Source of the DNA: a virus
Strand: one strand, 5' to 3'
Virus record (IMG/VR): IMGVR_UViG_3300042891_000711
Span: 62,001-126,000 of that record
DNA: 64,000 bases
Shown: positions 1 through 64,000 of the stretch, in pieces
Numbering within the stretch: position 1 is the stretch's first letter
How the letters are laid out: every line of letters starts with the position of its first letter
Translations under genes and position numbers: made by a program
The notes under the pieces: generated by a model
The model's database searches: none
Told to the model about the DNA's origin: nothing
The model's input: the letters and a program-made list of their open reading frames with translations, nothing else

Positions 1-1
1 T

Positions 2-232
2 GCAGATGACGATGATGACACAATGTTCAACGGTATCGAACTTGAACTAACATGGGAAGATATTGACATGTTAGAGGAAGATATCAATCAAGGTGCACTA
101 CCTGGTACAAGTGGTTTCTTCTTTGGTGATCCGGCAGACGATTATTATCGTGAAGATGACTTAAAGTTCATTAAAGAAGCACGTAGTCAATTGTTCTTAG
201 GCTTACGTGTATTTTATAATTCAAGTTGGTAA
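2..232 (+). CDS. Hypothetical acidic protein, 5' end outside window
   Basis: The reading frame is open from base 2 and has no stop before the window edge, so the gene probably starts upstream; the first internal ATG is at 23. The visible part is 76 residues, strongly acidic (runs of Asp and Glu), ending in a hydrophobic/aromatic tail FYNSSW. I recognise no family. It is followed after 10 bases by the next gene, whose ribosome binding site (AAGGAG) sits just past this stop codon, so the two are probably co-transcribed. Confidence 0.6.
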   Translation, partial: ADDDDDTMFNGIELELTWEDIDMLEEDINQGALPGTSGFFFGDPADDYYREDDLKFIKEARSQLFLGLRVFYNSSW

Positions 233-242
233 GGAGAATAGT

Positions 243-425
243 ATGGATAAGGCAATTAAAGTAATTAAAGGTATTGGTGAAGTTGGTATTGATACTGAAG
301 CAAGTCCGGGCAATGGTCCTTACTATGTTAAGCACTATCGTACAGGCTATGATGTCTGTGGTTTTGACAGTGTAGAAGAAGCACTAATGGAGTTAGAATT
401 TGTCGAAGATGGGACATTGGCTTGA
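243..425 (+). CDS. Small hypothetical protein, 60 aa
   Basis: Start chosen at ATG 243 because AAGGAG at 232-237 lies at correct spacing; an in-frame ATG at 207 lies inside the previous gene and has no such site. The 60-residue product (MDKAIKVIKGIGEV...) is acidic at its C-terminus (EEALMELEFVEDG). No known family is recognised. Its stop overlaps the TTG start of the next gene, suggesting translational coupling. Confidence 0.65.
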   Translation: MDKAIKVIKGIGEVGIDTEASPGNGPYYVKHYRTGYDVCGFDSVEEALMELEFVEDGTLA

Positions 426-649
426 TTAACCACACGCTACAATGGTTAGGCACAAGCTGTTTGATTGCTATGTATGTGATCATGAGTTTTTATCCTGAGC
501 TATATCCTGTGAACATTATCCTTGGAGTCACCGGCGGCGTGTTTTATTTTGCCTGGAGTTTCCGTGTAGCTAACAAGCCGCAGATGTTGGTTAATGCCGC
601 AGGTATATTAGTATGTTCAGCCGGATTAGTTAAATTATACTTTACCTAA
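422..649 (+). CDS. Small integral membrane protein, 75 aa
   Basis: Starts with TTG at 422, overlapping the stop of the gene before it (TTGA). Three hydrophobic stretches are visible (about residues 7-24, 30-47 and 55-73), joined by short polar turns, so it should span the inner membrane two or three times. The layout resembles short PnuC/SemiSWEET-like or CBU_0592-type bacterial membrane proteins, but the resemblance is weak. Two other proteins of this shape occur at 16597-16827 and 52511-52801. Function unknown. Confidence 0.6.
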   Translation: MINHTLQWLGTSCLIAMYVIMSFYPELYPVNIILGVTGGVFYFAWSFRVANKPQMLVNAAGILVCSAGLVKLYFT

Positions 650-657
650 CATTCGAC

Positions 658-673
658 TTAAATAAGTATATAA
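658..673 (+). promoter_or_regulatory. T4-type late promoter candidate
   Basis: TTAAATAAGTATATAA resembles the T4 late promoter core TATAAATA. It lies just after the preceding stop and about 20 bases before the TTG start of the IF-1 gene. Confidence 0.4.
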
Positions 674-689
674 TAAGGAAACAGCCACA

Positions 690-905
690 TTGGCAAAAGA
701 AGAAGTCTTAAAATTCAGTGGAGTAGTCGAAGAAGTACTAGGCAATTCCATGTTCAGAGTTAAATTAGAAAACAATCACACTGTAATAGCGTATATTGGC
801 GGTAAACTGCGTAAGTTTACTATTAAAATTATTCTTGGTGATAAGGTTGATGTTGAAATGTCACCTTATGACTTATCTAAAGCACGAATCGTATATAGGA
901 AATAA
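690..905 (+). CDS. infA: Translation initiation factor IF-1
   Basis: Bacterial IF-1 is an S1-type OB-fold protein that sits in the ribosomal A site during initiation. The 71-residue product has family length and near-complete family pattern: MAKEEVL start, [12 protein letters not shown], the GGKLRKF loop (GKMRKN in bacteria), then [18 protein letters not shown] at the C-terminus. The start is TTG at 690 with AAGGAA at 676-680. A complete IF-1 in a phage is uncommon and probably supplements or biases host initiation during infection. It is followed one base later by the Fe-S carrier gene, with the ribosome binding site of that gene inside its end. Confidence 0.92.
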
Positions 906-906
906 C

Positions 907-1230
907 ATGATTACATTACAACCAACTGCTATTGCAAAACTTAAAGAATTATTTGCTGAAGAAGATAATCCAAATATAAAACTACGTGTTTTTGTACAAG
1001 GTGGTGGATGCTCGGGTTTTCAATATGGATTTACCTTTGACGAAGAAGTTAACGAAGACGACTTTGATCTAGAGTTTGATGGTGTACGTTTACTAGTAGA
1101 CAGCATGAGTTCAAGTTACTTACAAGGTGCAGAAATTGAATATGTTGAAAGCATAAATGGCAGTTCTTTTAGTATTAAAAATCCACAGGCAACAACTACT
1201 TGTGGATGTGGTAGTAGTTTTTCAGTTTAA
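907..1230 (+). CDS. erpA: A-type iron-sulfur carrier protein (ErpA/IscA family)
   Basis: A-type carriers receive Fe-S clusters from the scaffold and pass them to target apoproteins. The 107-residue product shows the three invariant cysteines: GGGCSGFQY near residue 37 and CGCGSSF at the C-terminus. The start is ATG 907, preceded by AGGAAA; a longer in-frame reading from 796 lies inside infA and is not believed. Spacing (CxGCG close to the end) fits ErpA-like proteins. Similar proteins occur in aquatic T4-like phages, where a role in maturing host or phage Fe-S enzymes has been proposed. A terminator follows immediately. Confidence 0.9.
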
Positions 1231-1246
1231 CTAATTTTACCCAACA

Positions 1247-1270
1247 AGCCCGCCGAGTGCGGGTTTTTTA
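1247..1270 (+). terminator. Rho-independent terminator after erpA
   Basis: Stem CCCGC (1249-1253) pairs with GCGGG (1259-1263) around a 5-base loop, followed by six T residues (1264-1269). It closes the infA-erpA transcript before the tail-fibre genes. Confidence 0.85.
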
Positions 1271-1303
1271 TTGACTAGACAAATTAAACAATAATAGTTT
1301 TAA

Positions 1304-1312
1304 CATAAATAC
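1304..1312 (+). promoter_or_regulatory. T4-type late promoter candidate
   Basis: CATAAATAC, 26 bases before the start of the first tail-fibre gene and downstream of a terminator. It matches the T4 late core TATAAATA at seven of eight positions and probably drives the tail-fibre operon 1339-8828. Confidence 0.6.
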
Positions 1313-1338
1313 TTAAACAAGTATATTAGAGTGAAACT

Positions 1339-3291
1339 ATGACCATAACTACAGCACAATTTATTGCAATTAATACCGGACTTGTAGCAAATGACGGAAC
1401 CGGAGATGATTTACGCACAGCGTTTACTAAAGTAAATGATGCGTTTGCTAATATTGCAGATATTGGTTTCAATGCAGCAAATATCAGTGCCAGTGGTGCT
1501 ATCGAAGTAACCGGAAATGTAACTGCTGGAAATGTTAGTGCTACAAATTTATACGGTCTTATTCAGACCCCAACACAATCACAAATTACATCACTTGGCA
1601 CATTAACTGGTGCAAATATTAGTGGCGTCACACGTATTACAAATACTACTCAATCATTACAATTTAACAGCGGTGCATTAGTAATTGATGGTGGTGTTGG
1701 TATTGCTAAAGACGTATATATTCAAGGCAATTTGTATGTTGCTAATGCACTTGCAACTAGTGTAACAACCTTAGTATCGACTAGCCCGTTGGTATTTTTT
1801 GATACTGTTCCATCATATCCGTATAACTTTGACATTGGCTTCTTTGGAAGATTTACCGGTGGCGTTGGGAATTTAAGTCAGTTAACTGGCTTTGTGCGCA
1901 ATGATGCTGACGGTAAATGGAATTTATTTAGTAATGTAGCAAATGCTACAGTTACCACACAAATGTCATTGACCAATGCCAAATATGATACGTTAGTACT
2001 AGGTAATATCGAAATTAACTCACCTACACCAACTGCAATTACCAACGGTGGTACAACTGCTACTGGTAATATTGGTGCTAGTGGTGCAACATTTAACTAT
2101 GGTTATTTTACTAATCTAGTTGGAACACTACAAACAGCGACACAAAATAATATCACATCAGCAAGTGCATTGGCTACTGTTGGTACAATTACTTCCGGAA
2201 CATGGAGTGCTTCGTTTGGAAATGTAAGTGGTGCAAACTTAACTGTATTAACTGCAGGTAATTTGATAGGTACTATACCAAGTACAGTCATGAGCAATTC
2301 AACTGTACACGTTGGTACAACTGCAATTCCGTTAGATCGTGCAAGTGCTATACAAACATTAAGTGGTGTAAGCATCGATGGTAGTGCTGGATCTGTTGCT
2401 GCCAGCGCACTTACGGGCGCAGCATTGCCAACTGCGGTCGTAGGTTCGAACTTACAATCGGTGGGTACTCTCGGGTCATTAGCAGTAACTGGTAACATAA
2501 GAACAAACGGCACGTTAATAGCCAATGGTGCTGTAGCAAGTACATCAACCGCAACTGGAGCATTACTGGTAACAGGCGGAGTTGGTGTCACTGGTAATAT
2601 TAATGCGGCCGGTAGTGTAACTGCACCAACATTTATTGGTAATGTAACTGGCAACATAACTGGTAACATAACTGGTAATACCGCAGGTACGCATATAGGT
2701 GCAGTAGTAGGCAATGTAACTGGTAATGTAAGTGGGTCAGCGTTAACAGTAACACAAGCGGCACAATCAGCAATCACATCACTAGGAACATTAACGGGAT
2801 TAACCGTAAGTGGCACAATCGCTGCTAGTACAAACAATACCATTAATATAGGTGCTGTAGGTACAACATTTGCCACAGTATTTGCTACTACATTTAGTGG
2901 TGTATCAACTACAGCAAGATATGCTGACTTAGCAGAAAATTATCTAAGTGACTCTAAATACGAAGCTGGCACGGTAGTAGTATTTGGTGGCGATAAAGAA
3001 ATTACAACTACACAATTATTTGCCGATACTGCCGTAGCTGGAGTTATATCAACTAACCCTGCATATTTGATGAACGATGCATTAGATGGGCAGCCAGTGG
3101 CATTACGCGGTCGTGTTCCAGTAAAAGTACAAGGTTTTACTAGAAAAGGTGATTTGTTAGTTACAGGTAATATTCCCGGTGTTGCAGTAAGTGTTGGCCG
3201 TGATGGCAAATACGGATATGCTGTATTTGCCAAAGCATTAGAAAATAAGACCACCACTGATGTTGGTGTTATCGAAGCAGTGATTATTTAA
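1339..3291 (+). CDS. Tail fibre / virion surface protein, 650 aa
   Basis: The N-terminus (INTGLVANDGTGDDLRTAF) is a pattern seen at the start of tail-fibre-like proteins of aquatic T4-like phages. The centre is made of short Gly/Thr/Val/Asn beta repeats, including GNVTGNITGNITGN near residue 435, as expected for a fibrous trimer. The last ~130 residues (from RYADLAENY, including FGGDKEI, VAGVISTNPAYLMN and PVALRGRVPVKV) form a conserved C-terminal domain known from cyanophage fibres. It heads a three-gene late operon. Receptor binding or fibre assembly is inferred from architecture only. Confidence 0.75.
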   Translation: MTITTAQFIAINTGLVANDGTGDDLRTAFTKVNDAFANIADIGFNAANISASGAIEVTGNVTAGNVSATNLYGLIQTPTQSQITSLGTLTGANISGVTRITNTTQSLQFNSGALVIDGGVGIAKDVYIQGNLYVANALATSVTTLVSTSPLVFFDTVPSYPYNFDIGFFGRFTGGVGNLSQLTGFVRNDADGKWNLFSNVANATVTTQMSLTNAKYDTLVLGNIEINSPTPTAITNGGTTATGNIGASGATFNYGYFTNLVGTLQTATQNNITSASALATVGTITSGTWSASFGNVSGANLTVLTAGNLIGTIPSTVMSNSTVHVGTTAIPLDRASAIQTLSGVSIDGSAGSVAASALTGAALPTAVVGSNLQSVGTLGSLAVTGNIRTNGTLIANGAVASTSTATGALLVTGGVGVTGNINAAGSVTAPTFIGNVTGNITGNITGNTAGTHIGAVVGNVTGNVSGSALTVTQAAQSAITSLGTLTGLTVSGTIAASTNNTINIGAVGTTFATVFATTFSGVSTTARYADLAENYLSDSKYEAGTVVVFGGDKEITTTQLFADTAVAGVISTNPAYLMNDALDGQPVALRGRVPVKVQGFTRKGDLLVTGNIPGVAVSVGRDGKYGYAVFAKALENKTTTDVGVIEAVII

Positions 3292-3299
3292 GGTATATT

Positions 3300-6200
3300 A
3301 TGGCATTACCAAAGTGGATTACTCCGGCAGGACAATTAGGAATCGTACCAGAAACTGAGTACTATGAATATAACTTGGATGCATACGATGCAACTGGTGG
3401 TACATTAGTTTATAGTCACATCTCAGGTAAGTTACCCTTAGGTATACAATTGATACCCACTGGTAAATTACAAGGTATTCCAATAAGTGAGTTAGGCGGC
3501 GACAGAAATGTCACCTATACATTTACCATCAGAGTAAAAAATTCTACCACAAACGGAGTGTCAGATAGAACATTTAATATTACAGTATCTAATGTTGCTC
3601 CCCCAATTATTATACCACGTGATGTTGATTTAGGTATATACTTCGATGGCACTATAGTTAATATACAATTAGAAGCAGTCGAATCTACCCCTGGCGCAAA
3701 TTTGATTTGGCGCAAAAGTAGTGGTGAATTGCCGCCGGGATTGTCCATTTCTGCGGCCGGATTAATATATGGATATATCGAACCAATCGTTGGGCCAGGT
3801 CCTGGTAGCGATCCAGGATGGGATCAAACTCCGTGGAATATACTTGGCTGGGATTTTTCATTAATAGCAATTAGTAAAGCATTTACTTTCACCGTGGAAG
3901 TTTCTGATGGTGTTAACTACGATGCAACTCCATACAGAATATTAATAGTACCACAGGATGCACTTCAAGCAGATGCTACTACAATTACAACAGATACCAC
4001 AGAAAGTGGTGGAGACGAACTTACCATTGATGTTGGTGCAAGACATGAACCAATTATAGTAACTACACAAGTCGAATTAGAACCACAGCGACAAAGCAGT
4101 TACTTTTCATTCCAAATTGTTGGATTAGATTTAAATGGTGATGTATTGCAGTATATATTGCCTGCTACCGAAACTGGCAAATTCGATGAAGAATTACTAG
4201 TCGGGCCAGAAAGTCCTTATATCAATTCAACTTTGATCGGCGGTAATTTATTTGTAGGTGTTAATTCAACTATTAATTCCACTGAGCCTGCATTATTATC
4301 AGGTGATGATATTAAGGTATTAAGTTTAACCAGCCCAGATGAATTAAATTGGTATAATGCCACCGTAAACAATTACATTAAATTAAGATTGACTGGTAAT
4401 AAAGTAATTACTGGTTCTGTTGGTAATTTTATCACACAGGCAATAAGCGGTGCCAACGCTACAATATCTAGTATTAGTACTACAACGGGTAGTATAGAAG
4501 TTGCAGGCAATGTTATTGTTGGTAGTTTAGAAATACGTGGTAATACCAACATAGGTACACTTTCAGTTTCAAACCAATTAATTACAGCAAATGTGGGCGA
4601 TTTTATTACGCAAGTTAGTGGATCTGCAAATGCCACAGTTCGAGCAAATGTAGTAAGTTCATTATCTGTACCAATTGAATTAACCTCAGGTGTATTTACT
4701 AATGGCTCCGAAAATATAAAAATTAATGGTAGTACCATTAATGCATATCCAGTATCTTCTACATTCGATGATATATTAGTCACTGCCAACATTGGCGATA
4801 TAATAACACAAACAAGTAGTGGTGCAACTGCTACTGTAACTGCAAATGTTGTATCTGTAGTCGAAATACCAGTAGTGTATACCAGCGGAACATTTACGTT
4901 TAATTCAGGCAATATACAAATTAATTCTACAAATATAAATGCGTATCCTCGTTTATTTACAGGAACCGTAAATCCAGTAGGAGTTACTGCTAATGTAGGC
5001 GATGTAATAACACAAACAAGTAGTGGTGCAACTGCTACTGTAACTGCAAATGTCGCATCAGCACTGGTTATCCCAGTAACGTTCACTTCGGGTATATTTA
5101 CTACAGGATCTGGCAATATCACAGTTGGTGCAACTAATGTACCAGCACACCCAACTAACATCGCGGCAGAAGCTGATGTGGGTATGGTATATAACAGTGC
5201 AAATAATTTTCTATTAGATTCAGCTGCCGCTTCGGCGATTGTATATATTAATTATGTTAGTACTGGGGCAACACCTACATCTGTAATCAGTGTTGGGGTA
5301 ACACTGGGATTGATATCAACTGAAGGCACTGTTGGATTTGATGAAGCTAAATTTGATCAAAGCCCGCTGGCTATTGCTGAAGGTATAACTTTAGATATAG
5401 ATTCTGGATGGTTAACTGGACGATTGCCAACTTTAACTGCCAACGAAACTAATTATCTATTTGAAGTGTTAGTGTACAAACGAGATTATCCTGCATACCA
5501 AACCAGTGGACTATTCACATTAACTGTGTTAGGCGATTTAAACAATAAAATTAACTGGATTACCCCAAGTGATTTGGGTACTATTGAGAATGGTCGTGTA
5601 AGTGATTTGTCTATTAATGCAGTATCCACCAAAGGTAAAAATGTACAATATTCATTGACACCAGCATCTGCACATCGATTGCCACAGGGACTAAAACTTA
5701 TCCCTAGTGGACTAATATCTGGCAGAGTTAGTTTTGAATTGTTTAGTTTAGATCAAGGCACTACATTCTTGGATGGAACTATACTCGGCGATGCAACTAC
5801 AACATTTGATGCTACATATACATTCACTGTCACTGCTCGTGATTATGATAACAGTATCACAGCGGATCGTACATTTACTATTCGAGTACTTAATAGAAAT
5901 ACTATGCCATATGAAGATTTATATCTTAAATCTCTGTCATCAAAAGAACAACGTGCGCAATTTACATCAATTATGCGCAACACATCTATATTTCCGCCAA
6001 ATCTAATATATCGTAATGATGATCCATATTTTGGCCTGGCGGATACTATAAAAACATTATTTTTACCAGGATTGAATCCAAGTTTATTATCAGAATATGC
6101 GGCGGCGGTATCGACTAACCACTACGAAAAAAGAATTACATTGGGTAATGTAAAAACAGCAGTTGCTCGAGATAGTAACTTTAATATCAAATATGAAGTT

Positions 6201-7310
6201 GTGTATTTAGAAGTGACTGATGATAATACAAATGCAGATGGCCAAGGGCCAGCAGATATACAATTTCCGGCCATGGCCACTCCGTATTATGATTATGAAG
6301 GAAATACTTACACTACTGCATACCCAAATTCTTTCAGTAATATGAAAGATGTTACTGTTTCGGCATTGGGATATGCTAATAAAGGGGCATTGCCTGACTG
6401 GATGACCAGTAGACAAGCAAATGGTTTCATACTTGGATTTACTCGTGCAGTAGTACTTGCGTACACTGTACCAGGTGCAAGTAGTTTAATTGCTTATAGA
6501 TTTGCGCAACAAGACTTTAATGTCAACGAAATTGACTTTACCGTTGATAGATATCAAGTTGATAATATATACACGGCTAATTACGATATTACTGCTGGTG
6601 CATTTATTACCAGTAGAGAAACAACCTTTGACCGTTATCCTGGATTATCCAGTGTGTTTGTGGCCACTGGCACAGTTGATTATGCTGTGAGTATATCATA
6701 TGAAAGTATCAACAATCGTGCAAAATCATCTATTATTAGTCTTGGTGGTTTAGATGGTATTAAGTCCTTCAAAGATGGTGAAACACTAGTATTTGCACGC
6801 CAAGAATTTAGACAAGATCAAAACGATATCGGTGATTACAACCAAGGGTGGAATGATGTTGCTACAGTGTGGGGCGGAGATTCTTGGGATTATGATAATA
6901 ACACAGCTACCTTGATAGATGATCTAGGATGGGATGCCGCTAGCGCAGTCCCTGGATATAGAGAAAATAATCTTGATCCAACGGTAGATAACGAACGTAT
7001 CGGCATATGGCGTATTAACATCGCAACTGATGGTATGGTTACCTTAACCTACCTACAAGAAGTATCATTCTATAATAAATTATACGTGAGAAATGGTTAC
7101 ACCTACGGTGCAACTAATATCTACTATGATCCAGTTATCAAACCAGGTAATTTAATACCAAATTACAGTATTATACCAGAAGAAGTAAAAATATTATCCA
7201 CACAATTTGACGGAAATGGTACACGTTTCTACAGCTATCGAGATAGTTATACTATACCTGAAGCCGGAGATAAATACATTAAATTTAGTAAACTCGGAGT
7301 ATTTAATTAA
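3300..7310 (+). CDS. Large virion protein with putative Ig-like domains, 1336 aa
   Basis: Several putative-Ig (He_PIG) modules are visible by the pattern LPxGLxLxxxGxLxG: LPLGIQLIPTGKLQGIP, LPPGLSISAAGLIYG and LPQGLKLIPSGLISG. Between them lies a repeated beta unit, ANVGDxITQxSSGATATVxANV, four copies at about residues 375-600, two of which are nearly identical at DNA level. The C-terminal ~450 residues are non-repetitive and rich in Tyr and Asp. The protein lies between two fibre-type genes (8 and 0 bases away), so it is probably a tail or baseplate-associated surface protein. No enzymatic motif is seen. Confidence 0.7.
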   Translation: MALPKWITPAGQLGIVPETEYYEYNLDAYDATGGTLVYSHISGKLPLGIQLIPTGKLQGIPISELGGDRNVTYTFTIRVKNSTTNGVSDRTFNITVSNVAPPIIIPRDVDLGIYFDGTIVNIQLEAVESTPGANLIWRKSSGELPPGLSISAAGLIYGYIEPIVGPGPGSDPGWDQTPWNILGWDFSLIAISKAFTFTVEVSDGVNYDATPYRILIVPQDALQADATTITTDTTESGGDELTIDVGARHEPIIVTTQVELEPQRQSSYFSFQIVGLDLNGDVLQYILPATETGKFDEELLVGPESPYINSTLIGGNLFVGVNSTINSTEPALLSGDDIKVLSLTSPDELNWYNATVNNYIKLRLTGNKVITGSVGNFITQAISGANATISSISTTTGSIEVAGNVIVGSLEIRGNTNIGTLSVSNQLITANVGDFITQVSGSANATVRANVVSSLSVPIELTSGVFTNGSENIKINGSTINAYPVSSTFDDILVTANIGDIITQTSSGATATVTANVVSVVEIPVVYTSGTFTFNSGNIQINSTNINAYPRLFTGTVNPVGVTANVGDVITQTSSGATATVTANVASALVIPVTFTSGIFTTGSGNITVGATNVPAHPTNIAAEADVGMVYNSANNFLLDSAAASAIVYINYVSTGATPTSVISVGVTLGLISTEGTVGFDEAKFDQSPLAIAEGITLDIDSGWLTGRLPTLTANETNYLFEVLVYKRDYPAYQTSGLFTLTVLGDLNNKINWITPSDLGTIENGRVSDLSINAVSTKGKNVQYSLTPASAHRLPQGLKLIPSGLISGRVSFELFSLDQGTTFLDGTILGDATTTFDATYTFTVTARDYDNSITADRTFTIRVLNRNTMPYEDLYLKSLSSKEQRAQFTSIMRNTSIFPPNLIYRNDDPYFGLADTIKTLFLPGLNPSLLSEYAAAVSTNHYEKRITLGNVKTAVARDSNFNIKYEVVYLEVTDDNTNADGQGPADIQFPAMATPYYDYEGNTYTTAYPNSFSNMKDVTVSALGYANKGALPDWMTSRQANGFILGFTRAVVLAYTVPGASSLIAYRFAQQDFNVNEIDFTVDRYQVDNIYTANYDITAGAFITSRETTFDRYPGLSSVFVATGTVDYAVSISYESINNRAKSSIISLGGLDGIKSFKDGETLVFARQEFRQDQNDIGDYNQGWNDVATVWGGDSWDYDNNTATLIDDLGWDAASAVPGYRENNLDPTVDNERIGIWRINIATDGMVTLTYLQEVSFYNKLYVRNGYTYGATNIYYDPVIKPGNLIPNYSIIPEEVKILSTQFDGNGTRFYSYRDSYTIPEAGDKYIKFSKLGVFN
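4801..4849 (+). repeat. 49-base perfect direct repeat, copy 1
   Basis: Bases 4801-4849 are identical to 5005-5053. Both encode ITQTSSGATATVTANV inside the Ig-like virion protein, 204 bases (68 codons) apart. Confidence 0.9.
5005..5053 (+). repeat. 49-base perfect direct repeat, copy 2
   Basis: Second copy of the repeat at 4801-4849. The offset is a multiple of three, so loss or gain of the unit would keep the reading frame. Confidence 0.9.
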
Positions 7311-8828
7311 ATGTCATCAATTAACCCAAATAACATTAACGGAAGCTATCCTATTGCTGGTCAAGATAATGACTCGCAGGGATTTCGTGATAATTTCACA
7401 AACGTTAAAAACAACTTAACCTTTGCTAAGACAGAGATAGAAGATTTACAAACTAATGCTATTTTAAAAACTGGACTAGCAGGTACTACATTAAACAATG
7501 AAATGAATTATGCGCAGATTAAAGGTGCACAATTAATTAAGACAGTTGAAACAATCAAAGATTGGGCAACACAAACTTCAGTTGAAATTAGCTTTGCAGA
7601 TGGTCACTACCAAAAAGTAACTACCGGTGGCCCATTCACTATTAGTGCATTTACTGGTTGGCCAACAAGTCAATTATATGCTAAATTAAGACTTGAAATT
7701 TATATTTCTACTCCATTAACCGATACAGTAACATTGCCAAGTGCAGTTTCTGTAGGACTTACAAATATACAAGGAGCTGTTGGACAAACTATTACATTCC
7801 CAACTGCTGGTTCATATGTATTTGAATTCACAACATACAATGCAGGTACTACAATTACCATTAATGATTTAACCCGTAATTACAATATAGTATCGGGATC
7901 ATCGACATTTAGTACAATCCAAGTTAGTACATTGGCTAATATTACTAGCAATGTTATATCGACATCAACAACTACAGGTGCATTGAAAGTAGCTGGTGGT
8001 GCAGGTATTGTAGGTAATTTATATGTAGGCGGGGATCTTGTTGTTACTGGTGCATTAGTTGACCCAGCAAATATATTCGAAGTAACAGTAGATGATGATG
8101 GTTCTGGCGCGCAAGAAGTATTTTTTCTAAATGGTACAGAATTAAAAACTAATACTGGTACAGAATTTGGTCTACGTTTTTATCCCGGAAACACATATAG
8201 ATTTGATTTAAGTGATGCTACTAATTTACTTGCTCCATTAAGATTTTCCACTACTCCGGATACTGCGGTTCCTGCATCAATTACTCCGTATACTACGGGA
8301 GTAACATCGTCTGGCCTCTCAGGCAATGTAGGCGCTTATATACAAATAACCATTGAATCTGATACCCCTACGTTATATCTATACGGTGATGAAACTGGTA
8401 CTATGATGGATACTAGTTTAGTTGGTGCTGCGCTTCCTATAGGAAGTGGAATTGACGCAAATGGTGATTCAACTATCACTGGTGACTTTACTGTTACTGG
8501 TAATTTGACTGTTGGTGGTGCAAAAATTGACACCGGCTATCAATATAGTGCCGCAACGACTGGTTTTAACCAAACTGTTGGTGCTAGTGTATCGCGTGTA
8601 ATTTATAACCCAGCCGGCACATTAGCCAACGGTACATTAACTTTACCAGCAGGTAATGTTGAAGCTAAAGTTGTTACTGTATCAAGTACTGCTAATATCA
8701 CCGCATTCCAAGTATTACCGAGTGTAGGTACAACATTAGTACCAAGTGCCAACGTTACATTAACTGCTGGAACAAGTGTATCATACTTTTACCATGCATC
8801 AGAAACTAAATGGTATAAAATAGGTTAA
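7311..8828 (+). CDS. Tail fibre-like structural protein, 505 aa
   Basis: Starts directly after the stop of the Ig-like protein. The N-terminal region (NPNNINGSYPIAGQDNDSQGFRDNFTNVKNNL) is a pattern I associate with fibre-like structural proteins of marine T4-like phages. The middle contains Thr/Gly/Val beta repeats (STTTGALKVAGGAGIVGNLYVGG, shared in style with the gene at 1339) and the C-terminus ends in an aromatic SYFYHASETKWYKIG. Third gene of the late fibre operon. Role in host contact is inferred. Confidence 0.7.
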   Translation: MSSINPNNINGSYPIAGQDNDSQGFRDNFTNVKNNLTFAKTEIEDLQTNAILKTGLAGTTLNNEMNYAQIKGAQLIKTVETIKDWATQTSVEISFADGHYQKVTTGGPFTISAFTGWPTSQLYAKLRLEIYISTPLTDTVTLPSAVSVGLTNIQGAVGQTITFPTAGSYVFEFTTYNAGTTITINDLTRNYNIVSGSSTFSTIQVSTLANITSNVISTSTTTGALKVAGGAGIVGNLYVGGDLVVTGALVDPANIFEVTVDDDGSGAQEVFFLNGTELKTNTGTEFGLRFYPGNTYRFDLSDATNLLAPLRFSTTPDTAVPASITPYTTGVTSSGLSGNVGAYIQITIESDTPTLYLYGDETGTMMDTSLVGAALPIGSGIDANGDSTITGDFTVTGNLTVGGAKIDTGYQYSAATTGFNQTVGASVSRVIYNPAGTLANGTLTLPAGNVEAKVVTVSSTANITAFQVLPSVGTTLVPSANVTLTAGTSVSYFYHASETKWYKIG

Positions 8829-8843
8829 TTTCTACCAAACCCA

Positions 8844-8891
8844 TTGACTCCTTAGCGATATTACTATATACTAGTAGTATAACTAAGGAGT
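8844..8891 (+). promoter_or_regulatory. Sigma70-type promoter inside nested inverted repeats
   Basis: The -35 is TTGACT (8844-8849), the spacer 17 bases, and the -10 TATACT (8867-8872). The -10 is part of a 15-base palindrome TATACTAGTAGTATA (8867-8881). A second, outer inverted repeat pairs ACTCCTTAG (8847-8855) with CTAAGGAGT (8883-8891), and the right arm contains the ribosome binding site of the next gene. Confidence 0.75.
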
Positions 8892-8900
8892 TTCTCATTT

Positions 8901-9335
8901 ATGCAAATTGATTTAAACAAATATTCAGACTTCGTAAAAGAAGTAACTAGCCAACCTAGTAACGACTTAACTACTTTTATGAATCGTTTAGATGACCTAG
9001 ATGGTAATTATGACCACGAAACACAATCACACGGTCCGGATGTTAATGTTTCTTTACTAATAACAGCATGCTTAGGACTAGCAGCAGAGTCCGGCGAGTT
9101 TTGCGAAATTCCAAAGAAAATGTTGTTTCAAGGTAAGCCACTTACAGAAGAAAATCTATTCCACATGAAACGTGAGCTTGGTGATATTATGTGGTATTGG
9201 GTAAATGCATGTCGTGCGTTGCGACTAGACCCTAATGATGTTGTTGCTGAAAATGTACGCAAATTAGAATCACGTTATCCTGGCGGAAGTTTTGATGCCT
9301 ACTATAGCGAGAATAGACAAGACGGAGACCTATAA
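8901..9335 (+). CDS. mazG: MazG-like nucleotide pyrophosphohydrolase
   Basis: MazG-family enzymes hydrolyse NTPs or dNTPs (or alarmone-like nucleotides) to monophosphates. The 144-residue product carries the all-alpha metal-binding pattern: AAESGEFCEIPKK at about residues 66-78 (ExxE) and KRELGDIMWYWVNAC at about 94-108 (ExxD). The start follows a clear AAGGAG. It is transcribed from its own host-type promoter and the ribosome binding site is embedded in an inverted repeat. In phages this protein is thought to tune host nucleotide pools. Confidence 0.85.
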   Translation: MQIDLNKYSDFVKEVTSQPSNDLTTFMNRLDDLDGNYDHETQSHGPDVNVSLLITACLGLAAESGEFCEIPKKMLFQGKPLTEENLFHMKRELGDIMWYWVNACRALRLDPNDVVAENVRKLESRYPGGSFDAYYSENRQDGDL

Positions 9336-9571
9336 TGCATCCACTTACACCAGACCTTTCGGGTTTATCAGATGATGAGCTACATAAAAAACGTGCCGAA
9401 TTGAGTAATCGTATGATGTTTGCTTATCGCATGGGTCATGGTGATATGATTGGTCAGATACAGATGGTCATGGGCGATTATGATATGGAAGTGCAACGCC
9501 GTAATCAAAAAATGCTCGACGATTTAGAAAAGAACAGCAAAACATTTAAAGATAAAATTGACATCAAATAA
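9335..9571 (+). CDS. Hypothetical protein, 78 aa
   Basis: Overlaps the mazG stop by one base (TAATG) and the next start by one base. The sequence is largely helical: DDELHKKRAELSNRMMFAYRM followed by a methionine-rich stretch and a charged C-terminus. I recognise no named family. Its tight coupling with mazG suggests co-expression in the early nucleotide/replication operon. Confidence 0.65.
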   Translation: MHPLTPDLSGLSDDELHKKRAELSNRMMFAYRMGHGDMIGQIQMVMGDYDMEVQRRNQKMLDDLEKNSKTFKDKIDIK

Positions 9572-10083
9572 TGAAATACGATGAATATGGACAGGGTTAT
9601 ACAAACAGTACTGAATTGTGTGACCTACTGTATACCAAACCTGATTTAAATATTAACTTATTTCAAGTTGAAGATCCTCTTGAGTTTAATGCTAGTGTCG
9701 ATGCCTTGCATGCCGAAATAAACAAACTAGGCTTATACACTAGTAAGCGTATGCCTATAGACAAATATGATGATGCTATGCAGTCGCAATGGCGCATGCC
9801 CGATGAATATAAAGAATTAGACATTGCGGAATATATTTTAAGTTTGTGTTGTGAAGAGTACGAATTACAGCGTGTGGCACAAGAGTTACTACTATATCAA
9901 GAGCGTGATTTGTTTAACTTATTACGTTACTTGAAATATTTAGTAGATACACTACGTAAAAATAATTTAGTTTGGGGGGTTGGACGTGGATCAAGTGTAG
10001 CAAGTTATGTATTGTTCTTATTGGGCGTACATAAAATTAATTCCTTACATTATCAACTTGACATCACCGAATTCTTAAAGTAA
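9571..10083 (+). CDS. DnaE/PolC-like fragment (bacterial replicative polymerase motif)
   Basis: The C-terminus WGVGRGSSVASYVLFLLG followed by SLHYQLDITEFLK matches the conserved GRGS...YLLG...DLLFERFL segment of bacterial DNA polymerase III alpha subunits. The protein is only 170 residues and stops exactly where DnaE would continue into its catalytic aspartates (PDFDVDF), so it cannot be a polymerase by itself. The first 110 residues are not recognisable. It may be a decoy, a regulatory protein or a remnant. The stop overlaps a late-promoter-like motif. Confidence 0.6.
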   Translation: MKYDEYGQGYTNSTELCDLLYTKPDLNINLFQVEDPLEFNASVDALHAEINKLGLYTSKRMPIDKYDDAMQSQWRMPDEYKELDIAEYILSLCCEEYELQRVAQELLLYQERDLFNLLRYLKYLVDTLRKNNLVWGVGRGSSVASYVLFLLGVHKINSLHYQLDITEFLK

Positions 10084-10100
10084 ATAAGTACACATATAAT
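10080..10100 (+). promoter_or_regulatory. T4-type late promoter candidate
   Basis: GTAAATAAGTACACATATAA overlaps the preceding stop codon. TAAATA is at 10081-10086, about 25 bases before the ATG at 10112. Confidence 0.45.
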
Positions 10101-10111
10101 AGGAGAAAGAT

Positions 10112-10540
10112 ATGGCAACATATAAAACAGCAATGGGCAAGGCAGTTGATATCGACTCGCTTCGTGTAGCAAATGAAAATGTAATTGCAGTAGGCAATAT
10201 GCGTACTAATGCTCGTGGGGATGAGTTGGGTGCAGGCGGCAAAATATTAAAAACTCGAGCTCAGCTAATGCAGGAATATCATAAATTAAATACTCCGGTT
10301 GCATCGCACGATTATGTAGTTGCATCGACAGCCGACGCCCCAACAAAACCAGTTACAAAACTTGTTACACCAACAGCAGTTGATACACCAGTTGTTACGT
10401 CGGCTGCTGCATCAGTTGAATATACTAAACCTCGTGGTAGTTTTGCTGGTGCAGTTGCTAGTGAAACTGAAGTTAAACAAGAACTATTAACTCCGCTAAC
10501 ACCAACATCAACTACTGCACCGGGCGTTAAACGAATCTAA
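10112..10540 (+). CDS. Hypothetical protein with Ala/Thr/Pro-rich linker, 142 aa
   Basis: The N-terminal ~60 residues (MATYKTAMGKAVDIDSLRVANENVIAVGNM...) look folded; the C-terminal half is low-complexity Thr/Val/Pro/Ala (residues ~70-140). AGGAG precedes the ATG. A late-type promoter just upstream suggests a virion or assembly protein. I recognise similar short proteins from T4-like marine phages only in outline and cannot name a function. Confidence 0.65.
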   Translation: MATYKTAMGKAVDIDSLRVANENVIAVGNMRTNARGDELGAGGKILKTRAQLMQEYHKLNTPVASHDYVVASTADAPTKPVTKLVTPTAVDTPVVTSAAASVEYTKPRGSFAGAVASETEVKQELLTPLTPTSTTAPGVKRI

Positions 10541-10549
10541 AGGAATATT

Positions 10550-10906
10550 ATGGCCGCATTCGAAGCACACAAAATAAACAAGATTAGAGCACTGCAAGAT
10601 CATGTGCTAGTAACTGATATGAACTTTGATCAACGTGTTACTACCAGTGGTATTATTATACAAAACACAGACGGCAAATTAGAAGGTATACACGCACGCT
10701 GGGGTCGAGTATATGCTATTGGTACCAAGCAAAAAGATGTCAAAGTTGGACAATATGTTTTAGTTAAACACGGTCGTTGGACACGTGGTATCGAAATTGA
10801 AGATGCCGCTGGCGAACATACCTTGCGTAGAATTGATCATAATGATATTTTATTAGTTAGAGATACACCAACAGTAGACGAAATTATAGGAAGGGGTTTA
10901 ACATAA
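10550..10906 (+). CDS. GroES-like co-chaperonin
   Basis: GroES/Hsp10 caps GroEL; T4 gp31 replaces host GroES to fold the large capsid protein. The 118-residue product has the co-chaperonin layout: IRALQDHVLVTDMNFDQRVTTSGI (IrPLgDrVlV... with mobile-loop GI), then WGRVYAIGTKQKDVKVGQYVLVKHG and a terminal NDILLVRD strand. The mobile loop ends with SGIII, matching the hydrophobic tripeptide that contacts GroEL. It is longer than GroES (97) at both ends. It sits 10 bases after a late-type gene and overlaps the next start. Confidence 0.85.
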   Translation: MAAFEAHKINKIRALQDHVLVTDMNFDQRVTTSGIIIQNTDGKLEGIHARWGRVYAIGTKQKDVKVGQYVLVKHGRWTRGIEIEDAAGEHTLRRIDHNDILLVRDTPTVDEIIGRGLT

Positions 10907-11064
10907 TGCAACATCCAGATCCATGGAAACATCAAGTAGTAAGTTTTGCCAAAAGTGGCCTGCGCATATTGGCAGGCGGCTTTTTATGTGCTAATATATT
11001 AGTAAGTGCTGGGATATTGTTTATTCTGGCAGAAATATTAGGAATCGTAGAGGAATTAGTGTGA
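10906..11064 (+). CDS. Small membrane protein, 52 aa
   Basis: ATG at 10906 overlaps the co-chaperonin stop (TAATG). The reading frame encodes 52 residues: a polar N-terminus (MQHPDPWKHQVVSFAKSG) and one long hydrophobic segment (LRILAGGFLCANILVSAGIL continuing through residue ~47). It overlaps the next gene by four bases (GTGA), which supports it as real. Function unknown. Confidence 0.65.
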   Translation: MQHPDPWKHQVVSFAKSGLRILAGGFLCANILVSAGILFILAEILGIVEELV

Positions 11065-11225
11065 ACGACTTAGATCAAGTAGTAATTGACCAACATAACC
11101 TAGCACGTCAAGTTGAAGAAGCATTTGGACAATGCAAACTTAGTATAGAAATGCGTAGAATTGCTGACACACTTTCAACTCTCAATAGTCCCTTTAAACC
11201 ATCAACAGCCAAAGGCGAACAATGA
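11061..11225 (+). CDS. Small hypothetical protein, 54 aa
   Basis: Starts with GTG at 11061 overlapping the preceding stop and ends overlapping the clamp-loader ATG (ATGA). The 54-residue product is probably helical (DQHNLARQVEEAFGQCKLSI...). The overlaps at both ends argue for a coupled gene. I do not recognise it. Confidence 0.6.
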   Translation: MNDLDQVVIDQHNLARQVEEAFGQCKLSIEMRRIADTLSTLNSPFKPSTAKGEQ

Positions 11226-12145
11226 AACAATTATGGGTAGAAGCACACCGTCCTAAAGACGTAGACGGTTATGTATTTCGTGATGAAACACAACGTGAAC
11301 AGGTCAAGCAATGGATTAAGGAAGGTGCAATACCTCACTTACTATTCAGTGGTAGTGCAGGTATTGGTAAGACCACATTAGCTAAGATTCTTATTACAGC
11401 GTTAAACATTGATGAGTATGATATTTTACAAATCAATGCGTCACGTGATAATGGTGTGGACTTTATCAGGACACGTATCGAAGGCTTTGTGAGTACAATG
11501 CCGTTTGGTAAGTTTAAAATTGTACTATTAGATGAAGCTGATTACTTGAGCCCAGGTGCGCAGGCAGTGTTGCGTGGGCTAATGGAAACATACAGTGATA
11601 CAGCACGTTTTATTATGACCTGTAACTATCCGCACAAGATTATTCCTGCGCTACATAGTCGTTGTCAGGGTTTTCATATTGAGAAAGTTGACCACACTGA
11701 GTTTACAGCCAGGGCCGCAACTGTGTTAGTAACAGAGGGTGTAGACTTTGATTTAGATACATTGGATAGCTACGTTAAGGCAACGTATCCAGACCTGCGC
11801 AAGTGTTTAAACTTGTTACAAATGAACAGTACCGATAATAAACTTAAAGCGCCAAGCGAAACAGGCACGGGCACAAGTGATTACAAACTTGCTATGATTG
11901 ATTTGTTTAAACATGGTAAGATACGTGAAGCACGTAAACTGTTATGCGAACAAGCCCGCCCGGAGGAAATGGAAGAAATTATCTCTTGGGCATACAATAA
12001 CTTGAGCTTATGGAGCAAAACCGATGAAGGACAGGACGAAGCAATATTAATTATTCGTAAAGCCGCAGTTAATGCACCGCTTGTTGCAGATCATGAAATT
12101 AACCTCAGCGCAATGATGATTGAACTAAGTCAGGTGACACAATAA
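11222..12145 (+). CDS. Clamp loader AAA+ ATPase (T4 gp44-like)
   Basis: Opens and loads the sliding clamp onto primed DNA. The 307-residue AAA+ protein shows Walker A GSAGIGKTT at about residues 44-52, Walker B IVLLDEAD at ~100-107, sensor TCNYPHKI and the arginine-finger SRC motif HSRCQGF near residue 145. Length is close to T4 gp44 (319). The clamp itself is at 56738 and the polymerase at 52863, so the replication genes are split. The next gene overlaps its stop and might be the small clamp-loader partner. Confidence 0.9.
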   Translation: MKQLWVEAHRPKDVDGYVFRDETQREQVKQWIKEGAIPHLLFSGSAGIGKTTLAKILITALNIDEYDILQINASRDNGVDFIRTRIEGFVSTMPFGKFKIVLLDEADYLSPGAQAVLRGLMETYSDTARFIMTCNYPHKIIPALHSRCQGFHIEKVDHTEFTARAATVLVTEGVDFDLDTLDSYVKATYPDLRKCLNLLQMNSTDNKLKAPSETGTGTSDYKLAMIDLFKHGKIREARKLLCEQARPEEMEEIISWAYNNLSLWSKTDEGQDEAILIIRKAAVNAPLVADHEINLSAMMIELSQVTQ

Positions 12146-12444
12146 TGGCAGATTTAAGCATTTATCTAATTGCCAAATATACAGGACAACCCAAGGACCC
12201 TAAACAAACTCATAAAGCAGGATATATGAAAGATCCTGCCAATATTGAGTATGAGGAGCAAGTGTACATCACCCGTGGATTGCACAACAAACAGCTTAAA
12301 AACCAAGTGATTTTGAACCTAACCGAAGCCAAAATCATTAAAAACACCTTCAAAAATGCCAATAATTTTGAAGAGCTATTCACACACTATTATGACGGCT
12401 ACGCCGAATATATCGACGAAGCCGTTAATAGTTTAAATGAATAA
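12145..12444 (+). CDS. Hypothetical protein coupled to clamp loader, 99 aa
   Basis: Overlaps the clamp-loader stop by one base. In T4 the gene after 44 is 62 (small clamp-loader subunit, 187 residues); this product is about half that length and I see no clear gp62 resemblance, so the position is the only hint. Charged, mostly helical C-terminal half (NVILNLTEAKIIKNTF-like region, then FEELFTHYYDGYAEYIDEA). Confidence 0.6.
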   Translation: MADLSIYLIAKYTGQPKDPKQTHKAGYMKDPANIEYEEQVYITRGLHNKQLKNQVILNLTEAKIIKNTFKNANNFEELFTHYYDGYAEYIDEAVNSLNE

Positions 12445-13006
12445 TATGAAACAGCCAGATTGGTTTTTTAAATCAATCGATGTACCTGAACTAATTGATA
12501 TACAATTAGAACTTACAAGTATTTTACCCACATTAATTCTACCTGCTACAGAATTAACTTTCTTTTATATCAAACGAGAGCTTATACAAGACAATGTTCC
12601 AAGTTATGTAAAACTATTGGATCGGCTAAATGTTTTAGATCGATGGACTTATTCAGCCATAGTTACTACACAGGGTAATCAAGAATTTCCTATACATGTA
12701 GATGCGTTAGATTGGGAAACTAGATGTTATGGATTAAATTTGCCCATATTAAATTGCGAAGATAGTTATACAGTTTGGTATGATGCTCCTATTGATAACA
12801 CTCCTACTACATATGAAGCTGATCCAAGAAATTCTGCTAGATTTTGCAATACAGACTCAGCTGTAGAACTATGTCGAATGCCTGCAACTACGCCTGCATG
12901 GGTAAATATTTCTATTCCACACCGTCCCCAAACAAATCATACAAACTTACGAGCAATCATATCAGCTAGATTTAGCCCCGAAGTCCACGACCTAATTAAC
13001 ACTTGA
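12437..13006 (+). CDS. Possible 2OG-Fe(II) oxygenase-like protein
   Basis: The 189-residue product has features of the double-stranded beta-helix 2OG-Fe(II) family: an H-x-D pair in FPIHVDALDW (about residues 75-84), a downstream histidine in SIPHRPQTNH and an arginine in NLRAIISARF, in the usual order and spacing. These would bind iron (H, D, H) and 2-oxoglutarate (R). No experimental family member is recognised, so this is a fold-level guess. Start taken at 12437, overlapping the preceding gene by eight bases; ATG 12446 is an alternative. Confidence 0.5.
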   Translation: MNNMKQPDWFFKSIDVPELIDIQLELTSILPTLILPATELTFFYIKRELIQDNVPSYVKLLDRLNVLDRWTYSAIVTTQGNQEFPIHVDALDWETRCYGLNLPILNCEDSYTVWYDAPIDNTPTTYEADPRNSARFCNTDSAVELCRMPATTPAWVNISIPHRPQTNHTNLRAIISARFSPEVHDLINT

Positions 13007-13031
13007 CAAATCCTATTAATTAGTGTATACT
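13003..13031 (+). promoter_or_regulatory. Sigma70-type promoter
   Basis: TTGACA (13003-13008), 17-base spacer, TATACT (13026-13031), about 27 bases before the ATG at 13058. A consensus-quality host promoter that should drive early expression of the HAD phosphatase. Confidence 0.8.
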
Positions 13032-13057
13032 ACATATAGTTAATAAGAAAGGTAAAG

Positions 13058-13657
13058 ATGAGTTACAAAAATAAAAAAATAATATTAACGGACTGCGACG
13101 GTGTACTCTTAGACTGGGAGTATGCGTTTCATGTATGGATGCAAGAGCGTGGATATGTATTACACGAAGATGCCAAACTCACATACTACATTCATTTGAT
13201 GTACAATAACCTAGAACACGATGAAAGTAAGAAGTTAGTACGCTTGTTCAATGAAAGTGCGGCTATGGGCTTTGTACCGGCCTTGCGTGACGCTGTATAC
13301 TATGTTAAACGCTTACATGAAGAATATGGCTATGTGTTTCACTGTATCACTAGTATAAGCAAAGATGTTAATGCACAGAAGTTACGTGCAATGAATCTTA
13401 ATAAGTTGTTTGGTGCTAGTGCATTTGAAGAGATTGTTTGTTTAGATACAGGTGCGGATAAAGATGAAGCACTTGAGAAGTATAGAGCCAGTGAATTATA
13501 CTGGATCGAAGACAAACCCGAAAATGCAGACTTGGGTCATGCAATAGGATTAAAATCAATACTATTCGAACATGGGCACAACATGCATCATGAGTGCCCA
13601 TATCCTGTAGTTAAAAATTGGAAAGAAATCTTTGAGTTAATTACCCAATCGGATTAG
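13058..13657 (+). CDS. HAD-superfamily phosphatase
   Basis: HAD hydrolases use an aspartate nucleophile to cleave phosphate esters. Motif I is clear, ILTDCDGVLLDW at residues 9-20 (DxD), with a threonine/serine motif II in HCITSIS near residue 98 and an acidic motif IV in WIEDKPENADLG near residue 152. Length (199) and the DGVLLDW variant recall 5'(3')-nucleotidase-like or polynucleotide-phosphatase-like HAD proteins, but the substrate cannot be read. Own sigma70 promoter upstream. The 3' end overlaps the convergent phoH gene by 17 bases. Confidence 0.8.
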   Translation: MSYKNKKIILTDCDGVLLDWEYAFHVWMQERGYVLHEDAKLTYYIHLMYNNLEHDESKKLVRLFNESAAMGFVPALRDAVYYVKRLHEEYGYVFHCITSISKDVNAQKLRAMNLNKLFGASAFEEIVCLDTGADKDEALEKYRASELYWIEDKPENADLGHAIGLKSILFEHGHNMHHECPYPVVKNWKEIFELITQSD

Positions 13658-14420
13658 CTTCGTTCCACTGTTCTTCAGCAATAATAAATTCACGAACAAA
13701 TCCACTACGTACAATATCATCATGATTGAAGTACACACTACGGAATGATGGTATCATTGCTGCAATCTTCACAAATTTAGCAAAGCCACTGATGTCATTC
13801 TTTTTACGATGTAGGTCGTTTTGTGCAATATCACCACAATAGATAAGTTTAGAGTGTTGTCCGACACGTGTTGCTACTGTTGAAAGTTCTTCGTAGTTAG
13901 CATTTTGGAATTCATCAAAGATAACAATACTATTATCCCAGGTTACACCACGAATGTTGCCCGTAGTGTGAAATTCCACAATGCCTGCTTCTTTTAAGAA
14001 TCTATACTGGTTTGTTTTTCTGAATAAATCATTAAACAGTTGTGTATAAGGCAATTCATAAATTGCATTCTTTTCTTCTTGCGTACCTGGTACATATCCC
14101 TGCTCACGAGCTTGAACTGCACTACGTACAATAATTATTTTTTCATATCCATTAACTTTATCTAGTACATCACACAATGAAAGATATAATGCAATAAAAC
14201 TCTTACCCGACCCTGCCGACCCGGCTAATATCATGGAATAGTCATCATTCCACATATCAAAAACTCGTTCTTGGTTTGTTGTTTTGGGACTTACATTTAC
14301 TAAATCATGACTTGAAAATTTCTTTTGGTTGTATGCGGTTGGTATTGGTATTGGGTTGCTGTCTATAAATCTTACGAATTCACGTGCTTTTGTGCTGGTA
14401 CTGCTTCTGCGTTTTGTCAT
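13641..14420 (-). CDS. phoH: PhoH-like P-loop ATPase
   Basis: PhoH proteins are RecA-type P-loop ATPases common in aquatic phages; their role is not settled. The 259-residue product has Walker A LAGSAGSGKSFIALY at about residues 64-78, the PhoH-specific VRSAVQAREQGYVPGT segment, Walker B SIVIFDEFQNANYEE near residue 167, and the sensor YCGDIAQNDL. One of few minus-strand genes in the first half of the window. It converges with the HAD gene and has no obvious terminator between. Confidence 0.9.
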   Translation of the reverse strand: MTKRRSSTSTKAREFVRFIDSNPIPIPTAYNQKKFSSHDLVNVSPKTTNQERVFDMWNDDYSMILAGSAGSGKSFIALYLSLCDVLDKVNGYEKIIIVRSAVQAREQGYVPGTQEEKNAIYELPYTQLFNDLFRKTNQYRFLKEAGIVEFHTTGNIRGVTWDNSIVIFDEFQNANYEELSTVATRVGQHSKLIYCGDIAQNDLHRKKNDISGFAKFVKIAAMIPSFRSVYFNHDDIVRSGFVREFIIAEEQWNEANPIG

Positions 14421-14727
14421 AGTTCACCATTGTTAGTTAATTAGTTATTAATCTTGCGGTGTGGTAAATGTTTCGCCACTGTTAATTAAAGGTTGGTTGT
14501 TAATTGATATGTGTGTTTGAATACAGTAGTGCAGAGTTTAATTGAGACTGTCCGAATATGCCTTCTTGTAGTGTCAGTGTATTAAAACCGTTGTCGTCTG
14601 AGTGTACAATTTATTAAACTTATGCTATTTCTGTATCGCTTTGTCCTCCTATGTTAAATTTATTTAACTATAAGAAACTGACTGAATGTGCTCAGTTATA
14701 TCAGAGATTTAATTACTAAATACTGAG
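14421..14727 (-). pseudogene. Gene-free stretch with decayed minus-strand coding traces
   Basis: No intact gene is visible. On the minus strand there is a strong Shine-Dalgarno sequence (AGGAGG, within 14643-14650) followed by stop-interrupted coding-like text. One frame reads DDNGFNTLTLQEGIFGQSQL and runs to a stop near 14504; a second, shifted frame continues with SINNQPLINSGETFTTPQD to a stop near 14451. Together they look like a broken small gene, possibly frameshifted. A weak hairpin (AACTGA 14676-14681 with TCAGTT 14692-14697) may end the methyltransferase transcript. An RNA gene is an alternative explanation. Confidence 0.35.
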
Positions 14728-15243
14728 CTAAGAGATCCACTCTGCATAAATTCTATTTCCAGTGTCCCACCTTGCAACAGCCATGTTATAACCAAATAGG
14801 TCAGCAAACTCTATATGTTTCTCTATAGTCCATGGATAGAAGTCTATAAATTTACATTCATCATTATTATGATCGGCTAGTCCAGGATTACAACGCCAAT
14901 AGATACGTGATTTAGGTTTAAGCGAATTAACTACTGCACTGATTTGATTTAAAATATTCTCTTCATTACCAAAATTAATACTGCCTAGACAAAATGCTAC
15001 ATCAAATTTGTTTGTGGAAGTAAATTCTTCTATAGATACTTTAACATCAGCGCAGTCGTTGGCAGGGTCAATGCCCAACAGGTTAGGCATACGTGCCCGG
15101 AATTCATTGAATCCGCACCCCACATCCAATACTAATTCATAAGGCTTTATTTTATCTACCAACTCCCACCCAGAATACTTGTATTGTTTTAGGTTGCTAC
15201 GCCACGTGGTACTAAAATAATTATTAAGTGCTGTTTGATTCAT
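14728..15243 (-). CDS. Class I SAM-dependent methyltransferase
   Basis: The Rossmann-type motif I is clear: LVLDVGCGFNEFRARM at about residues 37-52, then LLGIDP (acidic-residue ribose-binding strand) and FDVAFCLGSINFG (motif IV region) near residue 83. At 171 residues it is a compact single-domain enzyme; the substrate is not evident. Similar small methyltransferases accompany sugar or surface-modification genes in phages, and neighbours downstream include P-loop sulfotransferase-like proteins. Divergent from the gene starting at 15256. Confidence 0.75.
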   Translation of the reverse strand: MNQTALNNYFSTTWRSNLKQYKYSGWELVDKIKPYELVLDVGCGFNEFRARMPNLLGIDPANDCADVKVSIEEFTSTNKFDVAFCLGSINFGNEENILNQISAVVNSLKPKSRIYWRCNPGLADHNNDECKFIDFYPWTIEKHIEFADLFGYNMAVARWDTGNRIYAEWIS

Positions 15244-15255
15244 ATAATTACTTAT

Positions 15256-15840
15256 ATGAGCAATTTACCTAATCACATATTTTTTACAGGTGTACCCGGT
15301 TCACGGTGGAGTGGCATAGCACAGGTGTTGGAAACTATTCCGGGTATGAATACCAGCGATCGTACACCAGAGCGCAATTATACACATCACACCTATACAG
15401 GACATGTTGGAGCATACTTTGGCCGAGGCATGGAGTTTGATGCTATTCCTATTGCTAGTTATGTAGATCAAGCATGGACAGAATCGGGTGGGTGTAAGCT
15501 AGTTAAGAGTCATGATTGGGCATATAGATTAAATGAGCTACCTAGCTGGACTATGATGGTCTATCGTCCAGATATGTCGAGTTATGCTTGGTGGCACGAA
15601 GCAGGCGGATTTCAAATCAAATATCCCTGTTATGATGCTTATAAGGATAGTGTAGGGATGATGAATGAGATTATGGCACAGAATAAAGCCATATTAGAAT
15701 TTGGTATGATAAATAACTGTAAGTGGGAGTACTTTACATCCGGGTGGATTAAGGCTAACTTCAACGCAGATGTCAAGGTAACTAACGTCTGGCCAGATAT
15801 TCTAGTTACATTGATTAAAAATAACGTTATAGGAAAATAA
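15256..15840 (+). CDS. P-loop sulfotransferase-like protein
   Basis: The N-terminus has a glycine-rich P-loop-like motif, HIFFTGVPGSRWSGIAQVLE (residues ~6-25), of the type used by sulfotransferases to bind the PAPS 5'-phosphosulfate (GxxGSRW/TT). KSHDWAY and MMVYRPDMSSY further on resemble the strand carrying the 3'-phosphate-binding Arg/Ser of these enzymes. ATG 15256 is chosen; an in-frame TTG at 15235 would overlap the start of the divergent methyltransferase. Target unknown. Confidence 0.55.
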   Translation: MSNLPNHIFFTGVPGSRWSGIAQVLETIPGMNTSDRTPERNYTHHTYTGHVGAYFGRGMEFDAIPIASYVDQAWTESGGCKLVKSHDWAYRLNELPSWTMMVYRPDMSSYAWWHEAGGFQIKYPCYDAYKDSVGMMNEIMAQNKAILEFGMINNCKWEYFTSGWIKANFNADVKVTNVWPDILVTLIKNNVIGK

Positions 15841-15841
15841 A

Positions 15842-16531
15842 ATGAACTCAAAACAATTTGTTGCCAAAATGGCACAAGACAATGAAGCACTATTTCAAGC
15901 AAGTGAAATGAACGTTGAAGCATACTTTGCTAGTAACCCTAGCCAAGAAGCACTAGTAGAACACTTTACTGGTCGTATGGTTAACGAACGTATGAACATG
16001 GTTGAAATCTCAACTAAAGTTGCTAATGCACCCGCTGATACATCAGTAGAAACACTAGCATTATTAAGTAAACAAGCATTAGATGAAGCTAATCACTTCC
16101 GTATGGTTAAAGAAGTTATCGAACACATCACAGGCAAAGAAGTTAATGTTGAAGCGGCTATTCAAGCCGAAGAGGCTAAACCAACTGCTAAAGGTGCTGC
16201 GTTATTAGCTAAGTATGAAGCACAAAACGATCCACTGGCACTTGCTGCATACCAATTCATTGCTGAAGGTCGTGCAGAACGGGTATGGGCTAAAATGGCT
16301 GAATGTATCCAAGACGAATTCATCTCAACTACCTACGCTAAGATTGCTAAAGATGAAGGCTTTCACAGCAACATCGGTCGTCGTAGTTTAGAGTTGTTGG
16401 CTACAGATGCTGATACACAAGCACGTATTGAAGAAATTGCGCAGACAATGCGTATGGACTTGTTTGCTATTAGCTGTATGAACACAACAGCAACAGTAGA
16501 AGCTAAAAAATTAATGGGCGTTACTCACTGA
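15842..16531 (+). CDS. Ferritin-like di-iron protein
   Basis: A four-helix-bundle di-iron carboxylate protein is indicated by two ExxH motifs in the right order, DEANHFRM (about residue 87) and DEGFHSNIG (about residue 178), with additional glutamates in NERMNMVEIS and FIAEGRAERVW. These supply the usual four carboxylates and two histidines. The 229-residue length fits ferritin-like oxygenases or reductase partners rather than storage ferritin. Which substrate is oxidised is unknown; the same genome carries five membrane di-iron desaturase-type enzymes. Good codon match to neighbours, terminator downstream. Confidence 0.75.
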   Translation: MNSKQFVAKMAQDNEALFQASEMNVEAYFASNPSQEALVEHFTGRMVNERMNMVEISTKVANAPADTSVETLALLSKQALDEANHFRMVKEVIEHITGKEVNVEAAIQAEEAKPTAKGAALLAKYEAQNDPLALAAYQFIAEGRAERVWAKMAECIQDEFISTTYAKIAKDEGFHSNIGRRSLELLATDADTQARIEEIAQTMRMDLFAISCMNTTATVEAKKLMGVTH

Positions 16532-16556
16532 GCATAATTAATTGTATAAGTTTCAG

Positions 16557-16581
16557 AAAAGGGGCTTAGGTCCCTTTTTTT
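16557..16581 (+). terminator. Rho-independent terminator
   Basis: AAAAGGG (16557-16563) pairs with CCCTTTT (16572-16578), followed by a T run. It ends the ferritin-like gene. Confidence 0.8.
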
Positions 16582-16596
16582 ACCTCTAGGATTTCG

Positions 16597-16827
16597 ATGA
16601 AAGATTACACAAAGATAGTCAAATGGTTTTCAGCAACAATGATTTTATGTGCTATGCCTTTGCATATTTTGGGTATCACCCCTTGGAACAGTATATTACA
16701 AATTATTGGTGCCTGCGGGTGGGTCTATGTAGGTTTCAAATGGAATGAAAAAAGTTTAATCACTAACTTCTTACCGCAGATCTTTATGATCATCGCCGGT
16801 TTAATTTACTTTGCTTATTACAAATGA
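16597..16827 (+). CDS. Small integral membrane protein, 76 aa
   Basis: Three hydrophobic segments are visible (about residues 11-27, 33-49 and 57-75) between short charged ends (MKDYTKIVKWF; final YYK). It looks like the same general type as the small membrane proteins at 422 and 52511. Its stop overlaps the next ATG. Function unknown. Confidence 0.6.
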   Translation: MKDYTKIVKWFSATMILCAMPLHILGITPWNSILQIIGACGWVYVGFKWNEKSLITNFLPQIFMIIAGLIYFAYYK

Positions 16828-17360
16828 ATATAATTATCACACAACGCCAAACTACTATTAACAACATAGTATATGATTGCTTAGATCCGAGTTGGTATAG
16901 TTTTCTCGATAATCATAATGTTATACCAATGCCCAATATTATAGAGGTAGATTTTAATGCCGACTTATTAATATTATCGGGCGGAAATGATACTACTGAT
17001 AGACTGGCAACTGAACAAAACTGTTACAACATTGCTGTAGATAAAAATATTCCAATCATTGGCATTTGTCGAGGTGCATTTGTATTAAATCAACTATACA
17101 ACGGTGCTAATAGAGAGTTACCAGGACATCGTAATGTTGATCATACTATAGAAATGGAGGGCAAAACATTTACAGTTAATAGCTATCATGATATGGGTAT
17201 ATACTTAATCGGTGACGACATAGAAGTTATTGCTGAATCCGATGACGGCATTGAAGCATTCAAGCACACATCGCTGCCCCATTGGGGAATTGTATGGCAT
17301 CCTGAGCGCATGAACAATCCCGTATTGCCCGAAGAAATAGCGGATATGCTCAATGGCTAA
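16824..17360 (+). CDS. Class I glutamine amidotransferase-like hydrolase
   Basis: The 178-residue domain has the class I amidotransferase triad: nucleophile Cys in IGICRGAFVLNQ (about residue 83) and the His-Glu pair in GIVWHPERMN (about residues 158-160), with LILSGGNDT forming the oxyanion-hole strand near residue 52. The VWHPE and SGGND motifs resemble PuuD-type gamma-glutamyl hydrolases. It stands alone without a synthetase domain, and could hydrolyse a gamma-glutamyl conjugate or donate ammonia to a partner. Overlaps both neighbouring genes, so co-translated with the P-loop pair. Confidence 0.75.
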   Translation: MNIIITQRQTTINNIVYDCLDPSWYSFLDNHNVIPMPNIIEVDFNADLLILSGGNDTTDRLATEQNCYNIAVDKNIPIIGICRGAFVLNQLYNGANRELPGHRNVDHTIEMEGKTFTVNSYHDMGIYLIGDDIEVIAESDDGIEAFKHTSLPHWGIVWHPERMNNPVLPEEIADMLNG

Positions 17361-17988
17361 GATGCTAATACTAACTGGTCCGCAAGGCGCTGGCAATCAC
17401 CTATGGAGTAAAATATTCAGCCTACATCCAGAAGTATACGGATGGAAAACTCTGCTAGAAAATTATTGGGAAGCTCATCGTTTTGCAGAACCCTTTGCCC
17501 GACACTGGAAGGACCACAGTCTGTTAGCTGCATTTGATTGGACTCAAAGTGACTATTATTTTACTAGTATTAGTTTACCGTTGGGTATTATTGGCAGTGA
17601 TATTAATCCTATATGGATTGCTGATGTACAAGGATTTGCAACTAATGTGTTAGCACAGGGTGTTGAAGTTGAAATAGCTGTAGTCGGCCGCGATCAAACT
17701 ATACTTGCAAATCAACAGACTCGCATTAGAACACAAAGTACCTTGCCACTGTTCTTAGAACAACTACCTAAACTATCAAATCCAACATTTCTAAGTTACG
17801 AATTATTGTATCTGTATAAACAGGATTATTTAAGAAGTTTAAAACTTAATATACCAGTGGCGCACGATAGTCCTAGACTAAGTGAAATACTAGCAGATGA
17901 TGCTAATACAAAATATGTACACAGCATAGACTATAATGAATTAGACAACGGCAACAAATTTGGAACAACATTTAAAACTAAACCATGA
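17353..17988 (+). CDS. P-loop kinase/sulfotransferase-like protein, paralogue 1
   Basis: The N-terminus MLILTGPQGAGNHLWSKIF is a Walker-A-like loop (GPQGAGNHxxS), and HPEVYGW follows. The gene downstream shares this start and the general layout (GPQGSGNHLFSRIL, HPDVGGW, IAVVGRD/IAIITRD, then a C-terminal KYVHSIDY/KYVKHVDE), so the two are tandem paralogues. The domain resembles sulfotransferase-type P-loop proteins, as does the gene at 15256. Substrate unknown. Overlaps both neighbours. Confidence 0.55.
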   Translation: MAKMLILTGPQGAGNHLWSKIFSLHPEVYGWKTLLENYWEAHRFAEPFARHWKDHSLLAAFDWTQSDYYFTSISLPLGIIGSDINPIWIADVQGFATNVLAQGVEVEIAVVGRDQTILANQQTRIRTQSTLPLFLEQLPKLSNPTFLSYELLYLYKQDYLRSLKLNIPVAHDSPRLSEILADDANTKYVHSIDYNELDNGNKFGTTFKTKP

Positions 17989-18635
17989 AAAAGTTATTAA
18001 TCATTACTGGCCCACAAGGCAGTGGCAATCATTTATTCAGCCGTATTTTAAGCACACACCCTGATGTAGGCGGCTGGAAAAGTTTACTTGAGCAATATTG
18101 GGTACCCAGCGATTTAGAACCTTTTGCTGAATATTGGGTCTATCCCGAACGTCTTACTGAATCACAGTTTACAGGACACGACTATTGGTTAGCTAATGTT
18201 AGCTGCCCATTCTTTTACGATGGTCGGCGCTACATACCTAAGATACTCGAAGTAGCCCAGCAGGCACGAGGCTTTGGTATAGATGTTAAGATTGCTATCA
18301 TAACCCGCGATAAGAATATTAATGCAGAACAACAGTTACGAGTACGTAAGGAAATAACCACTCCAATTGCGCAAGAATACTACTATAATCATCTGTTAAC
18401 CAGCGATTTTCCTATACATTTCCTGTCAAATGAATCATTATTTTTACACCGCGAGCATTACCTTAAATATATTAGTAAACTAGTAAGTTTCCCTATTGAT
18501 TACACTAATCCAGAAATATTTAAATTTATATCCGAAGATCCCAATGCCAAATATGTCAAGCATGTAGATGAATATTGGTTAGATCAGGAAGTGTGGCAAG
18601 GTGTACAATCGAAGCAAGCTCGCGGAATTGAATAA
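17985..18635 (+). CDS. P-loop kinase/sulfotransferase-like protein, paralogue 2
   Basis: Tandem paralogue of the preceding gene, overlapping it by four bases. The P-loop GPQGSGNHLFS is at about residues 9-19, and the strand VKIAIITRDKN near residue 102 corresponds to VEIAVVGRDQT in its neighbour. The divergence between the two is high, so the duplication is old or the partners were acquired separately. The pair may act together on one substrate. Confidence 0.55.
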   Translation: MKKLLIITGPQGSGNHLFSRILSTHPDVGGWKSLLEQYWVPSDLEPFAEYWVYPERLTESQFTGHDYWLANVSCPFFYDGRRYIPKILEVAQQARGFGIDVKIAIITRDKNINAEQQLRVRKEITTPIAQEYYYNHLLTSDFPIHFLSNESLFLHREHYLKYISKLVSFPIDYTNPEIFKFISEDPNAKYVKHVDEYWLDQEVWQGVQSKQARGIE

Positions 18636-18638
18636 ATA
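18631..18638 (+). promoter_or_regulatory. T4-type late promoter candidate
   Basis: AATAAATA, 19 bases before the ATG at 18658, overlapping the preceding stop codon. Confidence 0.45.
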
Positions 18639-18657
18639 ACATAAAGAACCTAATATT

Positions 18658-19224
18658 ATGACCCAAGCAATCACAGACGTTATACAAAATACTAAAGATA
18701 TATTCATGACTGACAGCAGTCTGAATACACTCTTGGACTTTGAACGAGTATTAGACGAACTTGATCTATATGTGTTTAAACATTGGAAAGAGGGTGAACT
18801 GGTGCAAGGACCTGCGTACGAAAAATACTTTGTAACCTGCACATTTATGTGGCCTGCAAAACGTATGCCGGATCCACGTGGTGGCGAGCGGTTACTAAGT
18901 TATGACTGCGAAGTTTACTACAGCAAAGATATGTTAGAATATCCAGTTAAAGTTAAAGAGCCAGATGACTTTGAACCGGGCGGCAAAATGCCTAAGATGA
19001 AAAAAGTTCCAGTCTGGCTAGTTAAAATCGTTATGCCTAAAAAGCTAATGCAAGAAATACAACAAGGTAGTTTGGAATTAGAAAGCGAAACACTGGACCT
19101 TGAGGATGTAAATCAAGCATACGAAGAAGGTGATGACGCAGCAGAAAATATGTCAAGCGAACAACAAGATAATGAGCAAGGCAATGAACAAGGTATCGCA
19201 CAAAATGCACAACAAACAGCTTAA
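18658..19224 (+). CDS. Hypothetical late protein, 188 aa
   Basis: The N-terminal ~150 residues look folded (FERVLDELDLYVFKHWKEG, then FVTCTFMWPAKRMPDPRGGERL and VPVWLVKIVMPKK); the last ~40 residues are a Gln/Glu/Asn-rich tail. A late promoter motif precedes it. I have seen this type of protein beside structural genes of T4-like phages but cannot name it. Overlaps the next gene by 20 bases if that gene starts at 19205. Confidence 0.6.
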   Translation: MTQAITDVIQNTKDIFMTDSSLNTLLDFERVLDELDLYVFKHWKEGELVQGPAYEKYFVTCTFMWPAKRMPDPRGGERLLSYDCEVYYSKDMLEYPVKVKEPDDFEPGGKMPKMKKVPVWLVKIVMPKKLMQEIQQGSLELESETLDLEDVNQAYEEGDDAAENMSSEQQDNEQGNEQGIAQNAQQTA

Positions 19225-19771
19225 CGAAAACTTAGAAGGCGGCGATTTAAAGCGTCTTGTTCACGACGAGCTACACATCGACGAATACAAAAGTAAAATG
19301 GGCGATGATGCAGATGTCTGTGTGGTCAGTTTTAAGGTAGCCGGTAAAGAACCAGCAATCGACCTAGTTAGCTTTATTGAAAAGGGCTACGATTGGGTAC
19401 TTGATGCGGATGTCAGCTCGGGTGAGAAAGAAGGTGGCGACTACTTGGTGTTTGTTGAACTAGATCGGACTGCGGCATTACCAGAACAAATTTATCAATT
19501 GATTGCAGATATAGTAAACCTAACAGAACAAGATATCACTGATTGGCGTGTGCGTTATTATAAATCCAACAACGAACATGACCTAACTGTTGAAACACTG
19601 GGACAGATTGTGCCATTGTCTCCGGAAAAATATCGTGCCAAGTACGAAAAAGATCAAGAACCGGATAGAGAATTAGATCAACTTAAAACAGCCGCAGGAG
19701 TTGATGTAACCACAACAGCGCCGATTAATGAATATACAGAAAGTTTAAGACGGGCGGCAGGAATAAAATAA
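19205..19771 (+). CDS. Hypothetical protein with possible head-targeting N-terminus, 188 aa
   Basis: ATG 19205 is preferred over the in-frame ATG at 19130, which lies deep inside the preceding gene. The product begins MHNKQLNENLEGGDLKRLV; LNE followed by N fits, loosely, the L-x-E cleavage rule seen in the head-targeted set downstream. It ends in ESLRRAAGIK, similar to the ESIKQLRRLAGLV end of the large protein at 46423. The middle is acidic (VAGKEPAIDLVSFIEKGYDW). Function unknown; an internal or scaffold protein is possible. Confidence 0.55.
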   Translation: MHNKQLNENLEGGDLKRLVHDELHIDEYKSKMGDDADVCVVSFKVAGKEPAIDLVSFIEKGYDWVLDADVSSGEKEGGDYLVFVELDRTAALPEQIYQLIADIVNLTEQDITDWRVRYYKSNNEHDLTVETLGQIVPLSPEKYRAKYEKDQEPDRELDQLKTAAGVDVTTTAPINEYTESLRRAAGIK

Positions 19772-19789
19772 CAACAAGGATTTTCAATT

Positions 19790-20635
19790 ATGCAAATTAC
19801 AGCAGGTATAATCAAAGCAATATTTCCAAAGTACAAGCATCCAGAAGACCTAGCAGAAGTACTTACAGAGCAATTTGAAAAGTACGAGATTAACACAGTT
19901 AATCGTGCTGCAGGCTTCTTAGCACAATGCGGACATGAGTCTGCAGGCTTTACAATCTTAAAAGAAAACTTAAACTACTCAGCAGAGGGTTTAAACAAAA
20001 TCTTTAAAAAATACTTCCCTACACTAGCAAGTGCTCAACCATATCATCGTCAACCAGAAAAGATTGCTAACAAAGTCTACGGTGGACGTATGGGCAATGG
20101 ACCAGAGTCAAGCGGCGATGGATTTAAGTTCTGTGGCCGTGGTGCTATTCAACTTACAGGTCGCGATAACTATACTAAATTTGCTAATTCGGTAGGCTTA
20201 ACTGTAGAAGAAGCAGTGGCAGATTTAGAAACACTAGATGGTGCTATCGAATCAGCATGCTGGTTCTGGAAAACAAATGGCCTAAATGCTATCTGTGATA
20301 CAGATGATATTGTTAAAATGACTAAACGTATTAACGGCGGCACAATTGGCTTGGAAGACCGCACAAAACACTACAAAGAAGCTAAACACTTGTTAGGTGG
20401 CGGACACGTAGCAGAGTCACATGCGGCGCCTGCATCTACTACAGAGTACGTAACAGTGCGTGTAGGTAGCAATAACGACACAGTCAAAGCAGTACAAAAA
20501 GCATTAGGACAAACAGCAGATGGTAAGTTTGGTCCGGGTACAGAGAAAGCAGTTAAAGCATGGCAAACAGCACATGGCCTAACAGCAGATGGTATTGTTG
20601 GTCCGGCAACTATTCGTAAGATGCTAGGAGAATAA
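19790..20635 (+). CDS. Endolysin: GH19 chitinase-like lysozyme with peptidoglycan-binding domain
   Basis: Cleaves host peptidoglycan at lysis. The N-terminal domain (about residues 1-205) has the glycoside hydrolase 19 pattern: FLAQCGHESAGF with the catalytic Glu, ENLNYSAEGL, and GRGAIQLTGRDNYTKF. The C-terminal ~70 residues are a PG_binding_1 domain (VKAVQKALGQTADGKFGPGT, then VKAWQTAHGLTADGIVGPAT). No signal peptide is seen, so it needs the holin encoded 1.4 kb downstream. First gene of a compact lysis cassette. Confidence 0.92.
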   Translation: MQITAGIIKAIFPKYKHPEDLAEVLTEQFEKYEINTVNRAAGFLAQCGHESAGFTILKENLNYSAEGLNKIFKKYFPTLASAQPYHRQPEKIANKVYGGRMGNGPESSGDGFKFCGRGAIQLTGRDNYTKFANSVGLTVEEAVADLETLDGAIESACWFWKTNGLNAICDTDDIVKMTKRINGGTIGLEDRTKHYKEAKHLLGGGHVAESHAAPASTTEYVTVRVGSNNDTVKAVQKALGQTADGKFGPGTEKAVKAWQTAHGLTADGIVGPATIRKMLGE

Positions 20636-20636
20636 C

Positions 20637-21089
20637 ATGTGGATGTTAACATTTATTCCGGATAGCATCTTACATGCGTTCGTTAATTCTGTATTCTATG
20701 CTGGTATCATTACTTCATTATTGGGCTTTGTATTCAATTTTAGTTATCTTAGACCCTATCGACTAATAGTACAAGTTGTAGGTATCATGCTGTTAGTAGC
20801 AGGTGTGTATTTTAAAGGCGGCTACGAAGTTGAACAACAATGGCGAGCACGTGCTGCAGAATTACAATCAAAAATAGATACTGCTGTAGTTAAAAGCCAA
20901 ACTGCTAACACAGTGATTCAAACTAAAGTAGTTACCAAAATTAAACGAGTTAAAGAAATACAGGTACAACTACAAAAAGAAATTATTGAAAAAGAAAAGA
21001 TCATCAACGGTGAATGTGTAGTGCCCAAAGAAGCTATCGAAATACTAAACAAAGCCGCTGAAGGGCCTAGCAAGGAGGAAACTAAATGA
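20637..21089 (+). CDS. Inner-membrane spanin (Rz-like)
   Basis: Spanins fuse inner and outer membranes in the last step of lysis. The 150-residue product has two hydrophobic segments (about residues 18-34 and 42-60) followed by a long charged coiled-coil region (residues ~65-135: QWRARAAELQSKIDTAVV, KRVKEIQVQLQKEIIEKEK). It overlaps the following lipoprotein gene by four bases, the usual i-spanin/o-spanin order. A typical Rz has one membrane segment, so the extra one is slightly unusual. Confidence 0.8.
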   Translation: MWMLTFIPDSILHAFVNSVFYAGIITSLLGFVFNFSYLRPYRLIVQVVGIMLLVAGVYFKGGYEVEQQWRARAAELQSKIDTAVVKSQTANTVIQTKVVTKIKRVKEIQVQLQKEIIEKEKIINGECVVPKEAIEILNKAAEGPSKEETK

Positions 21090-21346
21090 GATATCTATTA
21101 GTAGTATTATTGCTCTCAGGATGTTCAACGCTAGTGCCAGTTCGAGCAACATTCCCAGACGTTCCTAGTGAACTTGCTATAGATTGCCCAGTTCTTAAAC
21201 AACTACCTGCAGACACAAACAAACTAAGTGATGTTGTAGGCAATGTAAGTGAAAATTACAGCACCTACTACGAGTGTCAGGCCAAACATGAAGCCTGGGG
21301 TATTTGGTATAAAGAACAACGTCGTATCTACGAGGAAATTAAATGA
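21086..21346 (+). CDS. Outer-membrane spanin lipoprotein (Rz1-like)
   Basis: The 86-residue product starts with a lipoprotein signal, MRYLLVVLLLSGCSTL, with lipobox LSGC placing the lipidated Cys at residue 13. The remainder is periplasmic with a short helical end (WYKEQRRIYEEIK). It directly follows and overlaps the Rz-like gene, matching an o-spanin. Its presence shows the host has an outer membrane. Confidence 0.8.
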   Translation: MRYLLVVLLLSGCSTLVPVRATFPDVPSELAIDCPVLKQLPADTNKLSDVVGNVSENYSTYYECQAKHEAWGIWYKEQRRIYEEIK

Positions 21347-21756
21347 AAAAGCTAGCCTTAGTTAGTCTAGTAGTATTATTAACTGGTTGCGCTAGTATTA
21401 ATACCATAATTGATGCTTACCGTATGGCCAAGTTCGACAGCAACGAATATAGTTTAGTCAATCAAATTCATACTCAAGCACAAGTGGGCGTGGCCAAATG
21501 TGGTACTAAAGATGTACTAGTTTATGTAGACAATGTTTATATTAAGAGCATAGAACTACGTAACTATTCAGCAAGCATTCCGCACAACAATGAAACAGTT
21601 ACAATGACTACAGAACTTGCGGCTATTACTAAAGGTCTTAAAGATCGTTATGATAGCGGTGACGAAGTTAGTAAAAAGTACTGCGAACTTAAATTTAACA
21701 ACATAGAAAACAGTTCGGGTACAATGAAAACAGTAATAGGAGCAAAACCAAGATGA
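21343..21756 (+). CDS. Second lysis-cassette lipoprotein, 137 aa
   Basis: A second lipoprotein signal is clear: MKKLALVSLVVLLTGCASI, lipobox LTGC, lipidated Cys at residue 16. The mature part has conserved-looking cysteines (AKCGTKD, KYCELKF) and no recognised domain. It overlaps the o-spanin gene by four bases. It could assist lysis, or protect the infected cell surface from other phages. Confidence 0.65.
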   Translation: MKKLALVSLVVLLTGCASINTIIDAYRMAKFDSNEYSLVNQIHTQAQVGVAKCGTKDVLVYVDNVYIKSIELRNYSASIPHNNETVTMTTELAAITKGLKDRYDSGDEVSKKYCELKFNNIENSSGTMKTVIGAKPR

Positions 21757-21962
21757 GCAGTGTAGACAGTGTATTAATAGAAGTACATGCATTACAAGCA
21801 GAATTTGCTAGTGGTAAGTTATCACTAAGTGAATATAAAGAATTACTTAAAGATTTACAAAGCACTAAAGTTATCGAAGCAGCGGCTGGCGATCTAGCAA
21901 AATTAAGTCAGTTAAACGAAATAATTAATAATTTAATTGATATAGCCAGCGCAGTAAGTTAA
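21753..21962 (+). CDS. Small helical protein in lysis cassette, 69 aa
   Basis: Overlaps the lipoprotein gene by four bases. The sequence is helical: IEVHALQAEFASGKLSLSEY followed by KELLKDLQSTK, then a mildly hydrophobic C-terminus (LNEIINNLIDIASAVS). The SGKLSLSEYKELLKDL stretch recalls short-C-terminal (SHOCT)-like helices that follow membrane or lipoprotein genes. Function unknown. Confidence 0.6.
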   Translation: MSSVDSVLIEVHALQAEFASGKLSLSEYKELLKDLQSTKVIEAAAGDLAKLSQLNEIINNLIDIASAVS

Positions 21963-21971
21963 CCACAAACT

Positions 21972-21979
21972 AATAAATA
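21972..21979 (+). promoter_or_regulatory. T4-type late promoter candidate for holin
   Basis: AATAAATA, 29 bases before the holin ATG. A strong ribosome binding site (TTAGGAGCA) follows at 21997-22005. Confidence 0.45.
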
Positions 21980-22008
21980 ATAATAACAATAATAATTAGG
22001 AGCATGAT

Positions 22009-22299
22009 ATGGTAACAGCAGCAGAAAAAAAATCAGAAGATTGGATGACCAGTAAATGGCGTCCACTAATGGCCGTAACATATATGGCAACAATTTGGTT
22101 TGACTTTATTGTAGGTCCAATCTTATTCAACTTACTTCAATATTGGAATCCAGGGCAGGCAGTGGGTATGTGGGTACCGTTAACATTACAGGGCGGTGGT
22201 TTATATCATATCTCTATGGGTGCTATTTTAGGTATTGCAGCATGGACACGCGGTAAAGAAAAAGTAGCAACTATCGAAGCAGGTGACTCGGGAAAGTAA
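22009..22299 (+). CDS. Holin, zero-frame product (3TM-holin type)
   Basis: Holins form the membrane lesion that releases the endolysin. The 96-residue product has hydrophobic segments at about residues 22-42, 50-62 and 70-83 (YMATIWFDFIVGPILFNLL; HISMGAILGIAAW) and the KWRPLMA start typical of phage 3TM holins. It ends DSGK-stop; the final codons GGA AAG TAA overlap a G GGA AAG slippery heptamer, and a 78-codon open frame continues in -1 (see separate entry). Late promoter motif and strong ribosome binding site upstream. Confidence 0.85.
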   Translation: MVTAAEKKSEDWMTSKWRPLMAVTYMATIWFDFIVGPILFNLLQYWNPGQAVGMWVPLTLQGGGLYHISMGAILGIAAWTRGKEKVATIEAGDSGK

Positions 22300-22529
22300 C
22301 AGGGTTCGAAGACGCCCCAGTATTAAGTTCTTCGACAGAGCCTGTATGGTTAAGCCAACGCAATCCGGCAGATAATGTACCTGTAGCTAGTGTAGCACCA
22401 GTACTTAACGAACCAGAAGTTGCTGAAGGTTATGCGGCAGCAATTTCAAATGCTCCAGTTGAAGCAGAAGTTGCACCAGAACCTGTAGCAGTGGATCCTA
22501 ATAGACCGTTGCGTAGAAAGAAAACTTAA
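22290..22529 (+). CDS. -1 frame extension of holin by programmed frameshifting
   Basis: The heptamer GGGAAAG at 22290-22296, in the correct register (G GGA AAG), is the type used by the lambda gpG-gpGT frameshift. The zero frame stops at the very next codon, while the -1 frame is open for 79 codons and has no ATG, GTG or TTG near its beginning. A stem-loop follows: ACAGG (22299-22303) with CCTGT (22341-22345), and TCGAAGA (22306-22312) with TCTTCGA (22329-22335). The extension is hydrophilic and rich in Pro/Val/Ala/Glu, ending RPLRRKKT. Codon use matches neighbouring genes. Confidence 0.75.
   Translation, partial: GKVTGFEDAPVLSSSTEPVWLSQRNPADNVPVASVAPVLNEPEVAEGYAAAISNAPVEAEVAPEPVAVDPNRPLRRKKT
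22299..22345 (+). promoter_or_regulatory. Predicted frameshift-stimulating stem-loop
   Basis: Two perfectly paired helices, five and seven base pairs, separated by an internal loop, starting three bases (lower helix) or nine bases (upper helix) after the slippery heptamer. The position fits -1 frameshift stimulators. Confidence 0.65.
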
Positions 22530-22553
22530 CCACAGGTAATTTCGATAGTAAAT

Positions 22554-22584
22554 AAAAAGGAGAGCTTGACAATTCTCCTTTTTT
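22554..22584 (+). terminator. Terminator hairpin after holin region
   Basis: AAAAAGGAGA (22554-22563) pairs with TCTCCTTTTT (22574-22583). The A/T ends make it usable on both strands. Its loop contains the -35 box of the dnaJ promoter. Confidence 0.8.
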
Positions 22585-22594
22585 CACATACAAT
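22566..22594 (+). promoter_or_regulatory. Sigma70-type promoter for dnaJ-clpA
   Basis: TTGACA (22566-22571), 17-base spacer, TACAAT (22589-22594). The expected start point (about 22600-22602) coincides with the dnaJ ATG, so the message would be nearly leaderless. Confidence 0.7.
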
Positions 22595-22601
22595 AACTAC
22601 T

Positions 22602-23435
22602 ATGACAGATGCATACTCAACACTAGGCGTACAACGTGGCGCCACAGACGAAGAAATTAAACGAGCTTATCGCAAGCTCGCTGCTAAACATCATCCTGAT
22701 AAAGAAGGTGGTGACACTGCTAAGTTTCAAGAGATACAGGGTGCATACGAAACGCTCTCGGATCCACAGAAACGACAACAACATGATAATCCAAATCCGT
22801 TTGCTGCAGGTGGTAATGGTGGTGGATTTGAATTTCATTTTGGCGGAGGTGGTCCTCAAGATATATTCAGCCAATTCTTTAGCCAACGTGCAGGAAATCC
22901 ATTTCATCAACAATCACAACCAAGACGTAATAAAGACCTACGTATCAATATAACTGTTACCTTAGCCGGTACGTTAAATGAACAACAAAAAACAGTAAGT
23001 GTACAGACTACTAAAAATGATAAGTTTAACGTAGATGTCAAAATACCGCGTGGTGTAAGTAACGGTACAACAATTAAATACACACAAATGGGCGATAACT
23101 TCTTCGAGTCGTTGACACGTGGTGACTTGTATGTTATTATTAATGTAATTGCTGATGCAAGGTTTGAAATACATGGTGTTAATTTAGTTAGTAATTTAGA
23201 AATTTCCTCAATTGAAGCCATGACAGGCACAGAAAAAGAAATAGAAGGCGTTGATGGTAGTACGTTCTTAATTAAGATCCCGCAAGGATGTCAATTTGGT
23301 ACTAAGTTTGGTCTACAAGGCAAAGGTCTATATCAAATGAATACAGACTATCGAGGTGATTTAATTGTTAATACAATAATTAAAACTCCAACATTAACAG
23401 CGGCACAGATAGAAATACTTAAAACAATTAACTAG
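22602..23435 (+). CDS. DnaJ/CbpA-type co-chaperone
   Basis: J-domain proteins stimulate DnaK ATPase. The J domain occupies residues ~1-65 with the invariant HPD in [12 protein letters not shown], followed by a Gly/Phe-rich linker ([15 protein letters not shown]) and two beta C-terminal substrate-binding domains. No zinc-finger CxxCxGxG repeats are present, so it is the CbpA (type II) class. Start ATG 22602 ([10 protein letters not shown]) is chosen; a TTG at 22566 in frame coincides with the promoter -35. It is followed 14 bases later by the ClpA-like unfoldase, suggesting a phage chaperone operon. Confidence 0.88.
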
Positions 23436-23449
23436 GCAAGGACTAAACA

Positions 23450-25759
23450 ATGGCAATAAATTCCAATCCCGAAATTGAAGAAATCATTGCGGCTGCAACT
23501 GATCTCGCACGTGATTATAGGCACGAATATGTAACACTCGAGCATTTGTTAATTGCACTCGTTGAATTTAGATCATTTAAGAAGTTGTTAACTGATTATG
23601 GCATTGACACTACACCGCTATTAGCAGACTTATACGAATACACTGCTCAACAGGATCATCTTGTTGACTTGTCGGATAAAGAAATCGTTCCACAACGTAC
23701 ACATAGTTTAGAGCGTGTGTTTAATCGTGCATTTACACAGGTGTTGTTTACAGCACGTGAGCAAATGGAGCCAGTGGATTTATTTCTAAGCATCAGTCAA
23801 GAAACTAATAGTCATGCCGCTTACTTTATGCTTAAATGGGGTATTAACCGTAAAGATCTAGTAAAATATTATGCAGATAAATTTGTCGATGGTAAAGCAG
23901 TCAAGACTAAAGATCCAAAAGTCAAACAGGATTACTCTGATGCAATATTAGAAGAATACTGTACAAATCTAAATGCCGTTGCTACAGAAGGCAAAATTGA
24001 TCCAGTTATTGGCCGTGAATACGAATTAGAAGAAATTGCACAGGTATTAGCACGTCGTCATAAATCCAACGTGCTTATGATTGGTGATCCAGGTGTGGGT
24101 AAAACTGCTATTGCAGAAGGTCTAGCATATAAAATAGTCAACGGTGAAGTGCCAGAATACTTAAAACCCTACACAGTCTATAACTTAGAGATTGGTAGCT
24201 TACTAGCAGGTAGTAAATATCGCGGCGAGTTTGAAGAAAAACTTAAAGATGTACTTGAATCACTGAACACCAAAGGCAATTGTATCTTGTTTATCGACGA
24301 AGCACATCAAATGCAAGGTGCCGGCGCAGGTAGTTCAAGCAGTGTAGATTTTGCTAATATGCTAAAACCTGCACTGGCCAAAGGTGGTATTAAAGTTATT
24401 GCATCAACTACCTACGAAGAATACACACAGTCATTCGAAAAAGACCGTGCGCTAATGCGTCGTTTCTATAAACTAAACATTGACGAGCCTAGTCCAGAAG
24501 TTGCCAAAGATATTTTACTTGGGCTTAAAGGGCACTTTGAAAAGTTCCATAATGGTGTAATCTTAGAAGAAGCAATTGAACTAGCTGTCGACCTAAGTGT
24601 ACGTTATCAAACAGACAAACGCTTACCAGATAAAGCTATTGACCTAATCGACATGAGTTGCGCACGTCTTAAAATTAATAATCCAACTTGGGTAGTTAAT
24701 GGCGATGCAATTGTTGAAACACTAGCTAAAGCAACTAAGATTCCTAAAGAGAATTTTGACAGCAAACATGCATCAACATCATTACCAAGTTTAGAAAGCA
24801 ACATTAAAGATAAACTATACGGACAAGATACCGCAGTTGATGCAGTACTTGAAAAGATTTATGTTGCTAAGGCCGGATTGAAAGCACATAACAAACCAGT
24901 AGGTAACTTTTTATTCTTAGGCCCAACTGGTACAGGTAAGACAGAGTTAGCTAAATTGCTTAGTGAAAACTTAGGTATGAAGTTAATCCGCTTTGATATG
25001 AGTGAATACCAAGAGAAGCATGCTATGGCTAAACTTATCGGCGCTCCCCCGGGCTATGTTGGCTATGAAGATGGTAACTTAGGTGGCGGCTTGCTAATTA
25101 GCGAAGTTGAGCGTAACCCACATTCAATTATCTTACTAGATGAAATTGAAAAGGCTCACCCGGACATCAGTAACTTGTTACTACAGATTATGGACGAAGG
25201 TACTATTACTGGTAGTAACGGTAAGAAAGCGGATTGCCGCAATGCTATGCTAGTATTAACTAGTAACTTAGGTTCAGCAGACAACGAGCAAAACAACATT
25301 GGCTTTGGGCGTGACTTACAAAAATCAGGCGAAGATGATAGTGCTGTTAAAAAGTTCTTCAAACCAGAGTTCCGCAATCGTTTAGATGCAGTTGTTAAAT
25401 TCAACGGACTTGATAAGATTAGCATGAAGAAGATTGTTGTTAAATTCTTAAACGAGCTTAACGAATTGCTTGCAGAGAAACAAATTAAACTACGTTCAAC
25501 AGAAGCACTAGTTGACCACTTAGTTGAAGTTGGATTCGATCGAGCAATGGGCGCACGTCCACTATCACGTAAGATCAGCGAGTTAATCAAAGTGCCGTTG
25601 AGTAAGAAAATCTTGTTTGATAACATTGCCAGTGGCAGTAGTATTACCGCAGACTATGTCAACGATGCTGTAGATTTTATAGTAGTTGATCCAATCGATG
25701 ATATGATTCTATTAGAAAATAAAACAGTTGATGACGAAGGTTTTATTATAGTAGAATAA
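23450..25759 (+). CDS. clpA: ClpA-type AAA+ unfoldase
   Basis: Clp/Hsp100 unfoldases thread proteins into ClpP. The 769-residue product has an N-domain (residues ~1-145, [15 protein letters not shown]), a first AAA+ module with Walker [15 protein letters not shown] (~212) and Walker [11 protein letters not shown], then a second module with Walker [15 protein letters not shown] (~488) and Walker [13 protein letters not shown]. There is no ClpB middle domain. The segment NNIGFGRD, just before the [10 protein letters not shown] motif, sits where ClpA has its IGL ClpP-binding loop (IGF in ClpX), so docking on host ClpP is plausible. No ClpP gene is present here. Confidence 0.9.
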
Positions 25760-25779
25760 TTTATACCTGTATTTGCCAT

Positions 25780-25787
25780 GATAAATA
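25780..25787 (+). promoter_or_regulatory. T4-type late promoter candidate
   Basis: GATAAATA, 29 bases before the ATG at 25817. Confidence 0.5.
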
Positions 25788-25816
25788 ATTATATACAGCT
25801 ATTATAAGGATATATC

Positions 25817-25981
25817 ATGGCAAAGTTACAAGAAGAAGTATTAGTAATCAAAGTAAGTAAACTGTTGAAAGACAGTGAAAATTCAACAGAGATTATCAGC
25901 AATGATATATTGCATAGTCTCGAAGCAGTAGTAGAAGAGCTTGCGGGTGCAGGCACATTAGTAGAAATCGAAAGAGCATAA
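25817..25981 (+). CDS. Small helical protein, 54 aa
   Basis: A short frame between the clpA and glycosyltransferase genes, preceded by a late-type promoter and a weak AAGGA. The product (MAKLQEEVLVIKVSKLLKDS, then a segment NDILHSLEAVVEELAG and end VEIERA) is amphipathic and acidic. Similar tiny proteins occur near structural genes in T4-like marine phages. No function can be assigned. Confidence 0.6.
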   Translation: MAKLQEEVLVIKVSKLLKDSENSTEIISNDILHSLEAVVEELAGAGTLVEIERA

Positions 25982-26007
25982 TTTAATTCAATAAAGAGAG
26001 ATTTTCA

Positions 26008-26835
26008 ATGGCAAAACGTATTAAACCTAATCAATCGGCGATTAATGCCGCACTACCACAAGCACAACAACAGCAACCAGACTTTAGCAAATATCACATT
26101 CACTTTGCTATCCCTTGTTACGGTGGGCAAATTAATGAACCTACGTTTACAAGTTTCCTACGTTTCATTCTTATGGCGCAACGTATGGGCTTGCAATGGT
26201 CATTAGACACGATGGTTAACGAATCATTGGTAACACGTGCTCGTAATAACTTAGTTGCTAAGATGATGACTAATGAAAAAGCCACACACTTTATGTTCAT
26301 CGATGCTGATATTAGATTCCAACCAGAAAGTATTTTCCAAATGTTGTTATGCGAAAAAGACATCATTGGTGGATTGTATCCTAAGAAAGCATTACCAATT
26401 AATTATGTAATTAACGTTAAGCCTGGCACACAGATTGTTAACGATATTTTCCCAGTAGATACTATGGGTACAGGCTTTATGATGTTTAAGCGTACAGTTG
26501 TTGAAAAAATGATCGAAGCCTACGGCGCTGATACAAAATACGTAGATGATGTTGGTCTCGGTAAACAATACGAGCCATACATGTATTCATTGTTTGACAC
26601 AGAAATTGATGAGAAAGGTCACTATCTAAGTGAAGACTGGACATTCTGTCGTCGTTGGTCTGCACTAGGTGGTGAGATTTATGCTCATGCCAAAGTGTTA
26701 TTGAACCATTGCGGTCACTATGAGTTTGCAGGTGATTTAAGTGTACTAACTGGTGGTAAACCAACAATGCCAGATATTACTCCAGATCAAATTGCAGCTA
26801 AAGCCGCACAAACTGCACAACATCACCCGGTATAA
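26008..26835 (+). CDS. GT-A fold glycosyltransferase
   Basis: The 275-residue protein has the family 2-like nucleotide-sugar fold: an N-terminal strand (HIHFAIPCYGG), VTRARNNLVAKMM and the metal-binding DxD in HFMFIDADIRFQPES (about residues 94-108), then DIIGGLYPKK and MGTGFMMFKR, and an acidic pair in SEDWTFCRRW that could hold the catalytic base. Proteins of this type are frequent in T4-like phages; the acceptor may be virion protein, DNA or host surface. It follows the small protein at 25817 and precedes beta-sandwich proteins. Confidence 0.8.
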   Translation: MAKRIKPNQSAINAALPQAQQQQPDFSKYHIHFAIPCYGGQINEPTFTSFLRFILMAQRMGLQWSLDTMVNESLVTRARNNLVAKMMTNEKATHFMFIDADIRFQPESIFQMLLCEKDIIGGLYPKKALPINYVINVKPGTQIVNDIFPVDTMGTGFMMFKRTVVEKMIEAYGADTKYVDDVGLGKQYEPYMYSLFDTEIDEKGHYLSEDWTFCRRWSALGGEIYAHAKVLLNHCGHYEFAGDLSVLTGGKPTMPDITPDQIAAKAAQTAQHHPV

Positions 26836-26837
26836 AA

Positions 26838-27287
26838 ATGGAACAGGAATCATTAGACTTTTCAGTTACAGTTAGCGGAACATATTGGAGTAAAAAACCA
26901 CAGTTCTCTATCTGGCTCGATAATGCAGTTATCATGCAAACTGAAATTTCTAGTGAATCTCCACAAACTCACAAGTTCACTCATACAATAGATGAAGGTG
27001 AACATACTCTTAGAATTAAATTAGAAAATAAAACTGATTATGATACACTAGTTGTTAATGATCAAGTAAGTAAAGATATGTTACTTAACATTGACGATAT
27101 TACGATTGATGATATATCTCTTGGACAATTATTATGGTCTGAATCAATATTTCAACTAGATAAACCACATGAATATCAGGGTAAAGAAATAACCGAATTA
27201 GATAATTGTGTTAATCTTGGATGGAATGGTTCATATATGCTTAAATTTACCAGTCCTTATTATATTTGGCTCTTAGAAAAATTATAA
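26838..27287 (+). CDS. Beta-sandwich protein, possible carbohydrate-binding module
   Basis: The 149-residue product resembles small Ca-dependent xylan-binding-like modules: FSIWLDNAVIMQTEIS followed by HKFTHTIDEGEHTLRIKLEN, the pattern of a jelly-roll strand pair with an acidic binding turn. A partly similar protein lies at 28036. Starts two bases after the glycosyltransferase stop. Virion decoration or sugar binding is a guess from fold and neighbours. Confidence 0.5.
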   Translation: MEQESLDFSVTVSGTYWSKKPQFSIWLDNAVIMQTEISSESPQTHKFTHTIDEGEHTLRIKLENKTDYDTLVVNDQVSKDMLLNIDDITIDDISLGQLLWSESIFQLDKPHEYQGKEITELDNCVNLGWNGSYMLKFTSPYYIWLLEKL

Positions 27288-27288
27288 A

Positions 27289-27295
27289 CTAAATA
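27289..27295 (+). promoter_or_regulatory. Weak late promoter candidate
   Basis: CTAAATA, 22 bases before the ATG at 27318. It matches only part of the TATAAATA core. Confidence 0.3.
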
Positions 27296-27317
27296 TAGTA
27301 ATAGCTACAGGATTACT

Positions 27318-28034
27318 ATGTTTTTATCGCAACTCTTTGAATCAACTACTCCTAAACATGCTGCCTTTTGCTTTGGCCGTATGAATCCACCTACCGTAGG
27401 TCACGGACAATTAATCAACACAGTAGCATCAGCTAGCCAAGGTGGCGATTATTTTGTATTTGTTAGTCAGACACAAGATAAGAAAAAGAATCCTCTAAAC
27501 TATGCTACTAAAGTTAAATTTGTTCAAGCATTATTCCCAGAACATGCAGGTCATGTTGTATATGATGCTAGTATAAAAACTATTATGGATGTTATTCATT
27601 GGTTGTATGCTAATGGATATCGTAATGTAACAATGGTTGCAGGCAGTGATCGTATCAGTAGCTTTCAAGACCTATTGCCTAAATACAATGGCGTGGAAGG
27701 TGTAAACGGTGCCTACTATAAGTTTGACAGTATCAACTTTGTCAGTAGTGGCGAGCGTGACCCTGATGCAGACGGTATAGCCGGTGTTAGTGCTAGTTCA
27801 GCACGTGAAGCTGCTAGTCAAGGTAATTTAGAAGCGTTTGCACAGGCCACAGGTGCAGGTAAACTAGCTGAACCATTGTATAATGCTGTACGTAAAGGCA
27901 TGTTGTTAGAGTGTAGTGGCTATATTCCAAAGAATAAGAAAGAAGCAAAAGATCCACGCTGGAGTAATTCTCTTACTGTAGATATTAAACCAGGTGCGAT
28001 TAACAAAAATCTCAAAGCATTACGGTTAATTTAA
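27318..28034 (+). CDS. NadR/NMNAT-type nucleotidyltransferase, head-targeting N-terminus
   Basis: The HxGH-class nucleotidyltransferase signature is clear: FCFGRMNPPTVGHGQLIN at about residues 17-34, with GVSASSAREA (ISxTxxR-like) near residue 155. Known relatives transfer AMP or CMP to nicotinamide mononucleotide or other phosphates. The N-terminus MFLSQLFESTTPK has L-F-E followed by S, matching the prohead-protease cleavage rule shared by the cassette at 41281-51410, so the enzyme may be packaged in the head and injected. Substrate is not determined by sequence. Confidence 0.8.
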   Translation: MFLSQLFESTTPKHAAFCFGRMNPPTVGHGQLINTVASASQGGDYFVFVSQTQDKKKNPLNYATKVKFVQALFPEHAGHVVYDASIKTIMDVIHWLYANGYRNVTMVAGSDRISSFQDLLPKYNGVEGVNGAYYKFDSINFVSSGERDPDADGIAGVSASSAREAASQGNLEAFAQATGAGKLAEPLYNAVRKGMLLECSGYIPKNKKEAKDPRWSNSLTVDIKPGAINKNLKALRLI

Positions 28035-28035
28035 T

Positions 28036-28356
28036 ATGACCGCATTAAATCTCACAGTTGAAGTAAACTGTCATAGACCGGCTTGGTCGATCAATAAAAA
28101 TTATCCAACCGCATATAGAATTTACAATAATAATGATTTATTGACCGAACGTACATGGATGTGGAATAATAATACCGTTATTCGAGAAAATATATGGTTA
28201 TATACAGATACCAACGTATCAAATGTACTGACTATAACTCCTGTTGTTAATATTCAAGAACAGGCTGCATTTAATCTTAACAATTTTACAGTATTAAATC
28301 ATTCAGTTAGTGCCGAACAAATCAATGAACATACCATAAGTTTTATATTACAATAA
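28036..28356 (+). CDS. Small beta-rich hypothetical protein, 106 aa
   Basis: Begins two bases after the nucleotidyltransferase stop. The sequence alternates polar and hydrophobic residues in strands (LNLTVEVNCHRPAWSINKNY, then NNLTERTWMWNNNT-like text) and looks like the same general beta fold as the protein at 26838. Asn-rich. Function unknown. Confidence 0.55.
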   Translation: MTALNLTVEVNCHRPAWSINKNYPTAYRIYNNNDLLTERTWMWNNNTVIRENIWLYTDTNVSNVLTITPVVNIQEQAAFNLNNFTVLNHSVSAEQINEHTISFILQ

Positions 28357-28359
28357 ATA
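28352..28359 (+). promoter_or_regulatory. T4-type late promoter candidate
   Basis: AATAAATA overlapping the stop at 28354-28356. It lies five bases before the ATG at 28365, so it more probably serves the large gene at 28529 or gives a very short leader. Confidence 0.35.
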
Positions 28360-28364
28360 CATAT

Positions 28365-28532
28365 ATGAAAATAACCGATATTATCAAACGACCAGACTTA
28401 ACCGAAGATGCAACAGGCGGAGCAACCAGCTCTGGCGCTATTGCCACTGTACCAGGTGTTGGAACAGGTCCTAAAGTGGGCACATTGTTTGGTGGTACGT
28501 ATAAACAACCTAAAAAGAGAAAAACAAAATGA
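28365..28532 (+). CDS. Small head-targeted protein candidate, 55 aa
   Basis: A complete 55-residue frame, MKITDIIKRPDLTEDATGG..., ending KKRKTK. The N-terminus carries L-T-E followed by D, fitting the prohead cleavage rule; the rest is Gly/Thr/Ser-rich with a strongly basic end. It overlaps the start of the next gene by four bases (ATGA). After cleavage it would leave a ~40-residue basic peptide, similar in character to T4 internal proteins. Family not recognised. Confidence 0.6.
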   Translation: MKITDIIKRPDLTEDATGGATSSGAIATVPGVGTGPKVGTLFGGTYKQPKKRKTK

Positions 28533-31500
28533 GTATGATGCGAAAACTATTAGAAGCTATGACTAAATTTGCTGGTGAACCTGAGCAAAAACCGGGTGAG
28601 CAATGGAAGGGTACGGACAAAGGTACTCCAGGTAAAAAACTAGTAGGTGATAGCATCATTAAAGATCTAGTCAAGGGTCCTACTCCAAAAACTAAAGAAG
28701 AAGAATTAGCAGAGGCATACGCTAACTTTATGGAAGATGACATTGGTGTAGAACCTAAACGTCCGGGTCGTAAGAGTGATCGTCCAGCTCGTGAATATAC
28801 TAAACATGGTAAGCCAAGTAAACGTTATACTACAGTTGAAGAAGGTTGGAACACAGGCAATAACCGTGTAAGTTTACCTGATACGCCACACACTTACTGG
28901 AGTGGTACTGGAGCATTACAAAAAGAATACGATGCCTTATACGATGCACTAGTACCAAGTCAAGGTAAAGCAGATACTATTGAAGGCGAAGTATTACGTG
29001 CGTCTAGTAAAATTGTTTATCGTCACTATAACGACGGTGATGAATTTAACGAGGCTAGTTTTGATCAATTAACACCATACATCGGTACAGTTACTGGCTA
29101 CGATGATCTAGCACATAAAGCTATAGAGTTTGCTCTTAAAGCCAATGGTAACTATACTCCAAACCCAGACTGGGATAGTTTAGACGTTATGGACTACGGT
29201 CCTGCGGAAGATGACTACGAAGATGAAGATGAAGAAGATGACGATAGCTGGGATCATGATGACGACGAAGATTTATTAGGAGAAGGTATGGAAGAATTTG
29301 CCAAATCTCAAGCTAAACAACGTGCTGAAAAAAGAAAATCAATTCCTTGGCCTAAAGAAGTTCCAACTGATGCTGAACAAGAGCGCGATCGCACTCGTGA
29401 CGAAGAAGAAAACGATCCACATCCGTATGCAGACACTCCGGACTTAGATGAAGGTGCTACTGACGTTTACTCAATAACATCAGAAAGAAATGGTAGAGAG
29501 CGTAGCAAGTCTGGAACATTGGCTGAACTTATTGAATACTATAGCTACACATTAGAAACTGGTAAATCATACGAACATGAACGTGGTAACAGAAAAATCA
29601 ATCTTAACCCAAAGAGTATTGAATCATTGGTACAAAATTTAAACAATGCTAAAGACAATGCTGCAGCCAATGGTAGTAGCAACGAACGCTTTTACGTAGA
29701 TCATAGCAATATGGCAGAAGGTCGTGGTCCTAGCAAAGGTCTACACAAAAAAGTTACTATCGTTAAAGGTCGTGATGCTGGTAAAACTGGATATGTTCGT
29801 CAGATCAAAACTGACAAGTTAAGAAATCGTGTATATCTTGACCTAGACTTAGAAGATGGTGGGCAAGCAGTAGTGCTTAAACAAGATGTACGTTTAGTAA
29901 AAGACCTAGCAGAAAACTACACTGGTCGTGAAACTAAAGACGGTGTTTGGCGTGTATTTAAAGATGGTCAAGGCGGAAGTGTTGCTGGTCCATTTAAATC
30001 AGCTGAAGAAGCCAATGCATGGATTAAAAAGCAAAATCAAGGTGTGGTGGAAGCACGTACTACGTGGAACAACGATTTCTATGTGTACGATCCAGAAACT
30101 AAAACAGTTAAAAAGAAATTTCGCACACACAGAGGTGCTAAACAGTACGCAGAAGCCAACGGTTTAGCAGTAGCAAGTGCTGAATACTATCATGATTCTG
30201 TTAGTAAAGAAGTAAATGAACATGGTGACCAAGAAGGTTACGAACCGTGGGGCTCACAAGATCTAAAACCAGGTCAAAAGGCTATTCAAGGTAAACCTGT
30301 AAAGGATACTAAAAAATTCACTAAAGATTTGGCTAAAGATTTAGGCAAACAATTTAGTCAAGAACCTAAAGTTAAGGAAGGTTGGGAAAGTGGTCCTGAA
30401 GAACGTACCAGAGTTGAACGTGATCCAGACGCTGAATATGATGCACGTCGTCAAGAGAAATTAGATGCGCCTTATGCTCAAAAAGAACCAGAAGCTAAAG
30501 GATATCACGTAGTTAGCCTCGATACACGTCAGCCAGTCACCGATAAAGTGTTTCCAACTAAAGGACACGCTATGGCCTATATCCAATCTAACTACGGTAA
30601 GAACTTAGCTTATCGTGCTATCAATGAAGGTATTGAAAGCGGTGATCCAGTTGAAAGTGCTGTACTAAGTGCAGTACAAGAACTTATTCAACAAGGACAT
30701 ACAGAAGTAGCACCAGAAGTTATTACTAATATGGTAGTAGCGGCTACAAGTCAACCATTCTTACTTAAAGATCTAGTTGATTGTAACAATAATAGCCCAG
30801 CTATTCAACACTATGTTGACAGTATCAATCCTACTAAAGTTAAATTCTCTAATGAAATTTTAACTGTTAAAAATGAAGATCCTGCAAAAGATAAAAAGCA
30901 AGCACAAGCCGGTGTAAGCAGTATGGCGGCACGTGCGGCTAGTCGCAATCGTCTAGGCGAAACTAAAGCAATATCAGAATTGTCTACTGATTTAGTTACT
31001 AAAGTAGGTACTGCCAGGGCTCAACAACTTGCTCCGCATGTAGCATCTAATAGCACAAGTCCCGACAGATTGAAGTTTGCTATTAAAAAGAATAAAGCTG
31101 TAGATAATTTATTAGCAAAATCAAGAGCGGCAAACGAAATAGGTGATACAGCATCGGCACAGCACGCAGTTGCTGGTGTACGAAAAATTAAAGATACAGT
31201 TGATGGGATTAGTGAAGGCAGTGAAACTCCGTTACGTGATACAGAAGATTATCGGGCCAAACGTAGTGCATTACAACAAATTCAAATGGACCTGGATACA
31301 CATAAAGATCCACAACTTAAAGCTGAATTAACACGTAGATTGGGCAGTTTAAATCAACAATATGCAGATTTACAAAGTAAGTTACGTGAATTTAAAGAGT
31401 CTCGTGGACATAAAGTTATTGCTACCAAGTTAGGTAATATGGATCGCATGAACAATGTTCAGATTCCTACACCAGCAGAACGTCAAGAACAAATACGCTT

Positions 31501-31837
31501 ACGTAAAGAAAAGGAAGCAGGTAAAAAGCCTGTTAAAGAGTTTGCAGTTCCTGGCGCGGCTACTGTAGCTACAGCAACACCAGGTGCTAAACCAGCTGAT
31601 CCGGCGGCTGTAGCCAAAGCGGCAGCGGCAACTAATACACTAAAAGCCGCAACAGGCACTACAGTTGCTCCAGCAACATTAGATAAAGCACTCGATTCAG
31701 CTACACAAGGTACAGCAACATCAACTGATGTAAAAGCCCTTGCTCCAATAATGGGCGTACTTAATAAAGCCGCTGCAGATCCTAAACTTGCAACACAGTT
31801 TAAAACTATAGCAAATCAAGCTAAACTAACACCATAA
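28529..31837 (+). CDS. Large modular internal-protein candidate, 1102 aa
   Basis: N-terminus MSMMRKLLEAMTKF (L-L-E then A) fits the head-targeting pattern. The protein is a chain of small modules joined by sites of the same x-x-E/(G,A) form: VEE-G (~108), LGE-G (~252), LDE-G (~309), MAE-G (~397), VVE-A (~508), INE-G (~699) and ISE-G (~906). Modules include a KOW-like one (KVTIVKGRDAGKTGYVRQI, ~408), short WRVF/FYVYD units (~470-560), and an acidic stretch (~215-250). The end is Ala/Thr/Pro-rich. I infer a virion protein cut at several sites during head maturation. No enzyme motif is seen. Confidence 0.7.
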   Translation: MSMMRKLLEAMTKFAGEPEQKPGEQWKGTDKGTPGKKLVGDSIIKDLVKGPTPKTKEEELAEAYANFMEDDIGVEPKRPGRKSDRPAREYTKHGKPSKRYTTVEEGWNTGNNRVSLPDTPHTYWSGTGALQKEYDALYDALVPSQGKADTIEGEVLRASSKIVYRHYNDGDEFNEASFDQLTPYIGTVTGYDDLAHKAIEFALKANGNYTPNPDWDSLDVMDYGPAEDDYEDEDEEDDDSWDHDDDEDLLGEGMEEFAKSQAKQRAEKRKSIPWPKEVPTDAEQERDRTRDEEENDPHPYADTPDLDEGATDVYSITSERNGRERSKSGTLAELIEYYSYTLETGKSYEHERGNRKINLNPKSIESLVQNLNNAKDNAAANGSSNERFYVDHSNMAEGRGPSKGLHKKVTIVKGRDAGKTGYVRQIKTDKLRNRVYLDLDLEDGGQAVVLKQDVRLVKDLAENYTGRETKDGVWRVFKDGQGGSVAGPFKSAEEANAWIKKQNQGVVEARTTWNNDFYVYDPETKTVKKKFRTHRGAKQYAEANGLAVASAEYYHDSVSKEVNEHGDQEGYEPWGSQDLKPGQKAIQGKPVKDTKKFTKDLAKDLGKQFSQEPKVKEGWESGPEERTRVERDPDAEYDARRQEKLDAPYAQKEPEAKGYHVVSLDTRQPVTDKVFPTKGHAMAYIQSNYGKNLAYRAINEGIESGDPVESAVLSAVQELIQQGHTEVAPEVITNMVVAATSQPFLLKDLVDCNNNSPAIQHYVDSINPTKVKFSNEILTVKNEDPAKDKKQAQAGVSSMAARAASRNRLGETKAISELSTDLVTKVGTARAQQLAPHVASNSTSPDRLKFAIKKNKAVDNLLAKSRAANEIGDTASAQHAVAGVRKIKDTVDGISEGSETPLRDTEDYRAKRSALQQIQMDLDTHKDPQLKAELTRRLGSLNQQYADLQSKLREFKESRGHKVIATKLGNMDRMNNVQIPTPAERQEQIRLRKEKEAGKKPVKEFAVPGAATVATATPGAKPADPAAVAKAAAATNTLKAATGTTVAPATLDKALDSATQGTATSTDVKALAPIMGVLNKAAADPKLATQFKTIANQAKLTP

Positions 31838-31861
31838 GATTAAAGGGGCAACCCTTTAATC
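31838..31861. terminator. Bidirectional hairpin between convergent genes
   Basis: GATTAAAGGG (31838-31847) pairs perfectly with CCCTTTAATC (31852-31861) around a GCAA tetraloop. It lies between the + strand 1102-residue gene and the end of the minus-strand gene. There is no long T run outside the stem. Confidence 0.65.
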
Positions 31862-32302
31862 GTCCAGTGCTTCTGGCTCTTGTCCGTCTGTTTGTAAATC
31901 CAAGTCTAATTTCTTTAGATACACTTTAACAGCCGACAGTTTACCAAACATACGGCTAGCACGTTTCTTATTAAGATACACACAGAACTTACCGGCTAGA
32001 TCTCGTTTAACTTCAGCTAAGGTATCACGTTTGAATCCAATGTTTGCTGTGTACACAGGCTCAATGTCAGCCATTGTGTCAAAGCCAAGTAATATACTAT
32101 CACCCTTGTTGCCCACCTTGACTAACTTAGTATCAAAGTATCCACTACTATTTGCTCGACGCATGATTATAGCCGCTAACTTAACATTGTTCTCAGCTAC
32201 TTGTATTGTACCGTCGGCGTCAATCCAGTAATCCTCGCCTTCATATGGTCCGTTAATTGGATCACCGATAATTTCATTTAATAGTTCTGCTACTTGTGTC
32301 AT
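31856..32302 (-). CDS. Hypothetical protein, 148 aa
   Basis: Minus-strand gene with its own sigma70-type promoter, so probably expressed early, unlike its late + strand neighbours. The product has an N-terminal acidic part (MTQVAELLNEIIGDPINGPY), a middle of strands (VKLAAIIMRRANSSGYFDTKL) and a basic region (KKRASRMFGKLSAVKVYLKK). I recognise no family. Confidence 0.65.
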   Translation of the reverse strand: MTQVAELLNEIIGDPINGPYEGEDYWIDADGTIQVAENNVKLAAIIMRRANSSGYFDTKLVKVGNKGDSILLGFDTMADIEPVYTANIGFKRDTLAEVKRDLAGKFCVYLNKKRASRMFGKLSAVKVYLKKLDLDLQTDGQEPEALDD

Positions 32303-32336
32303 TGAGTTTACTCATAGGTTGATTAAAGACATAGCT

Positions 32337-32365
32337 ATTATACTATCTTTTGCTAATAAAGTCAA
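32337..32365 (-). promoter_or_regulatory. Sigma70-type promoter, minus strand
   Basis: Read on the minus strand: TTGACT (32365-32360), 17-base spacer, TATAAT (32342-32337), about 35 bases upstream of the gene ending at 32302. Confidence 0.8.
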
Positions 32366-32399
32366 GTCTTTTTATAAGTTTTACTTAGAATTAAATTAG

Positions 32400-32407
32400 C
32401 ATAAATA
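32400..32407 (+). promoter_or_regulatory. T4-type late promoter candidate
   Basis: CATAAATA, 28 bases before the ATG at 32436. Confidence 0.55.
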
Positions 32408-32435
32408 TCTTATATGAGTCAGTCTGAGAACAAAT

Positions 32436-33128
32436 ATGAGAATATATGATTTAAATCCCGTAGTTAACGAAGATAATGAAATGTCAGATGTCATTACTGC
32501 TCGCGGACTAGTAAATAGAGCATTAGATAATCCCGCTGCACGTCAGGAATACTTTGATTACATGACGCATCTGCGTAATAAACACGGTAAAGAATACAGC
32601 ACACGTATACATCAAAAAGCCACATCATTTGCTAAATCAGTAGACGAAACAATTAAAAAAGTAGGCAGCCAATACGAACTTGTTAGTAAATCGGGTAAGA
32701 ACCTAGGCAAGTATCCTACTAGAGCTGGTGCTGAGAAACGTGAGCAACAGGTTAATTATTTTAAACACGTTAAAGAAGATGCGTGGACTGGTGAAAATCC
32801 ACCGTGGCATAACGGTAATGATCAATGGAATGATGGTACTGACCAATGGCATAGTGCAGATGATGGTGCAGGTAGCAGTGCTGCAACTCCATCATCTGCA
32901 GGTCCGCTAACTGGTGAGATACCAGTTAAAGAAGAGTTTAATGCACAAGATGTTGTTAGTGTTGATGTTCCACTATTAATACGCTTACTTGAATATGCTC
33001 GCGAAGATGCTAAAACAGACATGGATTTACACACAGTAGCTGAACGATTAATTGATCTCAGTCAAGAAGGCGTTACACTAACAATGCAAGATTACGACAC
33101 AATTTGCAACACCAAGGAAACTGATTAA
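32436..33128 (+). CDS. Head-targeted/structural hypothetical protein, 230 aa
   Basis: N-terminus MRIYDLNPVVNEDNEM has V-N-E followed by D, a looser match to the prohead cleavage rule. The middle motif YELVSKSGKNLGKYPTRAGA followed by EKREQQVNYFKH is a short module frequent in T4-like phage structural proteins. A Trp/Asn/Asp-rich repeat (HNGNDQWNDGTDQWHSADDG) follows, then a helical C-terminus (LLIRLLEYAREDAKTDMDLH). Late promoter upstream; stop overlaps the start of the adhesin gene. Confidence 0.65.
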   Translation: MRIYDLNPVVNEDNEMSDVITARGLVNRALDNPAARQEYFDYMTHLRNKHGKEYSTRIHQKATSFAKSVDETIKKVGSQYELVSKSGKNLGKYPTRAGAEKREQQVNYFKHVKEDAWTGENPPWHNGNDQWNDGTDQWHSADDGAGSSAATPSSAGPLTGEIPVKEEFNAQDVVSVDVPLLIRLLEYAREDAKTDMDLHTVAERLIDLSQEGVTLTMQDYDTICNTKETD

Positions 33129-35911
33129 TGAGTCTTATAAGTCAAACCAATTCATACACTACACCCGGAACATATACATACACTATTCCTCAAGGAGTAG
33201 GGTCGCTTGAATTTCATATATGGGGTGCAGGTGGAGCTGCAGGTGCATCTGGACCAGCTATTCAGGTACAAAGTGGCACGACTACAGCTCGAATACCAAG
33301 TGGTTCAGAACAAGTTCAAAGTGGAACGACTCGAGTTGAATCTGGTGTAGCACAAATACAAACTGGAACAACACAGGTACAAACTGGCACAACACAAGAA
33401 GCCTATACAGTTACTACTACTTGTTTTCTTGGTAATGCATTAATAAGCACACCATCCGGTCTTGTTGCTATCGAATCGCTGGCAATCGGTGATTTGGTGT
33501 ATGGGTTCGATGCATATAGCGAAACGGGTGAAGTAGTCTATGATGCAGAATTAGTAACATCACCAGTGACTAAATTGTTTAAACATACCTGGGAAGAAGC
33601 TGATGAATTTTCGTATTTGTTAGTAATTACACACGAACAAGGTGTATTAACTGTAACAGGCGGACACGAAATATTAACATCATCAAGAAAAGACACAACC
33701 TGTTATGATGGTTTCGTACGTGCAGAAAATTTAAGAGTAGGCGATGTACTTTATACTGAAGACGGTACTGCTTCTGTAATACAAAACATTATCCGTGGTG
33801 GCGAATATGAGATGGTATACAATCTTGAAATTGATGGTGTACACACATACGTTGCTGATGGCATTCGTGTTCATAATGGTATTATTAATAATAACAATAC
33901 TACCAACACCAAAGGACAATCTACTACTAATACCAAATTCAATAAAGGAACAACAACAAAAACATTGTATCGAGATGTTCCAGTATACGCAACTGTTCCT
34001 GTGTACACTACTGTACCAACTTATAGTGATGTTCCGACATATACTACACAAACTACATTTACTACAGTATATAATCCTGTATATGAATCAGTTTCCGGCG
34101 GTAGTGGTGCCAGCGGTGGGGCAGGCGGTTATGCATCGAGAAAAATCCAAGTTACTGCTGGCGATGTAATCGTAATTTCAGTTGGTAGTGCAGGAGTTGG
34201 ATCCATAGGTGGACAAAGTTCGTCATCAATTGGTTTCAACGGCGGCAATGGCGGAGTATCATCAAACGGTGGACGTGGAGGCGGTGGCGGTGCTGCCACC
34301 GTGATTACTGTAAATGGAACTATTGTTGCAGTTGCCGCAGGCGGCGCCGGTGGTGGCGGTGGCGGAACATCTGGATCGGCAGGTACTGCGGGAACAGCTG
34401 CATCCATTTCAGGAATTGGATCAGGTACACAAGGTGCCGGTCTATCGTCGGTTGCTGGTCCAGCAACAGGTGGCGGAGGCGGTGGTGGTTTTTATAGCGG
34501 ACTTGCTGGTGCAAGCGGTAATGCCGGCGGAGGTGGACAAGGCGGAGTAAGTTTCGGCACAGTAATTTATGGTGGTAGCGGAACAACTCCTGGAGGCAAC
34601 AACATATCAGTTTATCCAGGAAGAAATGTTGGTGCTGCAGCATTTGGTGGTGCAGCTTTATTAATATTCAATAAATCATTTAATATAAATGTAAAACGTG
34701 CTGGAACTTGGAATCCAGTTAACAGTGCCTGGGTTAAAGTCGGTGGTTCATGGAAAGAACTATTAAATGGATGGACTAAAGTTAGTGGTGTATGGAAACC
34801 ATTGATTTCTGCAGATGCTGTAGTTGGTTCTGAAAATTTAACAACTCCTGCTATAACATATTCGTTATCTGCAGATTCAGCAAGTATTACCGAAGGTGAT
34901 TCAGTGGTATTTACACTAGCAACCACAGGTATTGCCGCAGGTACATCGATTCCGTATACTGCTACAGGTATTGCGGCAGCCGATTTATCAGCCGGCGCAT
35001 TAACAGGCAATTTTATTGTTGGCACAACCGATACTATCACATTTACTCCTAGAGAGAATAATACCACAAATGGTACCAGAACATTACGTGTATCTATTGA
35101 TAATTCTACTGCGGCTGCAACTTGTACAGTATTAGACACATCATTGACTCCAGTGTATTCACTTGTCGGCAATGTTGCAACAATAAACGAGGGTGGATCA
35201 GTTACATTTACTTTATCAACTAGTTATGTTGATTCAGGCACAGTAATTCCATATTCAGTTAGTGGCATTAGTGCTGCAGACTTATCATCTGGATCGATGA
35301 CTGGCAATTTTATAGTCGGAAATGTAACCACTGCAGCATTTACTTTAGCATCAGATTCACTCACAGAAGGTGCTGAACGAATAACTATTACCTTACACAG
35401 TGTACCAGGAAGTGCAAGTTGCGCTATAGCTGATACATCGACTACACCTTATGTAGCATTTAGTGGCTCAATTACATTAAGTGGTAATGGTACATGGACT
35501 GTGCCAGATTATGTAACTTCGTTATCTGTTTCAGTAATAGGCGGTGGCGGCGGTGGTGGTGGCAACCACAACAATTGTGGTAACCGAGCACATGCTGGTG
35601 GTGCTGGTGGCGGTGGTTATACAAATTCAGACACACTATCAGTTTCCCCAGGACAAAAATTTACATATCGAGTAGGTGTCGGTGGAGCAGGTGGTGCGGC
35701 TAGTGCATTAGGTGGTACTGGTGTATCTACATTCTTTGGTTCAGTTTCGGCCGCTGGCGGCGGTGGTGGTGGTGGTGGTACGAAAGGCACGGCGGGTGTC
35801 GGTGGAGCAGGCACCAATGGTGGTATAGGCGGCTTATATACAGATAACTTAGGTAAAGCAGGTGGTAGTGGATCCATTAGTCTTTCTTGGACAGGATCAA
35901 GACCAGGATAA
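33128..35911 (+). CDS. Glycine-rich adhesin with embedded Hint (intein-like) domain and Calx-beta-like repeats
   Basis: The 927-residue virion surface protein begins with a short beta module (~1-40) and SGTT repeats (QVQSGTTRVESGVAQIQTGT). Residues 99-250 form a Hint domain. Then come VPVYxTVPxY repeats, a long glycine-rich region (~325-500) resembling polyglycine-helix adhesin tips, two Calx-beta-like domains (SITEGDSVVFTLATTG at ~590; TINEGGSVTFTLST at ~690), and a second glycine-rich domain ending SGSISLSWTGSRPG. WNPVNSAWVKVGGSWKELL (~530) is a tail-fibre tryptophan motif. Probable host-binding role. Late-class context. Confidence 0.8.
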   Translation: MSLISQTNSYTTPGTYTYTIPQGVGSLEFHIWGAGGAAGASGPAIQVQSGTTTARIPSGSEQVQSGTTRVESGVAQIQTGTTQVQTGTTQEAYTVTTTCFLGNALISTPSGLVAIESLAIGDLVYGFDAYSETGEVVYDAELVTSPVTKLFKHTWEEADEFSYLLVITHEQGVLTVTGGHEILTSSRKDTTCYDGFVRAENLRVGDVLYTEDGTASVIQNIIRGGEYEMVYNLEIDGVHTYVADGIRVHNGIINNNNTTNTKGQSTTNTKFNKGTTTKTLYRDVPVYATVPVYTTVPTYSDVPTYTTQTTFTTVYNPVYESVSGGSGASGGAGGYASRKIQVTAGDVIVISVGSAGVGSIGGQSSSSIGFNGGNGGVSSNGGRGGGGGAATVITVNGTIVAVAAGGAGGGGGGTSGSAGTAGTAASISGIGSGTQGAGLSSVAGPATGGGGGGGFYSGLAGASGNAGGGGQGGVSFGTVIYGGSGTTPGGNNISVYPGRNVGAAAFGGAALLIFNKSFNINVKRAGTWNPVNSAWVKVGGSWKELLNGWTKVSGVWKPLISADAVVGSENLTTPAITYSLSADSASITEGDSVVFTLATTGIAAGTSIPYTATGIAAADLSAGALTGNFIVGTTDTITFTPRENNTTNGTRTLRVSIDNSTAAATCTVLDTSLTPVYSLVGNVATINEGGSVTFTLSTSYVDSGTVIPYSVSGISAADLSSGSMTGNFIVGNVTTAAFTLASDSLTEGAERITITLHSVPGSASCAIADTSTTPYVAFSGSITLSGNGTWTVPDYVTSLSVSVIGGGGGGGGNHNNCGNRAHAGGAGGGGYTNSDTLSVSPGQKFTYRVGVGGAGGAASALGGTGVSTFFGSVSAAGGGGGGGGTKGTAGVGGAGTNGGIGGLYTDNLGKAGGSGSISLSWTGSRPG
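33422..33877 (+). other. Hint / bacterial intein-like (BIL) domain within adhesin
   Basis: Starts at Cys99 (CFLGNALISTPSGLVAIESL, block A), contains GGHEIL (block B histidine), AENLRVGDVLYTEDG, and ends TYVADGIRVHNG, with the terminal His-Asn of inteins. The residue after Asn is Gly, not Cys/Ser/Thr, and there is no endonuclease insertion. This fits BIL-type domains that self-cleave rather than splice cleanly. Confidence 0.85.
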
Positions 35912-35918
35912 TAATTTT

Positions 35919-35938
35919 ATAGTAGCACAGGCTACTAT
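35919..35938 (+). terminator. Hairpin after adhesin gene
   Basis: ATAGTAGC (35919-35926) pairs perfectly with GCTACTAT (35931-35938). There is no T run, so termination is uncertain; RNA stability or processing is an alternative. Confidence 0.4.
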
Positions 35939-35976
35939 ATAAGTAACAGTAACATCAATTAACTAAGGAAAGTTCA

Positions 35977-36315
35977 ATGTCAAAAATTACAATTAAAATT
36001 ATCGATATAGATCGTACGTCAAATAATATCATAGTAAAATATGCCAGTGAGGCAAGTGCAAAACCAATTGATGAATATTCAGCTATGGGTTTTCAAATAA
36101 CCGATACATCAATTCTAACACCAGAACAGTTTGTCGAATCTATTAGATACGAAGTATCACAGCACGTCGCAGTTAGAGATGCATTAGAAGCGCACACATC
36201 GGCACTAGATTTTAGTGCATGGAGTGGATATACAACTGAAGTCGATGCTAGTGTACTTGTAGCGTCAGCACCACCAGTAATAGATGCACTAGCGACCCCT
36301 GAAGTAGTCCTATGA
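35977..36315 (+). CDS. Hypothetical protein, 112 aa
   Basis: Starts after AAGGAAAG, at good spacing. The product begins with strands (MSKITIKIIDIDRTSNNIIV) and continues with helical text (LTPEQFVESIRYEVSQHVAV) and a Val/Ala/Pro-rich end. Its position between an adhesin and a cupin suggests a fibre accessory or chaperone, but no motif supports that. The stop overlaps the next ATG. Confidence 0.55.
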   Translation: MSKITIKIIDIDRTSNNIIVKYASEASAKPIDEYSAMGFQITDTSILTPEQFVESIRYEVSQHVAVRDALEAHTSALDFSAWSGYTTEVDASVLVASAPPVIDALATPEVVL

Positions 36316-36824
36316 TTTTAAATAATGCCCTCAATGCTGGTAACTTTGTTTACTGCATGATACACTGGAGCCCGCACGAAGAAATTGAATATTTCAACGA
36401 CGGTGATGGCCACTATCATCCATCTGTGTATGTTTTAGAGGGCAAGGGGTGGGCTGAATTTAAAACACCAGAAGGTGAAATATACATAAGTGAAGCCACT
36501 GGCGCTCCAGGAACAATTGTAGATACAAGTCATAGCAAGGGTAATTATCAAATTATCCGTACCATGGATAGTGGACTTACATTGTTTCACATAAACCCTG
36601 TACCAGCAACTAGAAATTTGCACACAGAAATAGTAAACGGTCCCATCACTCGCACAATTACTGCTGGTGATAAACGAGTAGTCGTTGTGGTTATTACGGG
36701 TCCAATTACTGCTAACGGTAAACAACTATCTAGTCTACAACATAGTAAAGTATTTCCCAGCAAGTCAGTAGAATTGATAATTCCAGAGCATGCAATATGC
36801 GCATTAGTGACCGAAATAAACTAG
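36312..36824 (+). CDS. Cupin-fold protein
   Basis: The pattern GDGHYHPSVYVLEGKGWAEF (about residues 30-49) matches cupin motif 1, with two histidines able to hold a metal; PGTIVDTSHSKGNYQI continues the barrel. The 170-residue product is a single-domain beta barrel. It precedes two membrane desaturases and overlaps the first by 28 bases, so it may work in the same pathway. Substrate unknown. Confidence 0.6.
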   Translation: MILNNALNAGNFVYCMIHWSPHEEIEYFNDGDGHYHPSVYVLEGKGWAEFKTPEGEIYISEATGAPGTIVDTSHSKGNYQIIRTMDSGLTLFHINPVPATRNLHTEIVNGPITRTITAGDKRVVVVVITGPITANGKQLSSLQHSKVFPSKSVELIIPEHAICALVTEIN

Positions 36825-37591
36825 CTATTAATCTACTAAATCCCTTTAGACAATTTGCTACGATATTACAACTGCTTTTGCCAGTTAGTATCTATCTTGG
36901 TATAACATCTGATGCAGGTGCAATGTGGTGGCTAGTTGCTGTTTTCTTTTACCTAGTAATCTACACAATGATTGGAAATAATATTGCACTGCATCGTTAT
37001 TTCACGCACGGACACTTTACAGTAGCAAAACCTGTTGAATACTTCTTTTTATGGTGCGGATCTATGATAGGCATGGGCGATCCGTTGAGCTATGCAATGA
37101 CGCATACTGTACATCACAATCCAAAATACACCGATACTCCTTTAGATCCACACGGCCCATCATGCGGACTACGTTCAATTCTATTTTGTTTTCAACGCCC
37201 GATTAATCCCAACATAACTCCTGTATTCAATAGACATGTTTTAGAATTAAGTAAAAGGTATTGGTGGTTACATAGATACTATGTTCCTATTATACTAGCC
37301 AATGCCGCACTTTTATGGATGATTGATTATAAAATATTCTTATTCTGCTGGTTAATCCCTGTGTCATTATCAATTTGGGGTATTGGGTTTGCTGTCTTAA
37401 GACAACATTGGCCAATGAAAGCTAATAACTGCCGTACACATTTAATTGAACCTTGGTACGAAGGTCTGCATTTAAATCATCACAATTGGCCAATGGCTCC
37501 GAATACTGCGATATATACTAATGAAATCGATTACACTTATCAATTTAGTAAAATATTTTTTCCTAAATTTAATACCAAAGGGCAACCGTGA
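36797..37591 (+). CDS. Membrane fatty acid desaturase (delta-9 type), copy 1
   Basis: Integral-membrane di-iron desaturases insert a cis double bond in acyl chains. All three histidine boxes are visible: HRYFTH (~66), HTVHH (~103) and HLNHH (~228). Hydrophobic pairs at ~20-62 and ~160-190 give the usual four membrane spans. Length (264) is short but within the bacterial/cyanobacterial acyl-lipid delta-9 group. The start at 36797 overlaps the cupin gene by 28 bases. The next gene is a paralogue overlapping by four bases, so the pair is translated together. Confidence 0.88.
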   Translation: MRISDRNKLAINLLNPFRQFATILQLLLPVSIYLGITSDAGAMWWLVAVFFYLVIYTMIGNNIALHRYFTHGHFTVAKPVEYFFLWCGSMIGMGDPLSYAMTHTVHHNPKYTDTPLDPHGPSCGLRSILFCFQRPINPNITPVFNRHVLELSKRYWWLHRYYVPIILANAALLWMIDYKIFLFCWLIPVSLSIWGIGFAVLRQHWPMKANNCRTHLIEPWYEGLHLNHHNWPMAPNTAIYTNEIDYTYQFSKIFFPKFNTKGQP

Positions 37592-38355
37592 ACAAATTTA
37601 TCAAATGGCTTATTCAACCTAATTATTTTTGGATGACTCTAATGCAGGTTATGTTGCCTGTATATCTATATCTAGCTGTTACCAGTGGTGCAGATTGGCT
37701 GTGGTGGATGGGTAGTTTTATCTTTTACTTCTTATATCTAGCTATCGGTAATAATATTGGCATGCACCGTTATTACTGTCATCATTACTTTACTATGAAC
37801 AGGTCCACAGAATGGTTTGTTGCTTGGTGTGCTATGATGGGCGGCATGGGCAGTCCAATATGCTATGCTAGTATTCATCAAGTACATCATAGAATACACG
37901 ATACTGAACAGGATCCGCATGGTCTAAATCGAGGATGGCGTAGCGTGCTGTACTATTTCCACAGACAAATAGATCAAAAAGAAATTAAATTTAATAGAAA
38001 CATGGCAGAATTAACAAAACGTTACGGATTTGTACATCAATTCTACTGGCCAGTTGTATTTGCTAACGCGGCTATATTTTATTTAATTAGTTGGAAAGCA
38101 TTGCTATTCTTATGGTTAATTCCTTGCAGTTTAACCTTGTGGGCAGTAGCATTAGTATTGTTAATGCAACACGACCAAGATGGTCCAAACAACAGTAGAA
38201 GTTATATGTGGTTTGGCTGGGGCGAAACATGGCATAAAAATCATCACGAAGACCAAAGTCTGGCAGATCATAGTCTAGGCAAGGGCGTCGACTGGACTTA
38301 CCAATTATCCAGATTATTAGCAAATGACCAATCCAATACAAACAAAAACAATTAA
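37588..38355 (+). CDS. Membrane fatty acid desaturase (delta-9 type), copy 2
   Basis: Paralogue of the preceding gene with complete histidine boxes: HRYYCHH (~60), HQVHH (~99) and HKNHH (~220). The layout of hydrophobic spans is the same (LMQVMLPVYLYLAV, FIFYFLYLAIGNNIGM, then WPVVFANAAIFYLI, LFLWLIPCSLTLWAV). Divergence from copy 1 is substantial, so the two probably differ in substrate or double-bond position. Its 3' end overlaps the 2OG oxygenase gene by 32 bases. Confidence 0.88.
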   Translation: MNKFIKWLIQPNYFWMTLMQVMLPVYLYLAVTSGADWLWWMGSFIFYFLYLAIGNNIGMHRYYCHHYFTMNRSTEWFVAWCAMMGGMGSPICYASIHQVHHRIHDTEQDPHGLNRGWRSVLYYFHRQIDQKEIKFNRNMAELTKRYGFVHQFYWPVVFANAAIFYLISWKALLFLWLIPCSLTLWAVALVLLMQHDQDGPNNSRSYMWFGWGETWHKNHHEDQSLADHSLGKGVDWTYQLSRLLANDQSNTNKNN

Positions 38356-38941
38356 TCTAGATCTGGATCGACTTAAACGCGATGCCAGACGTATTAATAA
38401 TAAAATTATCAAAGCCTATAGTAACTTAGCGGTGCCTGATAATAAGTACTATCAAAACGAGCTAGCTAAACAGTTAGAAGGTGTGCCTATGAGTAGTAAA
38501 TATCATGACTACTATAATGCATTGACCTTTCCTTATCAAGAAATACATCAACTATACCGAGAAGCCTGTACATTCTTTAAGGAAGTTAATCAATATGATC
38601 AACCTTACTGTGTACATGCTTGGTTAAACTATTTAGAAAAAGGCGACAGTATTCCATGGCATAATCATTGGGGTGCCTTAAGTGGCTTGCACGAAACTTA
38701 TGTTTGTAGTTATTACATTAATGCAGAATCTAGCACCACTATATACAAATTCCCCAACGAAACCTACAATGTAGCTTGCAAAAACAACACTATTAACATG
38801 TACGAAGATGTAGGTGATGTTCACATGGTAGAGCCGTGGCAAGGTAATGAGCCGCGCATTAGTATTAGTATGGACTTTGTACCGTTAAAATACGTACATG
38901 CTACACCGTTTGTCTTAAATACTTGGATGCCGGTTGTATAA
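38324..38941 (+). CDS. 2OG-Fe(II) oxygenase-like protein
   Basis: The C-terminal double-stranded beta helix shows the first iron ligand region in SIPWHNHWGALSG (about residue 109), the distal His in GDVHMVEPWQG (~167) and the 2OG-binding Arg in NEPRISISMDFVP (~178). This arrangement matches phage prolyl-hydroxylase-like oxygenases. The N-terminal ~60 residues are helical. It is coupled to the desaturases and could hydroxylate a lipid, protein or small molecule. A TATAAATA late promoter for the next gene overlaps its stop. Confidence 0.7.
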   Translation: MTNPIQTKTINLDLDRLKRDARRINNKIIKAYSNLAVPDNKYYQNELAKQLEGVPMSSKYHDYYNALTFPYQEIHQLYREACTFFKEVNQYDQPYCVHAWLNYLEKGDSIPWHNHWGALSGLHETYVCSYYINAESSTTIYKFPNETYNVACKNNTINMYEDVGDVHMVEPWQGNEPRISISMDFVPLKYVHATPFVLNTWMPVV

Positions 38942-38944
38942 ATA
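38937..38944 (+). promoter_or_regulatory. T4-type late promoter, exact consensus
   Basis: TATAAATA, identical to the T4 late core, 30 bases before the nuclease ATG at 38975. Confidence 0.7.
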
Positions 38945-38974
38945 AACATAGTATATAATTAAGGAAGATTTTCA

Positions 38975-39688
38975 ATGAAAAAACTAGTATTATTAGTAGG
39001 TCTATTATTAAGCGTAAATGCTTATGCAGGCATCAATCAAGAGTGCCCTACACTAACAGCCGCAGGTGCAGCTACATACGCTGCCAAACCAGGCGATCAA
39101 GAAATTTGTCATAAGAACTACGCTGTTATCCATAGCTGTGCAGTTAAAGCACCTATTGCAGTATTTGAACGGTTGTCATTAGAAGACATGACAGGTCCTG
39201 CAAAACGTAAAGACGACTTCCGACCAGATCCAAAAGTTACTCCGGCATGTTCAGCTACCCTAGCTGACTATGCTACTGTAGGTCGTACACATGACCGTGG
39301 ACATATGAGCCCGGCTGGTAACAACACACAAGATCCAGCAATCATGAGTGAAAGTTTCTTCCTAAGCAATATGGAGCCACAAATTGCTAATAACAATCGT
39401 GGTATATGGAAACAGTTAGAAACATACGAACGTGAATGGGCTAAACAACCAGGTACAGATTATTACATTATTAGTGGTGGTATCTTTGATGCAGGCCATC
39501 AAAAAACAGGCAACGGCTTAGGTATTCCTACACGTTTATACAAGATTATTATTGAAAAGAATAGTAAGAAAGTTAAGGCTTACTTGATGCCAAACACAGC
39601 ATTACCTGTAGCAGACTTACCCAAATATGAAACTACAATAGCTAATGTAGAATCAGCAACTGGTCTTAAGTTTGCCCTACCTAAATAA
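38975..39688 (+). CDS. Secreted DNA/RNA non-specific endonuclease (NUC1 family)
   Basis: Serratia-type beta-beta-alpha metal nucleases cut DNA and RNA. The catalytic motif DRGHMSPAGNN (about residue 108, His the general base) and the metal-binding Asn in FFLSNMEPQIANNNRGIWK are clear. A classical signal peptide, MKKLVLLVGLLLSVNAYA with predicted cleavage before GINQ, would send it to the periplasm. The promoter is late. A phage-encoded periplasmic nuclease could destroy incoming DNA of competing phages or scavenge nucleotides. Confidence 0.87.
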   Translation: MKKLVLLVGLLLSVNAYAGINQECPTLTAAGAATYAAKPGDQEICHKNYAVIHSCAVKAPIAVFERLSLEDMTGPAKRKDDFRPDPKVTPACSATLADYATVGRTHDRGHMSPAGNNTQDPAIMSESFFLSNMEPQIANNNRGIWKQLETYEREWAKQPGTDYYIISGGIFDAGHQKTGNGLGIPTRLYKIIIEKNSKKVKAYLMPNTALPVADLPKYETTIANVESATGLKFALPK

Positions 39689-39690
39689 TA

Positions 39691-40455
39691 TTATTTTGCA
39701 GCTAATTTAAAAAATACTCTAACAAAATAATATTGAGGATTTATATACCTAACCCACGTGGGGCCTTTAAATATATGGCTCCACGTGGTATATTTTTCTC
39801 TGAAATCTTGATGATGTTCGTAATGCCACGCTTGATTTAAATTAAGTGGAAACAACCACGGATATGTTTTTTCTCCGTAGTGCAGAAGATAATAATCGTG
39901 TTGTACTTCTAATATAACTTTAAACAATATAGGTAATACGATTATATAGAAGTAATAATCAATACCAAATAATAATATAAAAATAATAGATAGTATCAGC
40001 TCTAGTTCTCGTAGATATTTAATTATAAATGGAAATTCTGTATATTGTTGTAATAAGATATTCATATTATCTATAGATGGCTTGCTAAATGGATTTAATC
40101 CAATCCAAAAATAGAAAATACCTTTATGCAATGTTGTTGTAAATATATCTTTGTCTGTTTTCCAATACAAATGATGATACCAGTGTGTTTTGATAGATGA
40201 CGATTTATCTGCATAAGTGTCCGGACTGACAATATAGATAAAACAATCAATTATATACCTAAAAAAAGTATTTTTTGGAAGTATATATCGATGTTCCACA
40301 TAATCATGGCCTATGATTTCCGCAAACATCCATACTATGTACGTAACAAGTAATGAGATTGTTAATAAATGCCAATTATTAAAATATAATAACCCGCTAA
40401 CGGCTATTATAATATAAGCATGCTGTTTAATAAATTCTATTAGAGTTTGTTTCAT
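39691..40455 (-). CDS. Membrane di-iron hydroxylase/desaturase-like protein A
   Basis: The 254-residue polytopic membrane protein has histidine clusters HDYVEHRYI (~50-58), HWYHH (~91) and HYEHH (~215), the arrangement of the fatty acid hydroxylase/sterol desaturase superfamily. Hydrophobic spans are at ~12-48 and ~150-185. It and its neighbour at 40427 share the order of these motifs and overlap by 29 bases. Both are on the minus strand and more AT-rich than the flanking genes, which suggests separate acquisition. Confidence 0.72.
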   Translation of the reverse strand: MKQTLIEFIKQHAYIIIAVSGLLYFNNWHLLTISLLVTYIVWMFAEIIGHDYVEHRYILPKNTFFRYIIDCFIYIVSPDTYADKSSSIKTHWYHHLYWKTDKDIFTTTLHKGIFYFWIGLNPFSKPSIDNMNILLQQYTEFPFIIKYLRELELILSIIFILLFGIDYYFYIIVLPILFKVILEVQHDYYLLHYGEKTYPWLFPLNLNQAWHYEHHQDFREKYTTWSHIFKGPTWVRYINPQYYFVRVFFKLAAK

Positions 40456-41233
40456 TTTTGGTAAATGCTATTAAAAATATCCAATACTGTAAGTTGATAT
40501 ATTTCCACCATTTACTGCCAAAATATAATTTATTTGGATTTTTATGATGACTAACGTGATATGCTGTATTAAACCAAATTGGTAACATCCATGGTAAATC
40601 TTTACAAGGTCGTTTACTTGTATGAAAAAAGATATCAGGGCCTGCACAATATACTATTACTATATATGTAAGAGGTAATACATAAAAAGATATGTAATTA
40701 GCAACGCCGAATAACAATATGTATACCACACTACATATTGTTAGTATCGTAAATCGATAGTTAACCAACCAATCAGGATAGTACCAAGTTGGCTGATACC
40801 TCGACACATCAATATCTAACATCATTGATGGTGTTGTTTTTTTATCAATCATGGTAAATGTATTACAAAAAAACATAAAGGTATTTTCATTGACTGCCGC
40901 TGTAACTGGATCTTGATTGATAAACCAAAATTTATGATGTATTATATGGCCGACAATATAACCTTTTTGATTTTTGGCCGATACAAATGGGGAATATATA
41001 TACGCTATCACTAAAAATAAATATCGTGTCAGTGAATGTTTAAATGTAATTATATTGTGTTGAGCATACTCATGAACAAATAATGTCAACATTGCGCATA
41101 TAACATATGAAAATATAAATCCCGATACCAGATTAACATAACCTAAATATGTCATTATGCTTAAAAATATAAGCAATAAAAGATAATAATAATCAACAAT
41201 TTTTATTTTAATAAAATTTAATAAGTTTAACAT
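40427..41233 (-). CDS. Membrane di-iron hydroxylase/desaturase-like protein B
   Basis: Start taken at the ATG complementary to 41231-41233 (MLNLLNFIKIKIVDYYYLLL); a longer in-frame reading to 41413 would lie over the next + strand gene. The product (268 residues) has VHEYAQH (~51), HIIHHKFW (~97) and HVSHHKN (~238), three histidine boxes of the hydroxylase/desaturase type, and several membrane spans. Sister of the gene at 39691. AT-rich, with many Ile/Tyr/Lys codons unlike its neighbours. Confidence 0.7.
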   Translation of the reverse strand: MLNLLNFIKIKIVDYYYLLLLIFLSIMTYLGYVNLVSGFIFSYVICAMLTLFVHEYAQHNIITFKHSLTRYLFLVIAYIYSPFVSAKNQKGYIVGHIIHHKFWFINQDPVTAAVNENTFMFFCNTFTMIDKKTTPSMMLDIDVSRYQPTWYYPDWLVNYRFTILTICSVVYILLFGVANYISFYVLPLTYIVIVYCAGPDIFFHTSKRPCKDLPWMLPIWFNTAYHVSHHKNPNKLYFGSKWWKYINLQYWIFLIAFTKNETNSNRIY

Positions 41234-41242
41234 AGTAATATT

Positions 41243-41250
41243 TATAAATA
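41243..41250 (+). promoter_or_regulatory. T4-type late promoter, exact consensus
   Basis: TATAAATA, 30 bases before the ATG at 41281; heads the cassette of head-targeted protein candidates (41281-46314). Confidence 0.7.
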
Positions 41251-41280
41251 CTAATTGTAAACAAAAATAAAGGTCCGGTA

Positions 41281-42017
41281 TGAAAATAACTGAAGGTGGG
41301 AATGTATTTAAACTAGCTGATGGTAGCGAAGCAACCGGACGTATCAATCGTGCAGATGTCATTCCTACAGTTAAATGGTTAGAGCAATTAACAGGACTTA
41401 ATCTAGTAGACAATATGCTAGGGTCAACTGGCTACAAAGAAACAAGTGGCGACCTAGACCTAGCAGTTGATGTAAGTAAAATCAGCAAAGATGTACTGGT
41501 ACAACAACTATTAAAGAAAGGCATTGAACCTACTGACATTAAAAAGACAGGCGACAGCGTACATTTTAAAACACCCATCAACGGTGAAGCAAAGAACGGC
41601 TACGTACAAACTGACTTTATGTTTGGTGATCCAAACTTCCAACGTTTTAGTATGACAGGTAGTCCAGAAGGTAGCCCATTCAAAGGCATGCATCGTCATG
41701 TATTACTTGCTAGTATTGCTAAAGCACAGGGCATGAAATGGTCATACAAGAATGGCCTAATGGACCGTACTACAAACGAAGTTATTTCAAAAGATCCAAG
41801 TGAAATTGCACACAAACTATTCAATGGTAGTGCCGCTGATCTAGCATCAGTTGAAACTATCGTTGCTAAGATTAAAAATCTACCTAACTACAATGCCTTA
41901 GTAGCAGATGCACGTGAAACATTAGGCAAGGAAAATGTACAACTACCGGAATCACAGCAGGCAATAGTAGGCGAAGGTTCGGCAGCATGGTTTAAGAACT
42001 GGAAGTCAGTGCTGTGA
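41281..42017 (+). CDS. Nucleotidyltransferase-like protein with head-targeting N-terminus (1)
   Basis: Begins MKITEGGNVF (I-T-E then G), matching the prohead-protease rule within the first five residues. The body has a polymerase-beta-type nucleotidyltransferase signature: STGYKETSGDLDLAVDV (about residues 49-65, with D-x-D) and a third acidic residue in YVQTDFMFGD (~113). Such domains transfer NMP to proteins, tRNA or antibiotics. The C-terminus is helical. First gene of a co-directional cassette; overlaps the next by four bases (GTGA). Confidence 0.68.
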
Positions 42018-42955
42018 GAGCTAAGGAGTTTATCTTAGAAGGCGGTTGGGCAAGTACTTTAACACAAGGTACACATATCACACCTGCACTAGTTGATGTT
42101 GTTGTACAATCATTACCTGCATTTGAACAAGCATTAAATGCTTTCTTAAAAACCAAAGACCTAGCACCAGTTAAGATAGGCACGCCAGTTGGTAGTACAA
42201 CATACTACAAACGCGACCTTGCACAAAATCCTCAACGTGAATACGGTGACATTGATGTTAACTTCTTTGTGCCACGCTTGTCTGATATGTCGGACAATGC
42301 TAACGAACAAACATACAGTTCAGCTATTAAAGAGTTTTGCGACAGTAACCCTAACTACTCAACTAACAACGGCACAAATGTTATAATTAAAGTAGGCGAC
42401 GAATATGTACAAGTTGACTTTGTTACAGCATACTATGAGAACGAACAGTGGAGTCGTGCCTTAGGACCAGAGTACAATGTTAAAGGTGTACTAAGCGCAA
42501 GTTTATACTCATCACTAGCAGAAGCATTAAATCTCAGCTTTGGTGGACGTGGAGTACAGGTTAAATTACAAAATGGTGTGCCAGTTAGTTTTAGACAAAC
42601 TAAAGATACAGAGCTTAAAACCATAACAAATAATCCCGACACATGGGCAGTTGATATTGCTACATTCCTTGGTGCTAAAACTATCAGCGCACGTTTAGCC
42701 AAGTATCCAGGTATGGGTGACGAAATAAAAACTTCAAATACTATTAACAGTATTGTTGGCATTGCTGAAAGTTTAGGCCGTCCTGAGTTAATAGAACAAG
42801 TGAAAGCAATTTACATAAGTAAAATAAGCAAGGCAGTTAATAGCAGTAAGTTTGATAAAGCTGTGACATCAGAAGCTAAGAAAAAAGCTGAAGATACCAA
42901 AGCATTATTAACAAGAGAAGCACAGCGTATATTAGGACAGTTTGATGCGATTTAA
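42014..42955 (+). CDS. Nucleotidyltransferase-like protein with head-targeting N-terminus (2)
   Basis: Starts with GTG at 42014 overlapping the preceding stop. The N-terminus MRAKEFILEGGW carries the fullest form of the signal (EFIxE then G). The catalytic region reads GSTTYYKRD, EYGDIDVNFFVP (about residue 78, D-x-D) and VQVDFVTAYY (~135, third Asp), a polymerase-beta-like nucleotidyltransferase pattern. Residues 230-313 are helical with a lysine-rich end. Substrate unknown; modification of a host tRNA or protein after injection is inferred. Confidence 0.7.
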   Translation: MRAKEFILEGGWASTLTQGTHITPALVDVVVQSLPAFEQALNAFLKTKDLAPVKIGTPVGSTTYYKRDLAQNPQREYGDIDVNFFVPRLSDMSDNANEQTYSSAIKEFCDSNPNYSTNNGTNVIIKVGDEYVQVDFVTAYYENEQWSRALGPEYNVKGVLSASLYSSLAEALNLSFGGRGVQVKLQNGVPVSFRQTKDTELKTITNNPDTWAVDIATFLGAKTISARLAKYPGMGDEIKTSNTINSIVGIAESLGRPELIEQVKAIYISKISKAVNSSKFDKAVTSEAKKKAEDTKALLTREAQRILGQFDAI

Positions 42956-44297
42956 AGAATTTTTAAGAGAATACAGCAGAGAGAAAACAGTCAATGTCTT
43001 TGGCAACAAACTTGTTGCGGCATTAGGCAAGGATAAGAGCCACACTCTTTCTGGTACACAGTTAGGCACGGATCGTGCGTTCATTGATCAAAAGATCAAA
43101 GTTAATGATATGATTACAGCAGAACAACGTCAAATAATTATCGATCACATCATGGTTGTAATTGAAAATTCTGACCCTACAGCAAACAAAGAGTATGTAC
43201 AGTGGTTGACTAAAGTATATGCTAACCAAGGTATTAAACTAGAAGATATAATAAGTCGTGGTAACAGTGCGCTTAAAATGTATCACGAATTCAAAGTTAA
43301 AAAAATATTACCAGCAGAATATAGAGACATTGGTCGCATTGACTTTGCTGGCTTAGAAGCAATAGCACAAAATCTTGACCTACGTAATGCCTTAGCCGCT
43401 AAAGAAGAACAAGAAGCCGCTAAGACTGTAGACAAGGGCGAAGCTGAAACTGTATTTGAAAATGCTGCAGTGCGTATCATTGTACCCAAGAATGAAGCAG
43501 CATCCGGTTACTATGGACAAGGTACACGTTGGTGTACTGCTGGACGTGACAACAATATGTACGATCGTTATGCTCGTGATGGTGACTTGTATATCTTACT
43601 ACCTAAGAAACCCGACTACGAAGGTGAGAAATATCAACTACACTTTAGTAGCAATCAGTTTATGGACGAAGGTGATAACTACGTAGACAGCGTAAAAGAC
43701 CTAATAACTAAACGCTTTGGCAATTTATTACCATTCTTTATGGAGCGCGAGCCTTCACTTAAAGATTGGTTAGTGTTTACTCCAGATGAGGTATTAAAAC
43801 CATTATTGGCTAAAATTAAAACAGCCGTAAACGACCACGTAAGCGAAATAGTCAACGACTGGGAAGTACAAGACGACTACTGGTGGGATCACCTACGCAG
43901 TGAAGGATATGTATATCCAGAAGGTCACGACGAAGAAGGCGAGATTGACTTTGATGCTGCGGCAGATGCCGATCTAAGTTACACTGATTGGAACTACGAA
44001 GCCAGCGACTTTATTCGAACAATTAATAATGCTGTAGATCTAACGCCAGAAGAAGTGCGCGAAATTGCCCAAGAGGAAGAAGATGATTACAACGGAGATG
44101 TGGGTGTTAATGACCTTGATACTATCATAGAACGCAGTATATCAAAAAATATTGGTAGAAATAGTAGTGACGGTGGTGTGATAGAATGGATTAAAGATCA
44201 CATTTATATTAAGAAAACTGGTGGTGATGGAGCATGGGACGTTAGTTTGCTGTACACAGACAAAGAAGGAAAGCGTGCAGAATACGCAATACACTAA
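42945..44297 (+). CDS. Head-targeted protein with GTRWCTA motif, 450 aa
   Basis: Starts at ATG 42945, overlapping the previous gene by 11 bases. N-terminus MRFKEFLREYSREK (L-R-E then Y) matches the cassette signal. The central motif GYYGQGTRWCTAGRDNNMYDRY, given here only by its ends GYYGQGTRWCTA and NMYDRY, followed by GDLYILLPKK and KYQLHFSSNQF, recalls a domain found in PcfJ-like and other phage proteins with conserved W-C-T. Its activity is not known to me. The C-terminal third is highly acidic. Confidence 0.65.
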   Translation: MRFKEFLREYSREKTVNVFGNKLVAALGKDKSHTLSGTQLGTDRAFIDQKIKVNDMITAEQRQIIIDHIMVVIENSDPTANKEYVQWLTKVYANQGIKLEDIISRGNSALKMYHEFKVKKILPAEYRDIGRIDFAGLEAIAQNLDLRNALAAKEEQEAAKTVDKGEAETVFENAAVRIIVPKNEAASGYYGQGTRWCTAGRDNNMYDRYARDGDLYILLPKKPDYEGEKYQLHFSSNQFMDEGDNYVDSVKDLITKRFGNLLPFFMEREPSLKDWLVFTPDEVLKPLLAKIKTAVNDHVSEIVNDWEVQDDYWWDHLRSEGYVYPEGHDEEGEIDFDAAADADLSYTDWNYEASDFIRTINNAVDLTPEEVREIAQEEEDDYNGDVGVNDLDTIIERSISKNIGRNSSDGGVIEWIKDHIYIKKTGGDGAWDVSLLYTDKEGKRAEYAIH

Positions 44298-44298
44298 T

Positions 44299-45000
44299 AT
44301 GAGAGCTAGAGACTTTACAAAGAACAACGTTGCTTATAACAAACAACTAAATCCAGTGGCCTGGGACAATAATCAATTAAACGATGAAGTGCGAGATCGA
44401 CTACTAGAGATTGCTGAACGTTTTGTCAGCTACTTAGAGATTCCTAATTTTAAAGTAGAAGATGTTGTACTCACAGGTAGTATGGCCAACTACAACTGGA
44501 CTAAGTTTAGTGATTTTGATGTGCATGTTGTTACTAACTACAGTGACCTACAATGTGATGATATTGCCGAAGCGTTCTATCGTGCCAAGAAACAAATTTG
44601 GAATGACGGGCACGATATTACTATCTACGGTTATGATGTAGAATTGTATGTAGAAGATGTTGCGCAACCTCCAGTTAGCGAAGGTGTATATAGTTTGTTA
44701 AACAATAAGTGGCTTAAAACTCCCGACTTTAAAGTGCCATCAATCGATCGTGCTAGTGTTAATGCCAAAGTATTAGATCTACGTAGCCAAATTGATCATG
44801 CTATTGTAGCCGCTGATGATCCAGAAGATATTAAACGTATATCAGAAAAGATTCGTAAAATGCGCCGTGCAGGATTAGATGCTGGCGGCGAATTCAGCAC
44901 AGAAAATCTAGCATTTAAAATCCTACGTAATATGAAGTACATGGATAAATTAAGTAAAGCATATCGTCAACAACAAGACGATGATTTGAGTTTAAAATAA
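44299..45000 (+). CDS. Nucleotidyltransferase-like protein (3)
   Basis: ATG 44299 chosen (MRARDFTKNNVAYN), one base after the previous stop; a longer frame from 44221 lies inside that gene. It shares MRAxxF with the cassette but lacks the x-x-E cleavage site, so packaging is doubtful. The nucleotidyltransferase signature is very clear: VVLTGSMANYNWTKFSDFDV (about residues 55-74, GS...DxD) and a third acidic position in YDVELYVED (~115). The C-terminal half is helical and basic (ISEKIRKMRRAGLDAGGEF). Confidence 0.75.
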   Translation: MRARDFTKNNVAYNKQLNPVAWDNNQLNDEVRDRLLEIAERFVSYLEIPNFKVEDVVLTGSMANYNWTKFSDFDVHVVTNYSDLQCDDIAEAFYRAKKQIWNDGHDITIYGYDVELYVEDVAQPPVSEGVYSLLNNKWLKTPDFKVPSIDRASVNAKVLDLRSQIDHAIVAADDPEDIKRISEKIRKMRRAGLDAGGEFSTENLAFKILRNMKYMDKLSKAYRQQQDDDLSLK

Positions 45001-46004
45001 TGAGAGCACGTGAATTTATAACTGAAGCTATTAGCAACAAGCGAGTAATTCAGTATATTAAACAACATCACCCTAGAGGCGAATGGACTGCGGTTGCTAA
45101 TAACATGGTTATGAAATACCCAAAATACGAATTATCGTGGGTTCCTGTTAGCCAACTTAAAATAGATGGTGACGAGCCAATTGAAGATCCGTATAGTCGT
45201 GTTATTGACGTAGATCAAAGTTATGCAAGCAGACTTTCTACACAAGATATTGAAGATAATCCTATTGTCATAGACGCACAAGGACATATCTTAGATGGTA
45301 ATCATCGTGCTTGGCAAGCAAAACAATTAGGCATGGATATGATACCAGCGTATGTGCCTGTTAAAGAATTAACTGAATCACTAGATCTTGAAGTTGAAGA
45401 ATTTTTAAATAATCTAACACCGGAAGATGTTGGTGTAGACGAAGTAGGCGATTACCGTGTACACTTTGAAGGCTTTACTGATGACTGCCAATCCAGCAGA
45501 GATTACTGTCGTAATCCAAAAAAAGTGTTTCAAGAAGTATTTGCTGATTTTATCCGCCGTGAGGGTGGACAACAACCTGTAGCGTCAGGTATGGTAGGTG
45601 ATGATGACTACCCTATTCTATACAGCGTGTTTAAGGACACAGTTAGAAAAAATGTGCCGTTAACTCCAGAAAAAGCATACCAAATAGCATATAATAAAAA
45701 GAAACCGTGGCCTACAGGCAGTGCTGAAGAGCAACTAATTCGTAGTGATTTCCAATTAAGTGATTTGTATGATAGGTATGTGTTGAATCAGACCGATATG
45801 AGAGCAAATGAATTTATAAGCGAAGACGAAGGATTAAGCTATCAAGGTAATTGTACCGATGATGATGTTATTGAATATATTTTCGGTGATGCCACTACGT
45901 TTGCGCAGTTGGTTGACGAATACGGCGATGAGTTTGTATTAGACGATTTAGTAGTAAAGTATAATCCAGAAGAAGATATACACTACTTCTATTATAAGAG
46001 CTAA
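45000..46004 (+). CDS. ParB/Srx-like domain protein with two head-targeting signals
   Basis: Begins MRAREFITEAIS (I-T-E then A). Residues ~50-115 contain ARLSTQDIEDNPIVIDAQGH-like text (SRLSTQDIEDNPIVID) and ILDGNHRAWQAKQLG, the pattern of ParB/sulfiredoxin-type nucleases (GxHR). An acidic helical module follows. At residue 267 (base 45798) a second complete signal, MRANEFISEDEGL, appears in frame, followed by an acidic 60-residue tail. This looks like a fusion of two neighbouring cassette genes, or an internal start producing a second short protein. Confidence 0.7.
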   Translation: MRAREFITEAISNKRVIQYIKQHHPRGEWTAVANNMVMKYPKYELSWVPVSQLKIDGDEPIEDPYSRVIDVDQSYASRLSTQDIEDNPIVIDAQGHILDGNHRAWQAKQLGMDMIPAYVPVKELTESLDLEVEEFLNNLTPEDVGVDEVGDYRVHFEGFTDDCQSSRDYCRNPKKVFQEVFADFIRREGGQQPVASGMVGDDDYPILYSVFKDTVRKNVPLTPEKAYQIAYNKKKPWPTGSAEEQLIRSDFQLSDLYDRYVLNQTDMRANEFISEDEGLSYQGNCTDDDVIEYIFGDATTFAQLVDEYGDEFVLDDLVVKYNPEEDIHYFYYKS

Positions 46005-46005
46005 T

Positions 46006-46314
46006 ATGAGAGCCAATGAATTCTTAACCGAGTCGTACGAGTTTTTTGATACTATAGTAGATCAAATCAAAGCTCAAGTGCCAGCAGAAGAAATATGGTT
46101 TCACGGTAGCAGGGTAATTGGAACTGAACACGATGAAAGTGACTGGGATATCTTAGTTATTGTTCCTGATAACATAGTAGGTGATGAGTATATCAATGTT
46201 ACTAGGATATTACAATCTATAGCAAGAAGATACGAAAATTTTGATATACAACCTGCTCGTGCGTCAAACAATATTGCCCGTATAGCAAGAGAAGAAGGCG
46301 AACGAATAGATTAA
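46006..46314 (+). CDS. Minimal nucleotidyltransferase (MNT-like) with head-targeting N-terminus
   Basis: The 102-residue protein begins MRANEFLTESYEF (L-T-E then S). The remainder is a minimal nucleotidyltransferase: EIWFHGSRVIGTEHDESDWD (about residues 29-48, GS...DxD with DWDILV). This layout resembles antitoxin/toxin MNT domains and kanamycin-type nucleotidyltransferases. Starts one base after the previous stop. Third clear nucleotidyltransferase in 5 kb bearing the cassette signal. Confidence 0.75.
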   Translation: MRANEFLTESYEFFDTIVDQIKAQVPAEEIWFHGSRVIGTEHDESDWDILVIVPDNIVGDEYINVTRILQSIARRYENFDIQPARASNNIARIAREEGERID

Positions 46315-46316
46315 AG

Positions 46317-46387
46317 AACACCTACCTTAGGCCCATACTCGTTATGGTGTTTGGTGTGGCCGGCTGCTGGCCTGGAGGGATGCCAAA
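46317..46387 (+). ncRNA. GC-rich structured intergenic element
   Basis: Two hairpins are readable: AACACC (46317-46322) with GGTGTT (46346-46351), and TTTGG (46350-46354) with CCAAA (46383-46387) enclosing GGCC (46358-46361) and GGCC (46369-46372). The patch is far richer in G and C than its surroundings. It has no T run and no tRNA arms. It may be a processing or regulatory RNA; purely structural evidence. Confidence 0.35.
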
Positions 46388-46408
46388 AGTGAGCAAGATT
46401 AAACAAGC

Positions 46409-46416
46409 GATAAATA
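46409..46416 (+). promoter_or_regulatory. T4-type late promoter candidate
   Basis: GATAAATA, seven bases before the ATG at 46423 and downstream of the GC-rich hairpins. The short distance leaves little room for a leader, so the true start or promoter use is uncertain. Confidence 0.4.
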
Positions 46417-46422
46417 CTTAAT

Positions 46423-49400
46423 ATGCGATATAGTCAAATTAAACAAGCCTTAAAAGAAGCAGAGATCATTGATGAAGTATCAATGAGTCCTTCCAGCCTA
46501 GAAGCGTTCGCTAACAGTCCGGAAGCTGATGGTATGCTTATGGGTATTGAATTTGAAATGTGCGTACCCAATGCCAGCTCAGGTGACTATGAGCCTGAGT
46601 GGGAATACGATTACGAATACAACGAAAGCGCCTACAATATTGATGATATTCTTAACTTCTTCCGCAACGGTGATTTCAGTAACATGAGTCGTAGTGACTC
46701 TGAGCGTTATCGTAGTGAACTATATGACGAATACCTAGACTGGACTAATGAAGCATCTAATCGCTATATAGACGATAACGTAGATGAATTAGACAGCCTT
46801 ATCCGAGATCAACTTGAAGGCGAAATTGATCGTGATGATGTCAAAGATGCGGCACGTACTCGCTGGATAGAAGCAAACCCTGACGAAGATCCCGACAGTG
46901 ACGATGCTGATGCAGAAATTCGTGTCATAACATTAGAAATGATCGAAGATCGAGTAGATGAATTAATGGCAGATACCAGCGGTAGAGAGTATCAATATGC
47001 CTACGACCAAGCACGTCAAGAAATGGAAGATGACTTCCGTAACGGTGGTGATGGCGATGAAGGTGCTTGGTTAAGCGACATTGGCATTGGTGATATGCAG
47101 GACGCTGAACGTCATTGGGGCTTTGATTGGCCTCACATGTATGACGCTAACGAAGGCAATGATGGTGGTGATGCAGACATAGATCAAGTAGCAGATGACT
47201 TTTATGGTGCTACTGGATATGAAGCACGCGGGTTTAGTAATTACCACAGTGGCAATCGTAGTCAGCAACAACAAGAAGGTTACTTTATTATTGAACCCGA
47301 TGCTTCAATTGATGCTGAACAAGGTGATGCAGGCTTAGAGTTTATCAGTCCAGCTATGCCACTTAAAGATGGCTTGACTATGTTGAAAAAAGTTAAACAA
47401 TGGGCTAAGTTGGCAGGTTGTTATACTAACAAATCAACGGGCCTACACATGAACATCAGTGTGCCTAACATGACCACTGATAATCTAGACTATGTTAAAC
47501 TAGCATTATTCCTAGGTGACGAATACGTACTTCAAGAGTTTGGTCGTCAGTACAATACCTATGCTAAAAGTGCCATGAAGATTGTTAAAGAAAAGATTCA
47601 GGCCAATCCAGAAAACGCCACAGAATTGTTGGCCAAGATGAAAGAACATCTTGGAGCGGCAGCTAGTAAACTAGTACACAGTGGCGTTACACAAAAGTAT
47701 ACAAGTATCAATACCAAAGGCAACTACGTAGAATTCCGTGGTCCAGGTGGTGATTATCTAAACGAAGACATACCTAAACTTGTTAATACTGCTCTACGCC
47801 TAGCACAAAGCCTACGTATTGCCACAGACGAGTCAGCATACAAACAAGAATACGCTAAGAAATTATACAAACTAATCAGCCCAGAAGGCGAGTGGACTGA
47901 TCCTAATAACTCAGTAGCATTGTTCAGTCGCTATGCTCTAGGACAGATCAACAAATCAGAATTAGTAAGTAATGTTCGTCAAGCACAAACAGCTCGTAAA
48001 GAGAAGAAAGGCGAAGAAGTACAGTACTGGGTAATGAATAAAGATGGCACTGGTGGTAAGCAAATGGTATTTGCCGCTAGTGAAACAGCCGCTATCATCC
48101 TAGGCGGTAAACAAATGGGCATGAACCGTGAACAAAGTATCAGCAAACTTAAAGCTGAATTGTTTGTAGATACTAACAAAGAAAATACACCGCCAGCATC
48201 AGTACCACTTAGTTGGATTGATTGGATAACAGATACACTACCTACGGTTACTGTAGATACAGCAAATTCTGTAAGAGAAAGAATAAAAGATGGCAGAGAT
48301 AATTTAGATGCAGATGCCAATGGTTGGATAGTTAGACAGATTGACAACGAACTACGCAGTAGAATGGATCAAGGAGTAGTCGACGGCAATGAAACACGCT
48401 GGAAGGTTTATTTTGCTCGTGGTAGACATGTAGATCAAGACCCGGTATTCGTCGATGCTGATAGTCCTCGTCAGGCTAAACTTAAAGCCGCAGATATATT
48501 CATGCGAGAGCAACGGATATCAGTGGGCCTACACGATTTAGAAGCCATTGCTACCACACAAGATGCTGGCCGTCCAGAAGTAACTTGGAATATTATAAAC
48601 GGTCTAGGTGAACCTGCTGGTACTGTTAACGCAAGAACCAGTGACGAAGCACTACATGTATACGGTAGTGTTAATAATGTCGATACTAGATACTATAGAG
48701 CAACACCAGTTGAAACAACGCCAAGTGCAGGCACGTACACTAGTTTCGCAGATGCGCAGGCTGCGGCAGATAGAGCAAACGCTGGTAATACCACTAACAG
48801 AGAAGTGTTTGACGGTTTAGCCAATAACTGGCAAGAGTGGCTTCAGGGTGTTGGTAGACATACCGACGGTAATCTACAGCGTATACTTGATAATATGGCC
48901 CAGGGTGTTAATGCTCACTATACCAACTTAACTCTTGACGAGAAAGACTTTATTATTAATACTGTTAATCAAGAAATACGCCGCCGTAGTAGTAATAACG
49001 AATTAGCTGCCAACGCAGGTGGTGCCGAAAACGCAGTGCGTGATAGTTTGCCCCAAGCACATCGTGAGTGGTTAGACAATGTAGCCGATAAGAGTGACAT
49101 GGATCTAATCAACGTATTCCGTAATGTCAGCACAACCGCAGTATTAAATGATCAACAGACTGCTTACTTTAGAGTTATTATTAAACGTGAACTACGTCGT
49201 CGTGGTATCAGCGACAGTGAGCGCGATGCTAGCGAACAAGGCGCAACTCCAGTACCTAATTATGAGATATATGCGCCAGACAGCGGAGTAGTAGTACACC
49301 AATTCCACGCCGACAACGAAACAGACGCAAATAGAAAGTTCAGTGAATTTGAACAGAATTACGAATCAGATTACGATTTCCATCACGAGTATCGCAGAAT

Positions 49401-49650
49401 TGGCCCTGCACAACAGGAATTACCATTGGAACCCGCAGTGCCACAGACCACTGCTACAGATTTTGAAGTAGTTAAAGCTGATGGTAGTGTGGTGTCAAAC
49501 ATACGAGGTGCTGATATGGTCTATGCTCATCGTAAAGCACGTGAATTAGAACAAGACCTGGGCTTAGAAAGTGGTGCGTTAACAGTTAGAGCATTACCAA
49601 CAACAAACGAATCTATAAAACAATTACGCCGATTGGCAGGATTAGTATAA
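46423..49650 (+). CDS. Large protein with amidoligase-like domain, 1075 aa
   Basis: N-terminus MRYSQIKQALKEAEIIDE (L-K-E then A) fits the head-targeting set. Residues ~40-490 contain signature pieces of the putative amidoligase (COOH-NH2 ligase) family: MGIEFEMCVPN (~40, GxExE), GLEFISPAMPLKDGL (~305), CYTNKSTGLHMNIS (~333) and GNYVEFRGPGGDYLN (~435). This family is thought to form amide bonds at protein or peptide carboxylates using ATP. The C-terminal ~500 residues hold several small modules and end NESIKQLRRLAGLV. An injected protein-modifying enzyme is inferred. Confidence 0.7.
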   Translation: MRYSQIKQALKEAEIIDEVSMSPSSLEAFANSPEADGMLMGIEFEMCVPNASSGDYEPEWEYDYEYNESAYNIDDILNFFRNGDFSNMSRSDSERYRSELYDEYLDWTNEASNRYIDDNVDELDSLIRDQLEGEIDRDDVKDAARTRWIEANPDEDPDSDDADAEIRVITLEMIEDRVDELMADTSGREYQYAYDQARQEMEDDFRNGGDGDEGAWLSDIGIGDMQDAERHWGFDWPHMYDANEGNDGGDADIDQVADDFYGATGYEARGFSNYHSGNRSQQQQEGYFIIEPDASIDAEQGDAGLEFISPAMPLKDGLTMLKKVKQWAKLAGCYTNKSTGLHMNISVPNMTTDNLDYVKLALFLGDEYVLQEFGRQYNTYAKSAMKIVKEKIQANPENATELLAKMKEHLGAAASKLVHSGVTQKYTSINTKGNYVEFRGPGGDYLNEDIPKLVNTALRLAQSLRIATDESAYKQEYAKKLYKLISPEGEWTDPNNSVALFSRYALGQINKSELVSNVRQAQTARKEKKGEEVQYWVMNKDGTGGKQMVFAASETAAIILGGKQMGMNREQSISKLKAELFVDTNKENTPPASVPLSWIDWITDTLPTVTVDTANSVRERIKDGRDNLDADANGWIVRQIDNELRSRMDQGVVDGNETRWKVYFARGRHVDQDPVFVDADSPRQAKLKAADIFMREQRISVGLHDLEAIATTQDAGRPEVTWNIINGLGEPAGTVNARTSDEALHVYGSVNNVDTRYYRATPVETTPSAGTYTSFADAQAAADRANAGNTTNREVFDGLANNWQEWLQGVGRHTDGNLQRILDNMAQGVNAHYTNLTLDEKDFIINTVNQEIRRRSSNNELAANAGGAENAVRDSLPQAHREWLDNVADKSDMDLINVFRNVSTTAVLNDQQTAYFRVIIKRELRRRGISDSERDASEQGATPVPNYEIYAPDSGVVVHQFHADNETDANRKFSEFEQNYESDYDFHHEYRRIGPAQQELPLEPAVPQTTATDFEVVKADGSVVSNIRGADMVYAHRKARELEQDLGLESGALTVRALPTTNESIKQLRRLAGLV

Positions 49651-50315
49651 TGAACTTATTTGAAATGTTTGAACAAGGGCCACCTAAGCCAACGCTGATA
49701 GATGCATTGCGTGATTTTTTGCCCATCGCAGTTCAACATTTAAAATTAGATCACATTCCTAAAATTCGTTTAGTTAAATCATTAGATGATACAACATTTG
49801 GTCGTTATGTCAATGATGAGCAAGTAATTTATGTAGTTGTTGATAATCGCAATCCTGTAGATATCTTGCGTACACTAGCACACGAAATGGTACATTATGC
49901 GCAGGGTCAAGATGATCAACTTGATAGCACTTCCGGCGAAACAGGCAGTCCAATTGAGAACGAAGCCAACGCAGAAGCAGGTGTTATTATGCGGTTGTTT
50001 AATCAAAAACATCCTAGCTATATGCAGGCCGATCCAATAGCATTACCTGAAGCATGGAGTGCAAAATACAAAAAGAGTATTAATTGCAGTAACCCAAAAG
50101 GATTCAGTCAAAAGGCGCACTGTGCCGGACGTAAGAAAACTGATGAGAACTTTGCAGATGGTAAGAAGCCAGGCCGTAAAGGACTAGCCAAACGTTCAGG
50201 TGTTGACTGTGGTCAAAGCATAAGTAAATTAAGAAGCGTTGCAAAAAATAGCAGTGGCGAAAAGCAACGTATGGCACACTGGTGCGCTAATATGAAATCA
50301 GGGAGAAGTAAATGA
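49650..50315 (+). CDS. Zinc metallopeptidase-like protein with Cys-rich tail
   Basis: N-terminus MNLFEMFEQGPPKP contains L-F-E and M-F-E sites. The zinc peptidase motif HExxH is exact in TLAHEMVHYAQGQ (about residue 81), with a downstream Glu in ENEANAEAG (~110) as possible third ligand, as in SprT/gluzincin-like enzymes. After residue ~145 there are basic Cys/His modules: CSNPKGFSQKAHCAGRKK and AKRSGVDCGQSISKLRSVAK, then AHWCANMKSGR. These resemble small phage virion-associated modules. Overlaps neighbours at both ends (TAATG, ATGA). Confidence 0.72.
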   Translation: MNLFEMFEQGPPKPTLIDALRDFLPIAVQHLKLDHIPKIRLVKSLDDTTFGRYVNDEQVIYVVVDNRNPVDILRTLAHEMVHYAQGQDDQLDSTSGETGSPIENEANAEAGVIMRLFNQKHPSYMQADPIALPEAWSAKYKKSINCSNPKGFSQKAHCAGRKKTDENFADGKKPGRKGLAKRSGVDCGQSISKLRSVAKNSSGEKQRMAHWCANMKSGRSK

Positions 50316-50989
50316 AGTCAAATGAATTTTTATCAGAATCTGAAAAGCAAAAAGGTGTTGACGGTAAAGCCTGCTGGGATGGTTATAAGCGCATGGGCAC
50401 TAAGAAGAAAGGTGGCAAGACTGTTGACAACTGTGTTAAGATGGAAGAATCCATTGATGAGTACGATGACGAAGCCGGCATGGTTGACAGTAATTTAGAA
50501 ACAATTAAACGTGCTGCTGAAGAATTAGATCAAGTGTTAGGCCAAGATGACAACATGGCTGAATGGGCACAGGAAAAACTAGCAGTAGTTAAGAGCATGT
50601 TAGTTGCTGTTAAAGACTATGTAGTTAGTCAAAAATCTACAGGCATCGATCCACAAATAGACGAAGAACTAGAAGAAACATACCACGGTGATGAGTTCTT
50701 CGAAGCCTACGGCGAAATGTGGTTTAACGAAGATGAACAATTAGACGAAGCTGAATATCACGGACGTAAAGTTCCCCTAGGTAAACCAATGCAGGGTGAT
50801 GTTAAGAAGTTTAAAGTATATGTTAAAGATCCTAGCACAGGTAACATCAAAAAAGTAAACTTTGGTGATCCTAATATGCGTATTAAGAAGTCAAACCCTG
50901 CGAGACGTAAATCATTTAGAGCACGTCACAACTGTGCAAACCCGGGTCCACGCACTAAAGCACGTTACTGGTCATGCCGCAAGTGGTAA
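50312..50989 (+). CDS. Head-associated protein with conserved basic C-terminal domain
   Basis: N-terminus MKSNEFLSESEKQ (L-S-E then S) is a strong cassette signal. It is followed by GVDGKACWDGYKRMGTKKKG, a short module common in T4-like phages. An acidic helical middle ends in a second site, QLDE-AEYHGRK (about residue 146). The C-terminal ~75 residues, with KVNFGDPNMRIKKSNP, ARRKSFRARHNC and TKARYWSCRKW, are a highly conserved basic domain I know from marine T4-like phages as structural. Likely cleaved twice in the prohead. Confidence 0.72.
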   Translation: MKSNEFLSESEKQKGVDGKACWDGYKRMGTKKKGGKTVDNCVKMEESIDEYDDEAGMVDSNLETIKRAAEELDQVLGQDDNMAEWAQEKLAVVKSMLVAVKDYVVSQKSTGIDPQIDEELEETYHGDEFFEAYGEMWFNEDEQLDEAEYHGRKVPLGKPMQGDVKKFKVYVKDPSTGNIKKVNFGDPNMRIKKSNPARRKSFRARHNCANPGPRTKARYWSCRKW

Positions 50990-50990
50990 T

Positions 50991-51410
50991 ATGACCAACT
51001 GGGAAACTTACGTTAAAGAATCCTATGAGCTTATTAAAGAAGCTGAAACTGCACTATCAATCACATTAGAACACAATGTTGAAGCATACGTTGTACACTT
51101 GTTCGCACACTTCCTAGACAAACCCAATGTCAATACAGAACCTGTGGGCATTAAACTAATGGCCAGTACCAATCTACCCGTAGCACAACGTAAGATATTA
51201 CTCAAAGATGTAGGCGATGAATGCTTGTTAATCAATGCTATGGAATGGAACCGACGTCGTTGGCCTACTGATACCTACTATGCTGAAATGGGGCAATCTG
51301 CTTATGTTACACGTGCTGTTGTGGCTAGGCCTGTAGAAGATATCTACGACGATTTGGCTATGGAATTTACTACAGTTACACAGGTTCTACGTAGATGTAG
51401 AATTAGTTAA
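50991..51410 (+). CDS. Hypothetical protein with possible head-targeting N-terminus, 139 aa
   Basis: Start at ATG 50991 (MTNWETYVKESYELIKEAE), one base after the previous stop; an in-frame upstream reading lies inside the preceding gene. V-K-E followed by S is a weaker match to the cleavage rule. The body has helical text (VEAYVVHLFAHFLDKPNV) and RRRWPTDTYYAEMGQSAYV. No family is recognised. The 3' end overlaps the convergent desaturase gene by 24 bases. Confidence 0.6.
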   Translation: MTNWETYVKESYELIKEAETALSITLEHNVEAYVVHLFAHFLDKPNVNTEPVGIKLMASTNLPVAQRKILLKDVGDECLLINAMEWNRRRWPTDTYYAEMGQSAYVTRAVVARPVEDIYDDLAMEFTTVTQVLRRCRIS

Positions 51411-52139
51411 TTTCATTAATTTCATTGCTATTAACACCCTGCAATACAACCAACTAGTATCAATTTCCCACCAATACCGATTGAAGTACGGAGTAGTTGT
51501 ATCATTATGATGATGCGCATGCAATACTTCACCGCCGCCGAATATACCCGGAAAAAATATTTTTGATTTATCCTTGCCACTATTGCCTGCATAGGTAAAC
51601 CCAATTTTATGATAGCCATAGTTTGATAATATTACAGCACAGGGATTAAAGACATAAAGAAAAAATGCGCCTATTACTGCACCAGGCACGCCAAATAATA
51701 TAGTCAGCACAGCCCACAATATAATTGTTCCCAATCTTGGATATTTACTATATAGATTAAGTTCAATCCAATCAATGGCAGTTATGATATCTGGTGCATA
51801 TAATTTCATTTCCTCGTCGCTGATATAATAAGGACGGCCTAGTTCATTGTGTTTATAGTCAAGCATCTGCGTAAATGTTAATTGATAAGGACTATGTGGG
51901 TCTAGCTCAGTATCACTATACTTGTGATGTTTTCTGTGTTGGGCGGCATAGTGTTGCATCCAATTGGGCCAAGAATACTGCATGGTAATCCATACCCAAA
52001 ATCTAAAAAAATGTTCTAGTCCAGGTGCAAAGCTAAAATAATGATGGCCTTTACCTCGATGTATGTAGATGGAAAATACCACAAATGTTACATGCATTAT
52101 TATTAAAAATGTAATTATAGCTGCGGTTAACCCAAACAT
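51387..52139 (-). CDS. Membrane fatty acid desaturase (delta-9 type), copy 3
   Basis: The 250-residue protein has all histidine boxes: HRGKGHH (~27), HRKHHKYSDTELDPHSPY (~68) and HAHHHND (~210). The HRKHHxxSDTxxDPHSP block is characteristic of bacterial acyl-CoA/phospholipid delta-9 desaturases. Hydrophobic spans at ~4-24, ~46-55 and ~142-178. Minus strand; its promoter region adjoins the divergent DsbA-like promoter. With the genes at 36797, 37588, 39691 and 40427 this makes five membrane di-iron enzymes in the window. Confidence 0.87.
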   Translation of the reverse strand: MFGLTAAIITFLIIMHVTFVVFSIYIHRGKGHHYFSFAPGLEHFFRFWVWITMQYSWPNWMQHYAAQHRKHHKYSDTELDPHSPYQLTFTQMLDYKHNELGRPYYISDEEMKLYAPDIITAIDWIELNLYSKYPRLGTIILWAVLTILFGVPGAVIGAFFLYVFNPCAVILSNYGYHKIGFTYAGNSGKDKSKIFFPGIFGGGEVLHAHHHNDTTTPYFNRYWWEIDTSWLYCRVLIAMKLMKLTNSTST

Positions 52140-52201
52140 TGTGCGCCTCTTTGTATTATCATACTTATATATCAGCGTCGGTAATAATAAATTTTATAGT
52201 G

Positions 52202-52230
52202 TTGACATGGAGATGTAAATAGTATATAAT
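52202..52230 (+). promoter_or_regulatory. Consensus sigma70-type promoter
   Basis: TTGACA (52202-52207), 17-base spacer, TATAAT (52225-52230): perfect match at both boxes. It drives the DsbA-like gene at 52257 and probably the polymerase operon. Confidence 0.85.
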
Positions 52231-52256
52231 ATATTTTTAACTAAAGGAATGACATC

Positions 52257-52514
52257 ATGGCATTAATGTTTTCAGCTGAACAAAAGGCAAAACTTATTCA
52301 AATTGTTAACGAAGGCGTACAAGTACTACAAGAAGTAGAAGATTTAAGTGCCGGCCTTAGTGATACTATCAAAGCAGTAGCAGAAGAATTAGAAATTAAA
52401 CCTGGCCTACTTAAAAAAGCAATTAAGATTGCACAAAAAAGTAAATTCGGCGAGACAAACGAAGATCACGAAACTGTTACTGATATTTTAGAAACAGTTG
52501 GCCGCACACTTTGA
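52257..52514 (+). CDS. DsbA-like double-stranded DNA-binding protein
   Basis: The 85-residue product resembles T4 DsbA, a small dsDNA-binding protein associated with late transcription: a charged helical protein whose end contains AEELEIKPGLLKKAIKIAQK and a short acidic VTDILETVGRTL. T4-like marine phages carry proteins of this length and pattern. Expressed from a perfect host promoter. The stop overlaps the TTG start of a membrane protein gene. Confidence 0.6.
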   Translation: MALMFSAEQKAKLIQIVNEGVQVLQEVEDLSAGLSDTIKAVAEELEIKPGLLKKAIKIAQKSKFGETNEDHETVTDILETVGRTL

Positions 52515-52801
52515 TTGATTGGCACAAGACTGCGGAATTCATTCGTCGAGATTGGCACAGTCATCCAATACGACTAATATTAGAAACAGTCAACTGGGCA
52601 TTGAATTTTGTAATAGCTATGTTGTTTACACTAACAGTGCCCGATGTGCCATTACTGGTAATTTATCCATTGTTTTTCACAGCATTGGGTATCAGTATGT
52701 ATTCTGCAGCTAGTCGAGGCAGTTTTGGTTTATTAATGACCAGCGTAACTATATTTTTAATCGATTTAGTAGGCTATTACCGGCTATTAATGTTACAATA
52801 A
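52511..52801 (+). CDS. Small integral membrane protein, 96 aa
   Basis: TTG start at 52511 overlaps the previous stop (TTGA). After a basic amphipathic start (MIDWHKTAEFIRRDWHSHP) there are three hydrophobic spans (about residues 26-44, 46-63 and 73-92). Third small membrane protein of this style in the window. Function unknown. Confidence 0.6.
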   Translation: MIDWHKTAEFIRRDWHSHPIRLILETVNWALNFVIAMLFTLTVPDVPLLVIYPLFFTALGISMYSAASRGSFGLLMTSVTIFLIDLVGYYRLLMLQ

Positions 52802-52836
52802 AAGAGTCGTACACTTTACGTACAAGCACAAGGTTA

Positions 52837-52857
52837 ACCGGCCACAAGCGGTAGGAG
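52837..52857 (+). promoter_or_regulatory. Putative translational operator of DNA polymerase
   Basis: ACCG (52837-52840) pairs with CGGT (52849-52852) around an 8-base loop GCCACAAG, immediately followed by the ribosome binding site AGGAG (52853-52857). T4 and RB69 polymerase (gp43) repress their own translation by binding a hairpin with an 8-base loop in the same position. Confidence 0.55.
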
Positions 52858-52862
52858 AGTAA

Positions 52863-55526
52863 ATGAGTTATGTTGACGCACTGTTTGACAGGGCAAAAGA
52901 TCGTATCTACGTTGTAGAAAGAAAAGAAGGCATGCGCGAGTATGTCGAATACCCAGCAAATTATGTCATGTACATTGATGACCCTAAGGGTAAGTATCGC
53001 ACAGTATATGACACTCCAGTAAGTCGTTTCAGCACACGTGTTGGCAAGGAATTCCACAAAGAAACACGTATTCAATCGGGCAAGCGTATATGGGAAAGTG
53101 ATATCAATCCTGTGTTCCGTTGTTTATCAGATAACTATCTTGGTATTGATTCACCTAAACTACAAACTGCGTTTTGGGATATTGAAACAGACTTTGACCC
53201 AGCACGTGGGTATGCTCCTACCAGCGATCCGTTTAATCCTATTACAGCTATATCAGTTTACTTAGATTGGCTAGACAAGTTAGTTACCTTAGTTATTCCG
53301 CCCAAGAGCTATAGTTGGGAAACTGCACAGGAAATATGTGACCAGTATGAAAACTGTTTTATGTTTGAACGTGAAGCAGACATGTTGGATACATTCCTTA
53401 ATCTAATTGATGATGCAGATGTCTTAAGTGGCTGGAACAGTGAGGGCTATGATATTCCATATACTATTGGGCGTGTTACACGTGTGTTAAGCAAAGATGA
53501 CACTAGACGCTTTTGTCTATGGGGTCAGTATCCAAAACAGCGTGAATTTGAACGTTTTGGTGCCGCAAACATCACTTTTGACCTCATTGGCAGGGTTCAT
53601 TTAGACTACATGCAGTTGTACCGCAAATACACCTATGAAGAGCGACATAGTTATAGTTTAGATGCTATTGGTGAATATGAATTAGATGAGCGTAAGGTTG
53701 CCTATGAAGGTACATTGGATCAACTGTACAACAAAGACTTTCCTAAGTTCATTGACTATAACCGTCAGGATACTATGTTGCTAGGAAAACTAGATAAGAA
53801 GTTACGCTTCTTAGACTTAGCCAATGAACTTGCGCATGATAACACAGTGTTGCTACAGACTACAATGGGTGCTGTAGCAGTTACAGAGCAGGCTATCATC
53901 AATGAAGCACATCAACAAGGGTTAATTGTTCCTAATCGTAAGAATAGAGATGACATGGGCGATACACAAGCGGCAGGTGCTTATGTAGCCACTCCAAAAG
54001 CAGGCATGCATGATTGGATTGGTTCGGTTGATATTAACTCCCTGTATCCTAGTGCAATTCGTGCGCTTAACATGGGACCAGAAACTATTATTGGACAGAT
54101 ACGTCCAATTATGACAGACCATTATATCAATGAAAAGATGGCCAATAAGTCAAGTTTTGCAGATGCTTGGGAGGGCTTGTTCGCTACCCTAGAGTATACT
54201 GCGGTTATGGAAAGTAAACCCGGTGTTGAACTTACAATCGATTGGGAGGCTTCGGGAGAAAGTACTGTACACAGTGCGGCAGAAGTATGGACACTAATCT
54301 TCGATAGCAATCAACCATGGATACTCAGTGCTAATGGTACCATCTTTAGCTTTGAGAAAGAAGCAGTTGTTCCGGGTTTGCTAAAACGTTGGTATGCCGA
54401 ACGTAAAGAACTACAGGCTAAGATGCGTTCATGTACAGATCCAGAAGAGATTGCGTTCTGGGATAAGCGTCAGTTAGTTAAGAAGATTAACTTGAATAGC
54501 TTGTATGGTGCCTTATTGAATCCGGGCTGTCGTTTCTTTGATAAGCGTATTGGACAATCAACTACACTAACTGGTCGTACTATTGCTCGACACATGGATG
54601 CGTTTATTAATGAATGCTTCACTGGTGTATATGATCACACTGGTGATGCTATTATCTATGGTGATACAGACTCATGTTATTTTAGTGCTTGGCCTATGAT
54701 CAAAGATGAAGTTGAAGCTGGTAACATGGAGTGGAATGCCAGTATTGCTATTAAGCTGTATGACGATATTTCGGACCAGGTCAATGAAAGTTTTCCCGCA
54801 ATGATGGAACGTAGCTTTCACGTGCCACGCAGTATGGGCAGTGTGATCAAAGGCGGGCGTGAACTGGTTGCAAGTAAAGGCTTATTCATTAAGAAGAAAC
54901 GCTATGCTGTGCTGATTACAGACTTAGATGGCAAACGCATGGATACCCACGGCAAGCCTGGCAAGGTTAAGGCTATGGGCCTAGACTTGAAACGCAGTGA
55001 TACTCCAAAAGTAGTGCAGGATTTCTTAAGTGAGATTTTACTAGCGGCACTTACTGGTGTAGACAAAACTGCTATTATTGACATGGTGCGCGAGTTTAAG
55101 ATTGCGTTCCAAGATAGACCTGCTTGGGAGAAAGGTACACCCAAACGTGTAAACAATCTAACCAAGTTTACCAAAGCAGAAGAACGTGAAGGTCGTGCCA
55201 ATATGCCCGGACATGTACGTGCGGCTATGAACTGGAATAACCTAAAACGCATGCACGGTGATAACTATTCAATTAACATTGTCGATGGTATGAAAACTAT
55301 TGTGTGTAAGTTAAAAGATAATCCAATTGGATTTACCAGTGTGGGCTATCCAACAGATGGCACTCATATTCCGCAATGGTTCAAAGACTTACCTTTCGAC
55401 AATGACCTAATGGAGTCGACAATTGTTGATCAAAAAGTAGAAAACTTACTCGGTGTGCTTAAATGGAACATTACAGAAAGCACAGACATTAAAACTACAT
55501 TTGATGCATTGTTTAGTTTTGATTAA
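52863..55526 (+). CDS. DNA polymerase, family B (T4 gp43-like)
   Basis: The 887-residue replicative polymerase with proofreading has exonuclease motifs FWDIETD (Exo I, ~103), SGWNSEGYDIPY (Exo II, ~191) and YNRQDTMLL (Exo III, ~301), then polymerase motif A SVDINSLYPSAIRALNMGPE (~391), motif B KKINLNSLYGALLNPG (~542) and motif C IIYGDTDSCYF (~597). The end FDALFSFD is the short hydrophobic tail that binds the sliding clamp in T4-like phages. Complete in length. Hairpin operator precedes the start; the clamp gene lies 1.2 kb downstream. Confidence 0.95.
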   Translation: MSYVDALFDRAKDRIYVVERKEGMREYVEYPANYVMYIDDPKGKYRTVYDTPVSRFSTRVGKEFHKETRIQSGKRIWESDINPVFRCLSDNYLGIDSPKLQTAFWDIETDFDPARGYAPTSDPFNPITAISVYLDWLDKLVTLVIPPKSYSWETAQEICDQYENCFMFEREADMLDTFLNLIDDADVLSGWNSEGYDIPYTIGRVTRVLSKDDTRRFCLWGQYPKQREFERFGAANITFDLIGRVHLDYMQLYRKYTYEERHSYSLDAIGEYELDERKVAYEGTLDQLYNKDFPKFIDYNRQDTMLLGKLDKKLRFLDLANELAHDNTVLLQTTMGAVAVTEQAIINEAHQQGLIVPNRKNRDDMGDTQAAGAYVATPKAGMHDWIGSVDINSLYPSAIRALNMGPETIIGQIRPIMTDHYINEKMANKSSFADAWEGLFATLEYTAVMESKPGVELTIDWEASGESTVHSAAEVWTLIFDSNQPWILSANGTIFSFEKEAVVPGLLKRWYAERKELQAKMRSCTDPEEIAFWDKRQLVKKINLNSLYGALLNPGCRFFDKRIGQSTTLTGRTIARHMDAFINECFTGVYDHTGDAIIYGDTDSCYFSAWPMIKDEVEAGNMEWNASIAIKLYDDISDQVNESFPAMMERSFHVPRSMGSVIKGGRELVASKGLFIKKKRYAVLITDLDGKRMDTHGKPGKVKAMGLDLKRSDTPKVVQDFLSEILLAALTGVDKTAIIDMVREFKIAFQDRPAWEKGTPKRVNNLTKFTKAEEREGRANMPGHVRAAMNWNNLKRMHGDNYSINIVDGMKTIVCKLKDNPIGFTSVGYPTDGTHIPQWFKDLPFDNDLMESTIVDQKVENLLGVLKWNITESTDIKTTFDALFSFD

Positions 55527-56665
55527 TGAATGATGTTCAGAAAAAATTAGATGAACTGATCTCACTACGAGAACAATTAGTTCATCTAACTAACAATTTT
55601 GAATTGGCAGGTATAAAAAATATCAGCGGTACATCCAATTATGTTAGTAAGGTGCAGGTTATTGCTGAACAATATCAAGATCGTCAGCTGGAAAATAAAA
55701 CAAATTTTAATAATGCAACTAATAAAGTTCGAAATAAGATTAAAGAAAGCCAACGATTGGCTAGAGAAAGTCAGTTGGCGGCTAGAGAAAGTCAACGTTT
55801 AGCTAACGAAAATATTAAAAATTTTAATAAATTAAATTTAGCTGGTACTAAACAATGTGTTAGTTCTATAGAAAGCCTAATAGGTACAATTGACGTAGAT
55901 ATTATTAACACAACTAAAGAGTTAACTAGACTAAAAACTTTAGATAAAATATATAATCAATGTAATACAGATGAATATTTAAAACATTTTTTAATAGAAT
56001 ATTTGAATAGTGACATTGTAGAAACTGTTGATGATGCACTATCAATAACTACATTTAAAATTAAATCACACTGCGATTGGAAATACCCAGGATTGCAGTT
56101 GCATCCTATGTCAGAAGAATGGATTAATTGTATGATAACAGCCGATCCATTGTATCTTACCTATCACACCGATATATCTATATATAATAAAAATTTATCA
56201 GCATTACCTGAAATTCCCGTTGCAGAATCAATTTCGACATTTACAATTGATTATCAACGACGATTAAGAATATACAACATAAAGAATCAAGATTTTTCTG
56301 CACTACCACAAGAATCATTTGGCTGTATTTCATGTTGTAATTTTTTAAATCAGTTTACTTTAGCAGATATCGAACATTATCTACGTAGGTGTTTTGAATT
56401 ATTGAAGCCGGGTGGTACTTTAATATGTACACTTAATTTTAATTATGTAATGGCGTCTGTCAACTTGGTTGAGTATGACTATTTTAAATATGCAGTTGAT
56501 AGAGTAATAGTTAAGTTTTTTGAAAATAATAGATATAAAATTATATCAACTGTTGATTTATCTGCAGGTGAATGGTCATCTGCAATATTAATAGAAGCAC
56601 AAAAACCCGGAGAATTAACTACCTCTAAGGCGCATCAGGTATTGGGTTCAATAATTGAAAAATAA
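55526..56665 (+). CDS. Coiled-coil protein with methyltransferase-like C-terminus
   Basis: Overlaps the polymerase stop by one base. The N-terminal ~140 residues form a coiled coil with a repeat (ESQRLARESQLAARESQRLA). The C-terminal part (~220-360) has DALSITTFKIKSH-like text and, near residue 290, the motif FELLKPGGTLICTLNFNYV, typical of the strand-turn after motif III in SAM methyltransferases; a classic motif I glycine loop is not evident. More AT-rich than the polymerase and clamp genes on either side, so it may be an insertion between them. Confidence 0.55.
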   Translation: MNDVQKKLDELISLREQLVHLTNNFELAGIKNISGTSNYVSKVQVIAEQYQDRQLENKTNFNNATNKVRNKIKESQRLARESQLAARESQRLANENIKNFNKLNLAGTKQCVSSIESLIGTIDVDIINTTKELTRLKTLDKIYNQCNTDEYLKHFLIEYLNSDIVETVDDALSITTFKIKSHCDWKYPGLQLHPMSEEWINCMITADPLYLTYHTDISIYNKNLSALPEIPVAESISTFTIDYQRRLRIYNIKNQDFSALPQESFGCISCCNFLNQFTLADIEHYLRRCFELLKPGGTLICTLNFNYVMASVNLVEYDYFKYAVDRVIVKFFENNRYKIISTVDLSAGEWSSAILIEAQKPGELTTSKAHQVLGSIIEK

Positions 56666-56679
56666 TTTTACCATATCTC

Positions 56680-56708
56680 TTGCATTTTCTAAATACATCA
56701 TATACAAT
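56680..56708 (+). promoter_or_regulatory. Sigma70-type promoter for sliding clamp
   Basis: TTGCAT (56680-56685), 17-base spacer, TACAAT (56703-56708). A late-like CTAAATA (56689-56695) lies in the spacer, so the clamp may be expressed both early and late, as in T4. Confidence 0.6.
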
Positions 56709-56737
56709 ACATTATAACACTTTATTAGGAGAACTAC

Positions 56738-57469
56738 ATGCGTGATCATTTATTAGACATCGTTAAAAATACTTATGGCTTAGGTATTATTGATTTAGTT
56801 AAGGTAACAGGTACAGACACAGAAACAAATATAGAAGCAATTGCTGAAGATCGGTCAGTTATTGTGCAGGCAAAAATTAACAACCCGGTGCCAGAGTTTG
56901 TTGGTACGTTTGGTATGCCAAATTTAAGCAAACTAAGCACTATTCTTAACATTCCAGAATACAAAGACGATGCTAAGATTAGCTTAACTAAACAAGATCG
57001 CAACGGTGAATCAGTTCCAGTGGGCCTACACTTTGAAAACAAAGCAGGTGACTTTAAAAACGATTATCGTTTTATGAGTTCAGAAATTGTTAACGACAAA
57101 CTTAAAACAGTTAAGTTCAAAGGTGTTAGATGGAATGTTGAATTTCAACCAACCGTTGCTAACATTCTACGTTTGAAATTCCAAGCAAGTGCCAACAGTG
57201 ACGAAACTACGTTTACTGCAAAAACAGAAGGTACAGACTTAAAATTGTTCTTTGGTGATCACAGTAGCCACGCAGGTAACTTTGTATTCCAAAGCGATGT
57301 TGCTGGTACATTAACTAAAGGTTGGTCATGGCCAGTTGCGGCAGTTATTAGTATTCTTAACTTGCCAGGTGATAAAACATTCCGTATCAGTGATGAAGGC
57401 GCGGCGCAGATTACTGTTGACAGCGGTATGGCAACTTACAACTACATCTTACCTGCACAAAGCAAATAA
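56738..57469 (+). CDS. Sliding clamp (T4 gp45-like)
   Basis: The trimeric processivity ring that tethers the polymerase and, in T4, also activates late transcription. The 243-residue product has gp45 length and pattern: LLDIVKNTYGLGIIDLVKVT, IQAKINNPVPEFVGTFGMPN-like text near residue 45 and the C-terminal AAVISILNLPGDKTFRISDEG. AGGAG precedes the ATG. Clamp-dependent late transcription is consistent with the many T4-type late promoters in this window. Confidence 0.8.
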   Translation: MRDHLLDIVKNTYGLGIIDLVKVTGTDTETNIEAIAEDRSVIVQAKINNPVPEFVGTFGMPNLSKLSTILNIPEYKDDAKISLTKQDRNGESVPVGLHFENKAGDFKNDYRFMSSEIVNDKLKTVKFKGVRWNVEFQPTVANILRLKFQASANSDETTFTAKTEGTDLKLFFGDHSSHAGNFVFQSDVAGTLTKGWSWPVAAVISILNLPGDKTFRISDEGAAQITVDSGMATYNYILPAQSK

Positions 57470-57811
57470 ATGATTAAAAACTTAGATATTACTAGTCCGC
57501 ATTTAACTGGCAACTTCATCAGTACTCCCTACGTTAACAACAATGGACAGAGTGCTGGTAGTGTGCGCTGGAATATGATGACACAACAAATGGAAGTGTC
57601 AGACGGTAATAACTGGATTAACATTAGTCAAAATGCTAGTATCGGCTTAAGCTGGACTGCCAACGAAGCTATACAATGGGTACAGGAAAAGATGAAGGAA
57701 GAGTCTGCGCTTAAAGCTAAGTTGGAGAAATACCCATCACTTAAACATGCATACGAGCAATACAAAATAATAGAAGCATTGGTACATGAGGAAGAAACAA
57801 GTGGCACATGA
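57470..57811 (+). CDS. Hypothetical protein, 113 aa
   Basis: Follows the clamp gene without a gap (stop then ATG). The first half is beta-rich (HLTGNFISTPYVNNNGQSAG, then VRWNMMTQQMEVSDGNNWI), a motif seen in short virion-type proteins where W-N-M and W-I flank a display strand. The second half is a charged helix (WVQEKMKEESALKAKLEKYP). Function unknown; a small structural protein is possible. Confidence 0.6.
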   Translation: MIKNLDITSPHLTGNFISTPYVNNNGQSAGSVRWNMMTQQMEVSDGNNWINISQNASIGLSWTANEAIQWVQEKMKEESALKAKLEKYPSLKHAYEQYKIIEALVHEEETSGT

Positions 57812-59474
57812 AATAGATAATTTAACCGCAAAACAACTAGACTATGCAGTGTTCTTACCAGCACTTAGTGGTTTCTATGCTACATACGTAGGCAAACAAC
57901 GTTTTCCAGATCCTGTAAAAGGTTTGTATGTTGATTCTACTCGTATGCCGACAGACTTTGAAAATGGTATGGAAGGTCTTAACTGGCTTAATCCAGATGC
58001 GGCATACTTTCCTTATCAATGGAGTCTATATTCAGCAGGGCATGCTGAGTTAGATGTTAATAAGTTTAGTCCTAAAGAAGATATGGTTCGTAATCGTGAT
58101 AGATCACGTAGTTTTATCCTAGGTGACTCTGGTGGTTTCCAAATTGGTAAAGGTGTTTGGGAAGGTGATTGGAAGAATCCTAACTGTCCTAAAGCACAAA
58201 AGAAACGTGAGCTAGTTCTTACTTGGATGGACGCCTACATGGACTATGGTATGTGTTTGGATATTCCAGCTTGGGTAGCTCGTAGTCCGAATGGTCGAAA
58301 AGCAACTGGTATTAATACATACGAAGAAGCTGTACAGGGCACTTATATTAATAACGATTGGTTTATTAACAATCGTAATGGTAACTGTAAGTTCTTAAAC
58401 GTATTACAGGGTGAGAATCACGCAGACGCAGACGATTGGTATGATCGTATGAAGAAGTATTGTGATCCTAAACAGTATCCGGGTCGTCATTTTAATGGCT
58501 GGGCCATGGGTGGGCAGAACATGTGTGATGTACACTTGGTATTGCGCAGACTTGTTGCCTTACGTTTTGATGGCCTATTAGAAGAAGGTCTACATGATTG
58601 GATGCACTTCTTGGGTACAAGTAAACTAGAGTGGGCATGCTTATTGACTGACATCCAACGTGCTGTGCGTAAGTATCATAATCCTAACTTTACAATCAGC
58701 TTTGACTGTGCAAGTCCATTCCTTGCTAGTGCAAACGGGCAAATTTATACCCAGACTGAAGTTGAAGATGGTAAGAAATGGGTATATCGTATGGTACCTA
58801 GTGTAGACAATAAGAAGTATGCATTAGATACACGTAGTTTCCGTGATGCTGTATTACAAGATGGTAAATTTAAATCTTTTACAGAAAGTCCTGTTAGCGC
58901 ACGTATTAAAATTAATGATGTTTGTGTATATCACGATGGTGTACGCAAAACTGCTGCAGAATTGAACGGTGAGACATTTGATGTAACTAATCAAGATCAT
59001 TATAGCACGCCGCCTGCACTTAATAAGATTAACAAGGTTGGTAAGACTAGTTGGGATAGCTTTGCCTATGCCATACAAATGGGTCATAATGTTTGGAGTC
59101 ATTTAACTAGTGTGCAAGAAGCAAATAGACAATATGACCAAGGTATTCGTCCAGCGATGCTGTCAGCTATTACTGCTGATAAAAAATCACACAGAGCATA
59201 TGATTTAATTTACTTTAGAGATATCGTTGATGCTATATTTGCTATTGATAATAGAGCAGATGCAGAAGCAATGGTAGAACATTATAATCAATATTGGATG
59301 AATATCCCAGGTTCGCGTGGTGCAGTTGGTAAGAAGACTATGAATACCAGTACTACATTTGGTAATTTATTTGAAGAAGTAGCGGCGCCCGAAGTTGAAG
59401 AAGAACATCATATAGATGATAGCGGACTCGACGAAACAAATCTTAATAACTTAGAAGCAGGATTGGAGGACTAG
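57801..59474 (+). CDS. dpdA: DpdA-like tRNA/DNA-guanine transglycosylase
   Basis: Transglycosylases of the TGT fold exchange guanine for a 7-deazaguanine; phage DpdA does so in DNA. Diagnostic motifs are FILGDSGGFQIGKGVW (about residue 106, Asp of the base-exchange site), NGWAMGGQNMCD (~230) and SFDCASPFLASAN (~295, nucleophile Asp region). GTG 57801 is preferred (GAGGAAG at good spacing) over ATG 57786. The protein (557 residues) is longer than TGT, as expected for DpdA. Synthesis genes for the 7-deazaguanine are not visible in this window. Confidence 0.72.
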   Translation: MAHEIDNLTAKQLDYAVFLPALSGFYATYVGKQRFPDPVKGLYVDSTRMPTDFENGMEGLNWLNPDAAYFPYQWSLYSAGHAELDVNKFSPKEDMVRNRDRSRSFILGDSGGFQIGKGVWEGDWKNPNCPKAQKKRELVLTWMDAYMDYGMCLDIPAWVARSPNGRKATGINTYEEAVQGTYINNDWFINNRNGNCKFLNVLQGENHADADDWYDRMKKYCDPKQYPGRHFNGWAMGGQNMCDVHLVLRRLVALRFDGLLEEGLHDWMHFLGTSKLEWACLLTDIQRAVRKYHNPNFTISFDCASPFLASANGQIYTQTEVEDGKKWVYRMVPSVDNKKYALDTRSFRDAVLQDGKFKSFTESPVSARIKINDVCVYHDGVRKTAAELNGETFDVTNQDHYSTPPALNKINKVGKTSWDSFAYAIQMGHNVWSHLTSVQEANRQYDQGIRPAMLSAITADKKSHRAYDLIYFRDIVDAIFAIDNRADAEAMVEHYNQYWMNIPGSRGAVGKKTMNTSTTFGNLFEEVAAPEVEEEHHIDDSGLDETNLNNLEAGLED

Positions 59475-59475
59475 C

Positions 59476-59664
59476 ATGGACGCAGACAAATTACCTCATC
59501 ATATTGCACAGTTAGAAGAAAAACACCGTGTAATCAAACAACAAATTGCTGAAGGGTACACTCATTATTTAGATGATGCACATCTAGGCAAAATGAAGTT
59601 AGAAAAATTAATAATCAAACGTCAAATCGTAGAAGCAAAAACAAAACTTAAGGCACAACAATGA
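59476..59664 (+). CDS. YdcH/DUF465-like small helical protein, 62 aa
   Basis: The short product, IAQLEEKHRVIKQQIAEGYT then HLGKMKLEKLIIKRQIVE, matches the pattern of DUF465/YdcH proteins: two charged helices with a central H/D turn and a K-x-x-L-x-L-K-R-x-I segment. Such proteins are found in many proteobacteria and their phages, without known function. Starts one base after the transglycosylase stop and overlaps the next gene. Confidence 0.6.
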   Translation: MDADKLPHHIAQLEEKHRVIKQQIAEGYTHYLDDAHLGKMKLEKLIIKRQIVEAKTKLKAQQ

Positions 59665-60548
59665 AAAGTTTAATCGTAGGTATGGGTATTGGTAACTTGT
59701 ATAATGAAGTATTGACTAACTTAGGTCATGAGATTGTAACAGTTGACTTAGACCCAAGTAAAGCAATGTACACAAATGTGGAAGATGCTATTGCGGCACA
59801 TGAATATTTTGATACTGTACATATTTGTACCCCAAATTTTACACATGAACCTATTGCTAGAGCTGTCGCGCCATATGCCAAGATTGTGTTTGTAGAAAAA
59901 CCAGGATTTAAAACTTGGTTAGAATGGAAGTCTACTTGCGAAGCATTTCCACACACACGCTTTATGATGGTTAAGAATAATCAATGGCGTGACAACATTA
60001 AAGAGTTACGCAGACTTGCTAGTAATTCCGTTACTATTAACTTATGTTGGATTAACAAGAATCGCGTACCTAGTCCTGGTACATGGTTTACCACTAAAGA
60101 ACTAGCCTACGGTGGAGTTAGTCGTGATTTAATGACACACTTACTAAGTTTATTCCAAGCACTTAACTATTCATACAAGTCCACACCACTTATCAGCGCC
60201 AGTGCAGAACAACGTTATAGCTTAGAAGATGTTAGCGATACAGAATACGGCGCAGTTAAAGCAGATGGCATCTACGACGTAGACGATGTATGTAAGTTCA
60301 TATTCCAAGGTCCGCAACGTACATGGAATTTAATTGCTGACTGGCGCAGTACTAGTATTGAAGAACGTGCTATTACTTTTAAAATGGTAGATGGTACAAC
60401 TGAACGATTTGAGCTAGGTCTGTGCCCAGCAGAAGCATATCAGGCAATGATTGCGGATGCAGTAGCAAACGTAGACAACGATACGTTTTGGGCAAACCAA
60501 CTTGAATTAGATGTATGGATTCATGACATGGTTGAAGTGCAACTTTGA
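59661..60548 (+). CDS. Gfo/Idh/MocA-type oxidoreductase
   Basis: The NAD(P)-binding Rossmann domain is clear: SLIVGMGIGNLYNEVLTNLG (residues 3-22, GxGxxG), VTVDLDP (acidic ribose contact), DTVHICTPNFTHEPIA and VFVEKPGFKT (the E-K-P signature at ~92). The C-terminal half is the usual alpha/beta sheet domain. Such enzymes oxidise or reduce sugars and other hydroxyl compounds. In one operon with a SulP transporter and an MDR dehydrogenase. Confidence 0.8.
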   Translation: MKSLIVGMGIGNLYNEVLTNLGHEIVTVDLDPSKAMYTNVEDAIAAHEYFDTVHICTPNFTHEPIARAVAPYAKIVFVEKPGFKTWLEWKSTCEAFPHTRFMMVKNNQWRDNIKELRRLASNSVTINLCWINKNRVPSPGTWFTTKELAYGGVSRDLMTHLLSLFQALNYSYKSTPLISASAEQRYSLEDVSDTEYGAVKADGIYDVDDVCKFIFQGPQRTWNLIADWRSTSIEERAITFKMVDGTTERFELGLCPAEAYQAMIADAVANVDNDTFWANQLELDVWIHDMVEVQL

Positions 60549-61726
60549 GTTTGACAAGAAATGTTATAATTAGAAATACCCTAGCAGGAGTCACTACAAG
60601 TTTGGCTATGGTGCCAGAAGTAGTGGCTTTTGCTTTATTAGCACATGTTAATCCTCTAGTAGGGTTGTATGCCGCATTTATACTAGGCTTAGTAGCTGCC
60701 GTGTTTGGCGGCAGGCCAGGTTTAATTAGCGGCGGCGCAGGTAGTCTTGCAGTAGTCAGCGTAGCACTTGTGGTAACACACGGTGTTGAATACCTATTTG
60801 CCTGTATAGTACTCATGGGTATACTGCAACTGGCATTTGGTTATTTTAGATTGGGTAAGTTGATTAAATTAGTCAGTCCTACTGTAATGACTGGCTTTGT
60901 TAATGGACTTGCGTTGGTTATTTTTCTTGCGCAGTTTCATCAGCTTAAAACGAATGGAATGTGGCTACAAGGACTGCAATTATATACTACTGTAGGATTA
61001 GTAGCATTAACAGTATTGGCAGTATTGTTAGCTACAAAACTTATTAAACGTATTCCGGCAAGTTTAGTCGGTATTGTTGTTGCCACTACAGCGGCATTAA
61101 CATTTAATCTAGACACACATTATGTCAAGGATATTGCAACTATATCTGGTGCATTTCCTAGTTTTCATATACCTAATGTGCCATTTACATGGCAAACCTT
61201 AGCTATCATTGCTCCATACTCGTTTATACTTGCATCCATTGGTTTAATAGAAACATTACTAACTGCACAATTAGTAGATGATTATGTGCATCAGCATAAA
61301 CCCATTGGTAAAACGCACCCAAACAAAGAAAGTATGGCACAAGGCGCAGGCAACTTACTTACTGGATTATTTGGCGGCATGGGCGGCTGTGCTATGATTG
61401 GGCAAACTGTAATTAACTTGGAAGCTGGCGGCTTCGATAGATTAGCTGGCATAGTGCAATCGCTGTGTATACTTGCTTATATTCTATTTGCTAGTTTTAT
61501 AATTGAAAATATACCAATAGCGGCATTAGTCGGTGTAATGTTTGTTGTTTGCTATCATACGTTTGACTGGAAAAGTCTAACTCTTAATCAACCTAAAGAA
61601 AATATCTTATTGATATTGACAGTGACCACGCTAACTGTTATACTTAATTTAGCTTATGCAGTTTTAATAGGTATCGCATTAACTAGTTTAATACATTATT
61701 GGCAACATGTTAACACAAAGGAATAG
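60545..61726 (+). CDS. SulP-family anion transporter without STAS domain
   Basis: SulP (SLC26) permeases carry sulfate, bicarbonate or dicarboxylates. The 393-residue protein has about eleven or twelve hydrophobic spans and the family opening AGVTTSLAMVPEVVAFALLA (residues ~14-33), GLYAAFILGLVAAVFGGRPG and GSAGSL-like GGAGSLAVVS, then GAGNLLTGLFGGMGGCAMIG (~255). It ends right after the last span (HYWQHVNTKE), lacking the STAS domain of most SulP proteins. TTG start overlaps the oxidoreductase stop. A phage-borne transporter of this kind is unusual. Confidence 0.85.
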   Translation: MSLTRNVIIRNTLAGVTTSLAMVPEVVAFALLAHVNPLVGLYAAFILGLVAAVFGGRPGLISGGAGSLAVVSVALVVTHGVEYLFACIVLMGILQLAFGYFRLGKLIKLVSPTVMTGFVNGLALVIFLAQFHQLKTNGMWLQGLQLYTTVGLVALTVLAVLLATKLIKRIPASLVGIVVATTAALTFNLDTHYVKDIATISGAFPSFHIPNVPFTWQTLAIIAPYSFILASIGLIETLLTAQLVDDYVHQHKPIGKTHPNKESMAQGAGNLLTGLFGGMGGCAMIGQTVINLEAGGFDRLAGIVQSLCILAYILFASFIIENIPIAALVGVMFVVCYHTFDWKSLTLNQPKENILLILTVTTLTVILNLAYAVLIGIALTSLIHYWQHVNTKE

Positions 61727-61728
61727 CA

Positions 61729-62625
61729 GTGAACGTAAAACTATTATCTACAGATGGTAAAGGTACATTCCAAGAAATGGATTGGGATAAACCAGCAATT
61801 ACCGACGACGAAATTGAAGTGCGGGCAGTATTAACAGGTGTATGCCGCAGTGACATTGATATGATGCAGGGTGAGTTTGGTCCATTACCTATTAGTATGC
61901 ACGGACACGAAGGACTTGGACAAGTTACTAACGTTGGCGCCAATATTAAAGATGTCAGCATTGGTGATTACGTAGCCACCCGCGGTGAGCCTGCTTATGC
62001 AGATATGTACAATGTTAGGGCACGAGAATATGTCAGTGTGCCCACAGCAGAACCTAAATACATATTAGAACCTGTTGCTTGTGGTATTAATGTAGTCTAT
62101 CAAAACTTGCGCGAAGTTGCCGAACGTTCTGGTGAAGGTCGTCGCTTGTTAATATTGGGCAGTGGCTTCCTTGCATGGGTAGCGTATAACACCTTGTTAA
62201 TTAATCATTTAGAGTTTGATATCACAGTAATTGGTCGCAGTAATCAAGACTTGTGGCAGGGTAAATTATCTCAAGAAATTACTGGTGTTTATGATGTTAT
62301 TATTGATTTAACTGAACGCACTGATTATCTACAAGGCGACTGTGTTGCAAATAATGGTTTAATCATTATTGGTACTGACAAACATATTAATCAAACATTT
62401 GGACAATTGATTTGGAAAGCCGTTACTATTAGTTTCCCAAGCCCACGAACACCACGCTTTTATGAAGCAATGGTGTTAGCACGTGATTGGGTTGCTTCTG
62501 GTCAATTAACCGTTGACAAGTTCTGGACAAAGTCGTATAATAGAAAGATAGAGTGGCAATCTGCATTTGCAGATGGCGTTAATAGACCAGCAGGCTACAG
62601 TAGAGGATACATTAAGTGGGATTAA
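61729..62625 (+). CDS. MDR-family zinc-type alcohol dehydrogenase-like protein
   Basis: Medium-chain dehydrogenase layout: catalytic-domain motifs LTGVCRSDIDMMQGEFGPLP (~36, catalytic Cys) and SMHGHEGLGQVTNVGANIKD (~60, GHE), VATRGEPAYAD, then a Rossmann domain with RRLLILGSGFLAWVAYN (~140). GTG start two bases after the transporter. The structural-zinc cysteine cluster (four closely spaced Cys) is not seen. Substrate unknown. Third gene of the 59661-62625 metabolic operon; the end overlaps the next gene by 10 bases. Confidence 0.78.
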   Translation: MNVKLLSTDGKGTFQEMDWDKPAITDDEIEVRAVLTGVCRSDIDMMQGEFGPLPISMHGHEGLGQVTNVGANIKDVSIGDYVATRGEPAYADMYNVRAREYVSVPTAEPKYILEPVACGINVVYQNLREVAERSGEGRRLLILGSGFLAWVAYNTLLINHLEFDITVIGRSNQDLWQGKLSQEITGVYDVIIDLTERTDYLQGDCVANNGLIIIGTDKHINQTFGQLIWKAVTISFPSPRTPRFYEAMVLARDWVASGQLTVDKFWTKSYNRKIEWQSAFADGVNRPAGYSRGYIKWD

Positions 62626-63134
62626 ACACAGAAGAACGTCAGGAAGTAGTATATTTTACAGGATATGAAGTAGAGCATACAATATGTTATGGTATGAAAA
62701 CATTGTTTGTAGTGGGCACTCCACCTGTAGAAGAAATATTTGAAAAAGCTCGGGCAAATGAATGTAGTCACATTTACTTTGGTACTAGTCAAAGTTTTAA
62801 TCCGCAAGCAATGACCTATGAAGAATACAAGCCCTGGGATGATGTTATTCTTGAATGTTTAAAGAATGACTACTGGGTCAGCTTAGACTTTGGTGTAGAA
62901 CACATCGAAGGTGTTATTGAAAGCGGGTATTCTGAATACGCTAGATTTGTTCCTATGATCAGTGTTAAATTACCCTACATTAATCAACTTAACTACAATG
63001 CTACACTTAAACTTGATGACATTACGTGGGGTAAAACTAATCCTGGCGTGTGGACACATCATTTACAAACGCTAATGGGTAAAGATAAATTTACCTATTG
63101 GGATCAATATACTCAAGATACAGAGATCAAATAA
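62616..63134 (+). CDS. Hypothetical protein, 172 aa
   Basis: GTG start overlapping the dehydrogenase by 10 bases. The product has an alpha/beta look: YFTGYEVEHTICYGMKTLFV, HIYFGTSQSFNP, YWVSLDFGVEHIEGVIESGY, RFVPMISVKLPYINQL, with VEHIE... and aromatic-rich C-terminus. T4-like marine phages carry proteins of this pattern next to DNA metabolism genes, but I do not know their role. Confidence 0.6.
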   Translation: MGLNTEERQEVVYFTGYEVEHTICYGMKTLFVVGTPPVEEIFEKARANECSHIYFGTSQSFNPQAMTYEEYKPWDDVILECLKNDYWVSLDFGVEHIEGVIESGYSEYARFVPMISVKLPYINQLNYNATLKLDDITWGKTNPGVWTHHLQTLMGKDKFTYWDQYTQDTEIK

Positions 63135-63154
63135 TCAAATACAGAAAGGTTGAT

Positions 63155-63643
63155 ATGAACTTACAATTAGTTACAGAAATCTTAAAAAGCAAACATAATA
63201 ATTTAATGAAATTAGTACCAACATCTGCTAAACTTACTAGTCGAGATTATAATGAAGTTTTTGAAACTAACTATCCATGGTATCAAGTAGTCATCGGACT
63301 AAGCGGAAAATGCACTGACAGTAAAAAAAGAGCAGCCAAAATGGGATTTGACTATAATTTAGATTTAAGATATATGACAGATCTATGGATTAAACAAAAA
63401 GGACGATGTCAATTAACTGGTCAAATTATGAGTTTTCAACCAGGAAACCAATGGAATAAAAACCCGCTATCGTGTTCAATTGACCGAATTGATAACAGCC
63501 AAGGGTATATCAAAGGTAATGTTAGATTACTCACTCACTGGGCTAACAATGCTAAAAGCACATGGGATTTTAATGTCTTTGAGAGTATGATTAAAAGTTC
63601 TTCAATAAATTTGGGATTAATAAATGATACAAGCAGAACGTGA
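63155..63643 (+). CDS. HNH-type endonuclease
   Basis: ATG 63155 with AAAGGTTG upstream is chosen; a frame from 63098 lies inside the previous gene. The 162-residue product shows an HNH-like pattern: GRCQLTGQIMSF (first Cys region), then LSCSIDRIDNSQGYIKGNV (about residues 107-125, the D-R-I-D/N-G signature) and LLTHWANNAKSTW. These SIDRID...GY..GN enzymes are typical of free-standing phage homing or recombination endonucleases. It sits between two unrelated genes, as a mobile endonuclease would. Confidence 0.78.
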   Translation: MNLQLVTEILKSKHNNLMKLVPTSAKLTSRDYNEVFETNYPWYQVVIGLSGKCTDSKKRAAKMGFDYNLDLRYMTDLWIKQKGRCQLTGQIMSFQPGNQWNKNPLSCSIDRIDNSQGYIKGNVRLLTHWANNAKSTWDFNVFESMIKSSSINLGLINDTSRT

Positions 63644-64000
63644 ACAACTAGAACGTATTAAGTCCAATGGAATACGTACAACTTATATTAAAGTTAGAAC
63701 TGAATTTGAAGGGTTTCATTACTACCCTAACGCAGGTACTATTGATTCGCGTATCAAATTTCTTGAGAATGAACATCGACATATATTCAAAGTTGAGGTG
63801 AAAATATCAGTTACGCACCTCGACCGTGAATTAGAATTTTTCTTAGTTAAATGGGCTTTACAAGAATTTATTAAAGCAGGTAATCAAAATCACAAATCGT
63901 GTGAAATGATTGCTGTTAACATTTTAGAAAATCATTTAATACCATTGTATGGTAATAGATCTTATACTGTAGTAGTATCCGAGGATGGGGAATCAGATGG
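63624..64000 (+). CDS. Conserved phage hypothetical protein, 3' end outside window
   Basis: ATG 63624 overlaps the HNH gene by 20 bases; the frame is open to the window end (125 codons visible). The text TEFEGFHYYPNAG, then EHRHIFKVEVKISVTHLDRE followed by LEFFLVKWALQEFI, is a pattern I know from a widespread phage/plasmid hypothetical family (HRHxF...VxHxDRExEF). The conserved His and acidic residues suggest a metal-binding enzyme, but no activity is established to my knowledge. Confidence 0.7.
   Translation, partial: MIQAEREQLERIKSNGIRTTYIKVRTEFEGFHYYPNAGTIDSRIKFLENEHRHIFKVEVKISVTHLDRELEFFLVKWALQEFIKAGNQNHKSCEMIAVNILENHLIPLYGNRSYTVVVSEDGESD

Follow-up and report, generated by a model that had tools for sequence, protein, structure and literature searches.

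In bacteriophage T4, the role of the first ten residues of internal protein IPIII in targeting and processing rests on experiment (PMC9026906). The T4 internal proteins IPI-III consist of unrelated bodies placed behind some ten N-terminal residues that contain E-F-I/L-x-E and end in (L/I)-x-E; their gene set is nonconserved and swappable, and an S77 prohead protease is encoded in the same genome. Alt, the packaged ADP-ribosyltransferase of T4, has a short hydrophobic leader that also ends at a glutamate (MELITELFDE^D, the caret marking the presumed cut). T-even relatives together reportedly possess at least ten internal proteins (PMC12373910). In cyanophages (S-CREM2 and others), a kinase, a SAM hydrolase and an NMNAT-like protein found in virions by mass spectrometry begin with MKRFDAFLTEE, MKDFDSFLEE and MKNFSSFLTEA; the S-CREM2 publication is not known to mention a leader. 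Judged by their titles, the papers in the open library on the "capsid targeting sequence" deal mainly with T4 and a few enterobacterial phages, cyanophages appearing only in one T4 review. The large sets of head proteins of SPN3US and phiKZ are also cut by the prohead protease and ejected, and we know of no M-R-A-x-E-F leader in these phages. Their protease recognition and propeptides are different (PMC9026906).

The late operon described here is most probably the T4 internal-protein system in an enlarged form, rich in enzymes and partly built of polyproteins, rather than a new kind of system. It occupies positions 41280-51410 of the window, the 64,000-nt stretch that was analysed (positions 62,001-126,000 of IMG/VR record IMGVR_UViG_3300042891_000711, whose full length is 218,902 bp). 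Five of its genes start with M-R/K-x-x-E-F-I/L-x-E, and the same sequence recurs at one in-frame internal site. When searched for as DNA, the pattern M-[KR]-x-x-x-F-[IL..]-x-E occurred five times in the window, always on the + strand and within 42945-50338; the expected number was 0.12, and none of 100 shuffles gave more than one. The search also covered record positions 19001-62000 and 126001-199000; across the 218,902-bp record the five window sites were the only matches, and the reversed pattern gave none. Five of the 10 cassette genes contain a strict protein motif (F[ILMF]xE, with its end no later than residue 12), compared with one among the 121 other open frames in the window (P of about 7e-10 if the internal rate of 0.5% is taken, and 7e-7 for a rate of 2%). 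The strict leaders end in I-L-E, L-R-E, I-T-E, L-T-E and L-S-E, all of which obey the (L/I)-x-E rule of the prohead protease. As a control, IPII and IPIII of T4 (MKTYQEFIAE^A) satisfy the strict motif, and IPI and Alt are looser forms. This likeness, together with the shared (L/I)-x-E end, supports the original prediction that the leader is of the T4 capsid-targeting type. The leader is nevertheless one residue shorter than that of IPI-III and lacks Tyr/Phe at position 4: where IPIII has Tyr, mostly K/R/N/Q are found here, and its Phe 7 corresponds to Phe 6. These differences lower identity with the T4 sequence and would leave functional likeness untouched. IPI-III differ further from the present set in that the bodies here are often enzymes and number about 50 lineage-wide, internal sites occur where modules are fused, and cleavage and injection are predicted.

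A T4-type late promoter motif, TATAAATA, lies at 41243..41250 (+), 30-37 nt upstream of the first cassette gene; it also stands 25-32 nt ahead of the portal gene at record 215589, and a further copy is 35-42 nt ahead of a gene at record 212956. The N-termini quoted in the original prediction were all located in the sequence, with small corrections only: the first gene does begin with MKITEGG, but at 41280 rather than 41281. This gene (41280..42017, + strand like all that follow) encodes a nucleotidyltransferase-like protein (GS...DLD) with the short leader MKITE^GG; its homologues retain [LI]-x-E-GGN, the L099 version reading MRAQEFISTPVLLEGG. Next come a Pol-beta/CD-NTase-like protein with a GTG start (42014..42955, strict leader MRAKEFILE^GG), for which Foldseek gave weak matches to nucleotidyltransferases (the best being CdnC, E 2e-4, TM 0.22), and a 450-aa protein (42945..44297) with the strict leader MRFKEFLRE^Y at the ATG of MRFKEFLREY. 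The fold search with the latter returned no solved relatives, its matches being viral proteins of no known function, among them a PA5oct structural protein. The PF01909 nucleotidyltransferase at 44299..45000 was absent from the original list; its leader, MRARDFTKNN, has the targeting first half and no cleavage glutamate, and homologues retain the MRA-x-D pattern. A small nucleotidyltransferase (46006..46314, PF18765 and PF01909) bears the strict leader MRANEFLTE^S. It is followed by a 1075-aa amidoligase-like protein (46423..49650, PF12224) with the looser leader MRYSQIKQALKE^A, whose homologues retain [LI]-x-E ahead of MSP. A C-terminal LRRLAGL motif in this protein and its homologues, similar to one in the head protein at 19211, was considered as a second general tag and rejected. 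The last gene, 50312..50989, specifies a basic protein with KACW..NCVK and RHNC..YWSCRKW modules behind the strict leader MKSNEFLSE^S.

Two cassette products are composite. The protein at 45000..46004 (strict leader MRAREFITE^A) fuses a ParB-like module with modules B and C. Where the ParB-like module meets module B, the junction L-T-E^S (45369..45380, +) lines up with ITE^S, in which the leaders of shorter homologues end, and an in-frame internal leader, MRANEFISE^D, precedes module C at 45798..45824 (+). In the relatives L023 and L024, modules B and C come immediately after the leader and the corresponding junction is LTE^D. The HExxH metallopeptidase-like protein at 49650..50315 (leader MNLFEMFE^Q) has two basic C-terminal modules delimited by LPE^A and TDE^N; these modules occur singly behind strict leaders in L131, L025 and L049, and its homologue L088 begins with MRARHFLCE^D.

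Outside the cassette, related starts had been noted at 27318, 28365, 28529 and 32436. All are present and looser than the strict motif; homologues back the first two. A cytidyltransferase/NMNAT-like protein (27318..28034, +) has the leader MFLSQLFE^S, which, like those at 49650 and 41280, is more Alt-like, although no ADP-ribosyltransferase has been identified among the bodies here. In the 55-aa protein MKITDIIKRPDLTE^DATGGATSSGAIATV (28365..28532, +; start MKITDIIKRPDLTED), the segment after the glutamate matches the capsid protein junction of relatives and leader-bearing small proteins (L153, L166). The 1102-aa modular protein at 28529..31837 (+; start MSMMRKLLEA, leader MSMMRKLLE^A) is, from its sequence, a possible polyprotein: it contains 10 [LIV]xE[AGSND] sites against 5.05 expected, a weak excess (P = 0.027, uncorrected) that no other long protein reached, the count for 46423 being below expectation. 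At 32436..33128 (+), the looser leader MRIYDLNPVVNE^D marks a candidate only, its L027 homologue starting with MRIQDFNPAVNED. By sequence alone the looser starts (MKITEGG, MRYSQIKQALKEAE, MNLFEMFEQ, MFLSQLFES, MRKLLEA and NPVVNED) are not distinctive; homologues support 41280, 46423, 49650, 27318 and 28365, and for several of the looser starts they are the sole rescue. The predicted total of about fifteen is fair as a count of candidates (nine cassette genes, four outside and one internal site), but a strict leader is found in five genes only; "much larger than the T4 set" is right for T4 itself (IPI-III and Alt), to be set beside the ten or more proteins reported for the T-even relatives jointly.

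Scanning viral contigs with the leader DNA alone gave 149 matches, nearly always at gene starts: 143 opened frames of at least 60 aa and 138 directly followed an in-frame stop. Once relatives found through the bodies are added, the leader is seen on about 50 bodies that are unrelated to one another; superoxide dismutase, acetyltransferases and an M23 peptidase are among them. One and the same body is found with differing leaders across relatives, and modules that are fused in some and separate in others join at xE sites, which makes the leader a swappable module. In an unbiased list of M-R/x-x-x-E/D-F starts, 39 of 58 continue to [ILMVF]xE and 19 do not, so that some of these starts are either uncleavable tags or no tags.

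So many bodies are difficult to reconcile with the idea that each fold simply has an ordinary helix at its N-terminus, similar through chance or convergence. The motif is admittedly short, and the AlphaFold model of the 42945 product has a weak helix at residues 3-6. However, mean pLDDT in that model is 43 for residues 1-10 versus 84 for residues 11-20, and in the 42014 model 28 for residues 1-10 versus 85 for residues 21-30, with residues 1-13 below 50. These models support a leader lying outside the fold in both products. Where alignments of the leader-bearing superoxide dismutase with solved enzymes reach as far as the N-terminus, they start at residue 12-18, past the leader. With the excess of pattern sites over expectation added, we regard the helix explanation as very improbable; the claim that a common tag was placed on unrelated bodies withstood these comparisons.

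The prohead protease gene, which the original prediction had proposed to seek elsewhere in the genome, is present: an S77 protease (PF03420, phrog_207) is encoded at record 218560-218901, where the end of the record truncates it. In each of the 11 records that carry both leader and protease, a full gp23 is present as well. In relatives, the expected head-gene junctions are LME^T, LKE^N or LSE^S in the capsid protein, ILTE^D in the protease and IINE^S in the scaffold; E directly precedes the capsid-type segment in 17 of 18 distinct cases, although the search left that residue unspecified. The phage's own capsid protein would lie beyond the record end, so that its cleavage site is deduced from these relatives. 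The head genes also bear on whether the shared start might be a repeat at the level of DNA, serving recombination or translation and giving the protein sequence only as a by-product. The leader is indeed the largest direct-repeat family of the cassette, and the deletion in L023 and L024 lies at the leader. Yet synonymous positions vary among copies while amino acids are kept, upstream bases differ, and the capsid, scaffold and protease genes follow the (L/I)-x-E rule without any DNA repeat. A DNA-level repeat is accordingly very improbable as the explanation.

The published virion proteome of one phage, cyanophage S-CREM2, relates the leader to particles. A position profile built from all the listed leaders could not tell the virion proteins of this phage from its other proteins (P = 0.15-0.2); the strict motif, derived from T4 and the core window leaders, was adopted after that profile had proved non-significant. 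With it, five of six motif-bearing proteins belong to the virion proteome (Fisher P = 0.0032; 2.4e-4 when 24 canonical structural proteins are removed). Extending the motif to residue 26 gains gp12 plus two non-virion proteins (P = 0.006), and deeper in proteins the motif is rare and shows no virion enrichment. The virion proteins include gp156, a homologue of 44299, and gp154, which begins with MKNFSSFLTE^A and has the same annotated function as 27318; gp155 and gp160 are virion proteins without the strict motif. Peptide support amounts to one peptide for gp13 and three for gp154, and the authors allow for carry-over during CsCl purification (PMC10665884). S-CREM2 and the other cyanophages differ from the present phage in their hosts and in most bodies. 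For EST35_0205, the homologue of 42945 in PA5oct, ESI-MS/MS underlies an annotation as structural protein; like gp156 and gp154, it is reported in virions by mass spectrometry. The leader could instead be a signal to another destination, such as the membrane, a host protein or the replication compartment, but its resemblance to an experimentally tested T4 sequence and its co-occurrence with virion proteins in S-CREM2 make this improbable.

The T4 controls, the S-CREM2 proteome, the capsid, scaffold and protease sites of relatives, the AlphaFold models and the diversity of bodies support one and the same N-terminal tag, removable, akin to the capsid-targeting sequence of T4 and with a prohead-protease-type end. 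For the window phage, we infer scaffold binding, cleavage, packaging and injection: it is highly probable that the leaders serve as propeptides that target cargo to the capsid in the manner of the T4 internal proteins, the cargo being packed, cut and most likely ejected with the DNA. Late in infection, the operon would be read from the T4-type promoter. The first nine or so residues (M-R-A-x-E-F-I/L-x-E) would bind the scaffold core, enclosing the protein in the prohead, where cuts by the S77 protease after (L/I)-x-E would strip off the tag and split fused proteins at internal sites. The cargo so freed and kept in the head would comprise nucleotidyltransferases, amidoligase-like, metallopeptidase-like and basic proteins, and in relatives superoxide dismutase, acetyltransferases and M23 peptidase; most likely it would be ejected with the DNA and act on the new host. 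We lean slightly towards a broader proposal, in which an uncultivated T4-like, often jumbo-sized lineage uses one exchangeable nine-residue tag to load dozens of proteins, partly as protease-split polyproteins, and delivers at entry a kit that is comparable to a secretion-system effector set and readable from sequence. Injected phage proteins are hard to spot because their bodies have nothing in common. A tag that can be read from sequence and contains its own cleavage site would turn a phage's injected set into a sequence search that particle proteomics can check; it would also give many unknown phage proteins a role, indicate new anti-defence enzymes and provide a short natural means to load heads of non-T4 phages.

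Some tagged proteins may be scaffold-like or DNA-condensing. It is possible, though rather unlikely, that the tagged set as a whole is packed and cut but acts within the head, as scaffold, DNA-condensing or particle-protecting proteins, instead of taking effect in the next host. Several of the modules, namely those of 50312 and the C-terminal ones of 49650, are small and basic, and T4 IPIII influences head assembly (PMC9026906). Against this, many bodies resemble nucleotide- or protein-acting enzymes with no obvious use in a DNA-filled head, and the site of action of T4 Alt and IPI is the host (PMC9026906, PMC12373910). Particles could gain protection from the Fe/Mn superoxide dismutase that bears the leader in relatives and comprises both Pfam domains, PF00081 and PF02777. 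Its H38, H67, D143 and H147, which we take to be the metal ligands, are invariant in six copies.

The shared N-terminal leaders of the cassette, a late operon of ten genes at 41280-51410 (genes are named by start position), are well supported as a capsid-delivery tag, and their cargo would probably act as injected effectors. All N-termini quoted in the original prediction are present in the window, and the sharing of leaders is confirmed. A DNA pattern for M-[KR]-x-x-x-F-[I/L/F..]-x-E is matched five times in the window, each time on the + strand between 42945 and 50338 (0.12 in shuffles); the rest of the whole record contains no further match, and the reversed pattern has none in the whole record. 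Gene 42014, with a GTG start, carries a sixth copy that escapes the DNA pattern. The strict protein motif, F[ILMF]xE ending by residue 12, occurs in half of the ten cassette genes versus 1 of 121 other open frames. The starts at 28529 and 32436, predicted to be related, stay candidates only. The leader of gene 44299, MRARDF, lacks the Glu, as do many of its homologues; among 58 distinct M-R/x-x-x-E/D-F starts in relatives, 19 do not run on to [ILMVF]xE. Since altering residue 10 in T4 stops processing and leaves targeting intact (PMC9026906), the 44299 product may be packed uncut.

One could envision that the leaders are ordinary parts of the folded domains. This is not borne out by AlphaFold models of the 42945 and 42014 products, moderate overall (pTM 0.51 and 0.59), in which the leader is outside the fold: mean confidence rises from 43 at residues 1-10 to 84 at residues 11-20 in the former, and from 28 at residues 1-10 to 85 at residues 21-30 in the latter. 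That the leader is a module separate from the bodies is also apparent in relatives, assembled from loci related by body and from a scan of viral contigs with leader DNA alone. The scan, akin to the profile search of other T4-like genomes that the prediction had proposed, gave 149 matches; 143 open a frame 60 or more residues long, and 138 start shortly past an in-frame stop. Including body-derived relatives, the bodies form 52 clusters, nearly all with a strict leader. They include GNAT acetyltransferases, an M23 peptidase with LysM and an Fe/Mn superoxide dismutase that retains its candidate metal ligands (loci L025 10736, L032 5988, L034 5916, L051 12556, L054 14538 and L055 8035), the last absent from the window's cassette. 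The body most often found with the leader pattern is that of a 125-aa protein family with unknown function (MRAKEFIHEAANKMQQDAINSLPSSQRW; L089 8230 and 69 more matches). The same body can carry different leaders: MNLFEMFE^Q or MRARHFLCE^D on the metallopeptidase (^, presumed cut), MFLSQLFE^S, MLLRELFE^G or MKIRQILKE^A on the cytidyltransferase, and MKITE^GG or MRAQEFISTPVLLE^GG on the gene 41280 body. A small gene between the portal and core genes (L002 18357-18581) starts MNLLEIFNSE, resembling the 49650 leader; relatives show MNLFEILE and MQLFEMFD.

The source phage is T4-like, with portal, prohead-core-like protein and S77 prohead protease all at the far end of the 218,902-bp record (the window is bases 62001-126000). 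The protease gene, whose location elsewhere in the genome had been proposed as a check, is present, cut off by the record end; the stretches of the record that were read yielded no capsid protein. The operon start is preceded at 30-37 nt by a T4-type late promoter motif, which also lies, at similar spacing, before the portal gene, as expected for proteins made during head assembly. The protease's site rule is visible in head genes too: by homology with T4, the junctions expected in relatives are LME^T, LKE^N, LSE^S or LAE^S for the capsid protein, ILTE^D or a similar sequence for most proteases, and IINE^S for the scaffold. The segment past the capsid junction, A-S/T-x-G-..-G-x-I/V-A-T, also stands behind the sites of small leader-bearing proteins and, likewise, of window gene 28365; the preceding residue, left free in the search, is E in all but one of 18 distinct cases (17 of 18), of which roughly half are capsid proteins. 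Similar sites occur internally. Gene 45000 is a fusion of three modules; relatives' loci L023 and L024 lack the first of these, and their leader MRAREF continues directly with ITES, aligned to the LTES inside the 45000 protein. The last module follows MRANEFISE^D in the window and LTE^D in L023/L024. The two basic C-terminal modules of 49650 start at LPE^AWS and TDE^NFADG, their free-standing copies at FITE^AWS and FIIE^NFADG. Prohead protease cleavage would part the fused modules of both proteins.

In T4, the strict motif selects IPII, IPIII, 61.1 and gp35, and IPI, Alt, gp22 and gp24 have the same start in looser forms. Hypothetical protein 61.1 (L014 18966-19130, - strand) begins MKTFKEFIKED, a very good capsid-targeting-type leader. 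Ten residues of IPIII are enough for packaging, with residues 4 and 7 used for targeting and residues 8 and 10 for processing; foreign proteins fused to this sequence are packaged and delivered (PMC9026906). At least 10 T-even internal proteins recognised by the capsid-targeting signal are known, and the three of T4 are inhibitors of different type IV restriction enzymes (PMC12373910). Compared with that system, the window's phage has a large, modular, enzyme-rich variant.

Virion proteomes of other phages bear on packaging. For cyanophage S-CREM2, the published proteome lists 52 virion proteins, and its authors caution that purification may not remove abundant proteins (PMC10665884). A first test, using a profile of all the originally predicted leaders, failed. 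The strict motif occurs in 6 of 219 genes, and five of the six products are in virions (Fisher P 0.0032; 2.4e-4 without canonical structural proteins): a SAM hydrolase, a kinase, a cytidylyltransferase and two unknown proteins. Deeper inside S-CREM2 proteins, the motif is rare and without virion enrichment. Among the virion proteins are gp156, a homologue of 44299, and gp154, which shares the annotated function of 27318. In PA5oct, the homologue of 42945 has the annotation of a structural protein identified by ESI-MS/MS.

On either side of the cassette lie five membrane proteins that resemble desaturases and have His boxes (36797-38355, 39691-41413, 51387-52139); two match FA_desaturase (PF00487) weakly, under the cut-off, and two others tested did not match it. 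A non-specific endonuclease (PF01223; 38975-39688) has a signal-peptide-like start, with TATAAATA 31-38 nt upstream of its gene. A tail-fibre-like protein (33128-35911) has, at about residues 105-253, a self-processing domain of the Hint/pretoxin-HINT type (PF07591). At record bases 11077-14987 (L003) the phage has curli-like genes, encoding CsgG (PF03783) and curlin-repeat-like proteins.
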